64,000 nucleotides of DNA, taken from the NCBI GenBank assembly GCA_036365515.1, contig CM070877.1, positions 68,847,022 to 68,911,021 on the forward strand, in the 5' to 3' direction. Positions within the stretch are counted from its first letter, which is position 1. Each line of letters opens with the position of its first letter. The notes under the pieces were generated by a model. The model made no database searches and was not told the origin of the DNA. It worked only from the letters and a program-made list of their open reading frames with translations. A program made the position numbers and the translations under genes. Source of the stretch: Torymus aiolomorphi (lineage: Eukaryota; Arthropoda; Insecta; Hymenoptera; Torymidae). Positions 1 through 64,000 of the stretch are shown piece by piece.

Positions 1-430
1 TTAGAGTGTTCAAGGGTTATTAAAGGTTATGGGGATTCGGATTATATAATTTGAGATTACATTGGTTCAAGATTCTACAGTTTTGGGTTAAAGGTTGTGG
101 ATTTTGAGGTGATGGAGTTTGAGTTTTTAGCGTTTGAAATTATGTGATTTAAAGTTATGGGGTTATGTGATTTGTGGTTAAGGATTATAGTGTTTATACG
201 GTTTAAAGTAATGTGGTTCAAGGTTATGGAATATGAGGTTATGTGATTTGAGGTTAGGCAGTTATGGGATTTAAGACATACGTTGTCATGGGTTATAGAG
301 CTTTGAGGTCAATGATCATATTGTTTTGTGTTAAAGGTTATGAGGTTCGGGACATGCGGTTACGGGGTTATTCAATTCGGTGTTTGAAGTTATACGGGTT
401 ACGGTTATGAAAATTCAGGTTATGTGGGCT
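1..430. repeat. Degenerate minisatellite, ~15-nt core
   Basis: The sequence is a run of imperfect units resembling GGTTATGTGATTTGA, repeated with strong drift across the whole stretch. No open frame of interest is present. It resembles the minisatellite inside the Transib-like element at 33.7-34.7 kb when that is read on the opposite strand. It could therefore be the interior of a similar element cut by the window edge, but no terminus is visible. Confidence 0.6.
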
Positions 431-457
431 AGACACCTTTTTTTCTGAAATAAAAAG

Positions 458-1004
458 TCATATTTTAATACGTAATTTAAAATGCACCTGCTGCATATGA
501 ATCATCGTATTCGACTGTTCCTTTCTTTTTCTAACAGACTGATCAAGAGCTTTACAGCTTTACAGAAGTTATTTTTAATAAGAACTTTCAAAACCTTGCC
601 AGATCTGTTGCCAATAATACTGGTGACGCCTTGTAAGGAAGAAAAGCCACTTTTCCTCCAAGAGCCATCACAGAAACAGTAAGTCCAGTATTTGGTGGTG
701 TTAACTTGACTTCTTCTCTCACTGCTGTGTCCATGAACTCTTGAGCCGCTTCTGTACAAATATTTCCAAGATGCTCATTGATTTTATAATAAGCAGAATG
801 AGCTACCAGTGGCTCATTCTGCTTATGATAAAGTCAATAAGTATATTGGAAATATTTGTTAAAGCTCTTGCGGGCTCAGGAAACAGAATGCTGGTATTGA
901 TTATTCTATTCTATGTGGTGCAGTGAGAAGATGTTGACCTATCTCTCATCTTTCTAGCTGAAGTTGATCTTCTTCGATTTCTACCATTTTCCTCATTATC
1001 GATA
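458..1004 (-). repeat. Dispersed repeat A, copy 1 (unassigned TE)
   Basis: About 540 bp repeated with high similarity at 3062-3599 in the same orientation. Both copies hold a near-perfect hairpin (here about 755-868, centred on the AATGAGC/GCTCATT arms) and short decayed minus-strand frames with matching translations. I do not recognise the encoded peptide. The copy ends abruptly at GATA/TGCATGCG, whereas copy 2 continues further, so this copy is 3'-truncated or interrupted by the GC-rich block that follows. Confidence 0.6.
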
Positions 1005-3061
1005 TGCATGCGAGTGAGAGAGTGAAAGAGAGAGAGAGAGAGAGAGAGAGCGATCCCGCGCCGCGTAAGCCACACGTAAGAGACAGCGAGCGAGGTGCCG
1101 ACAGCCAGCCCGCCGATCCAAACCAGCGAGTGGAGAGAGAGAGCACGCAACTACTGTGCGAGCAACAGAAAGCGAGAGAGAGTCGGATGCATCGGCTGCT
1201 CCTTCTAAACGTAAGTTTTCTGCTCTCATCTCTCGCGTTTAATGTAAAGGCTTGCACAGAAATTGCCCCGTGCACGTTTTCAGTTCCGTGTACGTACGGG
1301 TGTGTGTCAGCCCGCCGTACTTAGTGCGCGCGTATTTTGTAGAAGCTTCGCCGCGCACCGTATCGTTCGCGCGTTCGAATGTTAACCGTCGCACAGTGGT
1401 CTGAAAGCATATCCCTGCGGACAAATTAACTTTCAGAATAATTGAGTGAACGGTTTGGAAAAATTGAAACGAAAAATTTATCTTTGAGAGAATACCGACC
1501 GATCCCTTCAGGCCAATTTCCAAAAATCCCATTATATTTTTCTTTTTTGTAGATACATATCTTAAAAAATTTTTGAAAAAAAATCATTTTTTTTCTCCTA
1601 TTTTGCTGAGAAATATTTTGTGGCTGATCGTATCAATGCCAAAACTCTTAATATATAAACAGGTTTCTAAGAATGTATATGCATTATAAAAATTATCAAA
1701 ATAAACATATATGCATTATTCCGTAGAAAATCAAGAAAAAAAAAAAATTTTCTCTAAAAGTTTGCAAATATTCTGTACTTTGGTTAATAAATCTGGACTC
1801 ATGATTATTTTTTATGTTTACATAAGAAAATTTTTAGTGATTGATGATGAAACTGAAGAGAAATTCGCGGTTAAAAACGCCCATTGAATAGTATACTTAT
1901 TTTAGAGCTTCTTATTCCTAGGAAAGAAAAATATCAAAAAGCTTCTTTTTCAAACCTCTGCCATATTTAGTCCAGCAATGACGTACACTATTTTTCAAAA
2001 AAGAAAAGGAAATTAGAGAAAACCAGCTTTTATTTGCTTGTTTAAAAATTGAAAAATGTTTTTCGTTCAAAAGTTATGACAGTTTAAATTTGAGTGTCTA
2101 TTAGATACACTATTATTGCTGGACTAAATATGGCAGAGGTTTGAAAAAGAAGCTTTATGACATTTTCTTTTTCCTTGGAGCTCCAAAATAAGTATTCGAT
2201 GGGCGTTTTTCAACCGCGAATTTCTCTTCAGTTTGATCCTCTATCACTAAAAATCTTCTTATGTAAACATAAAAAATAATCATGAGTCCAGATTTATTAA
2301 CCTAAGTACAGAATATTTACAAACTTTTGGAGAAAAAAATTTTTTTTCTTGATTTTCTACGGAATAATTCATATATGTTTATTTTGATAATTTTTATAAT
2401 GCCTATACATTCTTAGAAACCTGTTTATACATTTTTAAGAATTTTGGCATTGATACAACACAAAATTGATCAGCCACAAAATATTTCTTAGCAAAATAGG
2501 AGAAAAAATGATTTTTTTTCAAAAATTTTTTAAGATATGTATCTACAAAAAAAATATAAAGGGATTTTTGAAAATCGGCCTAGAGGGATCGTTTCAATTT
2601 TTCCAATACGTTAACTCAATTATTCTGAAAGTTAATTTGTCCGCAGGGGTATGCTTTCAGACCACTGTGTGTCATGCGCGTTATTGATTTCACAGCACCT
2701 GCGTAGTGCTTGTACGTGTTTGTGTTTTAATATACTGTGATATCTCGTTACTCGTCGCGTTGTTATTTATACAAGCCGTCCTTCTCCCGGATACCGACGC
2801 CTCCACGGGAAAACGACTCCGCCGGTCGTTTTCATATCTGAGCATAGCGGCCGCGCGCTTTACTCTTCGAGGGCGCGCTTTTCACTCAGCGATCCAATTA
2901 GTTGGAAAGCGAAGTTCGCGTGCGATCTTCGCGTTGTTTTCGGGATTTCAGGAGCAGATCCCTGGGCAAGTCATTTGAGTTTGACACCCGCGGCACCGTG
3001 TTCTAGGGCATCACTGGCCTGTGGCTTTTTGGGATTTTCCCCCACTAGCCATCCCGTTACA
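1005..3061. mobile_element. GC-rich inserted block, possible solo LTR (split by a Transib-like MITE)
   Basis: Without the nested palindromic element at 1392-2669, about 775 bp remain. This part is much richer in CpG than its surroundings and carries a short (AG)n tract near 1030-1050. It starts TGCATG and ends CCGTTACA, i.e. TG...CA like an LTR, and separates the two copies of repeat A. No PBS, PPT or matching second LTR was found here, so the LTR interpretation is inference from termini, size and composition only. Confidence 0.3.
1392..2669. mobile_element. Transib-like palindromic MITE (copy 1)
   Basis: The element begins CACAGTGGTCTGAAAGC and ends with its reverse complement GCTTTCAGACCACTGTG. 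The two arms, several hundred bp each, are near-complete inverted repeats running toward the middle at about 2050. The termini match the RSS-like heptamer CACAGTG known for Transib/RAG-type elements. Flanks are CGTCG on the left and TGTCA on the right, which fits a 5-bp target duplication in which both CpGs have decayed. There is no coding capacity, so it is non-autonomous. Confidence 0.65.
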
Positions 3062-3707
3062 TCATATTTTAATACATAATTTAAAATGCACCTACTGCAT
3101 ATGAATCATCGTATTCGGCTGTTCCTTTCTTTTTCTCACAGACTGAGCAAGGTTTTCAGAAGCCATTTTTAATAAGAACATCCAAAACCTTGCCAGATCT
3201 ATTGGCAATAATACTGGTAACACCTTGTAAGAAAGAAAAGCCACTTTTCCTCCAAAAACCATCACAGAAACAGTAAGCCCAGTATTTGGTGGTGTTAACT
3301 TGACTTCTTCTTTCACTGCTGTCTCCGTGAACTCTTGAGCAGCTTCTAAACAAATATTTCCAAAATGCTCATTGATTTTATTATAAGCAAAATGAGCTAC
3401 CAGTCACTCATTCTGCTTATGATAAAATCAATGAGTATCTTGGAAATATTTGTTAAAGCTCTTTCGAGCTTAGGAAACAGAATGCTGATTTTGATTATTC
3501 TATTCTGTGTGTCGCAGTGAGAAGATGTTGATCTATCTCTCATCTTTCTAGCTGAAGTTCATCTTCTTCGCTTTCTGCCATTTTCCTCATTATCGATAGT
3601 TCCTTGAAAAATTCTAACCCTCTTCTTAGACCTTCCTCTTGAGTATTTCAAGTCAGGATGAGCATTGCTAAATCTTCCCTTCGGATCTCGTCCATTTTTT
3701 GAAGCCA
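3062..3707 (-). repeat. Dispersed repeat A, copy 2, with a short minus-strand ORF
   Basis: This is the second copy of the repeat at 458-1004, continuing beyond the point where copy 1 stops. On the minus strand an ATG at 3707 opens a 49-codon lysine/arginine-rich frame (starting MASKNGRDPKGRF), followed by shifted frames that match decayed frames in copy 1. This suggests the remains of a transposon ORF. I cannot assign the family. Confidence 0.5.
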
Positions 3708-3759
3708 TTTTCAAAATTTGTTAAAAGTCACTTCCTTTTTTAAAACACTATTTTTATAT

Positions 3760-5600
3760 TTTAGTAAGCACACAGCATGTGTGTGTGTGTGTATGTATGT
3801 CCGTATACGCTGATATCTCATGATCAACTCGACCGATTTTAACGGGAGAGTGATCATTTTTTTAGATTTTGCTTCCACAATTGGGGTCAATATTCTATTT
3901 TTGTAAAATTTAATTTTTTTTTTTTATAGCCATTTTTTAATTTTCAAAATTTTTGTTTTCGATTTTTTTAATATTTAGAACAAATATTGTTTATATATCA
4001 TGAATTCTCTGTATGTAGGATAAAATTATCTACAATTAAAAAAAAAAAAAAGTCGGTAGCTATATTTCGTCATAAGTTATTGATGAAAACGTAATTTTTT
4101 GTAAATAGGTTATATTTCGAAATTAAAAAAAGATATTAACATGAATATTTTTTTGGTTATAAAGGATATTAAGTACTATAACTTACTAAATTTTTAGGTT
4201 TTTCTATTCATTATTTTTTGAGAAAAAAAAATAATTTATAAAAAAAAGTGATTTTTTTTGTCGTTCAATAACTATAGTAAAATTGGCTTAATCACATTGA
4301 AATTCTTTGTAGGGGTAGATTTTGTATACCAATCGAGTGAGTTCTTTGGGCAAAAGGATTGATCCATAAATTTCGGAGATATTTGAGGTTAAAATTTTTT
4401 TCAATTTTTTTTTTAAATCGTAATTTCTCGAGAAGGGCTCTATGTATCTAAATGGGGTGGGTGGCATTCGAAAGAGAATTAAATTACCTATATTTTCTAA
4501 AACAAATTAATTCTCTAGCTATCACGGTTCTTTTGTTATACAAAAACGTAAAAATTGAAAAATGAAAAAATGAGTTTTATATGTTCAACTATTACAAGAG
4601 TAAAATTATCTTATTCGCTTCGAAATTTATTGTAGAGGTATATTATTGATAGTTCTCGGAAGAGTTCTTTTGGCAAAATGATTGGTTCATAAATTTGAGA
4701 GATATTTGAGGTTAAAATTTTTCTAGACATTTTTAAAATGTATTTTTTGAGGATGGCTCTGTGTATCTGAATGGGATGAGTAGCATTTGAAAGAGAATTA
4801 AAATATTTATATTTTCTAAAAAGAAACATTTTTTAGTTATCACGGTTTTTTATTATTAACAAAAATGTAAAACTAGAAAAATTGAAAAATGAAAAAAAAA
4901 TCTGTCTTTATCAAATTTTTTAAAATACATCCTCTCACATTATAACAGCTTTCCACATAAAGCAATCAACATAACACATGTAGCTTTTATATATCTTCAG
5001 ATCGAGTGCGTTGCCCAAAAAAATCGGTCCATTACGAAAAAAGATATTTGAGGTAAAAAATTTTTTTTTTAAATTTTCGAATCGCGTTTTCTCAAAAAAT
5101 ACTTGATTTATCGACTTAAAATTTTAACCACTTATTAAATTTATAGAAGACTATATTTGGTTAAAATTTCAGGAGATCTTCATTTGTTTTTTAGAGAAAA
5201 ATTATTTTAGAAAAAATTTGCGTTTTCGTTGTCGCACGATAACAAGAGCAAAAATTACCCAATCGTCCTGAAATTTGGCACAGATGTAGCTTTTATATAT
5301 CTTCAGATCAAGTTCGTTGCCCAAAAAAATCGGTTCATCACGAAAAAAGATATAACGCACAGTTTAAGCTGAATCCGGACCCATGACCCTCTCCTAGTTA
5401 GTCTAACCGTACAAGATAAAGTATTAAATTTTAAATATTAGCAGAAAATTAATTAAAGGGATCAATAAATTAAGTTTGAGGAAGCTACGTGCCAATGAAT
5501 TGGAAGCGGTTTTTTATTTATGCAAATATCGATCTAAAATTTTATGAACATGTTTTTTTCATAAAAAACTAAAAGTAAAAAAAATTTGAGCTATTTTAAA
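3760..5600. repeat. AT-rich tandem repeats, ~305-340 bp units
   Basis: The stretch opens with a GT microsatellite (3780-3793) followed by a phrase ending in a 'cgaccgatttta' motif, which recurs near 38.87 kb. From about 4260 to 5370 at least four degenerate units recur. Each contains a phrase like 'gagatatttgaggttaaaa' preceded by a 'ttgcccaaaaaaatcggt'-type segment; the closest pair (about 4985 and 5290) is 305 bp apart. No coding sequence was seen. Confidence 0.6.
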
Positions 5601-5639
5601 ATTTTGAGCTGCTCACCTCACATGAAATATCCTATATAG

Positions 5640-5756
5640 ATATATATACACGCACGTACGCACGTACTCACCCACCCACCGACCCACCGATCCACACACA
5701 CATACACACACACACACACATCCACACCCACACACACACACACACACACACTGTAA
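5640..5756. repeat. (CA)n / (CCAC)n microsatellite
   Basis: Interrupted runs of CA and CCCA dinucleotide and tetranucleotide repeats. Open frames across it on either strand are repeat artefacts. Confidence 0.9.
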
Positions 5757-6095
5757 CAGGCGCCGACATAATATAAGAGAATCACGTATACCGCGACGCG
5801 AGAACGGAATCTTGCGCGCTTGCACGTATGGTGCTCGTAGCGAGCCACGCGGCGCGCGATCGAAGCAAACGAAGAAGAAGCCGCGGTGCTGCCGTGAATG
5901 CGACGCCGGGGCCAGGTTGTTGACCGCCGTGACACGGTCCACTTGTTGCGTCTCCGAAAGCGTGTTGTGTGAGTGTGAAAGTGAGTGTCTACACTGTGCC
6001 TCCACCGCTGCAGTCGCGGGAATCGCCACGCCTCCACGGACGGCGAAACAGAGCGAGAGAGAGAGCGAGAGAGAGAGAGAGAGTCTGCGTTTGCG

Positions 6096-6113
6096 ATGGA
6101 TGGCCAGCCAAAC
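6096..6113 (+). other. Candidate first coding exon followed by a splice donor
   Basis: A GC-rich stretch (5755-6113) with GA-rich leader sequence ends in an ATG in good context (GCGATGG). After six codons comes the donor AAC|GTGAGT. This looks like a 5' UTR plus initiating exon on the plus strand, but no downstream exon was found, because retroelement sequence begins at 6146. It may equally be part of a repeat. Low confidence. Confidence 0.2.
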
Positions 6114-6145
6114 GTGAGTAGGCGTTGACTTGGTTCATTTGTACT

Positions 6146-6466
6146 CAGCGGACTACTTCGAGTTTAGGAGGGGGGAGTTGTAACGCGACAAAATGCACGT
6201 TACATTAGAGTAAAGGTAAAGAGTGCACGGCAGCCACGGCGAGCTACGCCTCGGCACGCGATGTCGTACGCACCCACACATGCGCGCGCCTGTCCCTCGC
6301 CGCTACATTTCTTCACGCGCTGCTCCTTCCCACGCTCTTTCCCTCACGTATCCAGCTCTGGTCAAGAAACGGAGAGAGACCAGCAGCAGCTACAGCGAGG
6401 ACAAGCTGCAGCTAGAGCAAGAGCGAGCCTCACTCTCCCATGCCGCCGACAGCAGCATTCGACGCC

Positions 6467-6503
<37 letters not shown>

Positions 6504-6515
6504 GAGAGAGAGAGA
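6146..6515 (+). mobile_element. Ty3/gypsy 3' end fragment: PPT plus start of LTR
   Basis: From CAGCGGACTACTTCGAG onward this matches 16875 onward. A purine run ending GGAGGGGGGAGT is the polypurine tract, and the LTR begins TGTAACGCG at 6179. The LTR runs about 335 bp into its internal (AG)n tract (6467-6515), where antisense non-LTR sequence takes over. The LTR resembles that of the complete element at 41.9 kb, so it belongs to a related family. Confidence 0.75.
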
Positions 6516-6744
6516 TTAGATAATGTTTATTTCTGTACATTGTGTTGTACAATTGAAAAGTAGATAATACAAATGGTAAGTTATTACAATAATAGAACAA
6601 ATAGAAAAATAAAATAGAATATAACAGCAAGTAAGATGTAGTTTTGACATAGAGTGAAACAAAAGTAAAGAACGCAAAAATAATTAAAACAATTAAAACG
6701 CATGAATAGAACGTAAAAAGTATGACAATGTATGGAACGTAGTT

Positions 6745-9640
6745 TTAGTCATTTGCATTGCAGTTGAAAAGATGTTGATGAAGACATGATTTGAAATGAG
6801 GAACAGAAGTGCTATTACGGATGTGTGATGGTAATGAATTCCAGATGTATGCAGAACTGATATGGAATGATTTTTTCAGTGTCTCGGTACCAAAGCCACG
6901 AATATCCAGGGGCTTCATGTCACCCCTGACAGGTCGAGTAGCAACGGCAAAATCAAAAAAAGCCAGTAGATAGGACGGCGTCGCTGTATTGAATATTTTT
7001 CGCAGGAGATTCGCGGCAAAGTACTTCGTGCGCGCTGTCGTTGTCAACCAGCCAAGTTCACGCCTGTAAGAGGTTATATGTTCCCACCGTTCTAGACCAT
7101 AGATATAGCGAATACCTGTGTTGACATGAGTCTGAAGTTTGGAGTTGACATCTTTCGAGAGATTATTGTATACTAAGCAACAGTAGTCGATCACAGGAAA
7201 AAGAAGCATTTGAATTAAGTGCTTACGCAAACGAAGGTGGGTGCTTTTCCTAAAATAATAGAGACGTTACATAAGAGCTCGTACTCGGCGGCATAAATGC
7301 GCAATATGCTCGTTCCAATTAAGCTTGGAGTCAAGCACCACACCCAGATTGCGTAATGAAGATTCATATGCAATAGGAGTACCACCAATGTCAATGAAGC
7401 TTCTGGCTACAGAGGGGAGAGAGTTTATATAGTAAGGGGAACCTACGACCATAGCTTTCGTCTTATTGACATTAAGCCTAAGATTATTGAGGCTGGCCCA
7501 GCTGATGATACGGTCGGCATTTGCGCTCATCTTAGTGGAATAATGGTCAAACTCCTCAAGAGGACAGCTGATATAAAGCTGAAGGTCATCTGCATACATG
7601 ATGTGGGGAACGTCATGGTCAAAACATAGAGGCAGATCATTAACATAGATGGCAAAGAGCAGTGGCCCCAACACAGAGCCCTGAGGTACTCCGGTATTTA
7701 GCTCGAGATATGATGAAAAATTGCCATTATTGTCAACGACTGCTTGCTGACGACCAACCAAATATGACGCTAAACAATTAATTATTGATTTAGAGAAACC
7801 ATGCTCGAGTAATTTTTGTAGGAGCTTGACGTGACAAACAGAGTCAAAAGCCTTACTAAAATCAAATAATAGAAACAAAGTGACTTGCTTCCTACTCATA
7901 CCAAGCCTAATATCATCAGTGAGTTTAAGTAAGGCTGTTTGAGTGCTGTGTCCAGATCGAAAACCAGTTTGAAGAGGATTGAGAAGGAGCTTAGATTCTA
8001 AGTAATAGGACATTTGCTGGTATACCAGCCATTCAAGCGCTTTAGAAAGAAAACATAGCAGAGATATTGGACGAAAATCACTGAGGCTATTTGAGGTACT
8101 CACCTTGTTCAAAGCAATTACGGAGGATTTCTTCCACAATTGCGGAAAACATGCTTCGCGTAGAGATTGATTAAAGATGTTACAGATGATAGGTGCAAGA
8201 AAAGGTAGTGCGAGTTGTATGACACGCTGTGGAATATCATCAGGTCCTCTAGCTTGCGTACTGAAATGATTTACTGCCTCACAAATATCTGAGATTTATA
8301 TCTCCTTGAAAGTAAAATACTCCGCGTTGTTCGATGAGGTCAGAGTACTGAGAAAGTCAGAAACAGACGGAGTAGCCGGGTCGTAATAAACGCTTCTACA
8401 GTGTGCATTCAGCTTATCGATGGAGAACGACAATGACGTTGATCTTTTGGACCCTGTGATGCCTAAATGCTCAAGCTCACGCCAGATATACTTGGGATCG
8501 GTCAGCGTTGTTAATCGGAGATGATAGTAGTTGTTTCTGGCTTCCTCAATAGAGCGATGTGCTAAATCGCGAGCTTCACGATATAGCAGCAGATCATATC
8601 CTGTACGAGACCTACGAAAACGTTTGTACAGACGATCTCTCTCCCGGATTAAGACGCGTTGTTCTGACGTAAACCATGGATGCCTATTCTTTCCAGGAGT
8701 AATTGTTTTGATCGGCGCGAGAGCATTGATAGCAGAGGTTACGTGGGATTGCAAGATAGAGACACATTCATCAAGGGAACTCGACTCAGCCACAGACCAG
8801 TCCAAGCCTCTCAGATAATCAGTAAGAGACTCTGCGCTAATTGCATTATAATCACGAAAGGTGAATGATTCTAGTGAAGGCTCGGCGATTTCAAGTGCAA
8901 GTGTCGCAGTAATTAGATCATGACCGTTGATGAAAGGTGACTCAGTCTTCCAAAATCTAGTATGCGATCTTGTTCATCTACCAAGCAAAGATCAAGCCAG
9001 GAGTCGGAGGTAGGTTTGTGGTGAGTGGCACCATACGGAATATTGTGAAGTCCATTCTCTACAATGAACTTACGAACAAAAATTGCATCATCAGAGAAGC
9101 CGAGCTGATCTGCATTAAAATCGCCAAGAATAATTTTAGTGCTATAGTCATGCATATGGGTAGTAATTTTATCTATAAAATCAGTATCTTTAAGAAAAGG
9201 GGCATGTGGTAGGCGATAGACTACAGCGACGAAAAAAGGTGGATGACCTTTGACCGTTGCTTCACAGAAGAGATATTCTGGCTTGCCCGGTTTACAAGTC
9301 CAGATACCATCTGATGAGCAGAGGACAGTGGCAGAAACAGACTTGTGGATGAAGAGCGCAACGCCACCACCGTTCTTGTTACGATCGCAACGAAAGAGGA
9401 CATAGTCATTTAAATATACAATATTTCTATAATCAGATTCAAGATAAAGCCAGGTCTCAGTAACAGCTATTACGTGGAAAAAGGTGTGTAAGGACAGAAA
9501 GTGATTGATTATTCCCATGTGCCCTCGTATGGAATTTGCATTAAAATGACATACTCTTAGGCCGTGGTTCCGAGACCCAGAGGATTTTGATGTGTATGTA
9601 GATGGAGAGTGAGTAGGGATGAGATGAACGCGATTGAAAG
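6745..9640 (-). pseudogene. Non-LTR element 1 ORF2: endonuclease + reverse transcriptase (broken)
   Basis: Minus-strand pieces in order: APE-type endonuclease (9518 down to 8913; VTETWL, GGGVALFI and LGDFNAD motifs), linker (8805-8296), RT (8139-7267; DFSKAFDSV, GVPQGSVLGPLLF and the catalytic MYADDLQLY), and a C-terminal region (7230-6745). Endonuclease-like sequence extends upstream in frame to about 9600 with an N-terminal 'CHFNANSIR'. This enzyme would nick the target and copy the element RNA by target-primed reverse transcription. At least three frame breaks (near 8850, 8290-8140 and 7250) make it a pseudogene. The catalytic motifs themselves are intact, suggesting moderate age. Confidence 0.8.
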
Positions 9641-9661
9641 AATAATGATGATGAGATGTGT

Positions 9662-10928
9662 TTAAGCTAAAAAATTATTGAGCTCTTCAGTAGTTGTGAT
9701 AACAGTTGCCTGATCTTCTTTCTTCTTTTTGATAAAGAGACGTCCACTACGCACATAAGTAGTAAAGCCTTTCTTTTTCGCCTCAATTCGTGCCTGCGAA
9801 CGCAGTCGATGAAGTTCTGGAGGAAGAAACTCATTTATGTTGATAAGAGAGGGCGGTAAGGGAGTCGTTGCTTTAGCTAACTCAAGCAGTTCGGCACTGA
9901 CCTGTGACGAGTGCATTTTTTCCATTTTTATTTTAGCGCTTATGAGTGACATAGCTAGTGTATGCGACGATAGTGTAACAATTAGCGGTGCAATCCTGGG
10001 TCTAGTAACTACACTGGCGGATTGAGATGAAGATCGGGGAGCCATCGTTGAAGAACCTTCAGCATTTCCAGTCTGCAATTGTTCAGCATCAGTAACAGAT
10101 GAGGTGTGGTTCAGCAGCTCCGTGGATGGTTTGAGACGCATCTTCTGCATATGTCGAATGTCACTCTCAAGGAGCCCAACATCAAGAAGCTTTAGGACAG
10201 CATACACAGCGCCTTTCTGAGAAGTGGTGTCGGTGATCGGAAGCCCAGTGATCACTAGCTTGTTAGAGAGGTTTCGTTGAGCAGCATTGAGATGCCGAAG
10301 GTCGCTCTCAAGTTTTTCTATCCGGCTGACAGCAGACATCAGGAGCAACAGCAGAATTGGATGTACAGAGTGCGTCATACTGTCGACGAAGATTGGCTTG
10401 TTCAGACTGCACTTGATATATGGCCTCTTCAGCAGCTGAGAGGCGAGTAGTAAGAAGTGGCAGATCGTCCAGAGTTGATAGCCTTTCTTCAATGTTGGTT
10501 ATGCGGTTGGAGACTTCCTCAAGCTGAGTGTTAAGAGTAGCTTGCACTCCTGTAAGAGAAGTGCTTAGAGCTCAATCTGTCGTCAACAGAGTCTAATTTA
10601 GTCAATTTTGCAAGTATCTGCTGTAGAAGGTCATTTGTGGGTGGAGTCGGCGTGTTTGCGAAAGAATCAGACAGGGATGCTGCAGTCGAATTGGAAGAAA
10701 TATGATGATTGTTAGAATTATTATCAACAGAATTTACAGAATTTACAGAATCTCTCCTCTGTCTGGTTAAATTTGCTGTAGCAATGCAACTGCGACGCTG
10801 ATAAGTTTACCACTCTTGCGAACTTGTGTAAAGGTAGTGCAGGACGGATGATAAAACTTTAGGCAGTTTTCACATGTAGTAGTTTTCGTTTTTATGGTTT
10901 TATTGCAACCACTACATGTTACATCCAT
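9662..10928 (-). pseudogene. Non-LTR element 1 ORF1: PHD-like finger and coiled coil (broken)
   Basis: A minus-strand ATG at 10928 opens a short cysteine-rich domain with the pattern CSGC...CENC...FYHPSC, i.e. a PHD-like zinc finger. A stop follows after about 55 codons. Downstream on the same strand are a heptad-like coiled coil (10547-10308; QLEEVSNRITNIEERL) and, in another frame, a C-terminal domain (to 9662) with a KLVITGLPI segment and a lysine-rich end. PHD-bearing ORF1 proteins are known from CR1/L2-related elements, where ORF1 binds the element RNA. Frameshifts separate the three parts. Confidence 0.65.
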
Positions 10929-11459
10929 CTTGTAAATTAGCTAGCTAGAGTGACTCGAAAAGTGAAAATGAGATGAAAAAATGAGATGAAACCGGATGAC
11001 TATTACTAACAAGTCAGTAATTCACGCAATAGAAGTGCCAACTACGCAATAAAAGTAACTTATTATCAATAACTTATTACAAAATTTGATATGATAGTAA
11101 AATGATAATACGCACAGGTAATAAAAATAATACGTAAAAATACTGGTGTAAAAGGCCGGTTAAGTATAAAAAAGCTCGAATCGTGTACCGAAATAGCGCT
11201 AGAAAATGTTAAAATGAGTTAAAATGCCCTAACATCTATAATACTGAGAGTAAGTGGTACGACATTTGACTAAGTCAGACACGTCGGCAATGCAGAGTCC
11301 TTTTACACTTGTTTACAAGTGGTACAGAGAGAAAACGGTCAGACATACATAATTTCTAAAAGTATAATTAAAATTAGTTCGGCAGCCTATATAGCGAAGC
11401 TTTGGTAATTAGGAAAACTTTATTTAATTAATAATACTGTCTGAACTAAATTAATAATA

Positions 11460-11880
11460 CTTAAGGAATACGGAGCAGTGTAAATAAATAAATAATAAGT
11501 ACTAGTTGCGTACAGAATATAATACAGCTACTTAAACTATTTGTATGCCCAAAAATTATAAACGAAAAGGAAAAACGATTAAAGTAAATAAATAATAATA
11601 CTGATTGAAATACTAAATAAGATAATAATTAAATAATACTGGTTGCGCAAAGAATATAACTCTGCTACTTAAACTACTTGTATGTCAGAAATTAAAAAAG
11701 CAATATAAACGCAAACAGACTAGATAAAAATCGATAATACTGATTGAAATACTAAATTAGATAATAATTAAATAATACTGGTTGCGGAAAGGATAGAACT
11801 CTGCTACTTAAACTACTTGTATTTCAAAAATTAAAAACGCAATATAAACGCAAACAGACTAGATAAAGATCGAGATTGAC
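11460..11880 (-). repeat. 139-bp tandem repeats in the 5' region of non-LTR element 1
   Basis: Three degenerate copies share the phrases 'ctgattgaaatactaaat' and 'ctgctacttaaactacttgta'. The first phrase recurs at 11601 and 11740, giving a period of 139 bp. The array lies upstream of ORF1 on the minus strand, where some non-LTR families carry repeated promoter units. The rest of 10930-12555 has no coding frames of note. Confidence 0.65.
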
Positions 11881-12556
11881 TAGTTTAGAAGATAAAAAAT
11901 AAAATGCTGATTCTGGTACATCATACTACTATTGAAAATACTGACTTATTTAGTTGATGACATTACGTACTTGTAGTTACGCGTCAGTAACCATATAGTA
12001 GATGCGTTAACATACTTCGCATGATGTGTACAATGCGACTCTACTGCTGATGAAAAGGGCAGTTCCAGTGGCGGTAGGCTGTTGAGTGACGGTAATGATG
12101 ACAGTCAGCGGTCACTCAGCACTATAATGTAGCAGAAGCCGTTGCGATAATGTTTACCGTTGGCAGCAGACAAAATTTGAAATAGCAGAAGCCCGTAGTA
12201 AGCCTGTCTGTGATGCACTAGCTGTATTTGTTGCAGATTCACTGCTGTTACTGGCACCCAAGAGTAGTTAATGCAGTGTATGCTATCGTGCGAACCATCC
12301 GGCGGATATGTAGTAAGATATTGGTGAGGTGTCACGTCTTCAGTTTGAGGTGTTGTTTGAGGTTATGTATGCGCCATCAACCGGAAACTTGCTCCAGGCT
12401 CATAGAAATGCATCGAAATCGTGCAAACCTTAGGCACAAGCTTGAGAGCCACAGGAGCCAGTTTCCTAGAATCAAAAAACACTCCTCAGAGTGAAGTGTG
12501 CGTAAGTACAGGTGAAAATAACAGGAGCGAGTAGAGTAGCGACTGCTTGTACTTAC

Positions 12557-12560
<4 letters not shown>

Positions 12561-12628
<68 letters not shown>
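12561..12628. repeat. (GA)34 microsatellite between the two non-LTR elements
   Basis: Sixty-eight bases of pure GA repeat. It borders the 5' end of non-LTR element 1 and the 3' end of non-LTR element 2, where it reads (TC)n directly after AATAAA on the minus strand. Confidence 0.95.
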
Positions 12629-12632
<4 letters not shown>

Positions 12633-13074
12633 TTAAACAGCTAAGGACTCTGGGTCCAAGATAGCCTGCGCTTACAACATTACAATAACGCAGTAGATAT
12701 AACAGCGCAGAATACATAGTATCGGTGTGCGTAAAAAATAGAAAAATAAAAATAAAAATTAAAATTACAACACAAAATATAAATGAACGTAAATACAATA
12801 ATAAAATAACGAAATAGATAAAATCTACATGCATAAGTCGGCAACACTAATCGCAATTGTTACATATAAAAAATGCCAAGAACATAAAAATGAACAGAAA
12901 AATAAATAAAACCTACTATAATTTATCACAATAGAATTCGTACAAAAGCTTCTTAAAGCATGGTCGCATAAACAGACAACGCAAATTGTGGGGGAGTCTA
13001 TTCCAGAGGTAGGCAGCTCCAATTTTAAACGATGAACGCAGATTAAATTAAATTCGGAGATCTCGAGGTCCATA

Positions 13075-15393
13075 AGTGAGCGCCGTTTGCTTCCTACTCT
13101 GTCCGCTTCTCAGAATTGGAAATCCTCAAATAGATAGAGAGGTTCACCATTTCTGAGAATGGAGGCCAGTAGTGAAATGACGAGGTAATCACGTCTGGCC
13201 GTGAATGAAAGAATTCCATGCTCTCTATACACAGGGGTCATGTGTTCGAAGATCCTTGTGCCAGTGACAAATCAGACAGATCCAGGAAAAGTCCCGCAGC
13301 ATAATCGAAGTAGGGGAAAATAAGAGCTTTGACAAGCGTCATCTTCATAGCAGCCGATAAGAAGCCATTGTGCTTATGCAGTCGAGCTAAAGCACCGAAG
13401 CTTTTCTTAGCAGTGGCATTAGACTGCATTCTCTACGACATCGTACTATCCAGTACCACATCTAGAATTTCAAGGATTTGTTGAAGGCAACCGCAGTCCC
13501 GCATAGTACAACAGATGAAAGGTTGAGGGAGTCTATCTTGCTCATATAACCTCTAGAGCCAACCCACATAGCTTGCGTCTTTTGGGTATTTATTGATAGC
13601 CCATTGTCAACTACCCAACGCGAGATGTTAGCCAAATCGCTGTTGACACTGTTGATGATGGTTTGGGCATCCTTAAAAGGGCCACTTAAGTAAATAACGA
13701 AGTCGTCCGCATATAAATGGAATTTGCAAAATTCGACGACAGATGGAAGGTCGTTAATAAATAAGGAAAACAGCAAAGGTCCAAGGCCAGTTCCTTGGGA
13801 ACGCCAGAGCACCTCGTTAGAGGGCATGACAACTCACCATTGGGCAGCTTCACCGATTGCCATCTGTCCAACAAAAAGGACTTAATCCAATTGCAGGCAG
13901 AGGTTGAGAATCCAAGAGAAAGCAGTTTGTCAATGAGCACTCCGATATTCATGACACCACAAAAACACCACCTTGCAATGAAAAATCAAATATATGTACT
14001 AACAAGCACAAAATAACCGGCAGACAATCTTTAAGTTGGCGCAGTTGGACACCGTCTGATCCAATAGCATTGGAGTGGGCGGCATCAATGGATTCAACCA
14101 CATCGCTAACTTCTACGTGCCTGAAGAAAAATTGATCGTCGGGAGAGATCCTTATTGTTAGGCGCTCGGAGAGGTTAACTCTGGAATTTCCTGTGTCGAC
14201 AAAATGGCTGTTAAAGGAGTCGACATTGAACAGTAGGGGAGTGTCGGGTGATCTCTTTGATAAACCCAGGTCATTAATTGTTTTCCACATGTCTCTGGCG
14301 CTAGGAGCGGAAGATAGCTTCTCTTTGAAATAGTGAAATTTCGCGTTCCGAATCTCAGTTTGAACGCGGTTGCGTATGGTGTTGAAGTGAGAGCGTGCAA
14401 CCGGGCCTCCGACTCTCTTAAAGACCTTCCATGCCTTATTACGTTCGTGAATTAACGATTTAATCATTTTTCTTAACGATGAACTCTCGGACTGGTGCAT
14501 GTTTGTCGTAAGCAGGTACAAGAGCACTGGTGAGTGCGCTAACTTTACTATCTATGTTCGGTGGAGAAGCTACAGAGGACCAATCTATTCTAGAAAGATC
14601 ATCTAGGAGGTGATTTAACTGAAAATGTCTAACAACGACGTGTGACAGACAAGGGCTCTCGACGAGGAACAGAGAGAGCGAGTGACACAAATAGCACGTC
14701 GCGCATCGAGATAGATGGAATACATTCCTGCTTATATGCTGAGACTTTAACTAAATCAGAAACGCAGATATAATCCAATGTGGAATGCGTGCCGTCCGAG
14801 CGATGGAATGTGTCAGCGCAGGGCACTCTAACAAGTGAGCTGTACATTAAAAAATCTTTGAAAATGTTCAGGGGTGTAGAGGGCACCTTCCAATTGATAT
14901 TAAAATCTCCCATCAGTATTATGTGATCGAATGATCCGTTGCAGTAGAGAAGAGCCTCTTCGACATCGGACCAATAACCGCTCTTCGGCGGACTGTACAC
15001 GGTTAATCATAATACCTTGGCACGCTCGAGAGTTAATTCCACAGTTAAGAATTCCGGTCGCACGTTGTAAGTGTTGCGTTGCGCCGACCGAAAGACCTCA
15101 CGGGCAGGTATCGAGTGGTGGACATAAATTGCCACACCGCCCCACTGCCTACCCCCACTACGATCTCCCCGAAAAAGCTTGAAATCCGAAACGCTGACGA
15201 GCTTGGTGGACATTGTTGGTTGAAGGTGCGATTCGGTAATACCCAGAACGTGTATATTATTCTTGTGTATAACGCGCTTAAGGTCGTGTAGGTAAGCAGA
15301 TAGAGATTGCGCATTCGAGTGGCAAACGTTGAAGTCGAACAATGAGCGTTGTAAAGGAGATACACTATCCACGGATGAGATGTTATTCGCCAT
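13075..15393 (-). pseudogene. Non-LTR element 2 ORF2: endonuclease + reverse transcriptase (broken)
   Basis: The minus-strand start is at 15393, 25 nt after the ORF1 stop. The endonuclease N-terminus (15393-15007) has HSNAQSLSAYL, ITESHL and GGVAIYVH; its C-terminus (15000-14629) has LMGDFNINW and STLDYICV. A linker/RT N-terminal part follows (14527-13949), then the RT palm (13952-13462) with LGPLLFSLFINDLP and the catalytic LYADDFVIY. A C-terminal tail lies at 13429-13238 and possibly further to about 13075. Several frameshifts, including one inside the RT near the LGPLLF motif, inactivate it. Confidence 0.8.
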
Positions 15394-15417
15394 AATTAAT
15401 AGAGGCGGATTTCTGCA

Positions 15418-16571
15418 TTATTTTAGCGCGAACACGGAACACTTCACTCGATCGAATGCCGCGTGCTTGGTATCGCTTAACTCACTATGCTTACAGTTCG
15501 CGCAACATAATGAGGTCTTCGTCGAACAGTCTTTGGTAAGATGCGCACCCGAACAAAAGCCACAAAGATTATCGTTCGTACAATTCTTCGCTCCGTGCCC
15601 AAATTTATAACAGTTAAAACACTGCACAATCGTGACATGATCCGCAAAGCGACACGAACGAACACCGAAGAAAACACGGTTGGCTTTACACAGAATTTTC
15701 CTACACTCTGGTGGAATTTCGACTATACATGATCGCGAAGACTTACACTCGCTGACAGGGAATAGATAGACCACCTTGAAGTCGTCTAGATGATAGTCGG
15801 AAAAATTCTGCTTTAGGAGTGCTGTCTTGATGTCATCCCTACTAAGCGAGATCAGCACATCGTGAATGATGAGGCGAGGATTGCTCTTAGAGTTTTCTTT
15901 CACCTCAAGCTCGGACTCGCGCAACTCTGAGCAATTCTTCATGATTTCGAGGTTGCGTGAGTCGCCTTCAACGATAATAGATTTATTCGATCCTAGTCGT
16001 ACTCGATTAATCCGTAGACCCAGATCAATAGGCTTAATCCGTTCAAGGAATCTGGTCTTGGTTGCAGTCGAAGATTCAAAACTCTCAGATGCAGTGTTGG
16101 TCGGGCCGATGATCACTTGCGAGTCAGAACGTATGGGAAGAGTTTTTCCATCTCTGAAAATCATATTAGTATTTATACCTGCATTATCATGAGAAACAGG
16201 GGTTTTCGCAACACTCGCATATGTTTTATCTTGCACCGACGTAACATACGAAACACTGGACGAGATGTTCGGAAGTGAAATTTTGGATGATTCGACGCAA
16301 TCTAAGATTCGGCAAAGGTCTCATTTAAAAGATTTCGTAGTACAATCTGTTGCAAGTATGTGAGTATACGCTGTTGCAATTTTCGAAAATGCGTTATGAA
16401 AGGTAGTAATAGCAGTACGTAAATTTTCTTTCGTCACGGTACTGTAGCACGATGTTAAGATGTTTATTTACATCCATCGACAGACTGTCTACTTCTGCTT
16501 GCGAGAGAAGGGCCTCTGGAGGGGATCCATCATCTGACTGTCGGCGTCTCTTATTCGAAGGTGTATTCATT
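15418..16571 (-). pseudogene. Non-LTR element 2 ORF1: three CCHC zinc knuckles
   Basis: An ATG near 16571 (MNTPSNKRRRQSDDG) opens the N-terminal part. A frame break near 16400-16240 separates it from the long frame 16236-15418 (272 codons). That frame ends with CFNCYKFGHGAKNC, CGFCSGAHLTKDC and CCANC...CSVFALK, i.e. three CCHC-type knuckles. The upstream half of the long frame is a globular region with IIVEGDSRN and LIIHDVLISL segments. The product would coat element RNA as a nucleocapsid-like protein. Start and frame continuity are uncertain. Confidence 0.75.
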
Positions 16572-16659
16572 ATCATCAGAGCAGCACGTAACCGGGCCGA
16601 CTGATAAGAGATGTCACCACAAGCGACGAGGTGAAAGCCCAAGCCAAGCCATTAAAATT

Positions 16660-17185
16660 GAGGTTAGAAACCCGACCTTCAATAATTATGCCGAAGGTGA
16701 AGAAACGAGTTGTATATCGACGCTATCCAATACTTCAGAGTAACGAGCCAACAAAAACTAGTCTCTGATGCTGGAACAGAAAGGGTTGGCGAGCAGTAGA
16801 CACCAGAAATACACCGTTTATACAGAGACCACACGACACACAACTTGCCTGCTCATCAGCCGGAGAGGGAGCCAGCGGACTACTTCGAGTTTAGGAGGGG
16901 GGAGTCGTAACGCGACAAAATGCACGTTACATTAGAGTAAAGGTAAAGAGTGCACGGCAGCCACGGCGAGCTATGCCTCGGCACGCGACGTCGTACGCAT
17001 CTACACATGCGCGCGCCTGTCCCTCCCCGCTGCCTTTCTTCACGCGCTACTCCATCCCACGCTCTTTCCCTCCAGCTCTGGTCAAGAGACGGAGAGAGAC
17101 TAGCAGCAGCTACAGCGAGGACAAGCTGCAGCTAGAGCAAGAGCGAGCCTCGCTCTCCCATGCCGCCGACAGCAGCATTCGATGC

Positions 17186-17251
<66 letters not shown>

Positions 17252-17893
17252 CTGTGCCGTAGCGCCGTCGGCCGTTCATGAGTGACACCGCGCATGAGCA
17301 TCGGGAGCCGTGTGGACTGCTCGATCGCGCCACGGTGAAGAAGATGGCTCTAACGCCGTTCCTCGTGCTCTCGAACGCCGACAGTCGGGCCGCGCGGTTA
17401 CCTTCCGCCTCCCCGTGCAACCGTTCCCACTGCGCCTCGGGCTCATCGTCACCCAGTTCTTCAGCGACCATGGCCAGTCCATGAGCTCAAACCGCCGCCA
17501 TCACCCAGATCCACCAGCGACGTCGACGAGTCAGGGCTGACGAGAGCGACGAGCGAGAGAGAGGGACGAGAGAGAGAGCTAGGAGCAGCAACGCCTGGCC
17601 TAGAGTAAGTCCCTCCAATTCCCTCCCCGACGCACAGTGGTCCCAAATCCACTTTTACTGGTATTTTGCCCGCTTCAAGCGAATTTTTCACGGATCAAAG
17701 TGATTCAAGCGGAATATTAAAGCTTTTATAATATAGAATTAAAAGCCACTACAAACAAGGGTGGTAACCACCTCTATTTATTATTAAACAACCCCTAAAC
17801 TTATATCGAAACCTTATATGTTGTTTGCTGTCAGTGTTTAATTTATAATATATGTTATATTTATAATACACATTCACACATACACACACACAT

Positions 17894-17933
<40 letters not shown>

Positions 17934-18505
17934 GTATATAATATATATGTATATTCATAATTAATGTTTTCGATTACAGGAGATACTTTGTAAAATGTAA
18001 AAATACTTACTTTCTAAAATGTAAAAATTTCTATATAAGTTTAGGGGTTGTTTAATAATAAATAGGGCTGGTTGCCACCCTTGTGTGTAGTGGCTTCTAA
18101 TTCTAAATTATAAAAGCTTTAATATCCCGCTTAAATCACTTTGATCTGTGAAAACTTCGCTTGAAGCGGGCAAAATACCAGTAAAGGTGGATTTGGGACC
18201 ACTGTGCGACGGTTCTGTATTGTGTGCGCGCGTACGCATATATGAGAGTCGCGAGCGGACTCGCACGAGTCAGCTGTAGCCAGTTCTGCAGCTGTAGCTA
18301 GAGATAGGATAGCTTTCCGGCTCGGCCAGCGGATGAATAGTTTGGTACAAGTGACGCGTGTACTTGGCGCCCGTAACAGTGTATCTAATAGTAGTAACAA
18401 GATTTTCTAAATAAAGATTAATTATTTTTGTCCTTCAAGTTGTAGTTAGAGTACATTGTTTTATTACCTTCGTACCTTTGCTCTGATCCCCAGCAGAGTG
18501 TCACA
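16660..18505 (+). mobile_element. Ty3/gypsy 3' end: internal tail, PPT and complete LTR
   Basis: Internal sequence leads to the PPT (GGAGGGGGGAGT at about 16895-16905). The LTR runs from 16906 (first base mutated to C; TGTAACGCG in the sister copy at 6179) to ...AGAGTGTCACA at 18505. Removing the nested MITE and its target duplication leaves about 1.02 kb. It carries a central (AG)n tract (17189-17247) and ends in the same CCCAGCAGAGTGT phrase as the LTRs at 43.0 and 52.1 kb. No PBS follows, so this is a 3' LTR. Confidence 0.75.
17633..18206. mobile_element. Transib-like palindromic MITE (copy 2) inside the LTR
   Basis: The element is 574 bp with termini CACAGTGGTCCCAAATCCAC and its reverse complement. 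Arms of about 200 bp are near-complete inverted repeats, separated by a (CA)n/(TA)n-rich centre (17880-17950). It is flanked on both sides by CGACG (17628-17632 and 18207-18211), a perfect 5-bp GC-rich target duplication. The heptamer CACAGTG and the CGNCG target are hallmarks reported for Transib/RAG-type transposons. There is no transposase, so it is non-autonomous. Confidence 0.85.
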
Positions 18506-20560
18506 ATACTTATACATACTTACGATGTATGACTATAGAAATTGTATTCGCTCGACTACTGTTGCGTTGCCTACTCTTCGGTAAGTATAGGAAATAAATT
18601 ACGGCAATTGTTTAATTTAATTATTGTTACAAGATTACAAAGTGTATTGTATTTTTAGCCTGAAGAGGGACAGACATTGTTCTCAAAACGGTCGAAACGT
18701 TCAATAATAAAAGTGTTGTGGAAGAGGATGGTGCTTGTATTAGTAATTATATATCTCCATAAATATTAACAATGATAAGCTTTATTGCTTGGACTTAACT
18801 TTAGATTACATAGTGTGCTCGACTGCACGGTGCGAGGCCAGCGTGACAAGTATACAGTGTCGCAGCTCTCGTCTCTCGCGTCTCACGCAACTCACTCACA
18901 GACACTCTAGAGTGGGAAGACACGCATGTGTGTGTTCGGTCTGCCGAATGTCGACAGACGCGCTTACAAGTTATTCTCGCGTACGGAAGTATTCTGTGTT
19001 GAAATATTCACATATTACAACAAAGGAATAAAGTGTTAAATTGATGGAATGTCGTTCGTTTTATATACTCATAAAAATTAATTAGTTTCCATCATCAGTA
19101 TCACACAAAGTTAGAATTTTTTAAACGCTGATTTTGACCAGTTATAGTCAATTTCTCAAAAAATTCTAGAAGGCTGAAATTTTAACAAAATGTAGTCGGA
19201 TCACATCTCATTTTTTTCGGCTTTCTTTCAGTTTTAAGAAAAAAAAAATACAGTGATATAAAAATGACGATTAAGGTTTTATTGGCGAGCCGTAATATGG
19301 CCATCGCATTTCATAATTTTTAGACCATCTTAAAACCACTATATCTCCTAATTGGTTGCACATTTCTGAGCTCACCAGGTCTCATTTTTTTTGTCTCGGC
19401 GAGACCTTGAATTTATTTTTTTGAGGGCCTAAATTGATGAAATAGGCTTCGAAATTGAGCCGCTTGAAATTGACATGTTTGTCAAAAATCATGAAAAATG
19501 ATCGTGTTCATGGTGGTCTTGAAAGTGAATTTTGGTTCAAAATGATTAACACAATTTTTTTTTCGTTAAAACATGATGTCATCCTTTTGTTTCGTCATAT
19601 CAACAAATAAAAAAGTTATCTTTTTCCGAGCATTATAATATCTAATTTTTCGATATCTAAAATAGTAACAAATGGCTCTCTACTGACATAAATTCTACCA
19701 TGTTATGACACTTATGTGTAACACAGATACAAAGATGGCTCCAAGACCTTTAAAATGCGTGGTCGCAGAATGTTTTAGAACCACTACAGCGAAAGTATTG
19801 GCAGTTTTTATAAAAAAATGATTTTGATCTGATAAACTTAGAGGTTCTGAAATATAAGAAAAGTTTTATTTACAAAATCGATCATAATTTTGAATCAATT
19901 ATTCAAAAAAAGTGCGGCAGCTGCGTATTTCGAAGGTCTTAAAGGCAGTTCTCTGACAGTTTTATATGTAAATATCAGTAATATCAATACTGTTTGGGAA
20001 CTAGTAAGGTTCGAATTTCCCGCAGTTACGCGTCAGAGATATAACTTCACACCCGCATTCTCACCAAGGCACTCATACCCAGGAGCAACTCAACATCACC
20101 GAGAGATCAATAACATCATCGGGATTTGGGCAAGCATTCTCATCAATGATTACCAAGTGCAGATTGTGCCACTCAACAGCTAGCTCGCCACGAGGCAACA
20201 CCTCACTGCAACTGCTATCGCAATGCTCAAGCATCTCTCAACAAGGAAAATTCACAGGCTCGACTAACACAGAGTTTCTCACCAAGGCTCAGGTAACAGC
20301 GCACACTCACCACACCAGCTTATTTCACCAGCATTCACGATTAATATAATCGCTGCTAAGGTATTTCATATCACTCATTGCGGTCATCCTCTCACCCATG
20401 AGTGCGCGACGGTAATCTCTCGACACGCATACTTCTCGGCAATGCTCAAGACACATCAAATAAATAATATTTAATGGTGAAATTTGAATTTCAAATATTT
20501 CAAGGCTTTCAATTTTCGCGTGACGTGTACGTCATATACTGACATAATAGGTTAAAATAA
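18506..20560. other. Intergenic AT-rich region, no recognised gene
   Basis: Near 18580-18658 is a short intron-like stretch (G|GTAAGTATAG ... TATTTTTAG), followed by 'CCTGAAGAGGG...GTCGAAACG', which resembles the conserved core words of a hammerhead ribozyme. From 18780 to 19040 the sequence is richer in GC. Between 19040 and 20560 I see only AT-rich sequence and short frames, the longest being 97 codons at 19890-20183 and unrecognised. Confidence 0.4.
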
Positions 20561-20568
20561 TAGCACTT

Positions 20569-22142
20569 ACAAGGAGAGTGCACACCCTGTGGAAAACCGA
20601 TTTTAATGGGCATTTGAAAGTCGATTTCTTGCTTTTAAAAATGAATCTTAGTGCTTACAATTCTGCCAAATGGTTCCTTTTTCTTGAGATATAGGCAATC
20701 TAATGTTATGTCCCGACGGTATAAATTTAGGACACTTTGAATATCACAATTATTTGTTCTATATGATCAAGCGGTCTCAATATACTTTTGAATAATAATG
20801 TTATAATGGAAAAATTAAGGGTTTTTAATATTGGAGAATCTTTATTTTTTGTAAATAAATTTTAATTAACAACGTATAATGATAATGTCGTTATTGTACG
20901 CGATTCAGAATTGAGTATAAAATTCACGTAATCTACGCAATATTTTAGTGGTACAATTAATTTATGTAAGTTACTAATGGGAGAACATAATTGTTTCGCA
21001 GCTTAAAGGTAGTTAGAAAACACGCGCTAGTGTTATACCTACAGGGTCGTCGAGTGTTCGGGAAATGTCACTGTAGCGTCCCGGCCGTGCTGTTGTGCCT
21101 ATTGCTGCTCGATTTGGTCCTTCCTGCATTGTTGTCTGTTGGTTGTTGTGTCGTTTTGTTGGGTGGTTGGAGATTCTCGGTTGGTTCTTCCTGCATTGTT
21201 GTCCGTTGGTGGTTGCGTCGTTTCGTTGGGTGGTCGAAGTTACTCCCCTCGTGGTCGTCTCGTAGTGAAAGTATCGCTCCGACTCACTCACTCGTCAGAC
21301 GGAAAACGGCAAGAGGAGCAGTAAATGACGAACGAGTGTTACTCCGCACGTACCTCGGAGGTGCGGCGCCCAGCGCGCAAATAACATTAGTTTAGATTTC
21401 GCTGTGGGCGCCGACTCCGCTTCTCCAAGGCATGTGCAGCATCAGCGGTTCTCGCATGAGAACGCTCGACAACGGACACTTCCATCAACGGACAGTTGAG
21501 TAGAACACAACTCGCTCGCGAGAATACGTTATAAAGGAATTATTTTTCATACGAAATACATGGGACGTAACACTAATCTAAAATATACTCTATTTTATTA
21601 AAAACTGATGGCTTATTGCATGTTACTTTATAATTATTTATGGTGCGAAAACGAGCAAAAAAAAATTATAAAAGTAGACAGCAAAAGCTACAATTTAGGC
21701 TCTGATTCATTGAAAAATATTGATTTTTTAGGATCTTATAAGCAATCAAAGATAACGTAAGATAATGGTCAAAATAGGAAACATTAAATCGCTTAAAATC
21801 AAGACAAATTTTGAACCATTTTCTTAAGCTATCTTTGATTGCTTATAGTTTTCTGAAAAATCAATATTTTCCAATGAGTCAAAGCTTAAAATTTAGCTTT
21901 TGCTGTCTACTTCTATAATCTTTTTTGTTTGTTTTCGTATCATAAATACTTGCAATGTGATAGTGAATAGGAGACATCATTTTTTCTAACGAAATAGAGG
22001 ATATTTGAGATTAGATTGCCCATATCAAGAACAAGAGACCATTAGACGGAAATGTAAGCACTGGGATAAATTTTTAGATACTAGAAATCGACTTTCGAAG
22101 TCCAGTTAAAATCCGTTTTCCAAAGGGTGTGCACTTTCCTTG
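20569..22142. mobile_element. Palindromic MITE interrupted by a solo LTR
   Basis: Left terminus ACAAGGAGAGTGCACACC pairs with the right terminus GGTGTGCACTTTCCTTGT, and the inverted arms continue inward. The left arm is split after CAATCTAA by the solo LTR at 20704-21572 and resumes at CTAATCT. The right arm (about 21820-22142) is continuous. The arms pair outside and inside the solo LTR, proving the nesting. There is no coding sequence. A target duplication for the outer MITE is not clear. Confidence 0.75.
20704..21572 (+). mobile_element. Solo LTR nested in the MITE, TSD CTAA
   Basis: 869 bp starting TGTTATGTCCC and ending GGGACGTAACA, i.e. TG...CA with short inverted termini, flanked by CTAA on both sides (20700-20703, 21573-21576). 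A 4-bp target duplication fits Ty3/gypsy integrase. It contains two copies of a 'ttccTGCATTGTTGTCYGTTGGT' type repeat (near 21121 and 21189). No internal region or PBS is present. Confidence 0.75.
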
Positions 22143-22159
22143 TTCGTTGAACATTGTAT

Positions 22160-22822
22160 TGTTACGTCCGGAGACGTATTATAGTGATTTAGAATTTCAT
22201 TCTGAAAGTTTATTCACATCAGATATTTCCTGACATATAAACGCGAGAATGCAACGCAGCATTTCGCTCAGGCATCGTACCGTAGACTGTGTGACGTAGA
22301 GAGCCATCGACCTCCAGAAAACAGTGACGTGCAATTTTTTAACAAATCAGCATTTCACAATGCTACCGCTTAAATGCTACATGTATAAGCCGCAACCGAA
22401 AATTTCTTAATAAGATGACCTCGATTTACTGTTACGATCATCTATAACCCAATTAAACCGCATAATAAAACTGCGAAATGCATCACGCGCGCCAGTCACA
22501 GCGTACAAGAAACCTGGCGAACTCCGTGTACCTCTACGACATCGAGAAGTTGAAACCGTAAGCCTTACACATCTAGTAAGCAGATTTTATAAGTTATTGA
22601 AATTGTAATCGTAAGCCTTACTCGTCTAGTAAGCAGATCGTATAAGTTATTTATAGTAAATTTATAAAAGCAAGTGTTATAGAAAAGAATTATAATTGAA
22701 ATTACAACGCATCGATCTACCAGAAGCCAGCAGATTGTATTGGTAATAAATTATTGTATTTTATATAATAAACCTACATAAAACCAATTACTACTCGTTT
22801 CCACTTATTTCCGGACTTAACA
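22160..22822 (+). mobile_element. Solo LTR, TSD GTAT
   Basis: 663 bp starting TGTTACGTCCGG and ending CCGGACTTAACA, flanked by GTAT on both sides (22156-22159, 22823-22826). It has a repeated segment ('taagccttac...ctagtaagcaga', about 22559 and 22612) and an AATAAA-type signal near 22768. Termini and TSD resemble those of the solo LTR at 20704, so the families are probably related. Confidence 0.75.
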
Positions 22823-23115
22823 GTATTAAGCACATATTACGAGGTTTCTTATTAAATTACAATATTTAATGGAGCTGAAGATTTTTTTTTAACATGTGAG
22901 ATATCAACCACTGTATTACAACCGTTGTAAAAATAATAATAGAGAAGAGAAATGGTATACCATGACTATAAAAAATAAATGGTAATGCATTTACCGTAGT
23001 TTAGATTACCTATGCAGACTTCAAGGGAGCTTGTAGAATACTATGCTCAACTCTCATGGCTCCTCTACATAGTATTTTCCTTATTTTAGAAAAAGTAATT
23101 TGAAACAATATTTAC

Positions 23116-23445
23116 CATGTAGTTATTTAGAGACGCGCTGCAACTAGTTGCTAACTTAAATACTTCAGTACAGCATATTGCAGCAATAATTGCATTTGTC
23201 GAAGCTACTGCAGGAATAATATTTTTAACAACACCTTGAACTAATCTATATGTCAGTCCTTGAATACCAAAGTGTATTGCACGTTCATTCGATTTTTCAT
23301 AAATCCAACTAATATGTTGAGGATCATCACCGTCAATAGGACAATCAAATGGATTTTCTTTTGGCCATTGAATAACTTTCACATACTCAATACAATGCTC
23401 TGGTAGTCGTGGAGTATTTGCAATAGTACACAAAGGATAAGTCAC
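23116..23445 (-). CDS. UBA3: UBA3-like exon (NEDD8-activating enzyme E1 catalytic subunit), partial
   Basis: UBA3 pairs with APP-BP1/NAE1 to adenylate NEDD8 and load it on the catalytic cysteine. This 330-bp minus-strand exon is open throughout (110 codons) with phase-0 ends: acceptor TTATTTTAG|GTG at 23446 and donor CATG|GTAAAT at 23115. It encodes [18 protein letters not shown], then [48 protein letters not shown] and LNNYM. These are blocks I recognise from the region after the catalytic cysteine in UBA3, ending before the C-terminal ubiquitin-fold part. No other UBA3 exon was found on either side. It may be one exon of a gene with very long TE-filled introns, or a duplicated orphan exon. 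No frameshift or stop argues against old decay. Confidence 0.85.
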
Positions 23446-23449
23446 CTAA

Positions 23450-25165
23450 AATAAATCATTCAATAATTACTTTCTTTAAATTAATATGGTAAAAATAAAG
23501 GTAGGATATACCTAAAAACGATAGAAAATGACAATTCTTGATTTTCTATTTATTTTTAGCAATATGAAGCAATATAAAGTATAGTGTAGCAATACTAAAT
23601 GAAAATGAAATATTTAAATGATTTGACAATAATATAAATCCTCTCTACCGACGTTTCCAGAAAGTCATCCGTGTAGGCAACTCCAATACACGGTACTTTA
23701 AGAAGTACCCTGTATTTTAGTAATTCAAAGTTTTCTCGAAAACCAAACTACCACTTGATGTAAAACTTTGGGAAGTGAATTTAAATAAAAAAATGAAGCG
23801 GGAACAGGTATATTATTACATCGAAATAAGCAACAAATATTTTTTCTGTCATTTATTGTTTACCGACCGCGTACCAGCGTAGTTGCTTGTACGCTATACC
23901 TCCCCTTTCGTAATATTTTTATACGTAATACTGAATATTTTGAAATAAACGCGCACTTGTCCCCGCTCAGTTACACAACAAAGAATGTTTACAAATTTAT
24001 AGCATACCTTTTAGAGGACTAAAAATTATAAAAACCTTGAACTACTGACGATGTGATTATACCGCTTGATTGAAATCGTGGAGCAGACGACGCCTAACCA
24101 TATCTCTTAATTACGCTTGGGATACAAAACATCAATAATTAATTCTTGCGTAAAAGAATAGCTAACCCCGCTCACTATTACACTAAGCAATCTTCTAAAT
24201 CATATCCTGACAATAAATAATACGTAGATTTTCCAAAAACCTTGAACTACTCCACGAAGTGACACACGTTCACACGAATGAGATTGATGGGCAGTGCATG
24301 GGAGGTGGCGAGAATGCCACAGTTATACGGCGCTTGAGTAATATTCTCATGTATATTGCGTACGAGTACGACCGGGCACGACGTGGCGCCGCGACCTCGA
24401 CTATACGCGAAAGTCCGGGCCGTACCTAGATCCGTATAGCGTAAGATATAGATTTTGATCCTATCGCAAGAAAAAGGAGCAACTGAAAAGCTTTCAAACA
24501 ATGTACATAAGCTGCACTATGTCTGCCCCATTGATATGAGGCATTAGACGTAGGCGCAGAAGTTGATGTCCTTTAAGCGCCGTAGCAGCAGTAGCTAAAT
24601 GATGCCAGTGAAGGAACAGTGACTTGATGAGGGCACAACACATGATGGAACAAGACAACCTGGTGCAGACTACCCTACCAGTTGTCAAGTACAGTTCACT
24701 TTTCAGTTCTGAAAAGACTTTCACTCGTGCACCACTGTTAAGGAAGTCTTCACACATGTAAAAGTTGAAGCAAAGACTTGAGATGCCAAAATTTTATATC
24801 AGTGCTGTCCAGGCCAGCAGACAATATTTAATTAAATATTATTTAACAATGTGAAATTATCATGGTTAGTATCTAATCTGTGGGCTAAATCTTTTAAATT
24901 AAAGCTAAATGCAAGCTACACAAGCAAATATCTCTCATGTAAAAATCCGAATGAAAACTTCTTTCCTACAAAGCCAACCAACTCTACTATACCAGCTATT
25001 CTCAGTGTGTTAATGTGAATTCTTCATTTTTTTGTGAGATGGTTGACTTTATTAAGAAATTTTTATTCGTGTTTTTGCATAACAGATATAGCTTGTGTAT
25101 TTTCCAGTACAGTAGTACTAGTTCTAGTATTTAAATTTTCAAACCTTAGAATAATTCTCTTTTTG
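23450..25165. other. Non-coding stretch flanking the UBA3 exon
   Basis: The sequence is AT-rich with a GC-richer island at 24240-24760. Minus-strand frames of 84 and 87 codons in that island are unrecognised and lack clear splice signals. Nothing else could be supported. Confidence 0.35.
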
Positions 25166-25172
25166 AGTGGGA

Positions 25173-25613
25173 TCTGGGAAAATCCACTTAATACTTTTAA
25201 CTATAGGCGAGAATTCTTTTTTCGTGTAATTTATTGCTGCTATGGGCTTGCCTTACGAAGCACAGGAACCAGTCTTGGAGAAAAATCTTCAATGTAAACT
25301 AGAAAATAAGTCCTGTAATTCATATTAGTGTGCAACACAAGGCGCAGCCTAGGGATGTACAAAACTGTCTAAAAAAAAGTCTACTTTTGAAAAGTTTTGA
25401 AAAGTGGACCTTTTTAGACAGTTTTGTACATTTTCAAGCAGCACCGTGTGTTGCACACTAATATGAATTACAGGAATTATTTTCTAGTTTACATTGAAGA
25501 TTTTCCCCCCAGACTTGTTTCTGTGCTTCTCAAAGCAAGTCCATAGCAGCCATAATTACTCGAAAAAAAAAAATTTTTCCCTATAGTTAAAAGTACTAAG
25601 TGAATTTTCCCAT
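25173..25613. mobile_element. Hairpin MITE, ~200-bp arms
   Basis: The left arm (from TGGGAAAATCCACTTA) and right arm (ending TAAGTGAATTTTCCCA) are inverted repeats running to a centre at about 25400, where CTTTTGAAAAG-type sequence forms the loop. Short frames on both strands are mirror images of each other and not genes. The right end lies four bases from the donor of the exon-like segment at 25618. Confidence 0.7.
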
Positions 25614-25617
25614 ATAC

Positions 25618-25759
25618 CTGAAGCTTTACTAGTGCTTTGGGTGCACCTGATTTTCTCCCTATAGCTTCTAATTCTGGTTGAGGCAGTAACGGGTAATCTG
25701 ATCTGCTGATTGAGTTTCTGCTGTTGCAGAGGTATAGTTTATGGTCATTAATGAACTTG
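25618..25759 (-). CDS. Exon-like ORF with acceptor and donor, unassigned
   Basis: Minus-strand segment of 142 bp bounded by TTTCCTTTATTTCCAG|CAAG and CTTCAG|GTATAT. After one base of a split codon it gives 47 open codons, including YPLLPQPELEAIGRKSG and PKALVKLQ. Composition and flanking signals look like a genuine internal host exon, but I do not recognise the protein. The immediate neighbour downstream is a hairpin MITE. No partner exons could be named, and it may be a relic. Confidence 0.35.
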
Positions 25760-26065
25760 CTGGAAATAAAGGAAAGAATCACATGTCGTGCCGGCTGCAG
25801 AAGCTGCAGTACCTTGCCATACAAATAGACTACTCCTGGATCTCAATTCAATGATGTAATGATCAATGATGTAATGCAGGTGAAGAGAAATTGTAGAGCA
25901 ACCAGAAAGAAGATGACAAATTGAAGTGCGTTACTTGGAGCTGTTTGTGTAACAAATAGAATGATGCTTTTACATACTTGATAATAGGGTAGAGAAAATT
26001 GTGATTTGAAAAGTTCCTAGAATAGCAAGTGTTTCTGTAACTCTGAATACAGAGGCAAGTGTTAA

Positions 26066-26287
26066 GCTCAAGTTCTTTGCGTTGATTTAAGCAACGGAAA
26101 TTATTTACTAATTATTGGATTTTACAATGGTCTAGTTGGTGCTCTCAAGTTGCAGGAATTTGAAGGTGCAATTACATCTAGTTCATATTCACTGAGCTAT
26201 TCTGATGAAAACAATATTTCCATTGATTTTTTGAATGTTTTACCGCAATCTGAAAAGTTCAGTTCAAGATTGAATTTGCTATTGTAA
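26066..26287 (+). CDS. Possible terminal exon, unassigned
   Basis: An open frame of 73 codons ends TAA at 26287, with possible acceptor AG dinucleotides at its left edge. It includes CVDLSNGNYLLIIGFYNG followed by LVGALKLQEFEG and a Ser/Asn-rich tail. The first part has the rhythm of a beta-propeller strand pair, but this is only an impression. No start codon or upstream exon was identified on this strand. It could be a random frame. Confidence 0.25.
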   Translation, partial: AQVLCVDLSNGNYLLIIGFYNGLVGALKLQEFEGAITSSSYSLSYSDENNISIDFLNVLPQSEKFSSRLNLLL

Positions 26288-26339
26288 ATGAGTAGGTGAG
26301 CTATGTAACTCAGGGCTCACTTACCCTCTGAGCTGGTGC

Positions 26340-26660
26340 TCGGCCGATAAGCTAGAGCGCTACCTTGCCGGCGGCCGATAATTGCAGGAGGTTGATAACC
26401 CAACATTACCAACAGTCAATAACTCAACTCTATCTTACCGGCAGAGTAGTCTACATTATCACCCAAATCTACCGACAGAGCGCTCTACCTTCCCGGCAGA
26501 GCAGTCTACCGGCAGTTGATAACCCAAATACTACATACACTATATACTATATACATATATATACTATACATACTACATACTATATACACTATGTATACTA
26601 TATACTATATACACTACATATACTATATAATATATATTATATGTACTATATCCGAATTTC
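26340..26660. repeat. 'ACCGGCAGAG' unit repeats and (TACTATA)n minisatellite
   Basis: First come several spaced copies of 'ctacctt.ccggcagag', then a run of ACTATATACTACATA-like units (26528-26650). A related pair of repeats occurs in the same order at 36860-37085, on the other side of the gypsy cluster. The T-rich block at about 26885-27010 is low-complexity. Confidence 0.7.
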
Positions 26661-27180
26661 CCAGCTGTCACCCATCCGAATGTTGCTTAACTGTCAATTT
26701 GAATTTCGTGCCGCCGAGAGTTCCGCGCGCTCAACTAGGCCGCGAGCGGCAGCAGTCGCGCTGTCCACTGCTGAGTAGGGACAGTGCCGGCTATAAGTCA
26801 GGCTGTGTCCAAATACTTGACGACCACCTACGCTCATACATCGTGTAAGTGTGGGTGATGGTTTGTTAAATAATTAATTAATTTATTAATTTTATATTTT
26901 TTTGAATTTTTTTTTTCAATTTTTTCATTTTTTTATCATTTTTATTCTTCATTTTTTTCATTATTTTCATTTTCTCCATTTTTTAATTTTTTCTCCCCTT
27001 TTTTTCTCCTGTTCAACAAGAGGAGCATAAGCGCTTGAACTTGAGTTTTAACCCATCTTGTACGATGTCAAGGACACAATCATCTACTCCCAATCCATAT
27101 ATAGATGTCTCGATAACACACAAAACATACATACTAGTACTATATCCCACCACCGCTCAGATAGAATGGGGTTCGCATCT

Positions 27181-28661
27181 TGTAGCGTAGTGATTGATTA
27201 TCCCACTGCTAAGGGTCAGGATTGTCCTCAGCTCCCTTACCAATCACTACGCCACCGATCATTTACTCCTCACCAGCAGTTGAGTCCCAACTCTCTCGGG
27301 TGGTTCGAACGAACTGCACGATCACGCTGAACTCCGACACAGAAACCCACAACGACTTATAACCGCTATATTATCGCCCTGAAAACGGGTAGGGAGAAGG
27401 TGGGAATAGACACGCACAGATAGAAATTATAGTCGCCAGTAAGAACACAGAGGGTAATAGTAACTAAGTTTATTCAATGCAAAAGATATGCAGCAACTGC
27501 CGTCGAGCCTTCCACTTGTTCCCTGGAAGGTTCGCTAGCCTAGAACAACACAAAATGGACACTCGAATAACTATTCTCGAACGATGGCTCGAAGGGGCAC
27601 GATTCCCAATGATCGCAACACCTAATAAAATCCGAAACTCCGGGGGTGATCCACTCCACGCACTCTGAAATAAAGAAGGACTCGACCTACCGACTTGGAC
27701 ACCACACTATCTCAATCACGACGCAAACGTTCCTCAACTTACTCTACTGCTGGTGACTTCTATTGGCGTTCTACCTTGATCTGCTAGCTAACCTACTTCG
27801 TTGCGAGTTAGAATCAGAGAGAGACCGGTCCAACCTTCTCCAGATCATCACCTTGCTTTTGACTCTTTTTTGACTCGTGGTTATCAGTGTCTGGCCCCCT
27901 TTTCCCCCTATCGTGGGGTTTTCCATGACCCGCATGTAATTAGAGCCGTGACACGGCTCTAGAAGGACATGGGCAGTCGTTTCCCTTATCTCCACCCTCC
28001 ACCTCCCGCAATGACCACCGATTGGTATTCGCGATACCTAATTGGCCCGTTCTGTGCGCGCGCACCCTAAACCTCAACCCCTTGACCCCGTACCGTCACG
28101 CGATGACTCGAGTTGTGACCGAAGTCCCTACTGTTCAGCCCGCTAGGTATTATTGCGAGTGTACTGCCCCTGACGGTCCCTGACGCGGTCGCTAACGCGC
28201 AATAATATGATCGCGCCTTAATTACGCGCGCACTCTCCGAACGCACTCACTCTTCGAGTCTCCTCTCTCTCCCGCCCGCGACTGCTGCCTCTACTCTCTC
28301 TTCCATGCGTGCGCGCACTGTAGTGTCGTCGCGATCCCTACCTCGCCGCTTCGCGCTCCCACTCTCTCCATGCGCGAGCACCGGGGCGCGGCGCTCAGTT
28401 CCCACCGGCCGCGTTCTTGTTCACCTCGCGCTCTATCTCTCCCTCTCAATGTCGGCTGTCGACGCAGCTCTCCGCCTCACTCGACCCTCCCTCGCGCCTC
28501 CCCCCCTGTCGTGGCTACGGCTAGCGCTCTCCTGGCTGCTTGGCCCGACGCGTGTTACTGTGTGAGTGTGCGTGAGTAAGTGCGCCGCCTGCTCGACAAT
28601 ATGGCGGCGCGCAGCAGACATGTGCTTGCGCCCCGCGGATGCCGTGCAGGCAGTTACATGT
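27181..28661 (-). mobile_element. Gypsy element 1, left LTR (inverted, 5' tip deleted)
   Basis: Reading on the minus strand from 28661 to 27181, this is the counterpart of the plus-strand LTR at 35165-36615. Shared landmarks include the CGCGGGGCGCG region, the long GC-rich middle and the end ...CACTACGCTACA. The first 12 bases of the LTR and the PPT are missing at 28661/28662, where zinc-knuckle ORF sequence joins directly, so a deletion has occurred. Long frames on both strands here are LTR artefacts. Confidence 0.7.
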
Positions 28662-29337
28662 CGGCAAGGCCTCCGGACTCGTTCCCTCCGATAGCGGGTG
28701 TCTGGCGACGGCCTCCGTTGCTTCCCAGCTACTCTGGCACGTGTCGGCGTTGGCGCTGGTCTGGCCGCGTCCCAGCAAGGCGTCCCTCCGGCTGTGACTG
28801 GGCGGTCGGTTGCCCCCCCCCCCACCGTCGTTGCGGCACACCACTCCTCCTTGTTCGCAGAGGTAGGTCAGATACGCCTCTCTGTACCGTGGACATGCTC
28901 GCAAGGTTGTTCCCCGCCGGCCGCAGTTATAACAGAACAGACTCGGCGGCTCGTGACAGTTAAATTGCGTGTGCCCAGCCTGTCTGCAATTAAAGCACGC
29001 GCCGCGGGGAGGATCTCGCCCGTCCAACGGTACGGAGCGGATACCTCCAAACAGGACTCCGCGGGTGGGGCACGCCCGTAGGGCCGGAAACCGGTCCGGT
29101 GACCGTGGTCGCCGTGGCGAAAGTGGCCGGCCAAAATGGTTGGAGACCGAGGGAGCCTCTGCGGGTTTTACGGCCTCCGTTGCTTCGTCCCTGGACTGCG
29201 AGGGAGAGGCTGGTGTCCCTTCGGTCGGATGCGGCTTCCGGGCTGGGGCCGATGGGGTTGATCCCTCGTCATCACTCTCCAGTCTATGGGGGTCGAAACG
29301 CTCCCGGCGCCCTCATCCACGTGGCCACACAGGCAAC
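28662..29337 (-). pseudogene. Gypsy element 1, left zinc-knuckle ORF fragment (inverted)
   Basis: The minus-strand frame 29027-28521 contains CFNCRQAGHTQFNC and CYNCGRRGTTLRAC, two nucleocapsid-type zinc knuckles (the second lacks the usual His). They are followed by an Arg/Gly-rich tail that fuses into the LTR. Upstream (to about 29337, other frames) it matches the acidic/proline-rich part of the plus-strand ORF at 33.27-33.5 kb. At about 29337 the sequence switches to plus-strand protease, marking a breakpoint between inverted pieces. Confidence 0.7.
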
Positions 29338-29339
29338 TA

Positions 29340-29700
29340 AAGGAGTTGGTGGGGGTCGAGGATGTGGTGGAGACAGTAACACTAGACAACAGAAACTTTA
29401 TTCGAGTCATGGTCAGAGGTGAACCGTATCTTGCGCTATTAGACCTTGGTGCTACAATATCGCTAGTGGGCTCACGACTCTCAAATAAATATCGAGTTCG
29501 CCTACGAGAGTCGAGTGGCCAGGTGAGAGGGATATCGGGAGTCCCAATAAAGTTGCAGGGTAACTTACGCATCTCAATCGACTTCGATGGCCACCTAGGA
29601 ATATTGGAGTTTCGAGCAGTCGAGGAGATTAAAGCGATATCATCTTAGGTATGGACTTTGGGGTCGAGTGGGACTTGTAGTTTCGGTTTCGAGCCAAACA
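29340..29700 (+). pseudogene. Gypsy element 1 protease (decayed)
   Basis: Retropepsin-like sequence with LLDLGATISLVG, where D-T/S-G is expected (here D-L-G), followed about 60 codons later by ILGMDFGVEWD. Frame +3 is open to 29648, with the flap and C-terminal motif continuing after a stop. The protease would cleave Gag and Gag-Pol. The altered triad and frame breaks indicate an inactive copy. Confidence 0.75.
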
Positions 29701-29929
29701 ATGGAAGTGCGAAGAGCAAGGGGATGGCACCCCTTTGCGGACAATATCGAGGATTCGAGCCCGGCGATCATAGCCGAATGTACAGACTTAACGTAAATGA
29801 CACCGAGTGAAGCCGAACGAATCAAAGAAATTGTCGATCCATTGGTTCATAAACAGGCCACGGACTATCTACCAATCATGCACCTGACGGAACATCACAT
29901 CGAGCTGACCGACTACACGCCAATTCGTC

Positions 29930-30512
29930 ATGCACCTAGGCGACGATCGCCAGCCCTGTGGTGAGATGCTCCGAGCGGGGATCATCGAGATATCCGCAAG
30001 CGCATGGTGCCACGCTCCTGTAATCCAGAAAAAATCAGATGGAAAATTTCGATTTTGCATTGTTTTTCGAGACTTAAACGCCAGGAGTAAAAAGGATGCC
30101 CATCCAATACCAAACATGGACGGCATACTAGATAAGCTGCGAAGAGCGAAATATTTACATCTCGAAGGTGGACTTAAAGAATCCATATTTCCAGGATGCC
30201 AATCGTACTGACAAATACGCCAGCGACATTTACAAGCTGATTGATGCATTATTCGGTCCTGAAATGGAGCCAAATGTGTTCGGATATCTGGATGACATCA
30301 TTATCGCGACCAATACCTTCGACGAACAGCAGAAATGGCTGGAAATCGTGCTAACGAAGATTCGAGATGCACAGTTAACGGTGAACTGGAAGTTTGGATG
30401 TTCGAGGGTGAGATATTTGGGATACTTATTGGATCGGGATGGGTTGAAGCCAGACGCAGAGGGGTTGAGCCGATCCTACGATATCCAGTCCCTAAAACAA
30501 AGAAACAGTTGA
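29930..30512 (+). pseudogene. Gypsy element 1 reverse transcriptase (decayed)
   Basis: The N-terminal fingers/palm part (29930-30211) has APVIQKKSDGKFRFC followed by FRDLN (the DYRxLN motif, mutated). The palm (30168-30512) has FGYLDDIIIAT, the YxDD catalytic box, and a YLGYLLDRDGLKPD thumb-proximal motif. A segment between the two is missing and the frames differ. The reading frame then runs into the (AG)80 tract after KKQLKRFL. Confidence 0.8.
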
Positions 30513-30521
30513 AACGGTTCT

Positions 30522-31251
<730 letters not shown>

Positions 31252-31350
31252 GGAAGCCCATCGCAGTACAAGTCGTGAAGGTTAGAGGATAACTTAATAT
31301 ACAAGCTGAGAAGCGATCCCATTTTAGGCCCAGTAACAGGGGAAGACGAC

Positions 31351-32434
31351 ATGTGGAAAATCGTGATACCAGCCGAGTACCGAAATCGAGTCCTTGTTCA
31401 CCGCGAGTTGACAGCAGGCTACCTGGGGGTAGAAAAGACCTACGAGAGGGTCGCACAAGAGTATTACTGGCCGGGAGTTCGGCACGGCGTGTACCAGTTC
31501 GTACAGGAATGCGACGAATGCCAGCGTTACAAAGCCGACCAGACAGCACCAAAAGGGTTAATGGAGGGTCGAGTTATCAAGCGCCCATGGGCGGTAGTAG
31601 CATCCGACTTAATGGAGTTTCCCCAGGGTAAAGGTCACTATAAGTACGCAGTCGTCTTCCAGGACTTATTCACTCGCTGGGTCGAGATGCGGCCGCTGCG
31701 AGCGGTCACTGGCAAAAATGTGGTAAAAGCTCTCGAGGAGTTGGTACTATTCCGATGGGGAACCCCGGGATTACCTTCTCACGGACAACGGGAAGGAATT
31801 CCGTAACAAGGACCTGGGGCGAGTTCTCGAGGTCTAAGGAGTGACGCTAGTAACGACGCCTCCGTACCATCCCCAAGCCAACACAATGGAGCGCAGCAAT
31901 CGGACCTTAAAAATGATGATCGCCACGTTCGTCAAAAATGACCATCGAAATTGGAACTAGCACCACCACGAGTTGCGACACACTATGAATACGGCGGTCC
32001 AGTTGAGCACTCGAGTTTCACCTGCGTTTCTAAATTACGGTAGGTAACCTGCCCCGGTGAAGAGTCTGAGGAGAGAGGTAGAGGTCAAGGGTCGTAAAGT
32101 GCGCATCTCACCTGAAGTATGGGCGGACCGAGGGAGAAGGCTGAACGCGTTGCGCGTTCTCGTGACGAAGAACATCGAAAGATCACATCAACGGCAGGCC
32201 GAATATTACAACAAGGGTCGCCAGAACGTTCCTTTCCAAGTGGGGAACATGGTCATGCGTAAGACACACATCCTGTCGAGTAGAGCACAGAAATTCTCCG
32301 CTAAGCTCTCTCCAGATTGGGAGGAACTCTATGAGATTCTCGAGGTCAAGCCCCCGAATGTTTACATGCTGGATATGGGGGGCGGACGCAGGAATCCTGA
32401 AGTGCATGTGAAAGAATTGAAGAAGTATCGCTAG
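31351..32434 (+). pseudogene. Gypsy element 1 integrase (decayed)
   Basis: The zinc-binding N-terminus is present with GYLGVEKTYERV (second His replaced by Tyr) and ECDECQRYK. The core has VVASDLMEFP, then a frameshifted TDNGKEF motif near 31790 and PPYHPQANTMERSNR near 31860-31890, supplying the D, D and E positions. The C-terminal part (32057-32434) includes FQVGNMVMRKTHILSS and ends HVKELKKYR followed by a stop. Frames change at least twice. A purine run (AAAAAGGGGGGG) follows at about 32440-32455. Confidence 0.8.
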
Positions 32435-33735
32435 GGTCGAATGAAAAAGGGGGGGTAGTGGTGAAGGAGGTATCAATGTCAACGGTGCTAAGTAAGTGTA
32501 TCGTCGTGGAAGTAAGGTGGTAGATAGTGATGCAACTCCTTCTGTGGTTCTTTTGTTTGTGTGTAACTAGTTCTTTCTTGTAGCGGAGTAGGAAGGATGC
32601 GCACTCGAGGTAATCGGGGTTAGTTGCAGGATGTCAAACAACGACGTAGCCGCTACTGCTACCGAGGTCGCCAGGGATTCAAGTCCCTGTCTGAGCCTCT
32701 CCCCTCTTCGTTCGCCCTTCGACGCCAGCAGCTAGGCCGCCTCGCTAGAGGAGATGCTGTTGGCGGATATGAGTCCTCACGACAAGTGGGGAGTGGCAGT
32801 GGCAATGGCCTCAAAGTGCCCAAGGAGGGCTGTGGAGCCCCAGTGGTTACCCTCACGGCACCATCGTTACTCAGGGGAGTAAAGCGCTCAATTATGGAGG
32901 CGGTCATGGACTGCGAGGTACTGTTGGGGGCCATGGAGGGAGAGAAGGGGTGGGGAAAACCCACAACCAACAGCCGGTAGAGGAGCTACACCGGTGGTTA
33001 CTGCAAAGTGACCACTCGGCGGACCTTTCACCGCCGTACATCCGGGTGACTCCCACCCAACACTCCACTGCTTCCATGGCAATACCTGGGGTCGCGAATA
33101 TCGAGGGGTCGAAAAAAGGCATGCCCGGACACGTGCGAGAACAGCCCGAAAATGAGGGGAGGTTCAAGCTATTAACCTTGGCAGCCATCGAGCCATTCCC
33201 GAAGAAAGAGCAGGAGTGGGACGAGGACGGGCCCTCCCCGCGGCTGCTCCAAAATGTGGCGCAGTCGCCGCGTGGACGAGGGCGCCGCGAACGCTTCAAC
33301 CCCCGGAGGCTGGACAGTGATGAGGAGAAACCAGCTACACCGGTGCCAGCCAGAAAGTTGCCGCCCGCCGAGGAGGAGAATGCCGGGGAGGAAACGGCCG
33401 AGCTTACAACCACTGGCGAGGCAGTGGGGACACCAGCCTCTCTCCCGAAGTCCCAGAACGAAGTAATGAACGCTGTAGTACCCGCAGAGGCCCCATCGGT
33501 CTTCAACTGGTAAGGCCGGCCACCTTCATCACGGCGAGTATATCCACCCGACCGATTGCCGGCCCTACGGGCGTACCCTATCCGAGGGGTGCTGTTCGGA
33601 GGCATCCGCACCGTACCGTTGGACGTGCGGGACCCCCTCTCCTCGCGGCGCGTGCTTTAATTGCAGACAGGCTGGGCACACGCGATTTAACTGTCGCGAG
33701 CCGTCCAGTCTGCTCTACTAAAATTGCGGCCGGCG

Positions 33736-34660
33736 CACACTGGGGCCGAAAGGTTCAAAACCACCTAGAGGTCATAATTCTCAACCGAATTTGAAAATTT
33801 AAAAACAGGAACTTTTGTGACAAAATACCAAAGATCGCTACGAAGCCTAATTTTGAAAATATGAACCTATAAATCTAATTTATAACCCCAAAATTTACAC
33901 TTGTGATTCCCAAAAATGCTATAAAACTTCAATTTATAAGTCCTTGACACATGCTCTCTTAACCTTGATTCATAAACGCTTGCACCAATAAACCCATGCA
34001 CCCATAAACCCTTGCACCCGTAATCCCATGCACCCATAAGCCCATGTACCCGTAAACCCATGCACCCATAAACCCATGCATCCATAAATCCATGCACCCA
34101 TAAACCCATGCATCCATAAATCCATGCACTCATAAACCCATGCATCCATAAATCCATGCACCCATAAACCCTTGCACCCGTAATCTGTGAGTAAAATTGG
34201 TCTACAGATTAAGTCTTGGGCCATTCTGTCAGAAATAGTGTATATTTTTAGGATATACATTGTATGTGGTTTAAATAACATTTTTCTCATTTTTATAGCT
34301 GATTTTGGCCTCAGAAGCCACTAGGTGTAAGACCCCCTTAAGACTTATGAGGTTAGGGCTTATAGGTTTAGAGTTTATGAGTGCATGGCTTACTTGATCA
34401 AAGAGTTCACGAGTAAAGGGCTTACAAATTAAAGGTTTATCGTATTTTTGGGATTTGCAGGTCAAAAATTGAATTGATTGGTTGATATGATAGGATTATA
34501 TGACTCCTTAGATTTATAGGTTAATTTTTTGGAAAATCAGGCTTCGTAGGGCTCTTCGATATTTGATAACGAATGTTCCTAAGCAAAAATTTTGAGATTC
34601 CGTTGAGAATTGCGACCTCTAGGTGGTTTTGAATCAAAAAATCCGTATGGCCCCAGTGTG
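33736..34660. mobile_element. Transib-like non-autonomous element (copy 3)
   Basis: The element is 925 bp with termini CACACTGGGGCC and GGCCCCAGTGTG. The inverted match extends inward over GGTTCAAAACCACCTAGAGG. Perfect 5-bp duplications CGGCG flank it (33731-33735, 34661-34665). The empty site can be read in the inverted copy at about 28.89-28.92 kb, where the zinc-knuckle ORF is uninterrupted. The interior holds a 16-bp minisatellite. There is no transposase. Confidence 0.85.
33968..34185. repeat. 16-bp minisatellite with 32-bp higher-order periodicity
   Basis: Units alternate between CATGCACCCATAAACC and CATGCATCCATAAATC, giving a 32-bp dimer repeat. The array lies inside the Transib-like element. 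Trp/Gly/His-rich frames on the minus strand are artefacts of it. Confidence 0.9.
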
Positions 34661-35150
34661 CGGCGGGGGACAACCTTGCGAGCATATCCACAGTGAGAAG
34701 AGGCGTATCTGACCTATCTCCGGGACCAGGGTACGGTGGTGAACCACCACGGCCAGAGCCAGTCGACCACCCCGCCGGCAGGCCCAGCTACCCAGGAAGG
34801 AGGGACATCAGCACCGACGCCCAGACAATGAAGGAGCCGTTGGGAGGCCCCACCACCTCCACTCGTGGTCCAGGCAGCAGAGACCAGCTACCCAGCTGGC
34901 GTCAGACCCACCGTTCAGGAGCGGGAGGACTCCTGGAGGGAGTAACACCACTGCCTCAGGCACTCAGCGACCAATACTCCTGGAGTAATTTACCTCCATC
35001 CGGCATCTGACGGGAGATTTCCAGGAGACTCTGCTGAGAGAATTCCTGGCTCAATAAACCGCTGTGAGTATAACCATTTATAACATTCGAGACGCAGGGG
35101 TGATCATGGGTTGAGGAAGCCATCAATTACGGGGTAATAACGTCTTGGTG

Positions 35151-36615
35151 GGCGAGGGGGGTATTGTGACGGAGTCACATGTAGCTGTTTGCACGGCATC
35201 CGCGGGGCGCGAACACATGTCTGTTGCGCGCCGCCATGTTATCGAGCAGGCGACGAGAACGCCGTGCAGGTGGCGCACGCACTCACGCACACTCACACAT
35301 TAACGTGCGCCGAGTCGAGCAGCTAGGAGAGAGCGAGCAATAGCCACGAAGGGTGTACGGGGGGAAGGCGTGAGAGGGCCGAGTGACGCGGAGAGCGGCG
35401 TCGTGAACCAACACGGAGAGGGAGAGAAATAGCGCGAGGTGGAAAGTGGGAGCACAAAGCGCCGAGGTAGGGATTGCGACGATACTACAGCACGCGCACG
35501 CATGGGAGAGAGAGTAAAGGCAGCGGTCGCAGGCGGGAGAGTGAAGAGACTCAAAGAGTGAGTGCGTTCCGAGAGTGCACGCGTAATTAAGACGCAATCG
35601 TAGTATCGCGCGTTAGCGACCGCGTCAGGGACCATCAGAGGCAGTACACGCACAATAACACCTAGCGGGCAGAACAGTAGGGGCTCCGGTCACAACTCGA
35701 GTCATCGCGTGACGGAACGGGGTCAAAGGGTCGAGGTTTAGAGTTTGCGCGCACAGAACGGGACAATTGGGTATCGCGAATACCAATCGAGGGTCAGGGA
35801 GGGAGGGGGGGAGACAAGGGAAACGACTGCGCATGTCTTTATAGAGCCCTATTACGGCCTTAATTAAAGGCAAGTTGTGGAAAAGCCCCGCGATAGGGTA
35901 ATAAGGGAAAAAAGGGGCCAATCACTGATAACCACGAGTCACCAGAGGGTCAAAAGGGAGGTGATCAGTTGGAGAGAGTTGGAGCGGTCGCTCTCTCTAA
36001 TTCTGACTACCTAAGCAGTAAGTTGCCTGGACTCTAGAAGTAGAATGTCCGAGAAAACACCAGTGTTGAAGTAAGTTAGAGAAGGTTTGGGTGGTGACTG
36101 GTGGGATAGAATACTGTGTTATTAAGGTCAGTGGATCGAGTTCGGCATCCCTTTTTAGAGTTTCGATGTTCATTAGATGCTGCAATTATTGGAGATCGTG
36201 GCCATTCCAGCCATTGTTCAAGAGTAGTTATTCAAGCGTCCTTTTTGTGTTGTTCTAGGCCAGCTACCATTCCAAGAGATGAGCGGAAGGCTTACGGCAG
36301 TTGGTGCCTAACTTTGAGTTTAATAAACTTAGTTAATTTCAGTCTTGGTGTTCTTATTAGCGAGTGTAACTTATATGTGTACATGTCTATTCCCACCTTC
36401 TCCCTACAGATTTGCAGGGCGATAATATAGCGGTTGTAAGTCGTCGTGGATTTTTGTGTCGGAGTTCAGCGTGGTCGTGTAGTTCGTTCGAACTACCCGA
36501 GAGAGTTGAGACTCAATAGCCGGCGAGGAGTAAGTGATCGTGGCGTAGTGATTGGTAAGGGGAAGTCAGGACAATCCTGACCCTTAGGAGGACAGTAATC
36601 AAACACTACGTTGCA
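35151..36615 (+). mobile_element. Gypsy element 1, right PPT and LTR
   Basis: The PPT (GGGCGAGGGGGGTAT, about 35151-35164) is followed by an LTR starting TGTGACGGAGTCACATG at 35165. By comparison with the inverted copy, the LTR ends ...CACTACGTTGCA at 36615 (1451 bp). Beyond it, a duplicated phrase 'caaacctgca...aattcttggaaaa' (about 36621 and 36693) begins the flank. Confidence 0.7.
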
Positions 36616-37500
36616 ATCTTCAAACCTGCACAGAATTCTTGGAAAAACGTTTTGAACAGGTTGAGACCAGTACGGAGCTCGTTTATGCAAGTTCAAACCT
36701 GCATAAAATTCTTGGAAAAGCGGTACGGAGCTAGCTCTCTGATTGATCGAGCGTCGCCATCCGTACAAAGGCGAGGTACGAAATTCTTAAAAATTTTTTC
36801 CTAATTCTCGGAAATTTAGACGAGTTTCTTCACGTCTCCGCTCACTATATTACATACGGACGCTACCTTAACGGCAATTCTACCTTACCGACAGAGCTGA
36901 CAACCTTAGATAACCATCGGTAATTGTAAGAATCGTAATACAATAACTTTTAAAATAACATGCAAAGAACGCATTATATACTATGTGAACTACATATACT
37001 ATGTATACTGCATATACTATGTGTAGTACATATACTATATTTACAACATATACTATGTGTACTACATATACTATACATACTACCACTCTGCACCGATCAC
37101 TCTACCCCCACCACCGCGCGCCAGCGCTCTCCCCACCATGATATCATTACCAACGATCGATAAGGTAGAAATCTACTTTAGCGACAGAGTGGAAAATGTA
37201 AACTGGTGGGAAATTTAAAAATGGCGGGTAATTTTAAAGGGCGAGAAATTTAAGAGGCTGGGAAATATCCGAAAATTTTCGCCATTGCGTCTGTGGCAGA
37301 AATTCGTGGAGCATCGAACGGCAAATTTTTTTTTTTAATGATGAGAGCCCCAACCGTCGCTCTCACCTGTGAGATACAACTACATTACCTCTCCATCATT
37401 AATTAATAGAGTTGATTCATAATCCATATGTATGTATTTGAAGTATATAATTTTCATCAGCTTGACGTTGTGAAGTGCACACGCAGCTTTGTATGCTTCA
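36616..37500. other. Flank of gypsy element 1: TA-rich minisatellite, no gene
   Basis: Contains 'ctacctta..gacagagc' units and a TATACTACATATACTATG-type minisatellite (36975-37080), matching the order seen at 26340-26650. The remainder is AT-rich with a T-run at 37327. No coding sequence was identified. Confidence 0.5.
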
Positions 37501-37691
37501 TTGTCAATGGTGCAGTCACTCAACAGCTTTTTGAGAGTGGTTATCAGCACGTCTGTAGCCAGTAGGCGGTAAAATTCCGATGGTGTTTGGCTTGAGAAAT
37601 TTTTTTCGATACAAATAAGAGTAGAGAAGGGGTCGGTGTCGCCAATATTGGGAAAAATTTTTGGAAAAGCTATACACGTGTGGCGTAAAAA

Positions 37692-38690
37692 TTATACATC
37701 CATGCGACAATATTTGACAATTTCTCTTTTAAAATTAAATACATAGTCTCGTTTGTTCTCTTCGTACCATTTAAAAAAATCTGTTCTCTCATCGATACTC
37801 ATAGAATTCGGGGCGTAGAAATTCGCATCGGTCAAAGGACCTGTGTATTCTTGATTTTGTAGAGTATTAAATAAGTGTGGAAAATAACCCTTTTTACTGT
37901 TTTCAGGCAAGCCAAAAGCAGCGGGAAGAGCGCTCAACTTCATTTGGTAATAGTTTAAACTATCTATGAATTTCGTTCGCCCGTATTACATAGTAATAAT
38001 ATTTTGTCCACTTAAAATAATACTCGGCTAAACTTCAGATGTACACTCTGCCAATTCTTTTAATATGAAATGCGCATCGAATGGTCGTACATTGTGGGCA
38101 ATGCATGTGATTTGGGCAAATTTTTTCTTATCTGTAATACACAATTCGATTGACTGAGTAACAGGGTTCTCTCGAAAAACATGTTCGCGAACGCCGCAAG
38201 TATTACACCAACGCGAAACATCATCATCATCGACGCAATCCGAGCACGCTTGCTGTACGACACATAAATTTGGAATATATAGATTTGAAGTCTCGTGATT
38301 AAGATAAGCCACATCCTGTAGCATCTCAAAATCATAAAAAATAAACAAAAACTTTTTTTCGTTATTAATCTCATTACTTATAGGTTGCATGAAACAAAAT
38401 ACGTTGATAAAAAGTTTTCTTTTACAATATTTACACCAAATCATTCCGCACGAGTGTTTCGAACGAAAACAATTTGTAATTTTATTGCATCTATTGCAAA
38501 GTTTCACTACATCGCACAATTTTTTTTTTTTTTTTTTTTATAAGAGCCATCTTTTAAATCATTATCGTAACACGTATTTCCAAAAAAATTTCTATTGCAT
38601 TGTGAGCACTTAATTAAATCGCCATTATCTGTTTTACACGCGGGAGAGACAAAGCACTTGGAACATGTTTTTAGGCACGACCGCTGCTAT
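37692..38690 (-). pseudogene. Polinton/Maverick-type protein-primed DNA polymerase B, exonuclease part
   Basis: Minus strand, 5' to 3'. First a cysteine-rich N-terminal segment (38690-38545; CSQCNRNFF-type repeats). Then a poly(A) run on this strand (38521-38539) where the frame breaks, then 38519-38028 with CNRCNKITNC, exonuclease motif I FYDFEM and motif II CIAHNVRPFDAHFIL. After a gap of about 85 bp, 37943-37692 has LPAAFGLPENSKKGYFPHLF and motif III IVKYCRMDV. These blocks are typical of pPolB of Polintons and related viruses, which replicate the element by protein priming. The polymerase (palm) half is absent, so this is a truncated relic. Confidence 0.8.
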
Positions 38691-38699
38691 AGAGAGCCT

Positions 38700-39330
38700 T
38701 ATAATTTCACCAGAGTGAAATTTGTCTGACATCAAAAACTAACAATTTTATACAAGAAAAGTCTTTTCTAGCCAAAATAAGTGCGTTTTAAGCGTTTTCT
38801 GTGATGTATGTATGTCTGTACGTCCGTACGTACGCATGTTGCTCGATTATCTCAATGAATTTTCGACCGATTCAACCGAAAAAATCGATTTTTAAGCGTA
38901 ATGTCTAGAAAAATTAATTTTAAGCTAATATCTACAGGTCTATCTACTAAAACTAATTAAAATACACCTTTTTCCTGTTGAACATTTTTTTCTACGAGCC
39001 ATATTTGCCGAGATAACTGCGAAAAACGGCAAAAAAGTTCAAAAATGGACGGTTTTCGGCTATAATTTGACAGGATTTGTTTTTACACAAAAATATTAAA
39101 TACAAAAGATATATAAATAACATCCAAACAAAACCTTTTTCCAATTAATATTTCCATGTACAATCAATCCTGATTATCAAAAGCTACAAACACGATTTTT
39201 TAACGCCACATCACTTTATGTAGACAATTTTCGCTTAACTTGAGAGGATTTAATTTTACACAAAAATATTAAATGTAAAAGTTATAGATAATATTAAAAC
39301 AAAGCTTTTTTCCTATTAAACATTTATTTG
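38700..39330. repeat. 168-bp satellite, left part
   Basis: After an AT-rich lead-in with a 'tgtatgtctgtacgtccgtacg' type microsatellite, repeats begin near 38960. They share 'gattttcgctta', 'acacaaaaatattaaat' and 'aacgcc' phrases. The array is cut by the mariner at 39333. Confidence 0.7.
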
Positions 39331-39332
39331 TA

Positions 39333-40625
39333 CGAGGGTCATTTGACAAGTACCTAGCCTCACCGCCAGATGGTGCCACTATCGCACCAGAAATACACTA
39401 CAGTGCAGTATCTTCCTGTAAACGGTTACAGACGAAATTTCAGCCGGATCGGAGTTGTAGTTTATTTTTGACAGCGTGTGAAAGCAAATGTGTCCGTTGA
39501 TTTTTGAAAAAATGGAGAAAGAACAATATCGGTCGGTGATTCGATTCTTGTTTTTGGAAGGGAAATCGCGCAGTGAAATTAAAGAACGCTTGGATGCAGT
39601 GTATGGGGATGCTTCTCCTTCGATGGCGACCGTTAAATTTTGGTATAACGAGTTTCAACGTGGTCGTACGTCGGTTTTTGATGATCCACGCCCAGGTGCT
39701 CCGAAAACAGCCACTACGGAGGAGAACGTGACAAAAATACACGATATCGTTTTGTCAGACCGCCGATTAAAGGTGCACGAGATAGCTGCGATAGTAGGCA
39801 TCTCAGAAGAACGCGTGTGGCATATCCTACATGAGATTTTAGGCATGGGGAAGCTGTCAGCAAGGTGGGTGCCGCGTTTGCTGACTGCAGACAACAAGCG
39901 CATCCGTGTGACCAGTTCAGAACAGTGTTTGGAGCTGTTTAATCGCAATCCAAAAGAGTTTTTGCGTCGTTACGTGACCGTCGACGAAACATGGATTCAC
40001 TACTACACTCCAGAGACCAAGGAGCATTCAAAACAGTGGACCTTACCCGGTGAACCTGCTCCGAAGAAGGCGAAGATGGTCCCGTCGGCCGGAAAGGTGA
40101 TGGCCACTGTTTTCTGGGATTCTCAAGGTGTGATTTTTATTGACTATCTGGAGAAGGGCAAAACGGTCACAGGACAGTACTACGCCGAACTATTGAGCCG
40201 ATTTGACGCCGTGTTAGAAGAAAAACGGCCCCATTTGTCTAAAAAGAAAGTGCTTTTCCACCACGATAATGCACCGGCTCACACTTCTGCACTCGCCACG
40301 GCTAAATTGGTCGAATTACGCTACGAACTGCTGCCTCATCCACCGTATTCTCCAGATTTGGCTCCGTGCGACTTTCTTTTGTTTCCGAACCTAAAAAATT
40401 CGCTCGCCGGGAAGAGATTCCACTCCAATAACGAAATAATCGCCGCCACGGAGGCCTATTTTGCAAACCAAGAGAAAACATTTTTTCAACGGGGTTAAAA
40501 AAATTGGAACACCGCTGGACCAAGTGTATTCAACTAAAAGGAGACTACATTGAAAAATAAATTTTATTTTTTGTAAAATTTTGGTGTTTTCATTTGTAGG
40601 CTAGGTACTTATCAAATGACCCTCG
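39333..40625 (+). mobile_element. Mariner transposon, nearly intact
   Basis: 1293 bp with inverted termini CGAGGGTCATTTGACAAGTA and its complement at the right end, flanked by TA on both sides (39331-39332, 40626-40627). It is inserted in the 168-bp satellite. Size, TIRs and TA target match the mariner family. The transposase is open for 336 codons, so the insertion is probably fairly recent. Confidence 0.95.
39488..40498 (+). CDS. Mariner transposase (C-terminus frameshifted)
   Basis: A DDE-type transposase of 336 codons that cuts and pastes the element at TA sites. In order it has an N-terminal helix-turn-helix region (YRSVIRFLFLEGKSRSEI and VKFWYNEFQRGRTS), a second HTH (VHEIAAIVGISEERV), the WVPRLLT signature, and catalytic aspartates in VTVDETWIH, FHHDNAPAH and SPDLAPCDF with 34 residues between the last two (D34D). 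The frame stops at FFQRG; the following bases continue in another frame with typical mariner C-terminal residues and a later stop near 40560. One missing base therefore shortens the protein by roughly 25 residues. The upstream ATG at 39488 or the in-frame ATG at 39512 could be the start. Activity is doubtful but not excluded. Confidence 0.95.
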   Translation: MCPLIFEKMEKEQYRSVIRFLFLEGKSRSEIKERLDAVYGDASPSMATVKFWYNEFQRGRTSVFDDPRPGAPKTATTEENVTKIHDIVLSDRRLKVHEIAAIVGISEERVWHILHEILGMGKLSARWVPRLLTADNKRIRVTSSEQCLELFNRNPKEFLRRYVTVDETWIHYYTPETKEHSKQWTLPGEPAPKKAKMVPSAGKVMATVFWDSQGVIFIDYLEKGKTVTGQYYAELLSRFDAVLEEKRPHLSKKKVLFHHDNAPAHTSALATAKLVELRYELLPHPPYSPDLAPCDFLLFPNLKNSLAGKRFHSNNEIIAATEAYFANQEKTFFQRG

Positions 40626-40627
40626 TA

Positions 40628-41660
40628 CAATCAATACCTGAGGAGTTAAATTAAAAAAAAAGGTTTTTAACGCCTAAACATACATAATGGACGATTTTCG
40701 CTTATTGTTCAAGGAATTAACACTAAAATATTAAATACAAAAGATATATCGATAACATCCAAACAAAACTTTTCCCCAGTTAATATTTTTATAAACAATC
40801 AATCCTGATTATCTAAACCTATAAACACGATTTTTTAACGCCTCAATACACTTTATATAGTCAATTATCGCTTATTATTTAACATGATTCAATTTGACAG
40901 ACAATTATTAAATATAATAGCTTTAAATAATATCGGAAAAATCAATATAACATTCCAAAGATCATATAATTATAAAAATATAATAATAAGATACAAAATT
41001 ACATTTAATTACAATGTTAAATGAGATAAACACATTGAAAGCATAATTAAAAAAAAAGAAATATCTATTTTTTTTTTACAAAAGGGCAAATATTGTGTAA
41101 ACTAAAACATTGTTGATACTATATGTTCTTTTTACAAAAGTTGTAGATAATATTTGAACAAAACTTTATCCCATTTAACACTTTCATATAAAATCAATTC
41201 CTGGCAAGTTAGACCTACAAAAACGATTTTAATCGCCTAAATATACGTAAAATGGACGATTTTCGCTTATTCTTCAAGAATTTGACATTACACAAAAATT
41301 TTAAATACAAAGTTTATAGATATAATAAAACAAAACTTTTTCCTATTTAATATTTTCATGTACAATAAATTCCTGTTGATTTAAACCTATAAACATGATT
41401 TTAACGCCTCAATACACCTTATATAGTTAGTCAATTTTCGCTTATTACTTAACAAAATTTGATTTGACGCAGAAGTATTAAAAACAATAACTATAAATGA
41501 AATCGGAAAAATCAATAAAATATTCCAAAGATCATATAATTATAAAAATATAATAATAAGATATCAAATACCAATTGATGTTGGACAAAAAGAATCAAAA
41601 TTATGTAATATTAAATAAATACATATTAAAGTAATATTATAATTACAAAAAAAACTTGTG
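40628..41660. repeat. 168-bp satellite, right part
   Basis: Continuation of the array interrupted by mariner. 'aacgcctaaacata' at 40669, 'aacgcctcaataca' near 40837 and again at about 41236 and 41403 give a spacing of 167-168 bp. Units are diverged, with a less regular stretch at 41000-41160. Confidence 0.75.
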
Positions 41661-41732
41661 TAATGTATGTTCTGAATATTTAATATAGATTTTGTAACAT
41701 GGAAAATTGACGTATACAAAGAATGTAATGTA

Positions 41733-41910
41733 CTAGCTGACTGTCAGTCACAGTATCGTAGAAAACCATTAGATAGTCAAGTCTTACTGGGTAGTCTGCA
41801 AAATACATAATGATGTATTTTAATGTCATTATGTATTTCGCAGATAGCCCAGCGAGACTTATCCATCTAATTGTTTTCTACCACACTGTAAGACTGACAG
41901 AGTCAGCTAG
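41733..41910. mobile_element. 178-bp hairpin MITE with TA duplication
   Basis: Almost perfectly palindromic from CTAGCTGACTGTCAGTC to GACTGACAGAGTCAGCTAG, flanked by TA on both sides. The centre is ATGATGTATTTTAATGTCAT. Tc1/mariner-type non-autonomous elements have this form. It lies 21 bp upstream of the gypsy 5' LTR. Confidence 0.8.
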
Positions 41911-41931
41911 TATATACATTAGAATCTTTGT

Positions 41932-43018
41932 TGTGACACGGCAAATTGCCTGTCACTGAAGGCAGAGCGCTTAGTCAGATACACGGCGGTCGCGGCGTGC
42001 ACCGACTCGGCTCGCGACGTCGTACACACACATGTGCGCGCCCGCATCTCCCCAACTGCGGTCCTCTGTGCACACATACCTACGTGCGCACGGTCAGTCC
42101 AGCTGCCCATGTCTAGGCGTGCACCTTTCCCACAGGTTTTCCCTCCCGTCTAGCTCGGCCAAGGAGTCGACCAGCCACAGCTACAGCGAGGACAAGCTAT
42201 AGCTGAAGCGGCAGCGGTTCTCGCTCTCCCGGCTGCTGCAGCAGAGACAGAGTGAGAGAGAGAGAGAGAGAGGGCCGAGCCGTATGCGGCTGTCCGGCCG
42301 ACGGCGCGTGCGAGCATCGGCAGCCGAGAAGGACTGCTTGCGCGCGCCGCAGTAAAGAAGACGGCCGATCGGCGAACTGGAGCGGAGAGCAGAGCGAGCA
42401 CGCCGGCCGGCATTTTATTCATTCTGTCGCCTACCGCCGTGCCGCGTGTGCGCAAAGAGAGTAGCACCGCTGTAATCGTGCTACCGCGTGACTCGACGCC
42501 GACTCACTCGGGGTTTTTGCGCCTGTCGTCGCTGCAGACCGCCTACGCCGCACCGTCGCAGTGCCGTGCCCTGGTGGCATCCATCGCCGAGAGTGAAAGG
42601 AGAGAGAGTGGACAACAGCTGCGAATTGCTGCTAGGCGAGAGAGAAAGGAGAGAGGTGTTGTGGCAGCATCACGCCCTGGCCGAGGTTTGTCCATAGTGT
42701 TTTACTATTTCCCCTCGTTCCCCGCCGTGTGTGCGCGCGTACGCCCGAGAGCCGCGCAACAGTTAAGTACTCGCGCAATAGCTTCAGCTCGAGCTGAAGC
42801 TGTAGGAGTAGAGTCTTAGTGGTTTTACTACCGGCTCGCGCTAGCCGGCGATTAGTTTGCGGTGCGCTTGACGCACGCACCTGGCGCCCATGTACATTGG
42901 ATTGTAGACTTAGTGTTTTAGTAGTTTAATAAAGTATTCTATTAGTTATCCTAGCTTTTGGAGTGTACTTTGAGTATTACCTGCGCACCTCTGCCCTGAT
43001 CCCCAGCAGAGTGTGACA
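41932..43018 (+). repeat. Gypsy element 2, 5' LTR
   Basis: 1087 bp, from TGTGACACGGCAAATTG to CAGCAGAGTGTGACA. It differs from the 3' LTR mainly in a shorter (AG)n tract (42247-42271), plus scattered substitutions. An AATAAA signal lies near 42928. Open frames in it are not genes. Confidence 0.9.
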
Positions 43019-43020
43019 AG

Positions 43021-43040
43021 TGGCGCAGCCAACGTGGGGC
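43021..43040 (+). promoter_or_regulatory. Primer binding site, tRNA-Lys-like
   Basis: Two bases after the 5' LTR the sequence reads TGGCGCAGCCAACGTGGGGC. Apart from an extra AG after TGGCGC, this is the complement of the 3' end expected for a tRNA-Lys (CUU) primer. This fixes the LTR boundary. Confidence 0.7.
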
Positions 43041-43845
43041 CACGGTAAAGGCCGTGGCAAAGTAGAAGGGATCCGCGTCGTGATTTCGCCATTGCGGAGC
43101 GCACACACAACCGGGAACCGCGGGGGGAAAAGCGTTCTGGCGGCCATTTTTACATTACCGCGTGCAAGCATTTATAGACGCCGTAACTTTGTTAAATTAG
43201 CCAGACGTTTACGAATAATTGGTAGATAATTGTACTTCCAATAATAATTGAATTACTTTGGAAATTTTATTGCGATTTGTGCGTGATTCTGCGATTAAGA
43301 GTTAATGAGATACTCGCAAAATCACATCTTGCTACAGCTTTACCCACGCGGCACTTAAAGAATCTGCAACGTGCTCAGGGAGTGTGAAGTTGAGAGTAAC
43401 TTCCTGATCACGCGTGCAGGACAGAATCATTGCCTGTGTTCCATTTTTTCCTGGTTTGACATTTTGGTCATTTTCATTCGGATTTCATTCCTTTTCCGTG
43501 GGAGAAAGGCCTCGCTTACGTTTCCTTTCCATACCTCCTTGAAATTCCCACGCTTTCGTTAAAAGACTTTTAGGAACGGGGAGGGGGGAATTTTGCTTCA
43601 GGAGTAATTTGGTTTTTGCGAGAGTACGAGAGATAGGTGCGTCATCGTCGCACGGGAATTTCTCACGTAACTCGGCTGATTGGCTTGATTTTTTTTTGGT
43701 TTTGCCTTGCTGTGCTTGCTTTTAGATTATTTTTTTTGTATTACTATAATTGCTAGTTCATAACTTAATTAATTGAAACTAAGTGGGTGGGGGAAAAGAA
43801 AATCAACGGAGCTACTCGGCCGAGGCTAACTGAGGAAAGATTAAA
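43041..43845 (+). other. Gypsy element 2 leader between PBS and gag
   Basis: About 800 bp of untranslated leader, T-rich around 43680-43740 with a purine-rich stretch near 43575-43590. Packaging or translation signals are probable by position, but none can be pinned down by eye. Confidence 0.5.
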
Positions 43846-46302
43846 ATGGAACACCACGATTGGAGTTGGGCTTCGCTCGGTGTCGACGAAAATGATTTAA
43901 TGTGCGTCGACCCGATAGCTGCAGCTGAAGTGCTGAAGAGATCAATTATAAGTTAACCGACGGGGAAGTCGCGATGACTGCTCAGCGGTTCGGGCTGAAT
44001 ATTCGCTCAGACGCGATCATTTTGCGTAATAGGTTGGAGAGGCATGAAATGCGACGCCATTTTGGCGCAGACGCCGCGCCATGGGACCCGGCCAGAGACG
44101 AGCCGGCGGACGAGTCCACTTCTGCGCATAGTCCTTCGTCGTTGAGTAGGCAATCTGTTGCACGGTTTTCGCCATCCAGGGTTCCAGTGCAGCCGGTGGA
44201 AGCTCCGGAGCATTCAGAAGCAGAGCCGCTCTCCACAGGGCAATCGATAGGCAGTTTTGGTGATCCAATTTCGACGGAGGGGCCGTTGCAGATTTTTACG
44301 TCGAGGCTGCACATCGAAGTGAGTGAGCCGCGGCGTGCGGCCGAGCAGCCTACAGCTGGCAGACATGTTGCTTCAGCGTTACAGAGTTCTGACGCGCAGA
44401 GGCGTGTTAGCATCGCCGCGCCGGAAGTGTTTCATGACATGAGGGACTCAGCTCCTAATCCGCGTGCACAATCCACACGTTATCCTCTCGGTCCACTTCG
44501 TGCTCACGAGCATAGCACATTCATGGAAAATAGTATGGATTTAACGAGTGTGGCGAGTGCGCGGAACGAGATTCCATTATCCGCGAGTGAAAGAGGGGCG
44601 GGGCGGCAGCCGAATGGATTGTTCGACGGTACCTCGTTTTTGCCGCTTCCAGCGTTGCCGTCGCAGCAGATGAGATATCCGGCTGCTCCGTCCACAATGT
44701 ATCCGGGGAGAGAATTCGGCATCGTTGCTTCTGTGGTTGGTTCCCTGCCTTCGACTTGTATTCCTCAGCTTTCAGCTAATGTTGCTCTAGGAAATTTCGA
44801 CGGCGTAGCAGGGCCTGCTGTCTACTCACAATGTCCAATGCCGCGAGTAACACCAGGTTATCATGAGCCGCCTCTCATGTCCTCAGCGTCGCTCGCTCAA
44901 AATTTTGTTTCAGCTGGAGCTTCACAATCGAGTGGATTTAGAGCACGAGTCGAGCCGGCGTGCACGTATTACAGTCAGCCAGCGCCGCCATCGTCGTTTC
45001 ATTATCCGCCTGGGTATTTTCCGCAGCCTTTCATGTCTTCGCAGCCGCTGATGCCATATGCTCCAGTGTATCCTCCGTATACGAGCAACGTTCTGCAAGC
45101 GCATCCGCATTTTTCGCCTGCCGTTCTGCCGCCTGTTGTGACAGGGCCTCATTCAGCTCCAATGCATACGGATGCAAGGTTGCAGACTCACCCGGGGAGA
45201 TTTGATGTCTCTGCTCCGGGGATGAGTCAAGATGCGTCGTTTTTCAAGCGTTCATCGCTTTATAAAGAGAAACGTACGACGGAGCTACTCACCAAGTGGC
45301 ATATTTCGTTTAAAGGGGATAGGAAAAGAGACCCCAAAAGTTTCATTGCAGATCTAACGAAATGCAAAGACACTTACAAGCTGACTCTCGAGGAAATAGT
45401 GAAAGCCTTGCCATCAGCTCTCGATGATGAGTCGTGGCAATGGTTTCGCCGAGAATATCAGTTCTGGAGGACGTATGAAGAATTTGTGAACGCGTTTCGC
45501 CTGCATTACAGCTTTGAAGACGTGCAGGTGAGACTACGGAAGGAGCTGGAAGTACGAACGCAAGGACCAAGTGAGGAGATTTCCACTTATCTGCTGAAAG
45601 TGAACATTGGGAGAGCAGCTTGATCGAGTATACCAGAAGCTGCACCCATCATATCGGCTGCGGATCGAGAGGAAGGACTTCGAAAATTTTACGGAGTTGC
45701 AGAAGCTAGGGAAGCGAGAAGAGCTGAGGAGAGCACAGGAGAAAGCTTACAAGCCGCCGCCTCCGATAGCGGATTCAGTTTTCCCTGCTTCAACGTACAC
45801 TCCTCCGAAGCAGCAGCGGCAGGTGAAACTGGCCTCAGTGGTTTCGAGCACGCCGGAAGAAAACGAGCTGAAGCTATCCAGCTCTAGCAATCTAGCTCCG
45901 GTCGCAGCCACCCAGACGGAAGGAGGAGAGAAGCAGCGATCGACGAGGGAACCGAAGTTTAAATCGACGGATGGACAGCGGGAAGAGAAAAAAAATCGGA
46001 AGCGACATGCTCGCAGCAAGAGTAAGGGTCGCCGCAGCAACCAAAAGGGAAATGCTCGAGCGAAGCCGGCGGAGAGCGAGCCTAAACAGGAAAAGCTGAA
46101 GATCGAGACCGTCCCCCCCAAGGCAAAGTACGAGGACATGTAGCGACGGAAAATGCGAGAGCCATGTTTCCGCTGCGGCCAAGCCGGACATTGGAAACGT
46201 GAGTGTATGAACGCTGCCGTCTGCCTAATGTGCGGACAGCCTAATACTACGGCGCGTAGATGCACCAAGTGCAATTCAACTACGGCGGCGGGAAACGAGT
46301 AA
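43846..46302 (+). pseudogene. Gypsy element 2 gag (three breaks)
   Basis: Structural protein that packages the RNA. A good candidate start is the ATG at 43846 (MEHHDWSWASLGVDENDL). That frame ends at 43957, and the matching continuation (KLTDGEVAMTAQRFGLN) is in the frame of the long ORF to 45623. After a Pro/Ser-rich N-terminal half comes a retrotransposon Gag domain (KWHISFKGDRKRDPKSFI, WQWFRREYQFW, VNAFRLHYSF). A second shift near 45600 leads to the frame 45607-46143 with a Lys/Arg-rich region. A UAG at 46141 interrupts just before the nucleocapsid: CFRCGQAGHWKREC (46165-46206) and CLMCGQPNTTARRC (46222-46263). The true gag stop is UAA at 46300. Confidence 0.85.
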
Positions 46303-49300
46303 GAGGGGAAGTTAGCGGAGTCAACTCACCCCCTCCTACTTCAGACTCGACTACTCCCACTTCTGATTCGATCGCGATTACTCCAGAGAACAGTTCCGAG
46401 GGAGCTATAAGCGAGGGAGACAACCCTCAAGTTTTAGCTCCAGAATCATTGATAATGAGAAGCGCTATCAGCAACGTCGAGCCAAGGTTATTCTTCAACA
46501 TAGAATTGAATGGAAGAAAACTCTTAGGCATGCTCGACGATGGCTCCGTTCACTCGTATCTCGGCAAAGGCGTCAGCAAGGAATTTGCCGAGAAATTGGA
46601 ACAGGAAGCAGCTTCAGTACGCGTAGCTGATGGAGGTGCAGTGAAGCTACAAGGAGTACTGAATCTGACGGTGAGCATCGATAATACACAATTATTCCGT
46701 GTAGCAGATGAGCTACAGTACGACTGCATTCTCGGAATCGACTTCAAACGGTTGTTTAAGATGAAGATCGACTACGAGAACGATACACGGTGGACACCGA
46801 TGGGAGTAGTGCATCCGTTTTACCCTTACGGCCAAGATCCAACCTGCTTCTCAGCTCTAGCCAGCATAGGAGGACTGAGTCATGCTACCGCTGATCAGCA
46901 GTTGGTTATTAACGAAATCAAACAGAGATTGATTCCACCGACACCGGAAAAGCTAGGGTTAGGTAATGTCGCCCCGCATTTCATTGACATTCAAGGAAAT
47001 GAACCCATTCGCCAAGCTCCTCGGGAGTATACTCCGAAGATGTTGCAGACGGCTTGGGCTGAAGTCGATAGGATGCTGGAGGAGGGAATTATCGAGCCCT
47101 CGGATAGCCCCTGGCGAAGCTGCCCTGTGTTAGTTCCGAAATTATACGATCTGTTCCGATTCTGCATAGACTATAGGCAAGTTAATAAGCATACTAAGTC
47201 TATCGCGTATCCATTGCGAAACATGGATGATATACTTGATAAGTTAAATTCCGCTAAGTATATTTCTAAGCTAGATTTAAGCCAGTCATACCACCAGATC
47301 CCGTTGGATCCGAAGTGCAGAGAGGTCACCGCATTTTCAGTACCAGGGCGAGGACTTTTCCACTTCATGCGGTTACCATATGGGCTGACAAATGCTCCAG
47401 CTGTGTTCCAGCGCATCATGGATAACCTAATCAAGGCTGCTTGGGAACCGTATGTGTTCGCCTACTTAGACGATGTCATTATCATCTCGCCGACATTTGA
47501 AGAGCACACAAAGTGGTTAGAGATCGTGCTCACGGCGTTAAAAGATGCAAACCTACAGATTAACCTCAAAAAGTCTGAGTTTTGTTGCGCGGAGGTTAAG
47601 TACTTAGGTTATATCATTAACGAGGACGGACTGAAGACGGATGAAGACAAGGTGAAGCCCATCCTCGAGTATCCAGCACCCCTCAACATCAGGCAGTCGA
47701 GAAGATTTCTCGGCATGATTGGCTGGTATTCCAGATTTATAGATCACCTAGCAGGGTATAAAGCACCGCTAACCAAGGTGCTGAGGAAGGATGTTCGGAG
47801 GCAGTGGCACGAAGAGCAACAGCAAGCGTTTGAGAAGCTGAAGCTCGCACTGACGCAAGCCCCTGTGCTTGCAAGGCCAGATCTGTCGCTGCCCTTCACT
47901 CTGCAAACTCTGCAAACTCTGCAAACTCTGCAAACTCTGCGAACAGATGCGAGTGATCACGCTATAGCTGGAGTACTGACGCAAGTATTTGATGGCGAGG
48001 AGCACCCTATCTATTTTGTGAGTAGGACTCTGTCGAAGGCAGAGAGAAATTATACTGTCACTGAGAATGAGTGCCTCGGCGTCTTATGGTCCATCGAGAG
48101 GCTGTGAGGTTATTTGCTAGGTGAGAAGTTTACAGTAATCACCGACCACCATAGTTTATTATGGTTAAATAACCTCCGAGATCCAACGGGTCGTCTCGCC
48201 AGATGGAATACAGCTCTGCAGATGTATAATATCGAATTTGTACATCGTAAAGGTGCGTTGTACAAAGTCCCAGACGCGTTGTCGCGTGCTTGGGAAGGAA
48301 CTTACGAGCTTGCAGCGATCGCTACTGCTACAGCTGACGATCCGTGGTATCAAATGAGAATAGGTAATGTTGAGAAAAATCCTAAGAAATACCCGGATTG
48401 GAAGGTAGTAAACGGCTTGCTGTATGCGCATCGTCCGAATAAAACTGTTGACCCATTGCTGCCGGACATGGATGCGTGGAAGCTCGTTCTTCCAGAAGCC
48501 GATCGAGAAAAAGCTCTAGCTGAATGTCATAACACCCCGCAATCAGGACACTTGGGCGTGGACAAGACGTTTGCGAGAGTCGCGACATACTATTATTGGC
48601 CCGGTTACTACAGAGATGTTTGTTGGTATGTCGCCGTGTGCCAAGTATGTCAAGCTCACAAAAGCTCTCAGCAAGCTCCAGCAGGGCTGATGACCGAGCG
48701 AAATCTTGAAGGCCCATGGATCGTAGTGGCTTCAGATATAATGGGCCCAAAGCCGCCTTCGCGTACTGGTAGCAGATACATCATTGTTTTCGAGGATCTG
48801 TTCACCAGATACGTCGAACTGAAGGCGTTGAGAAAAGCAGATGCTACCTCAGTGCTGAAAGCTTTTGAGGAACTGATTGTAAATCCTTGGGGTTGCCCTC
48901 GGGTTTTGCTCACGGATAATGGCACAGAATTCTCCAACAGAATGGTTACGAAGAGGTTGAATGAGTATGGAATTCTGCAGTCCACTATTCCGCCGTATCA
49001 TGCTCAAGCAAACCCGGTGGAAAGAGTCAACCGGAATTTACGACCCATGATTAATAGCTTTTTAGCAGACGATCATAGGGATTGGGATTTGCACTTGAAC
49101 GAGCTGCGTTTCGCGTTGAATAGTGCCGTGCACTCGTCATTAGGAGTTTCTCCTGCGTTTCTTAATCTAGGGCGTAATCCTGTTCCCTCTACCCTATTAA
49201 GAAGTCATTTAGAAAATCCTATTCCTACCTCTCCTTCCGATTTGGATAAGTGGAAGAATCGATCCAGCCGACTGCCTGCCTTGCACGATTTGTAGCAAGG

Positions 49301-49966
49301 CAAGTACGGAATTATAATAAAAATCGACGAGAGGTCCTGTACCAAGTCGGAGACCTTGTACGTCGCCGAAATCATGTATTATCGTCCGCCGAGGATCGAT
49401 TTGCGGCTAAGCAGGCGGCTAGATTTGTCGGGCCGGCTAAGGTAGTGCAAGTCTATTCTCCCGTAGTATACTTGGTAGAGGATCTTGAGCCTCAAAGGCG
49501 GACGAAAGTCTTCGTCAACGATTTAAAAAAGTATACACCTCCAAGAGAAACGCAGCAGCTGGAAGCTCAAGCTACAAGTCCAAATAATGATCTTTCAGGA
49601 AATGGACTCGTCGTACGAGGAGTGGACGCCAGCCCGAGCGATAGGGAGAGCCGCACACCAGGCACGACCCCTTCAACCACCACCGATGCCGCGACAAGTG
49701 GGCAGAGGACGCGCTCAAAGGAGAGCGCAATTCCCTCCGCCACCGCCTGGGTTAGCAGCGAAATACTGCCTCCCCGCCGCCGGGGTCGCCCCCCAAAACC
49801 CCCTCAGCTTCCGGGGAGGGTTCGAGGTCTCCCCATTGCCACCTCCGATGCCGAGCCCAACCGGATGCGGGGGAGGCCGCACCCTACAGCTGCCGCTCCT
49901 GCCCCAGCTCGCACCGCTACAGCCCTGCGCCGAGGCCCAGGTCGGCCGTGCAAGGTCCAGCTCTAG
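46260..49966 (+). pseudogene. Gypsy element 2 pol: PR-RT-RNase H-integrase with AT-hook tail
   Basis: The pol frame overlaps gag by 43 nt from an ATG at 46260. Protease: MLDDGSVHSYLG (residues 91-102), where D-T/S-G is expected. RT: RFCIDYRQVNK, LDLSQSYHQI, FAYLDDVII. RNase H: LRTDASDHAIAG preceded by a TLQ-repeat expansion, ITDHHSLLWL, KGALYKVPDALSR. Integrase: HNTPQSGHLG...CQVCQAHK zinc finger, VVASDIMGPKP, LLTDNGTEFS, NPVERVNRN. There is one in-frame UGA (48105-48107) and one frameshift at about 49250-49295. The integrase tail continues in frame 2 with VNDLKKYTPP and then an Arg/Pro/Gly-rich extension with three AT-hook-like motifs, stopping at 49966. Two lesions plus the protease change suggest recent inactivation. 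Confidence 0.9.
46290..46335 (+). promoter_or_regulatory. Predicted -1 ribosomal frameshift signal at the gag/pol overlap
   Basis: The gag frame reads G GGA AAC GAG TAA, so GGGAAAC (46290-46296) sits as X XXY YYZ in the zero frame. A 6-nt spacer (46297-46302) is followed by a stem GAGGGG (46303-46308)/CCCCTC (46330-46335) with an inner stem AGTT/AACT. Slipping back one base leads exactly into the pol frame. All elements of a classical -1 site are present in the right phase and spacing. Function is inferred. Confidence 0.75.
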
Positions 49967-50299
49967 TAGCTGCAGCGAGGAGAGGCAGCTGCCACGCCCC
50001 GCAGAGCAAGACTGAGCAGAAGCAGTGGGGCCTGAACCGCCAAAGGAGTGGCTGGCAGGAGACGGGGGACCGCCGAGAGAACGGCCATCGCCGATCCGCA
50101 CCCGACCGTCGCATGAGGCCGGCGTAAACGGCTCGGCTGCTGGAATTGCGGAGAATTTGGCCACAGCAGGATCCACTGCCCCCAGCCGCGCATAAGAGTC
50201 TGCTACATGTGTGGTCGAGAGGGGGTCAGTGTGGCCACATGCCCCAGCTGTTACCAAACCTGGGGCCAGCGACAGCTGGAACGCCTAGGCAGGAAGTAG
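49967..50299 (+). pseudogene. Gypsy element 2 extra 3' zinc-knuckle module
   Basis: Still in the frame of the integrase tail, after three stops (49964, one mid-way, 50114), an open stretch 50117-50299 encodes RRKRLGCWNCGEFGHSRIHC (a perfect C-x2-C-x4-H-x4-C) and CYMCGREGVSVATC, then a stop. It is distinct from the element's own gag knuckles 4 kb upstream. The second knuckle most resembles CYNCGRRGTTLRAC of gypsy element 1. It may have been fused to pol or expressed from a spliced RNA; an acceptor-like TCTTTCAG with an ATG at 49602 lies upstream in another frame. Whether it is an ORF of its own is undecided. Confidence 0.6.
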
Positions 50300-50990
50300 G
50301 TCCAGCTGCAGCGGTAGCCTACCGAAAGGGATATGTATGTGTAGTGTCGGTAGGGAGAGCCTAAAGCAATAACGTAGCCACCTTATCTCATCGAGATGAT
50401 TTTTCATTTATCTTACCTATCCCCTTCCATTTGATTTTCTAAGTAAGAGAGAGACGTTTTCTCTCACCAGCAAGCGTGAAGCTGGCCGCAATGAAATAAC
50501 ATGATTCAGAGAGAGAAATTCGTGAATCGTTGGCTAAATTGGTTTATTCGCGATCGAGTCAGCATGTTATTTTAGGTTGCCAGAACGCAGCTCAAAAAGA
50601 GCAGAAATTCAAGGGATCGACCAGGTAAGATGCTGTTGCAGCATAAAAATTAAATTCTTTATACTATTGTAATTTCTGAGTGAATGGAGATGTTGGAGTG
50701 TGGTGTGGAAGCTCGCGGTCGGGATCGGCACCTGCGTATGATTGTAGTTCGGAAAGGTTACAGAGGCCAGGTTGCTATAGCTAGGAAACACACTCACCGG
50801 GTTACTCTCACACAGATCAACACGTAAGCCAAGCTGCAGAAGAAGAAGCTAAGGGGACACAAACAGATACACTCACCCCGCTGCAGCTAATGCCGATTAG
50901 CTTAGGTTAAGTATAGCTAGAGCTAAAAAGCTTTAAGTAGTTGGAAGTTAAGTATCTATAAACGTGCGAAGGTATTCCGCCGAATACTTC
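50300..50990 (+). other. Gypsy element 2 untranslated 3' internal region
   Basis: About 690 bp between the zinc-knuckle frame and the PPT. No open frame of note; a few GA-rich patches. It corresponds to the position of an env gene or UTR, and no env-like transmembrane sequence was seen. Confidence 0.5.
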
Positions 50991-50993
50991 GAG

Positions 50994-51009
50994 TTTAGGA
51001 GGGGGGAGT
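50994..51009 (+). promoter_or_regulatory. Polypurine tract of gypsy element 2
   Basis: TTAGGAGGGGGGAGT immediately precedes the TGTGACAC of the 3' LTR. The same CTTCGAGTTTAGGAGGGGGG phrase precedes the LTRs at 6179 and 16906, showing common descent. Confidence 0.85.
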
Positions 51010-51335
51010 TGTGACACGGCAAATTGCCTGTCACTGAAGGCAGAGCGCTTAGTCAGATACACAGCGGTCGCGGCGTGCGCCGACTCGGCTCGCGACGTCG
51101 TACACACACATGTGCGCGCCCGCATCTCCCCAACTGCGGTCCTCTGTGCACGCATACCTACGTGCGCACGGTCTCTCCAGCTGCCCATGTCTAGGCGTGC
51201 AACTTTCCCACAGGTCTCCCTACCGTCTAGCTCGGCCAGGGAGTCGACCAGCCACAGATACAGCGAGGACAAGCTATAGCTGAAGCGGCAGCGGTTCTCG
51301 CTCTCCCGGCTGCTGACAGGAGCAGCCCACGCCAG

Positions 51336-51382
<47 letters not shown>

Positions 51383-52124
51383 GAGCCGTATGCGGCTGTC
51401 CGGCCGACGGCGCGTGCGAACATCGGCAGCCGAGAAGGACTGCTTGTGCGCGCCGCAGTAAAGAAGACGGCCGATCGGCGAACTGGAGCGGAGAGCAGAG
51501 CGAGCACGCCGGCCGGCATTTTATTCATTCTGTCGCCTACCGCCGTGCCGTGTGTGCGCAAAGAGAGTAGCTCCGCTGTAATCGTGCTACCGCGTGCCTC
51601 GACGCCGACTCACTCGGGGTTTTTGCGCCTGTCGTCCCTGCAGACCGCCTACGCCGTACCCTCGCAGTGCCGTGCCCTGGTGGCATCCGTCGCCGAGAGT
51701 GAAAAGAGAGAGAGTGGACAACAGCTGCGAATTGCTGCTAGGCGAGAGAGAAAGGAGAGAGGTGTTGTGACAGCATCACGCCCTGGCCGAGGTTTGTCCA
51801 TAGTGTTTTACTATTTGCCCTCGTTCCCCGCCGTGTGTGTGCGCGTACGCCCGAGAGTCGCGCAACAGTTAAGTACTCGCGCAATAGCTTAAGCTTGAGC
51901 TGAAGCTGTAGGAGTAGAGTCTTAGTGGTTTTGCTACAGGCTCGCGCTAGCCGGCGATTAGTTTGCGGTGCGCTTGACGCACGCACCTGGCGCCCATGTA
52001 CATTCGATTGTAGACTTAGTGTTTTAGTAGTTTAATAAAGTATTCTATTAGTTATCCTAGCTTTTGGAGTGTACTTTGAGTATTACCCGCGCACCTCTGC
52101 CCTGATCCCCAGCAGAGTGTGACA
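51010..52124 (+). repeat. Gypsy element 2, 3' LTR
   Basis: 1115 bp, same ends as the 5' LTR, with a longer (AG)n tract at about 51341-51380. It is followed directly by the TTGT target duplication and a TA/CA microsatellite. Confidence 0.9.
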
Positions 52125-52147
52125 TTGTATATGTTAATTTGCCATAT

Positions 52148-52149
52148 TA

Positions 52150-52193
<44 letters not shown>

Positions 52194-52232
52194 ATGCACG
52201 CACGCACACACACACACACACACCCACCCACC

Positions 52233-52272
<40 letters not shown>

Positions 52273-52288
52273 TACATACATATATATA
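52148..52288. repeat. (TA)n(CA)n(CCCA)n microsatellite
   Basis: Dinucleotide and tetranucleotide runs lie between two retroelements. Frames through it are artefacts. Confidence 0.9.
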
Positions 52289-53106
52289 GTAACGGGCTAA
52301 AAGCTGTCCTCGATGCGCTATATCTGAATGCGGACTTGCCGATGAACGGCGCAGCAATTAACAGGCGCGAGCACTTACTCGTGCCAACCCTCGATGATTA
52401 GCGGCCTGTCAACTTCGTGCTGTTGCTCGCCGTCGGCTGCTTTCAGCAGCAGCCGCGCCTTTTCGCTCCGTTACAACGCGCGACTTCGTCGTCGCGCTGT
52501 CTCTCGAGCGTGCTGCCCCAGCTGCTCAGTTATCACGCGAGTACTACGTACTCGCGACCGCGGAGGCCGGTGGTATTCTTCATCGTGCCACCGAATAGGG
52601 AATTGAAAGTAGGATGCGTGAAATAATACGCGAACAAGTAAAAGCAAAGAATTATCTTTATTGCCCCTGGAGGCTGTTCACTATTTACACGCGCGGCGCG
52701 TACTCTAGATACGTGCCGATTCGGGTGGTGCGCCCGCGCACGCGAAGTACGTGTGTGCGCGGTCGCATACACGTACGCGCAAAAGCGGCTCGCGCCGACG
52801 TAGGCCGATCGCCGCGCGCGATCGACTCTCGCGCGCGCGTCGGCGGCCTCGCTCGCTCGCACGGATCTCGCTCCCCGGACGCTCGTCGTCCGCGGGGGGA
52901 GCACGTGATCGCTTGGCCAGGACTTACCTCCGTATTTGCGAATCCTCATGCCGCAATTGTCGGCCTTGCCTTCTCCAAGGCCGCGGTATGTTTATGTTTT
53001 CGGTCAACTACCTGTATGTATACCGTGCCTCGGAAATCGGCTCGATCCGAGCTCCGTGTTCGCGCACATACACACACACAGACGCGTCTGCCGTTACACC
53101 CCCCGT
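52289..53106 (-). mobile_element. Gypsy-like element 3: PPT and LTR on the minus strand
   Basis: On the minus strand a G-run (GGGGGG, 53104-53099) is followed by TGTAACGGCAGACGCG at 53098, a PPT/LTR junction like those of the other elements. The LTR can be followed to about 52289, where GCCCGTTAC meets the microsatellite. A minus-strand AATAAA (near 52657) lies inside. An AG|GTAAGT donor on the minus strand occurs at about 52926. The LTR end is not exactly CA, so the boundary is tentative. Confidence 0.45.
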
Positions 53107-53625
53107 CCAGACGCGGACTATACCCTGGAAAGTCTGCTCTGCATCTTTGAATCCCTTACACGGGGGCGCGTCGGCTACCTCCCCGGAGAGATATCGCAGG
53201 ACTCGAACTTCCGTCCGTTCCTGCCACGAGCCGATTTACCTCCCTCTCCTTTTCGTCGTTGCCCTCAGAACTTCCGCGTTCTATAGGGCTTTCCGGGGTT
53301 TCTCGGATTCCTCCTCCTGCTGTCCGTATCGCGACGCGAACCGAACCGCGCGGGCGTCCCCGGGGACGCTTTCACCCGATCGCATGACGCTCGCTGCTCG
53401 GCGGCGCTCCGCCGGCTTTCGGTGGGGCGCTCTTCATCGGTCGATCCCTCGGCGGTCGCGATCTCTCATCCTTGAACGGCTTCTTCGTCTCTTGGAGGGG
53501 ATGTCTTCCAGGGGGAAATCCCCCCTTCTGCTGGTTCGTACGATGGAAGGATTCGTCTCCTTCGCTCCGTACCCGACCCGTCAGTGTTCACGAGTTCACT
53601 GCGTGTCGTCAGCAGACGAACTCGT

Positions 53626-54015
53626 TTACCGAGGGCCTCTCGTTCGATTCGGGCACTCTCGACGAATCTGACCAGGCACCCGGCAGTCGCAGCACTTCCA
53701 CGGCCCGTACGCTGCCGCCCTCGTGCCGACTGTTCCATCGGAGCCTGTGCCTGCTCGGTCGTCGGTGTTCGTCCCGCTACTCGAGCTGAACGGGCCGCTG
53801 CTATCCGAGCTCTCCTTCCGATATCGCCGAAATTTTATCGCGCGTGACAGAATGTAAAGGAGAGCAGCAGCAGCAGCAACGGGAGAAAGAGAGCGAGCGA
53901 GGCAGTAGAGCGTTATTGCGCAACCGATTCGCAAATCCTCGCGCGTGTGTGGAGGAACGTAAGCTAGAGGAGAGAAAGAGAGCAAGCGCGTATGAAGGGA
54001 AAACTCGGTGCGCAT
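53626..54015 (-). pseudogene. Gypsy-like element 3: zinc-knuckle ORF fragment upstream of the PPT
   Basis: The minus-strand frame ends with CCDCRVPGQIRREC, a CCHC knuckle with Gln in place of His, followed by NRTRGPR and a stop. Before it lies a Ser/Thr/Gly-rich stretch (SSDSSGPFSSSSGTNTDD). It is located about 520 bp upstream of the PPT at 53100 on the same strand. No pol sequence was found between about 54015 and 54240, so the element is 5'-truncated. The start at 54015 is arbitrary. This could be a gag remnant rather than a separate ORF. Confidence 0.45.
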
Positions 54016-54239
54016 CCGGGCGCGCGGCTTGCTTCGCAGACGTTTTGAGGGAAAGGGAGAGGGATAAGGGAGGGGGTAAAGAATGCTTCGTCTTCTTCAA
54101 GGAGATATCCGCGATAGCGATTGCGACGGTGCGTCTGCTGGTGGAACTTGAAAATTCGAGATTTTCCTGGGGATATTGTGCGTTGAGAGTTCGAGATTGT
54201 CGACGTTGAGTGGAAAAGTGATGGATGTTTGGATAACAT

Positions 54240-55440
54240 TTTTTCGTAATGTTGCATGCATAAGCGATGGAATTTTATGGTTATAAATTTGTATCTGGAA
54301 AGGTGACTTTTCTTGGTATTTCATTGGTATAGTTGTGTTGTGTACACTAATAATGTTATTTTATAATCAGAAAAGAAATGCACCTTACTCTATATAGTTT
54401 GTCTGACTATAAACTGGACTTATCTACTGAAACATTTTTTCTAATCAAATTATGTTTCGTAATTTGATTTGGATATATTCTTGTAGTAAGTTAATAATAT
54501 AATAATTGCGTGTTGAATTTTATTATTAACTTATATTTTAATATGTATTCCCTGCTATATATTGTATAATTCGTAAAATTAAACAAAGTGCATTATAATT
54601 TATAATGATAATAACAAAATTAATAGTAAATAATTTTTAAACGATACAATCTAAAGAAGGATATTTTCTACAAAAGATATTCATAAAGAATGCTAAATTT
54701 ATTTATATATTTGATTTATATTACCTTTACTCTGGGTGTAGGCTTTCGTAAATAATAACCAGCTGATTTGTTAGATGCACTGTTTATTAGCAAATATAAA
54801 TTTTATAAATAGGACAATAAGATTTACAATTTACTCACTTGGTTTAACAATGCCGACAATAATACCGATAACGTATTAAATCGATATAATTGCTTTACTA
54901 TTATTGGCTCGTACTGGTCTATATAATAATTGTTTCTCCTATTGTCGGCTGGAGTGGTACGGAGCTCGTGACTTTTGCACGATTACTAATTTGTGTGTTG
55001 AGAGTCGCCGTATTTATTAAGCGGTGAATTTGGATTAAAGATGATTTTGACGCTGAGGCAAAATCATCTTTTTAAACAAATTTAGTAAACATTTAGATAT
55101 CATCATTTCGATTTCACACTTAAAAGTGCTGATTCTAAATAAAGTTGCGATGAGCGGTTGATTTCACAAGGTCAGTGGCTCGCTACGTCACGCTGGCTAT
55201 TGCATAACCGAAATTTACTGTTCTGTTAAAATTCGCACTCGCATCGTTTTGTGGGTCAAAGAAATGAATATTGGGATTTAATAACGTCACAGACATATCA
55301 GCTTATAATTTGCCTTGCCCTATCGCGATACCGCTTGCATTGGAATGCAACGTTGTTGAATTCATATACACGTCGTGTGTTTCAGAAAATTACTGATGAG
55401 AAAATATGATTGTAGATTTAATTTTAAGAATACGTCACAG
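54240..55440. other. AT-rich intergenic stretch, nothing recognised
   Basis: No frame, repeat array or inverted repeat of note beyond short AT runs; composition changes sharply at 54240 from the GC-rich block to its left. Confidence 0.5.
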
Positions 55441-55445
55441 ACGTA

Positions 55446-55603
55446 ACAAACCCTTCTTTTAACGCTTTTTTAAACGCTTTTTTAAACCTTTTTTTAACGC
55501 TTTTTACTCTTTCTTAACCCTTTTTGTACCATTTACTTTACCCTTTTTTAACCCTTTACTTAACCCTTTCTTTAACCCTATTTTTTAACCCTTTGGTCGG
55601 GAA
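55446..55603. repeat. (CTTTTTTAAC) minisatellite
   Basis: About 14 imperfect 10-13-bp units of the form CCTTTTTTAAC, e.g. AACGCTTTTTTAAACG and AACCCTTTCTTTAACCC. Confidence 0.8.
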
Positions 55604-56078
55604 AATGAAGCTCCTTAATAGAATAGAAAATTTCACTATGATATTCTAGTAATTTACGTTTCATTCTTGCAAAAAAAGTATTTTTTGAAAAAATTGAAGA
55701 TTTTATATTACAAAATCTAATACAACATCCAAGGAGGTTACAGGACAGAATCTGCGCACTTCTGCTGAGAATCACTCACATATGATTGAGAAGGCATCAT
55801 TTACGATGTACACCAGCAATTATCGTTTCAAGTTAAAATGTAATTATTAACTTGCCATAAATTTGTAGATTGTTTTAAAGGCTAACCGAGAAATGTGATT
55901 TCATTTTGTATTTCTCCATCTATTACAAGAATTGTTACAATTATTTGTAGAACTTGTGTAGTATTCCTAAATCTAAAATTTACCAAGAAGCACATATAGG
56001 TACAAGAAGAATAACAATCACGGGGAAAGAGGATAAGCACGATCAATGCTTTCATCTACATCTTCCTGACAAGTATAT

Positions 56079-58086
56079 GGGAGCGTCCAGCAGAAACGGG
56101 CCACCGAGCGCGCGCGGTGCCTTTTTTCGCGTAAAAGGCGCTCTGTTTAACTCTTTCATAATCGTATGCTGCGTCCTTGAAAAAAAAACCAAGGACCTAC
56201 ATCGATAGATTTTTTCCTGCTCTTTCCAATGGTGCCATTGTTTTCATTGCGAAACGCTTTCTTCCGGACGAAAACTCGAGTTGAATATTGAAAGCCATTT
56301 TTCTCAAAGTATATCATGTTTTTTTTTTCAAAATAAACTATACCATTGGAAAGTACAACTCTTAAGCTTCAAAACCCTATCTTGGAGAAGTTGGAGAAAT
56401 AAAGGGTTTAAAAGTAACAACATGAAAAAGACAGTGCCGAGGGTCCGCGCGAGCCCCTTGCGCCCGTGCGTACGGCACGTTTAAGTGCACGCTCTATTCA
56501 ATTCGCTAATAATCGTGTACCAAGTCTCTGAAAAAAGAACTAAGGACATATATCGATATATTTTTTCCTGCTCTTTTCAATGGTGCTATTATTTTTATTC
56601 CGAAATGCTTCTGTTCGGGATTAGTACCCGAAGTGCTGATTTTGCTGTTGATGCTGAGTGGCATTTTCATGCAACAGTCCACGGAAAAAATGCATGTGAT
56701 GGAATAGGTGCTTCCGTGAAAAGCAATGCCAGACGAGAAAGTTTACAGAAAGTATCCGACAATTATATATTGACGCCCCAAGATGCTTTTTTTCATCAAA
56801 AGACGACTACTTAAAGGCTACAGAAAAGCTACCAAACAGGCTAGCCTCAGCTAAGACAAAACCTGGAACTCAATTGTTTCATTGTATTAAATTATTAAAT
56901 GATGCCAAAAAGTTAGAACTTGAAAGATTTTCAGCGTCGGAAGATTCTCAATTATATCCACCGATCAAAAAAGAAAAAGTACTTAAAACTCAAACAAAGA
57001 AAGAAGCGGATGTCGCAAAAAGGACAATCCTTATAAAATAAAAAAAAAATGTAAAAAAATTAGAATTTAAAGGAAAAGGTAATATTGTTATGCCAGATTA
57101 AACAATCTATAAGGTTACTTTAAATTTCTGTTTCACTGCTTTCAGTGCGTTCATGGATATTTTTATGTTTAATATATTATGTTTTTCAAATTTTGTTATA
57201 TAAATGAACACAGTTCATTGTAATATTATACTAACTGTTACAACTAGATGCACAAAATTATGTCCACGCATTGGCATTGTAAATTACAAAACATTTTATA
57301 TTTACAAAAAAGAAAGGGCGAAATAGCACATCACGTGTATTAATCCGCCCTGGAGCATAGCGTAAGAAGTTCGGGCAGCCGCTGTCTTTTTGATCTTACT
57401 ATTTTTGAACTTTTCATGTTTCAACTTAAAAATATAATATTTTATAGTTTAAGACTTGTACTTTTGAAGAATATAATTAATTTTGAAGAAAAGACTGACA
57501 TTTTATTGAAAAAATAGAGTTTAAACATTCAAATGGAATTTTCAACTAGAAGGAAGCATTTCGGAATAAAAATAATAGCACCATTGAAAAGAGCAGGAAA
57601 AAATATATCGATATATGTCCTTAGTTCTTTTTTCAGAGACTTGGTATACGATTATTAGCGAATTGAATAGAGCGTGCACTTAAACGTGCCGTACGCACGG
57701 GCGCGAGGGGCTCGCGCGGACCCTCGGCGCTGTCTTTTTCATGTTGTTACTTTTAAACCCTTTATTTCTCCAACTTCTCCAAGATAGGGTTTTGAAGCTT
57801 AAGAATTGTACTTTCCAATGGTGTAGTTTATTTTGAAAAAAAAAAACATGATATACTTTGAGAAAAATGGCTTTCAATATTCAACTCGAGTTTTCGTCCG
57901 GAAGAACGCGTTTCGCAATAAAAACAATGGCGTAATTGGAAAGAGCAGAAGAAAATCTATCGATATAGGTCCTTGGTTTTTTTTTCAAAGACGCAGCATA
58001 CGATTATGAGCGAGTTAAACAGAGCGCCTTTTACGCGAAAAAAGGCACCGCGCGCGCTCGGTGGCCCGTTTCTGCTGGACGCTCCC
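56079..58086 (+). mobile_element. Foldback transposon with ~540-bp inverted arms and captive ORF
   Basis: Termini GGGAGCGTCCAGCAGAAACG and its complement end at 58086. The left arm 56079-56620 and right arm 57545-58086 are inverted repeats of high similarity. They include the CGAGCGCGCGCGGTGCC stretch and two ATCGATA motifs, each followed by a similar 'cctgctctttccaatggtgc' phrase, so each arm contains an internal two-fold repeat. The unique centre carries a decayed plus-strand ORF. Flanks share ATAT, but the target duplication is ambiguous because the site is TA-rich. Confidence 0.75.
56620..57041 (+). pseudogene. Transposon-encoded ORF remnant in the foldback centre
   Basis: Two adjoining frames: up to 56814 with WHFHATVHGKNACDGIGASVK, and after a one-base shift near 56800, to 57041 with RLASAKTKPGTQLFHCIKLL and a Lys/Glu-rich end. 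The '(S/V)HGK..CDG(I/V)G..VK' signature is one I associate with transposon-derived proteins that are frequent in insect genomes. I cannot name the superfamily with confidence. The N-terminal part merges with the left arm and has no clear start. Confidence 0.45.
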
Positions 58087-58159
58087 ATATATCAGTTATC
58101 TTTCGCCAAAGAAGGTGTTACGGTGCTCATTAGAAATATACACGGATAAAAATTTTATA

Positions 58160-58350
58160 TAAATATGAATCCTGTGTAATTTAAATTTTGTGTAAAATTT
58201 TGTGTGTAAACTTTTACACAATATTTGTGTAAAATGTATACAAGCGTGTGTAAAATTTTCAATTTACACAAGACTTGTGTAATATATTCAATTTACACAA
58301 ACTTTGTGTAATATGCTCAATTTACACAAACTTTGTGCAAAATTTCAAAT
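58160..58350. repeat. Palindromic ACACAAA/TTTGTGT array, left
   Basis: Units of about 30 bp such as CAATTTACACAAACTTTGTG, each an inverted repeat in itself. Confidence 0.8.
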
Positions 58351-59055
58351 TGCGGAATTTGAAAGAAATGTACATAACCTCAAAATTTGTATTCAGCAGT
58401 CATTACAGAGCAATTCAATTTGTCTAATAATGAAATTGTATATGTAGGAAACAATGTATTATTCCGCAATGCTTCGTTAAAATTAAATAATTTTTTTGTA
58501 TAACATTTGAAAAAAATTTACCAGTATTTGGAAAAGTATTGAAGTTTTTTTCGTGGCAAGACTGCGTGTATGCTGTAGTTGAAAAACGGTCTAGAATTAA
58601 AATTAAAAAAAAACTGCAGCGTACAATGTTTGCACAGAAAGCGATATTATTATAATTAAAGTAAAAGATTGTATATACACGAAGTCGCTTGACTTACATA
58701 CAAATAATAATTCTAATACATATATAGTTACAAAACATTTCTTGCTACTGTGATATTTGCGTAAGTTCAGAAAATTTTAATAAAAGTTTTAAATACGACT
58801 AAACTACCAGATTCGTACAAAACTTGATAAACAATTGACTGTAACTTTTAAGGTTTTAAAAATTTTTTAATTTGATCCACAATACCTCGTAATGAAATCT
58901 AACAAAGATGAAAATGAGCCTTTAAAAATCGAAATTGAAGCAAAACTGAAATTCGCAAAAGATTAAAGCGATTTGTTGTATCACTTTTTTACATTGACGA
59001 TATATACTTTGTTAGTACTGAAACTCTGTTAAAAAAATTTTTTTCCGTAACTTAA

Positions 59056-59799
59056 GGTGGTTCTCCTCGGACTCCCTAGTCAAAGCAGTGCTAAATGTAG
59101 AAGTTACCTAAAATTTAAAAAACCATAGTTGTAATGTGATTTATTTATTTAAAATGATAGAGATAGTCCATGTATTATAAATAAAGTGTATTTAACATGA
59201 CTAAGATAACTTTTTTCACAAAATGGCGACTTTCTAGAAACTAGATATCGTCACTACAAACAATTGTTGATAAATCACTGGAATCTTTTATGTTTCTTAA
59301 CCGATTTTAGTTTTCAAGGTCTCATTTTGCTCCTTAAGAAATTTCATGGGGACTTGCCGAAGGAAAAATTAAGAATTATTCAAAACTTAGAAAGTTATAG
59401 CCAATTAAAAGAATATTTTGTTTTAACGACATGCATGATTTTATGAACAATTATCTATAACTTTCTGAGTTTTGAATAATTTTTAATTTTTTCTTCGGCA
59501 AGTCTCTATGAAATTTCTTAAGGAGCAAAATGAGACCTTGAAAACTAAAATCGGTTGAGAAACAAAAAAGATTCCAGTGATTTATCAACAATTATTTGTA
59601 GTGACAATATCTAGTTTCTAGAATATCGCCATTTTGTGAAAAAAGTTATTTGAGTCATGTTAAATATACTTTATTTATAATACATTGATTATCTCTATCA
59701 TTTTAAATAAATAAATCACATTACACTATGATTTCTTTAAGTTTTAGGTAATTTCTACATTTAGCATTGCTTTGACTAGGGAGTCCGAGGAGAACCACC
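59056..59799. mobile_element. Palindromic MITE flanked by TTAA
   Basis: 744 bp with termini GGTGGTTCTCCTCGGACTCC and its complement, TTAA on both sides (59052-59055, 59800-59803). The arms of about 360 bp are nearly perfect inverted repeats around a short centre (about 59425). A TTAA target with G-rich ends fits the Kolobok or piggyBac groups; the 5' GG favours Kolobok. There is no coding capacity. Confidence 0.8.
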
Positions 59800-60840
59800 T
59801 TAAAATACCGGTCTATGATACTATATGCGTTCTCACTTTGCAGTATGAGAACAATTTATTGTAGAATATTTTATATTTAAGTACTATATCTGCCCATAGA
59901 ACCCCCTGAAGTTTGAAATAAATCCAATGTCAAGGAAGTAGATCGAATTTTCATTTAAAAAAATGAGTCGCAGGCCGGCTGTAGTAATTACAAAAGATTG
60001 GCGTTGAAACGTAATACAGAGTACAAAAAACAACATCGCAAGTGTACCTACAACTTTTCTGGCGAACTAACGCGAAGTTCGTTGAAATAACCTAATTAGC
60101 ACACAAGCAGGTATTATAATTATCATCGCGTAAGTGTGTATGATCGACAGTGGTTATTAACAGTATCAAACGGATCTTACCCCAGCAGAAATAAATCACG
60201 TCTTCATTCATATCGACTAAGATAAAAAAAAATACGCGATTATGTGGCGCCGCGAATAAATTATCTAAAATTAATGACTACACTACCCTGGTGGAAATCC
60301 AAAACATTTTGTAACCAATAACTGACCATTTATATTAGAAACTGGCTATTATAAAATAGGAATTTCTGTTGTCCAGTTTCTAGCTCTCGATGAAACGCTT
60401 TTTCTCTCATTATTTATCTATTTAATAGATTGGAAAATAGAATTAGTTTTTCGAAGACAAGCACAACCTTGTTCTTGAGTATTTTAAAGATATTAAAACT
60501 GATCAGTTTTTATAGACTGAAAATGGCTACTAGAAGGCTTGCTGCTATGACATGAAGTGAGAGAGACAGAATCAGATGGAGAAATAAGAGTTTTGCTGAA
60601 TTATTCATAGAATGAGTACAATAAACGATTTATTAGTTCATGTTATTTATTTATATTTTGAGAGGCCATCCAATGCAGTTTAATGCTCTTTTATCAAAGA
60701 TAAAATTAGTAAGTAAATCAAATACGAATATTTTATTTTTACCTCAATCTAAAAAATAGACAAAAAATGGGAGAAAAAGCGTTTCATCATAGTCATTTAT
60801 TAGTCAGTCTTACTAGCTATTTTCTAACTTCTTAGCCATT

Positions 60841-60966
60841 TCGTATAGATAAATTCTATTAGAATTTCTACTAGAGTAATGACTTATACCGAAGCGTTTT
60901 TATTTCGTATAGATAAATTCTATTAGAATTTCTACTAGAGTAATGACTTATACCGAAGCGTTTTTA
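60841..60966. repeat. 64-bp tandem duplication
   Basis: The segment starting TCGTATAGATAAATTC at 60841 is repeated without visible change at 60905. Confidence 0.9.
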
Positions 60967-61034
60967 GCACACCGGACGGCCCGATTAGCAGCGTCTTTCA
61001 GAATCGCCAGAAAAGGGACCAAAATCACCCATAA

Positions 61035-61230
61035 ATTTTTGTGTAAAACGGCAGCTCACACAAGTTTGTTTGTAAAGCAGCAATTTTACACAAATTGTTG
61101 TATAAAACAGCGATTTTACTCAAATGCTTGTGTCGAATTCTTACACAATGTTTGTGTACATCATTTACACAAATTTTTGTGTTAAATAGGAACATTCCTA
61201 TTTTACACAAACTTTGTGTTAAATAGGCAC
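61035..61230. repeat. Palindromic ACACAAA/TTTGTGT array, right
   Basis: The same kind of palindromic units as at 58160-58350, here with more variable spacers. Confidence 0.8.
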
Positions 61231-61249
61231 ATAATTTTTAAGAGTGTAC

Positions 61250-64000
61250 TGTTGGTTTTATAGTGAGAAATGCTGGATAACAATGGTACGAAGATGGGTT
61301 CATGGGTTTCCTTGATTTATATAACTGAGAAGCTTCCTGAAATGCGTTGCTTGCGAGCTTCAAAGGTTCAAACGCAATGGATAAGTTGCCATACTTCATT
61401 TGTAATAATTTTTCCATACGCAAAAACGAATTGATATTTTGAATTAAAATTTTTCAGAAGAATAGAATTTTATAAAAGAAAGGCATAACTATAATTGGGC
61501 AATGCTGTAAGGGGAGGTACCGGTGAAATTTCAACCCAGTCTTAAAAAATCGCAGGGTGCTGTAAATTTTTTTCATAACATATTTTGGCATGCTGAATTC
61601 AGTGGAAAAATTCAATTTGATAAAAAAGGTTTTTTTCATCACTTTTTAATTTTTGGTTTTTGAAAAAATCATTACTACTTTCAAACCCATACGTGGACTT
61701 GTTGGGTATCACGCAATGTATTCAATCAAAATTCTTGTCGCGTATTATAAAAATAGAATTTTTATAATTTATCTACACTATTCGTATGTATATATGTTAC
61801 ATAAATGCCATGAACAGCGTTTACGTAACTCCACACCACTTGCAGCCAAACCTTTTAGGCTTCAAGATAGGTGAGGTGTTATTTTGGACGACGCTCTTAA
61901 GCTATCAGTCCACCTCGCTCAGTGAGAACCCCTATATACTTATCCAATTCGTCGCGGCGTCCCCATAAACGCCGCGATATAGACAGAATATCCGATTACT
62001 CGCGAGAAGCGATCTGTGCATATGTGTATGTGAGGATAGGATATTTTAATATGGGATCTCGAAAGAGATGGAAATCATACAGATCCACCAATTTAAATAA
62101 AAGAATTTATTTAATCTTCGCAAAACGTACGGGAATTTTTTATGACCTATTATAAGTTTGTTTCCTTAACCCTTAATAATTTTGAATTATCAAAACCGTA
62201 AAGTTACAAGAATAGGTCCAGATTATCCGCGGTATCGAACCCCGACACAAATAATTATATATTATTATTGAAATTATTTTTGTGGTACTCCTAACATTGA
62301 TTATAACTAATTATCTTAGGTAGTTGGATCCGGGAACGCACATTAGTCTATAGGTTGCAACTTCCTGGTTTAATCGTGATAAGTATTAACGATAAATATT
62401 TCCCTTAGAATGACTATTGTGGGATGACCCGAAAATGTCGTATTCATCACTATTTCTTTTGTTAACAATCACCAACCCCCCTCCGCCATTCACATAAGAT
62501 TCTAAATCAAGAGATTAATATTTATCTCTATGTTTACAGGGATGATTTATTTATTGTATGGTTTTCGTTGGTCTATTAGGTATTGTAGTTTCGTTTGGGA
62601 GGTGTAGGCACCTATGGAGGTCGTACGACACTTGCAGACGCGCCCTAGGTGGTATTTTACGCTACACGTATTATATGTCGCGGGAAGTAGGTGTTCTACC
62701 TAACGCTACAATACAGAAATACCCTAACCGTCTTCGGGCACTGCGAGCGCACGTGTATAGTTCGTGACTGATACCGCGGGCCGCGCGTGCGACACTCTAT
62801 GTGTATGCGTGTATGTATGCGTGTATGTATGCGTATACTCGCGGACCACCAGAGTCGGAGTCTGCTAGGATGGTGCAGCAAGAAGACAGCCCGGGGGCGA
62901 CATTTATCTACAGGAGAAGAGGATAGGTACGACAGGAAGATCACGAGAGGACTGCGCCGATTTCCGTTCCTGGAGCCAGCAGAATCCACTCCGAGTATAT
63001 CCGCTCTGTTAGATAAGATTGTAAATGTTACCTGTGTAGTTGGGAGATGAAGATCCGGTACTTTGTGGGTACCTTTTCTTTTACAGGTGCATTGGATCTA
63101 GCCGCAGGAGTTTACTCGTGGACGAGGGACAGCACCGGATCCTCTACCAGCTGGGTCCAAGAACTTGTGGTGGACTCGACTACGGTATCCCCAAATGCAA
63201 AACTGTGGGGCTCGATGAGGTGGCTAGTGGTGGGTCGCATAAATCCCTCCGGATGTATTGGACTCCTGGCAGCCCCTCACCAACCTGGTAGTACGTTTCA
63301 GTATCCCCTTTTTGCTCACGATTGGGACAGTGCGAGGGGATACACCCAATGCCTCATACAATTTCTGCCAATCTTGAGGTTTGGATGTTGATGAAGCTGC
63401 TGCCGTTGTATTTTCTGTTCTGAGTGGCGCTAAGGGGTGAGGAATCGTCTAAGGGATTCACTTAGTGTAAGCAAAACCAAATGCAGTATATAAAGGAAAG
63501 TGGATATGAGAGTCGCCTTGGGATTCGCCTCGCCTCTACCCCGTCACTAACGATTCCCACACAAGTGCCTGACGGAGAACCTTTGTAGAATGTTAGTCCA
63601 GATTATAATACGCAAGTATCAATTACCCTCGTATATTTTTTTGTTGGTTGCCTTGGGAACGGATCTTGTTAAATTCGGTGATCCTTATCCCACAATTGTA
63701 CGACTTTACTTATTTTCCTTTGTCATAGATCTCATAGATCTTTGAGATTCTCACAAGATTTGTGAAAGATAATTATAGTGTAATTATATCAATATGTATA
63801 TATGGATTTATATACAGAAATATATAAATTGATCTTTCTCGCCTTTGTTTATTTCAATATCAATTTAATATTTAAAATTCAAGAATTAAATGAAATGGTA
63901 AACTAGTTAATTGTTTTCTTTCTTTTATTCTCAAAACATCTGATTAATTATTGCTACTGTCAAACTCTACTTAAACTTGCTATAATCACTTTCAGCTAAT
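61250..64000. other. Intergenic remainder, no recognised gene
   Basis: AT-rich to about 62550, then a GC-richer part to 63560 with a short (GTATGTATGC)n microsatellite near 62808-62833. A TATATAAAG box at about 63482-63491 is followed by GC-richer sequence and could be a promoter or LTR core. Frames of 60-115 codons occur but none is recognised, and no paired LTRs or TIRs were found. Confidence 0.35.

What the first reader, a model, noticed from the sequence alone, without database searches (positions are those of the whole stretch)
49967..50299. Second zinc-knuckle module in the env position, recurring in three gypsy-like elements
The complete element has its own gag knuckles at 46165-46263 and an additional pair (CWNCGEFGHSRIHC, CYMCGREGVSVATC) 3' of integrase. 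In element 1 a zinc-knuckle ORF lies between integrase (ends 32434) and the PPT/LTR (35151). In element 3 (minus strand) a knuckle (CCDCRVPGQIRREC) lies about 520 bp before the PPT at 53100. The standard order is gag-pol-(env), so a nucleocapsid-like module 3' of pol is unusual and may define a lineage with a duplicated nucleic-acid-binding protein.
Basis: partly seen in the sequence, partly recalled or inferred. Interest (0 to 1): 0.75.

Follow-up and report, generated by a model that had tools for sequence, protein, structure and literature searches.

The report
Overlapping zinc-finger gene beside pol
A family of jumping genes in an insect-like genome carries, in the place where related elements keep an envelope gene, a separate overlapping gene for a protein with two zinc fingers like those of its own RNA-packaging protein, and the part read in that frame alone shows the mark of selection.

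Summary
The 3' knuckles of element 2 are real, but they are the end of a larger gene than the interval given. In 36 of 41 copies examined (40 genomic loci plus the window) I located the start of a distinct frame, called ORF3 here: it begins MDSS..E.W.P.LAIGRA, overlaps the end of pol in the +1 frame, and ends in a CCHC plus a CX2CX9CX2C finger, the pattern of the element's own gag doublet. Beyond the pol stop, dN/dS in the ORF3 frame is 0.14-0.46 in 10 of 15 pairs of copies (dS saturated in 4; 1.30 in one pair with 5 changes); the other frames give 0.56-1.55 and 0.97-2.53. A YAG precedes the start in 36 of 36, as at gypsy env, so a spliced RNA is likely but unproven. Element 1's 3' ORF has a homologous doublet (hhalign 96.9%). 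Element 3 is not supported. The window copy of ORF3 is broken; open copies exist. Best reading: a nucleocapsid-like RNA-binding accessory protein in the env position. Genome searches for elements 1 and 3 did not complete.

The parts
41932..43018 (+). 5' LTR of element 2 (TGTGAC...GTGACA); TTGT just outside on both sides (41928-41931 and 52125-52128)
   Evidence: blastn self-match 94.3% over 1118 columns; ends read from the sequence
43637..43642 (+). candidate splice donor GTGCGT in the gag leader (inferred only)
   Evidence: GT at this column in 16 of 16 aligned leaders (15 loci and the window), GTGCGT in 15; no consensus GTRAGT shared by all subfamilies
43846..46272 (+). gag, broken in this copy, ending in its own doublet: CCHC 46165-46206, C4 46222-46272
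   Evidence: gag start motif found in 15 of 16 fetched leaders and in the window; doublet; weak Retrotrans_gag match below its cut-off
46260..49966 (+). pol: RT, RNase H, integrase, broken at least twice, with a proline/arginine-rich tail ending at 49966
   Evidence: Pfam RVT_1, RT_RNaseH, Integrase_H2C2, rve; in other copies the tail frame has dN/dS 0.94-1.29
49597..49598 (+). AG of the putative 3' splice acceptor TTTCAG|GAA-ATG
   Evidence: YAG at -6 to -4 from the ORF3 start in 36 of 36 copies
49602..50299 (+). ORF3: start MDSSYEEWTPARAIGRAA, +1 frame to pol, overlapping it 49602-49966; broken in this copy by a stop (50013-50015) and a frame change before the fingers
50138..50251 (+). ORF3 doublet: CCHC 50138-50179 and CX2CX9CX2C 50201-50251
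   Evidence: unbroken doublet in 30 of the 40 loci L009-L048
51010..52124 (+). 3' LTR of element 2, preceded by a purine tract at about 50997-51009
29420..32434 (+). element 1 pol (protease to integrase C-terminus), heavily decayed; no 5' LTR or gag seen, the sequence to its left is the inverted 3' copy
   Evidence: read from the sequence and its frames
32631..33735 (+). element 1 3' ORF (broken): ATG after gttagttgcag|g, CCHC 33653-33694, second finger decayed
28521..29312 (-). inverted copy of the element 1 3' ORF, open 263 aa, fingers 28893-28997 (last Cys of the second finger lost)
   Evidence: 12 relatives P0001-P0012, 6 of 12 with the full doublet pattern

Best explanation
Family 2 is a Ty3/Gypsy-type element (LTR-gag-pol-ORF3-LTR). 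ORF3 is a separate third gene of about 190-270 codons that starts inside pol and overlaps its end in the +1 frame. Shown: the conserved start, the frame, the overlap, purifying selection where ORF3 is the only frame, and a C-terminal CCHC plus C4 doublet of the same pattern as the element's gag nucleocapsid. Inferred: (1) ORF3 is made from a spliced subgenomic RNA whose 3' acceptor is the invariant YAG three bases before the ATG, the way gypsy makes Env; (2) the doublet came from a gag nucleocapsid and binds nucleic acid, with a low-confidence, proline- and Gly-Arg-rich N-terminal part as tether; (3) the protein acts on the element's own RNA, most likely in nuclear export or handling of unspliced RNA, less likely as an extra nucleocapsid in the particle. 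My estimates: real conserved gene 0.95; spliced expression 0.65; RNA-binding accessory function 0.6; export rather than packaging 0.35.
For: Start located in 36 of 41 copies, ATG in 35 of 36; start and fingers in one frame in 25 of 36, without a stop between in 17 of 36. Fingers in the +1 frame to integrase in 26 of 39 copies where both were found, in five of the eight groups I drew on the tree. ORF3-only part: dN/dS 0.14-0.46 in 10 of 15 pairs, third-position excess (e.g. 7/7/27 changes); other frames 0.56-1.55 and 0.97-2.53. Overlap: ORF3 frame 0.43-0.78, pol-tail frame 0.94-1.29 in 10 of 10 pairs of five copies, while the integrase C-terminus just upstream is 0.10-0.31 in the 10 usable pairs. 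YAG before the start in 36 of 36, although the pol codon that supplies the A is TCA, TTA, ATA, GTA or GCA. ORF3 as a protein of its own in contigs of unstated origin, e.g. P0041. Same doublet pattern in gag; homologous doublet in family 1.
Against: No RNA evidence. No consensus donor is shared by all subfamilies; the acceptor's pyrimidine tract is short. In 11 of 36 copies start and fingers are out of frame; in 4 of 39 one ORF joins integrase and fingers, as in P0021 and P0023, so a fused product cannot be excluded. L032, L047, L048 and L044 do not show the +1 arrangement. Of the 17 open copies L011 lacks the ATG, L034 has stops in its first finger and L037 has lost a finger Cys. Inside the overlap the third frame also falls below 1 in 9 of 10 pairs (0.61-1.29), and frame-openness alone is weak (0.02-0.42 of codon shuffles stay open). 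dN/dS pairs are not independent. RNA binding and function rest on resemblance; AlphaFold mean pLDDT is 55.
Confidence: 0.75

Rival explanations
1. The fingers are a C-terminal domain of Pol itself: an integrase tail ending in a zinc-finger doublet, made in one frame or by +1 frameshifting.
For: One open frame joins integrase and fingers in 4 of 39 copies (L015, L018, L041, L048) and in P0021 and P0023; the frame difference is 0 in 9 of 39.
Against: +1 in 26 of 39; in the overlap the pol-tail frame has dN/dS 0.94-1.29 while ORF3 has 0.43-0.78; a start codon and N-terminus are conserved that a fused product would not need; L015 differs in frame from 99%-identical sister copies.
Confidence: 0.15
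2. The module is a relic: gag pieces picked up by recombination or template switching, with no function.
For: Gag and ORF3 doublets share a pattern; P0053 and P0054 look by eye like gag joined to the ORF3 fingers; the window copy is broken.
Against: Selection between subfamilies; a conserved N-terminus that does not resemble gag; ORF3 open in groups of 99%-identical copies.
Confidence: 0.03
3. ORF3 is an antagonist of host RNA silencing rather than a factor acting on the element's own RNA.
For: Small protein of nucleic-acid-binding type with a conserved Trp-Gly near its end in most copies aligned. The analogy with silencing suppressors is recalled, not tested.
Against: No direct evidence; Pfam shows only zinc-knuckle-type matches for ORF3 relative P0041.
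Confidence: 0.15

Closest known systems
Errantivirus env (gypsy, ZAM and relatives)
   Same: Third ORF 3' of pol. [quoted passage not shown]
   Different: ORF3 reads as a zinc-finger protein without a long hydrophobic run; splicing not shown.
CERV of the nematode element Cer1
   Same: Accessory protein of an LTR retrotransposon with a candidate Cys finger, needed for nuclear export of genomic RNA (PMC10309623, passages).
   Different: CERV shares its first exons' frame with gag and has one possible C4 finger, not a CCHC+C4 doublet; the paper sees no homology outside nematodes.
Gag nucleocapsid of this element and of Ty3/Gypsy elements
   Same: CCHC finger followed by a second finger; this element's gag has the same CCHC+CX2CX9CX2C pattern.
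   Different: Linker of 5 residues in gag, 7 in ORF3; a different ORF at the other end of the element, with another N-terminus.
sORF1 and sORF2 of MDG1-group elements
   Same: Accessory ORFs outside gag and pol; in 7 of 22 Lepidoptera consensus sequences sORF2 lies downstream of pol (PMC11952523, passages).
   Different: sORF2 is a short transmembrane, fusogen-like protein; ORF3 is not.

Membership tests
Ty3/Gypsy LTR retrotransposon | Order gag, RT, RNase H, integrase between LTRs | tested here: met
   (element 2)
Ty3/Gypsy LTR retrotransposon | TG..CA LTR ends with a short target-site duplication | tested here: met
   TGTGAC...GTGACA, TTGT on both sides
Errantivirus (env-bearing Gypsy) | third ORF encodes an envelope protein (signal peptide, fusion peptide, transmembrane segment) | tested here: not met
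   ORF3 is a Pro/Arg-rich zinc-finger protein, no long hydrophobic run by eye; no envelope match in Pfam at E up to 1 for ORF3 relative P0041; no transmembrane predictor was run
Errantivirus (env-bearing Gypsy) | third ORF made from a spliced RNA | tested here: inconclusive
   YAG before the start in 36 of 36; donor not settled; no RNA data
Nucleocapsid-type zinc knuckle | CX2CX4HX4C | tested here: met
   Pfam zf-CCHC above its 20.8-bit cut-off for P0041 (22.8) and P0023 (21.1), below it for P0021 (19.0) and the window ORF (18.4)
CERV-like RNA export factor | nuclear protein needed for export of unspliced RNA | not testable with these tools
   needs expression data

The most novel reading that the evidence does not exclude
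A lineage of insect-like Ty3/Gypsy elements has replaced or pre-empted env with a spliced, pol-overlapping gene for a second nucleocapsid-like protein, a Rev- or CERV-like regulator built by duplicating gag's own RNA-binding doublet; the same solution, with a homologous doublet but an ORF that follows pol without overlap, is kept in a second family.
Probability: 0.35. Interest if true: 0.75.

Novelty: new variant of a known kind. Interest (0 to 1): 0.6.

Why it matters
A conserved third gene carrying a nucleocapsid-like doublet, partly dual-coded with pol, would suggest that Gypsy elements can build RNA-handling regulators from their own gag. It would also change how such elements are annotated: the last part of pol in this family lies over ORF3, and the AT-hook-like motifs of the pol tail may be a by-product of that. 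I saw no description of such an ORF in the listings of the 8 answered paper searches or in the passages read; these cover open-licence PubMed Central papers only, not subscription journals or repeat databases.

Tried and rejected
Pol tail as an AT-hook chromatin-targeting module: GRPPK-type motifs are there, but the tail frame has dN/dS about 1. Integrase-finger fusion as the ancestral state: first favoured from P0021 and P0023, dropped after the copy set. Spliced cDNA copies in the genome: the two loci without a detected integrase C-terminus (L012, L019) are not precise leader-ORF3 joins; no genome-wide search for such joins was made. Relatives in viral and prokaryote contig sets: none confirmed. 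Selection in family 1 from the two window copies: 14/17/24 changes by codon position, not informative. Structure of P0041: mean pLDDT 55.4, blocks over the fingers 59-78, one C-terminal helix; no fold search run. Five pairs with L037 in the integrase control are misaligned by a small insertion and gave 0.43-1.09; not used.

Selections: of the 148 matches, 40 loci (plus the window copy) were examined; 14 copies with ORF3 running from its start to the fingers went into the ORF3 alignment and 6 of them into dN/dS (5 in the overlap), which favours less decayed copies. L012 and L019 were left out of the tree (39 sequences). Papers: passages of PMC10309623, PMC2774666, PMC6338049, PMC8096092, PMC11952523, PMC12992720 and outline plus passages of PMC12440569; the rest as listings.

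Full report
What is in the window. Element 2 (41932-52124) is an LTR element with both ends: LTRs 94.3% alike, TTGT on both sides, and RT, RNase H and integrase in Ty3/Gypsy order after a gag whose start recurs in 15 of 16 fetched copies. A strict CCHC scan of six frames finds five motifs in 64 kb against a mean of 0.05 in 150 shuffles within 500-base blocks. The combined pattern CCHC plus CX2CX9CX2C occurs twice, at the end of gag and 3' of integrase, and never in the shuffles.

The interval given is not the gene. In its own frame 49967-50299 has three stops before the last one. Proteins from contigs of unstated origin first suggested a fused integrase tail (P0021, P0023), while others (P0014, P0027) end before the fingers in what looks like another frame. 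The window's own genome settled the matter. G000 (1.08 Gb, 21 contigs) holds 148 matches to P0023, a lower bound by the tool's statement. I took 40 loci and the window copy. Integrase and fingers were both found in 39: fingers in the +1 frame in 26, in frame in 9, +2 in 4; one ORF spans both in 4. The +1 frame upstream of the fingers shows a conserved start, MDSS..E.W.P.LAIGRAA, located in 36 of 41 copies (not in L012, L019, L032, L042, L047), with ATG in 35 of 36. Start and fingers share a frame in 25 of 36, without a stop between in 17 of 36. On the tree I drew eight groups by eye; five show the +1 arrangement in at least some copies, while L044, L048 and the pair L032/L047 do not. In copies whose pol tail is open the overlap is 365-482 nt; in L028 and L043 pol stops earlier.

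Selection. Beyond the pol stop, dN/dS in the ORF3 frame is 0.14-0.46 in 10 of 15 pairs of six copies, dS is saturated in four, and one pair with five changes gives 1.30. The other two frames give 0.56-1.55 and 0.97-2.53 (one undefined). In the overlap (10 pairs of five copies) the ORF3 frame gives 0.43-0.78 and the pol frame 0.94-1.29, but the third frame (0.61-1.29) overlaps the ORF3 range, so the overlap alone is weak evidence. Just upstream, the integrase C-terminus gives 0.10-0.31 in its own frame in the 10 usable pairs; five pairs with L037 are misaligned. Constraint thus passes from pol to ORF3 near the ORF3 start. The pairs share copies and are not independent, and L010 looks like a recombinant of two groups (by eye).

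Expression. The ORF3 start follows [CT]AG plus three bases in 36 of 36 copies. In the pol frame the codon that supplies the A is TCA, TTA, ATA, GTA or GCA, so the conserved AG is not explained by a conserved amino acid. [quoted passage not shown] A donor could not be fixed: GTGCGT at 43637 is the best conserved candidate I saw (15 of 16 aligned leaders), and no consensus donor is shared by all. Splicing remains an inference.

What the protein is. ORF3 is Pro- and Gly/Arg-rich with a short acidic start, and ends in the doublet; an unbroken doublet is present in 30 of the 40 loci. P0041 is ORF3 as a protein of its own. AlphaFold gives low confidence except around the fingers and a C-terminal helix. 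The simplest origin is a copy of gag's nucleocapsid doublet; P0053 and P0054, which look like gag joined to the ORF3 fingers, show that such pieces recombine, but no tree was made. The closest functional analogue I know is CERV of Cer1, whose candidate Cys finger is needed for export of genomic RNA (PMC10309623, passages). I commit to an RNA-binding accessory protein, with export as the single most likely role, as inference.

Elements 1 and 3. Element 1 carries a broken 3' ORF with an ATG at 32631, also just after a CAG; an inverted copy of its 3' end keeps it open at 28521-29312, with the last Cys of the second finger lost. Twelve relatives conserve it, six of them with the full doublet pattern, and its doublet is homologous to that of ORF3 (hhalign 96.9%, E 1.6e-10, 43% identity over 44 columns). 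It follows pol without overlap here; gag is not seen in this copy, so whether it is an extra module or a moved gag is open. The genomic surroundings of the relatives are unknown. Element 3 has a single motif without the His, no second finger and no pol-sized ORF nearby; I do not count it.

Verdict.

Noticed in passing
window 39482-40498 (+): Open 338-codon mariner-type frame with Transposase_1 and Mos1 HTH_48 matches.
   Followed up: no
window 15526-15621 (-): Two further knuckle-like motifs (CFNCYKFGHGAKNC, CGFCSGAHLTKDC) that resemble the gag-like ORF1 of a LINE (label recalled).
   Followed up: no
window 27180-28661 and 35177-36616: Element 1 3' ends in inverted orientation, 75% alike, on either side of the decayed pol; the left one is a separate or rearranged insertion.
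   Followed up: partly
window 33939-34194: Short tandem repeat of 8/16-base spacing (CATAAACCCATGCACC type) downstream of the element 1 3' ORF.
   Followed up: no
P0053, P0054: Proteins that look like gag joined to the ORF3 doublet, perhaps from pol-deleted derivatives.
   Followed up: no
L047: A copy in which gag is joined directly to the integrase C-terminus, an internal deletion.
   Followed up: partly
window 59130-59725: Long imperfect palindrome, 277-nt arms 94% complementary with 42 nt between.
   Followed up: no
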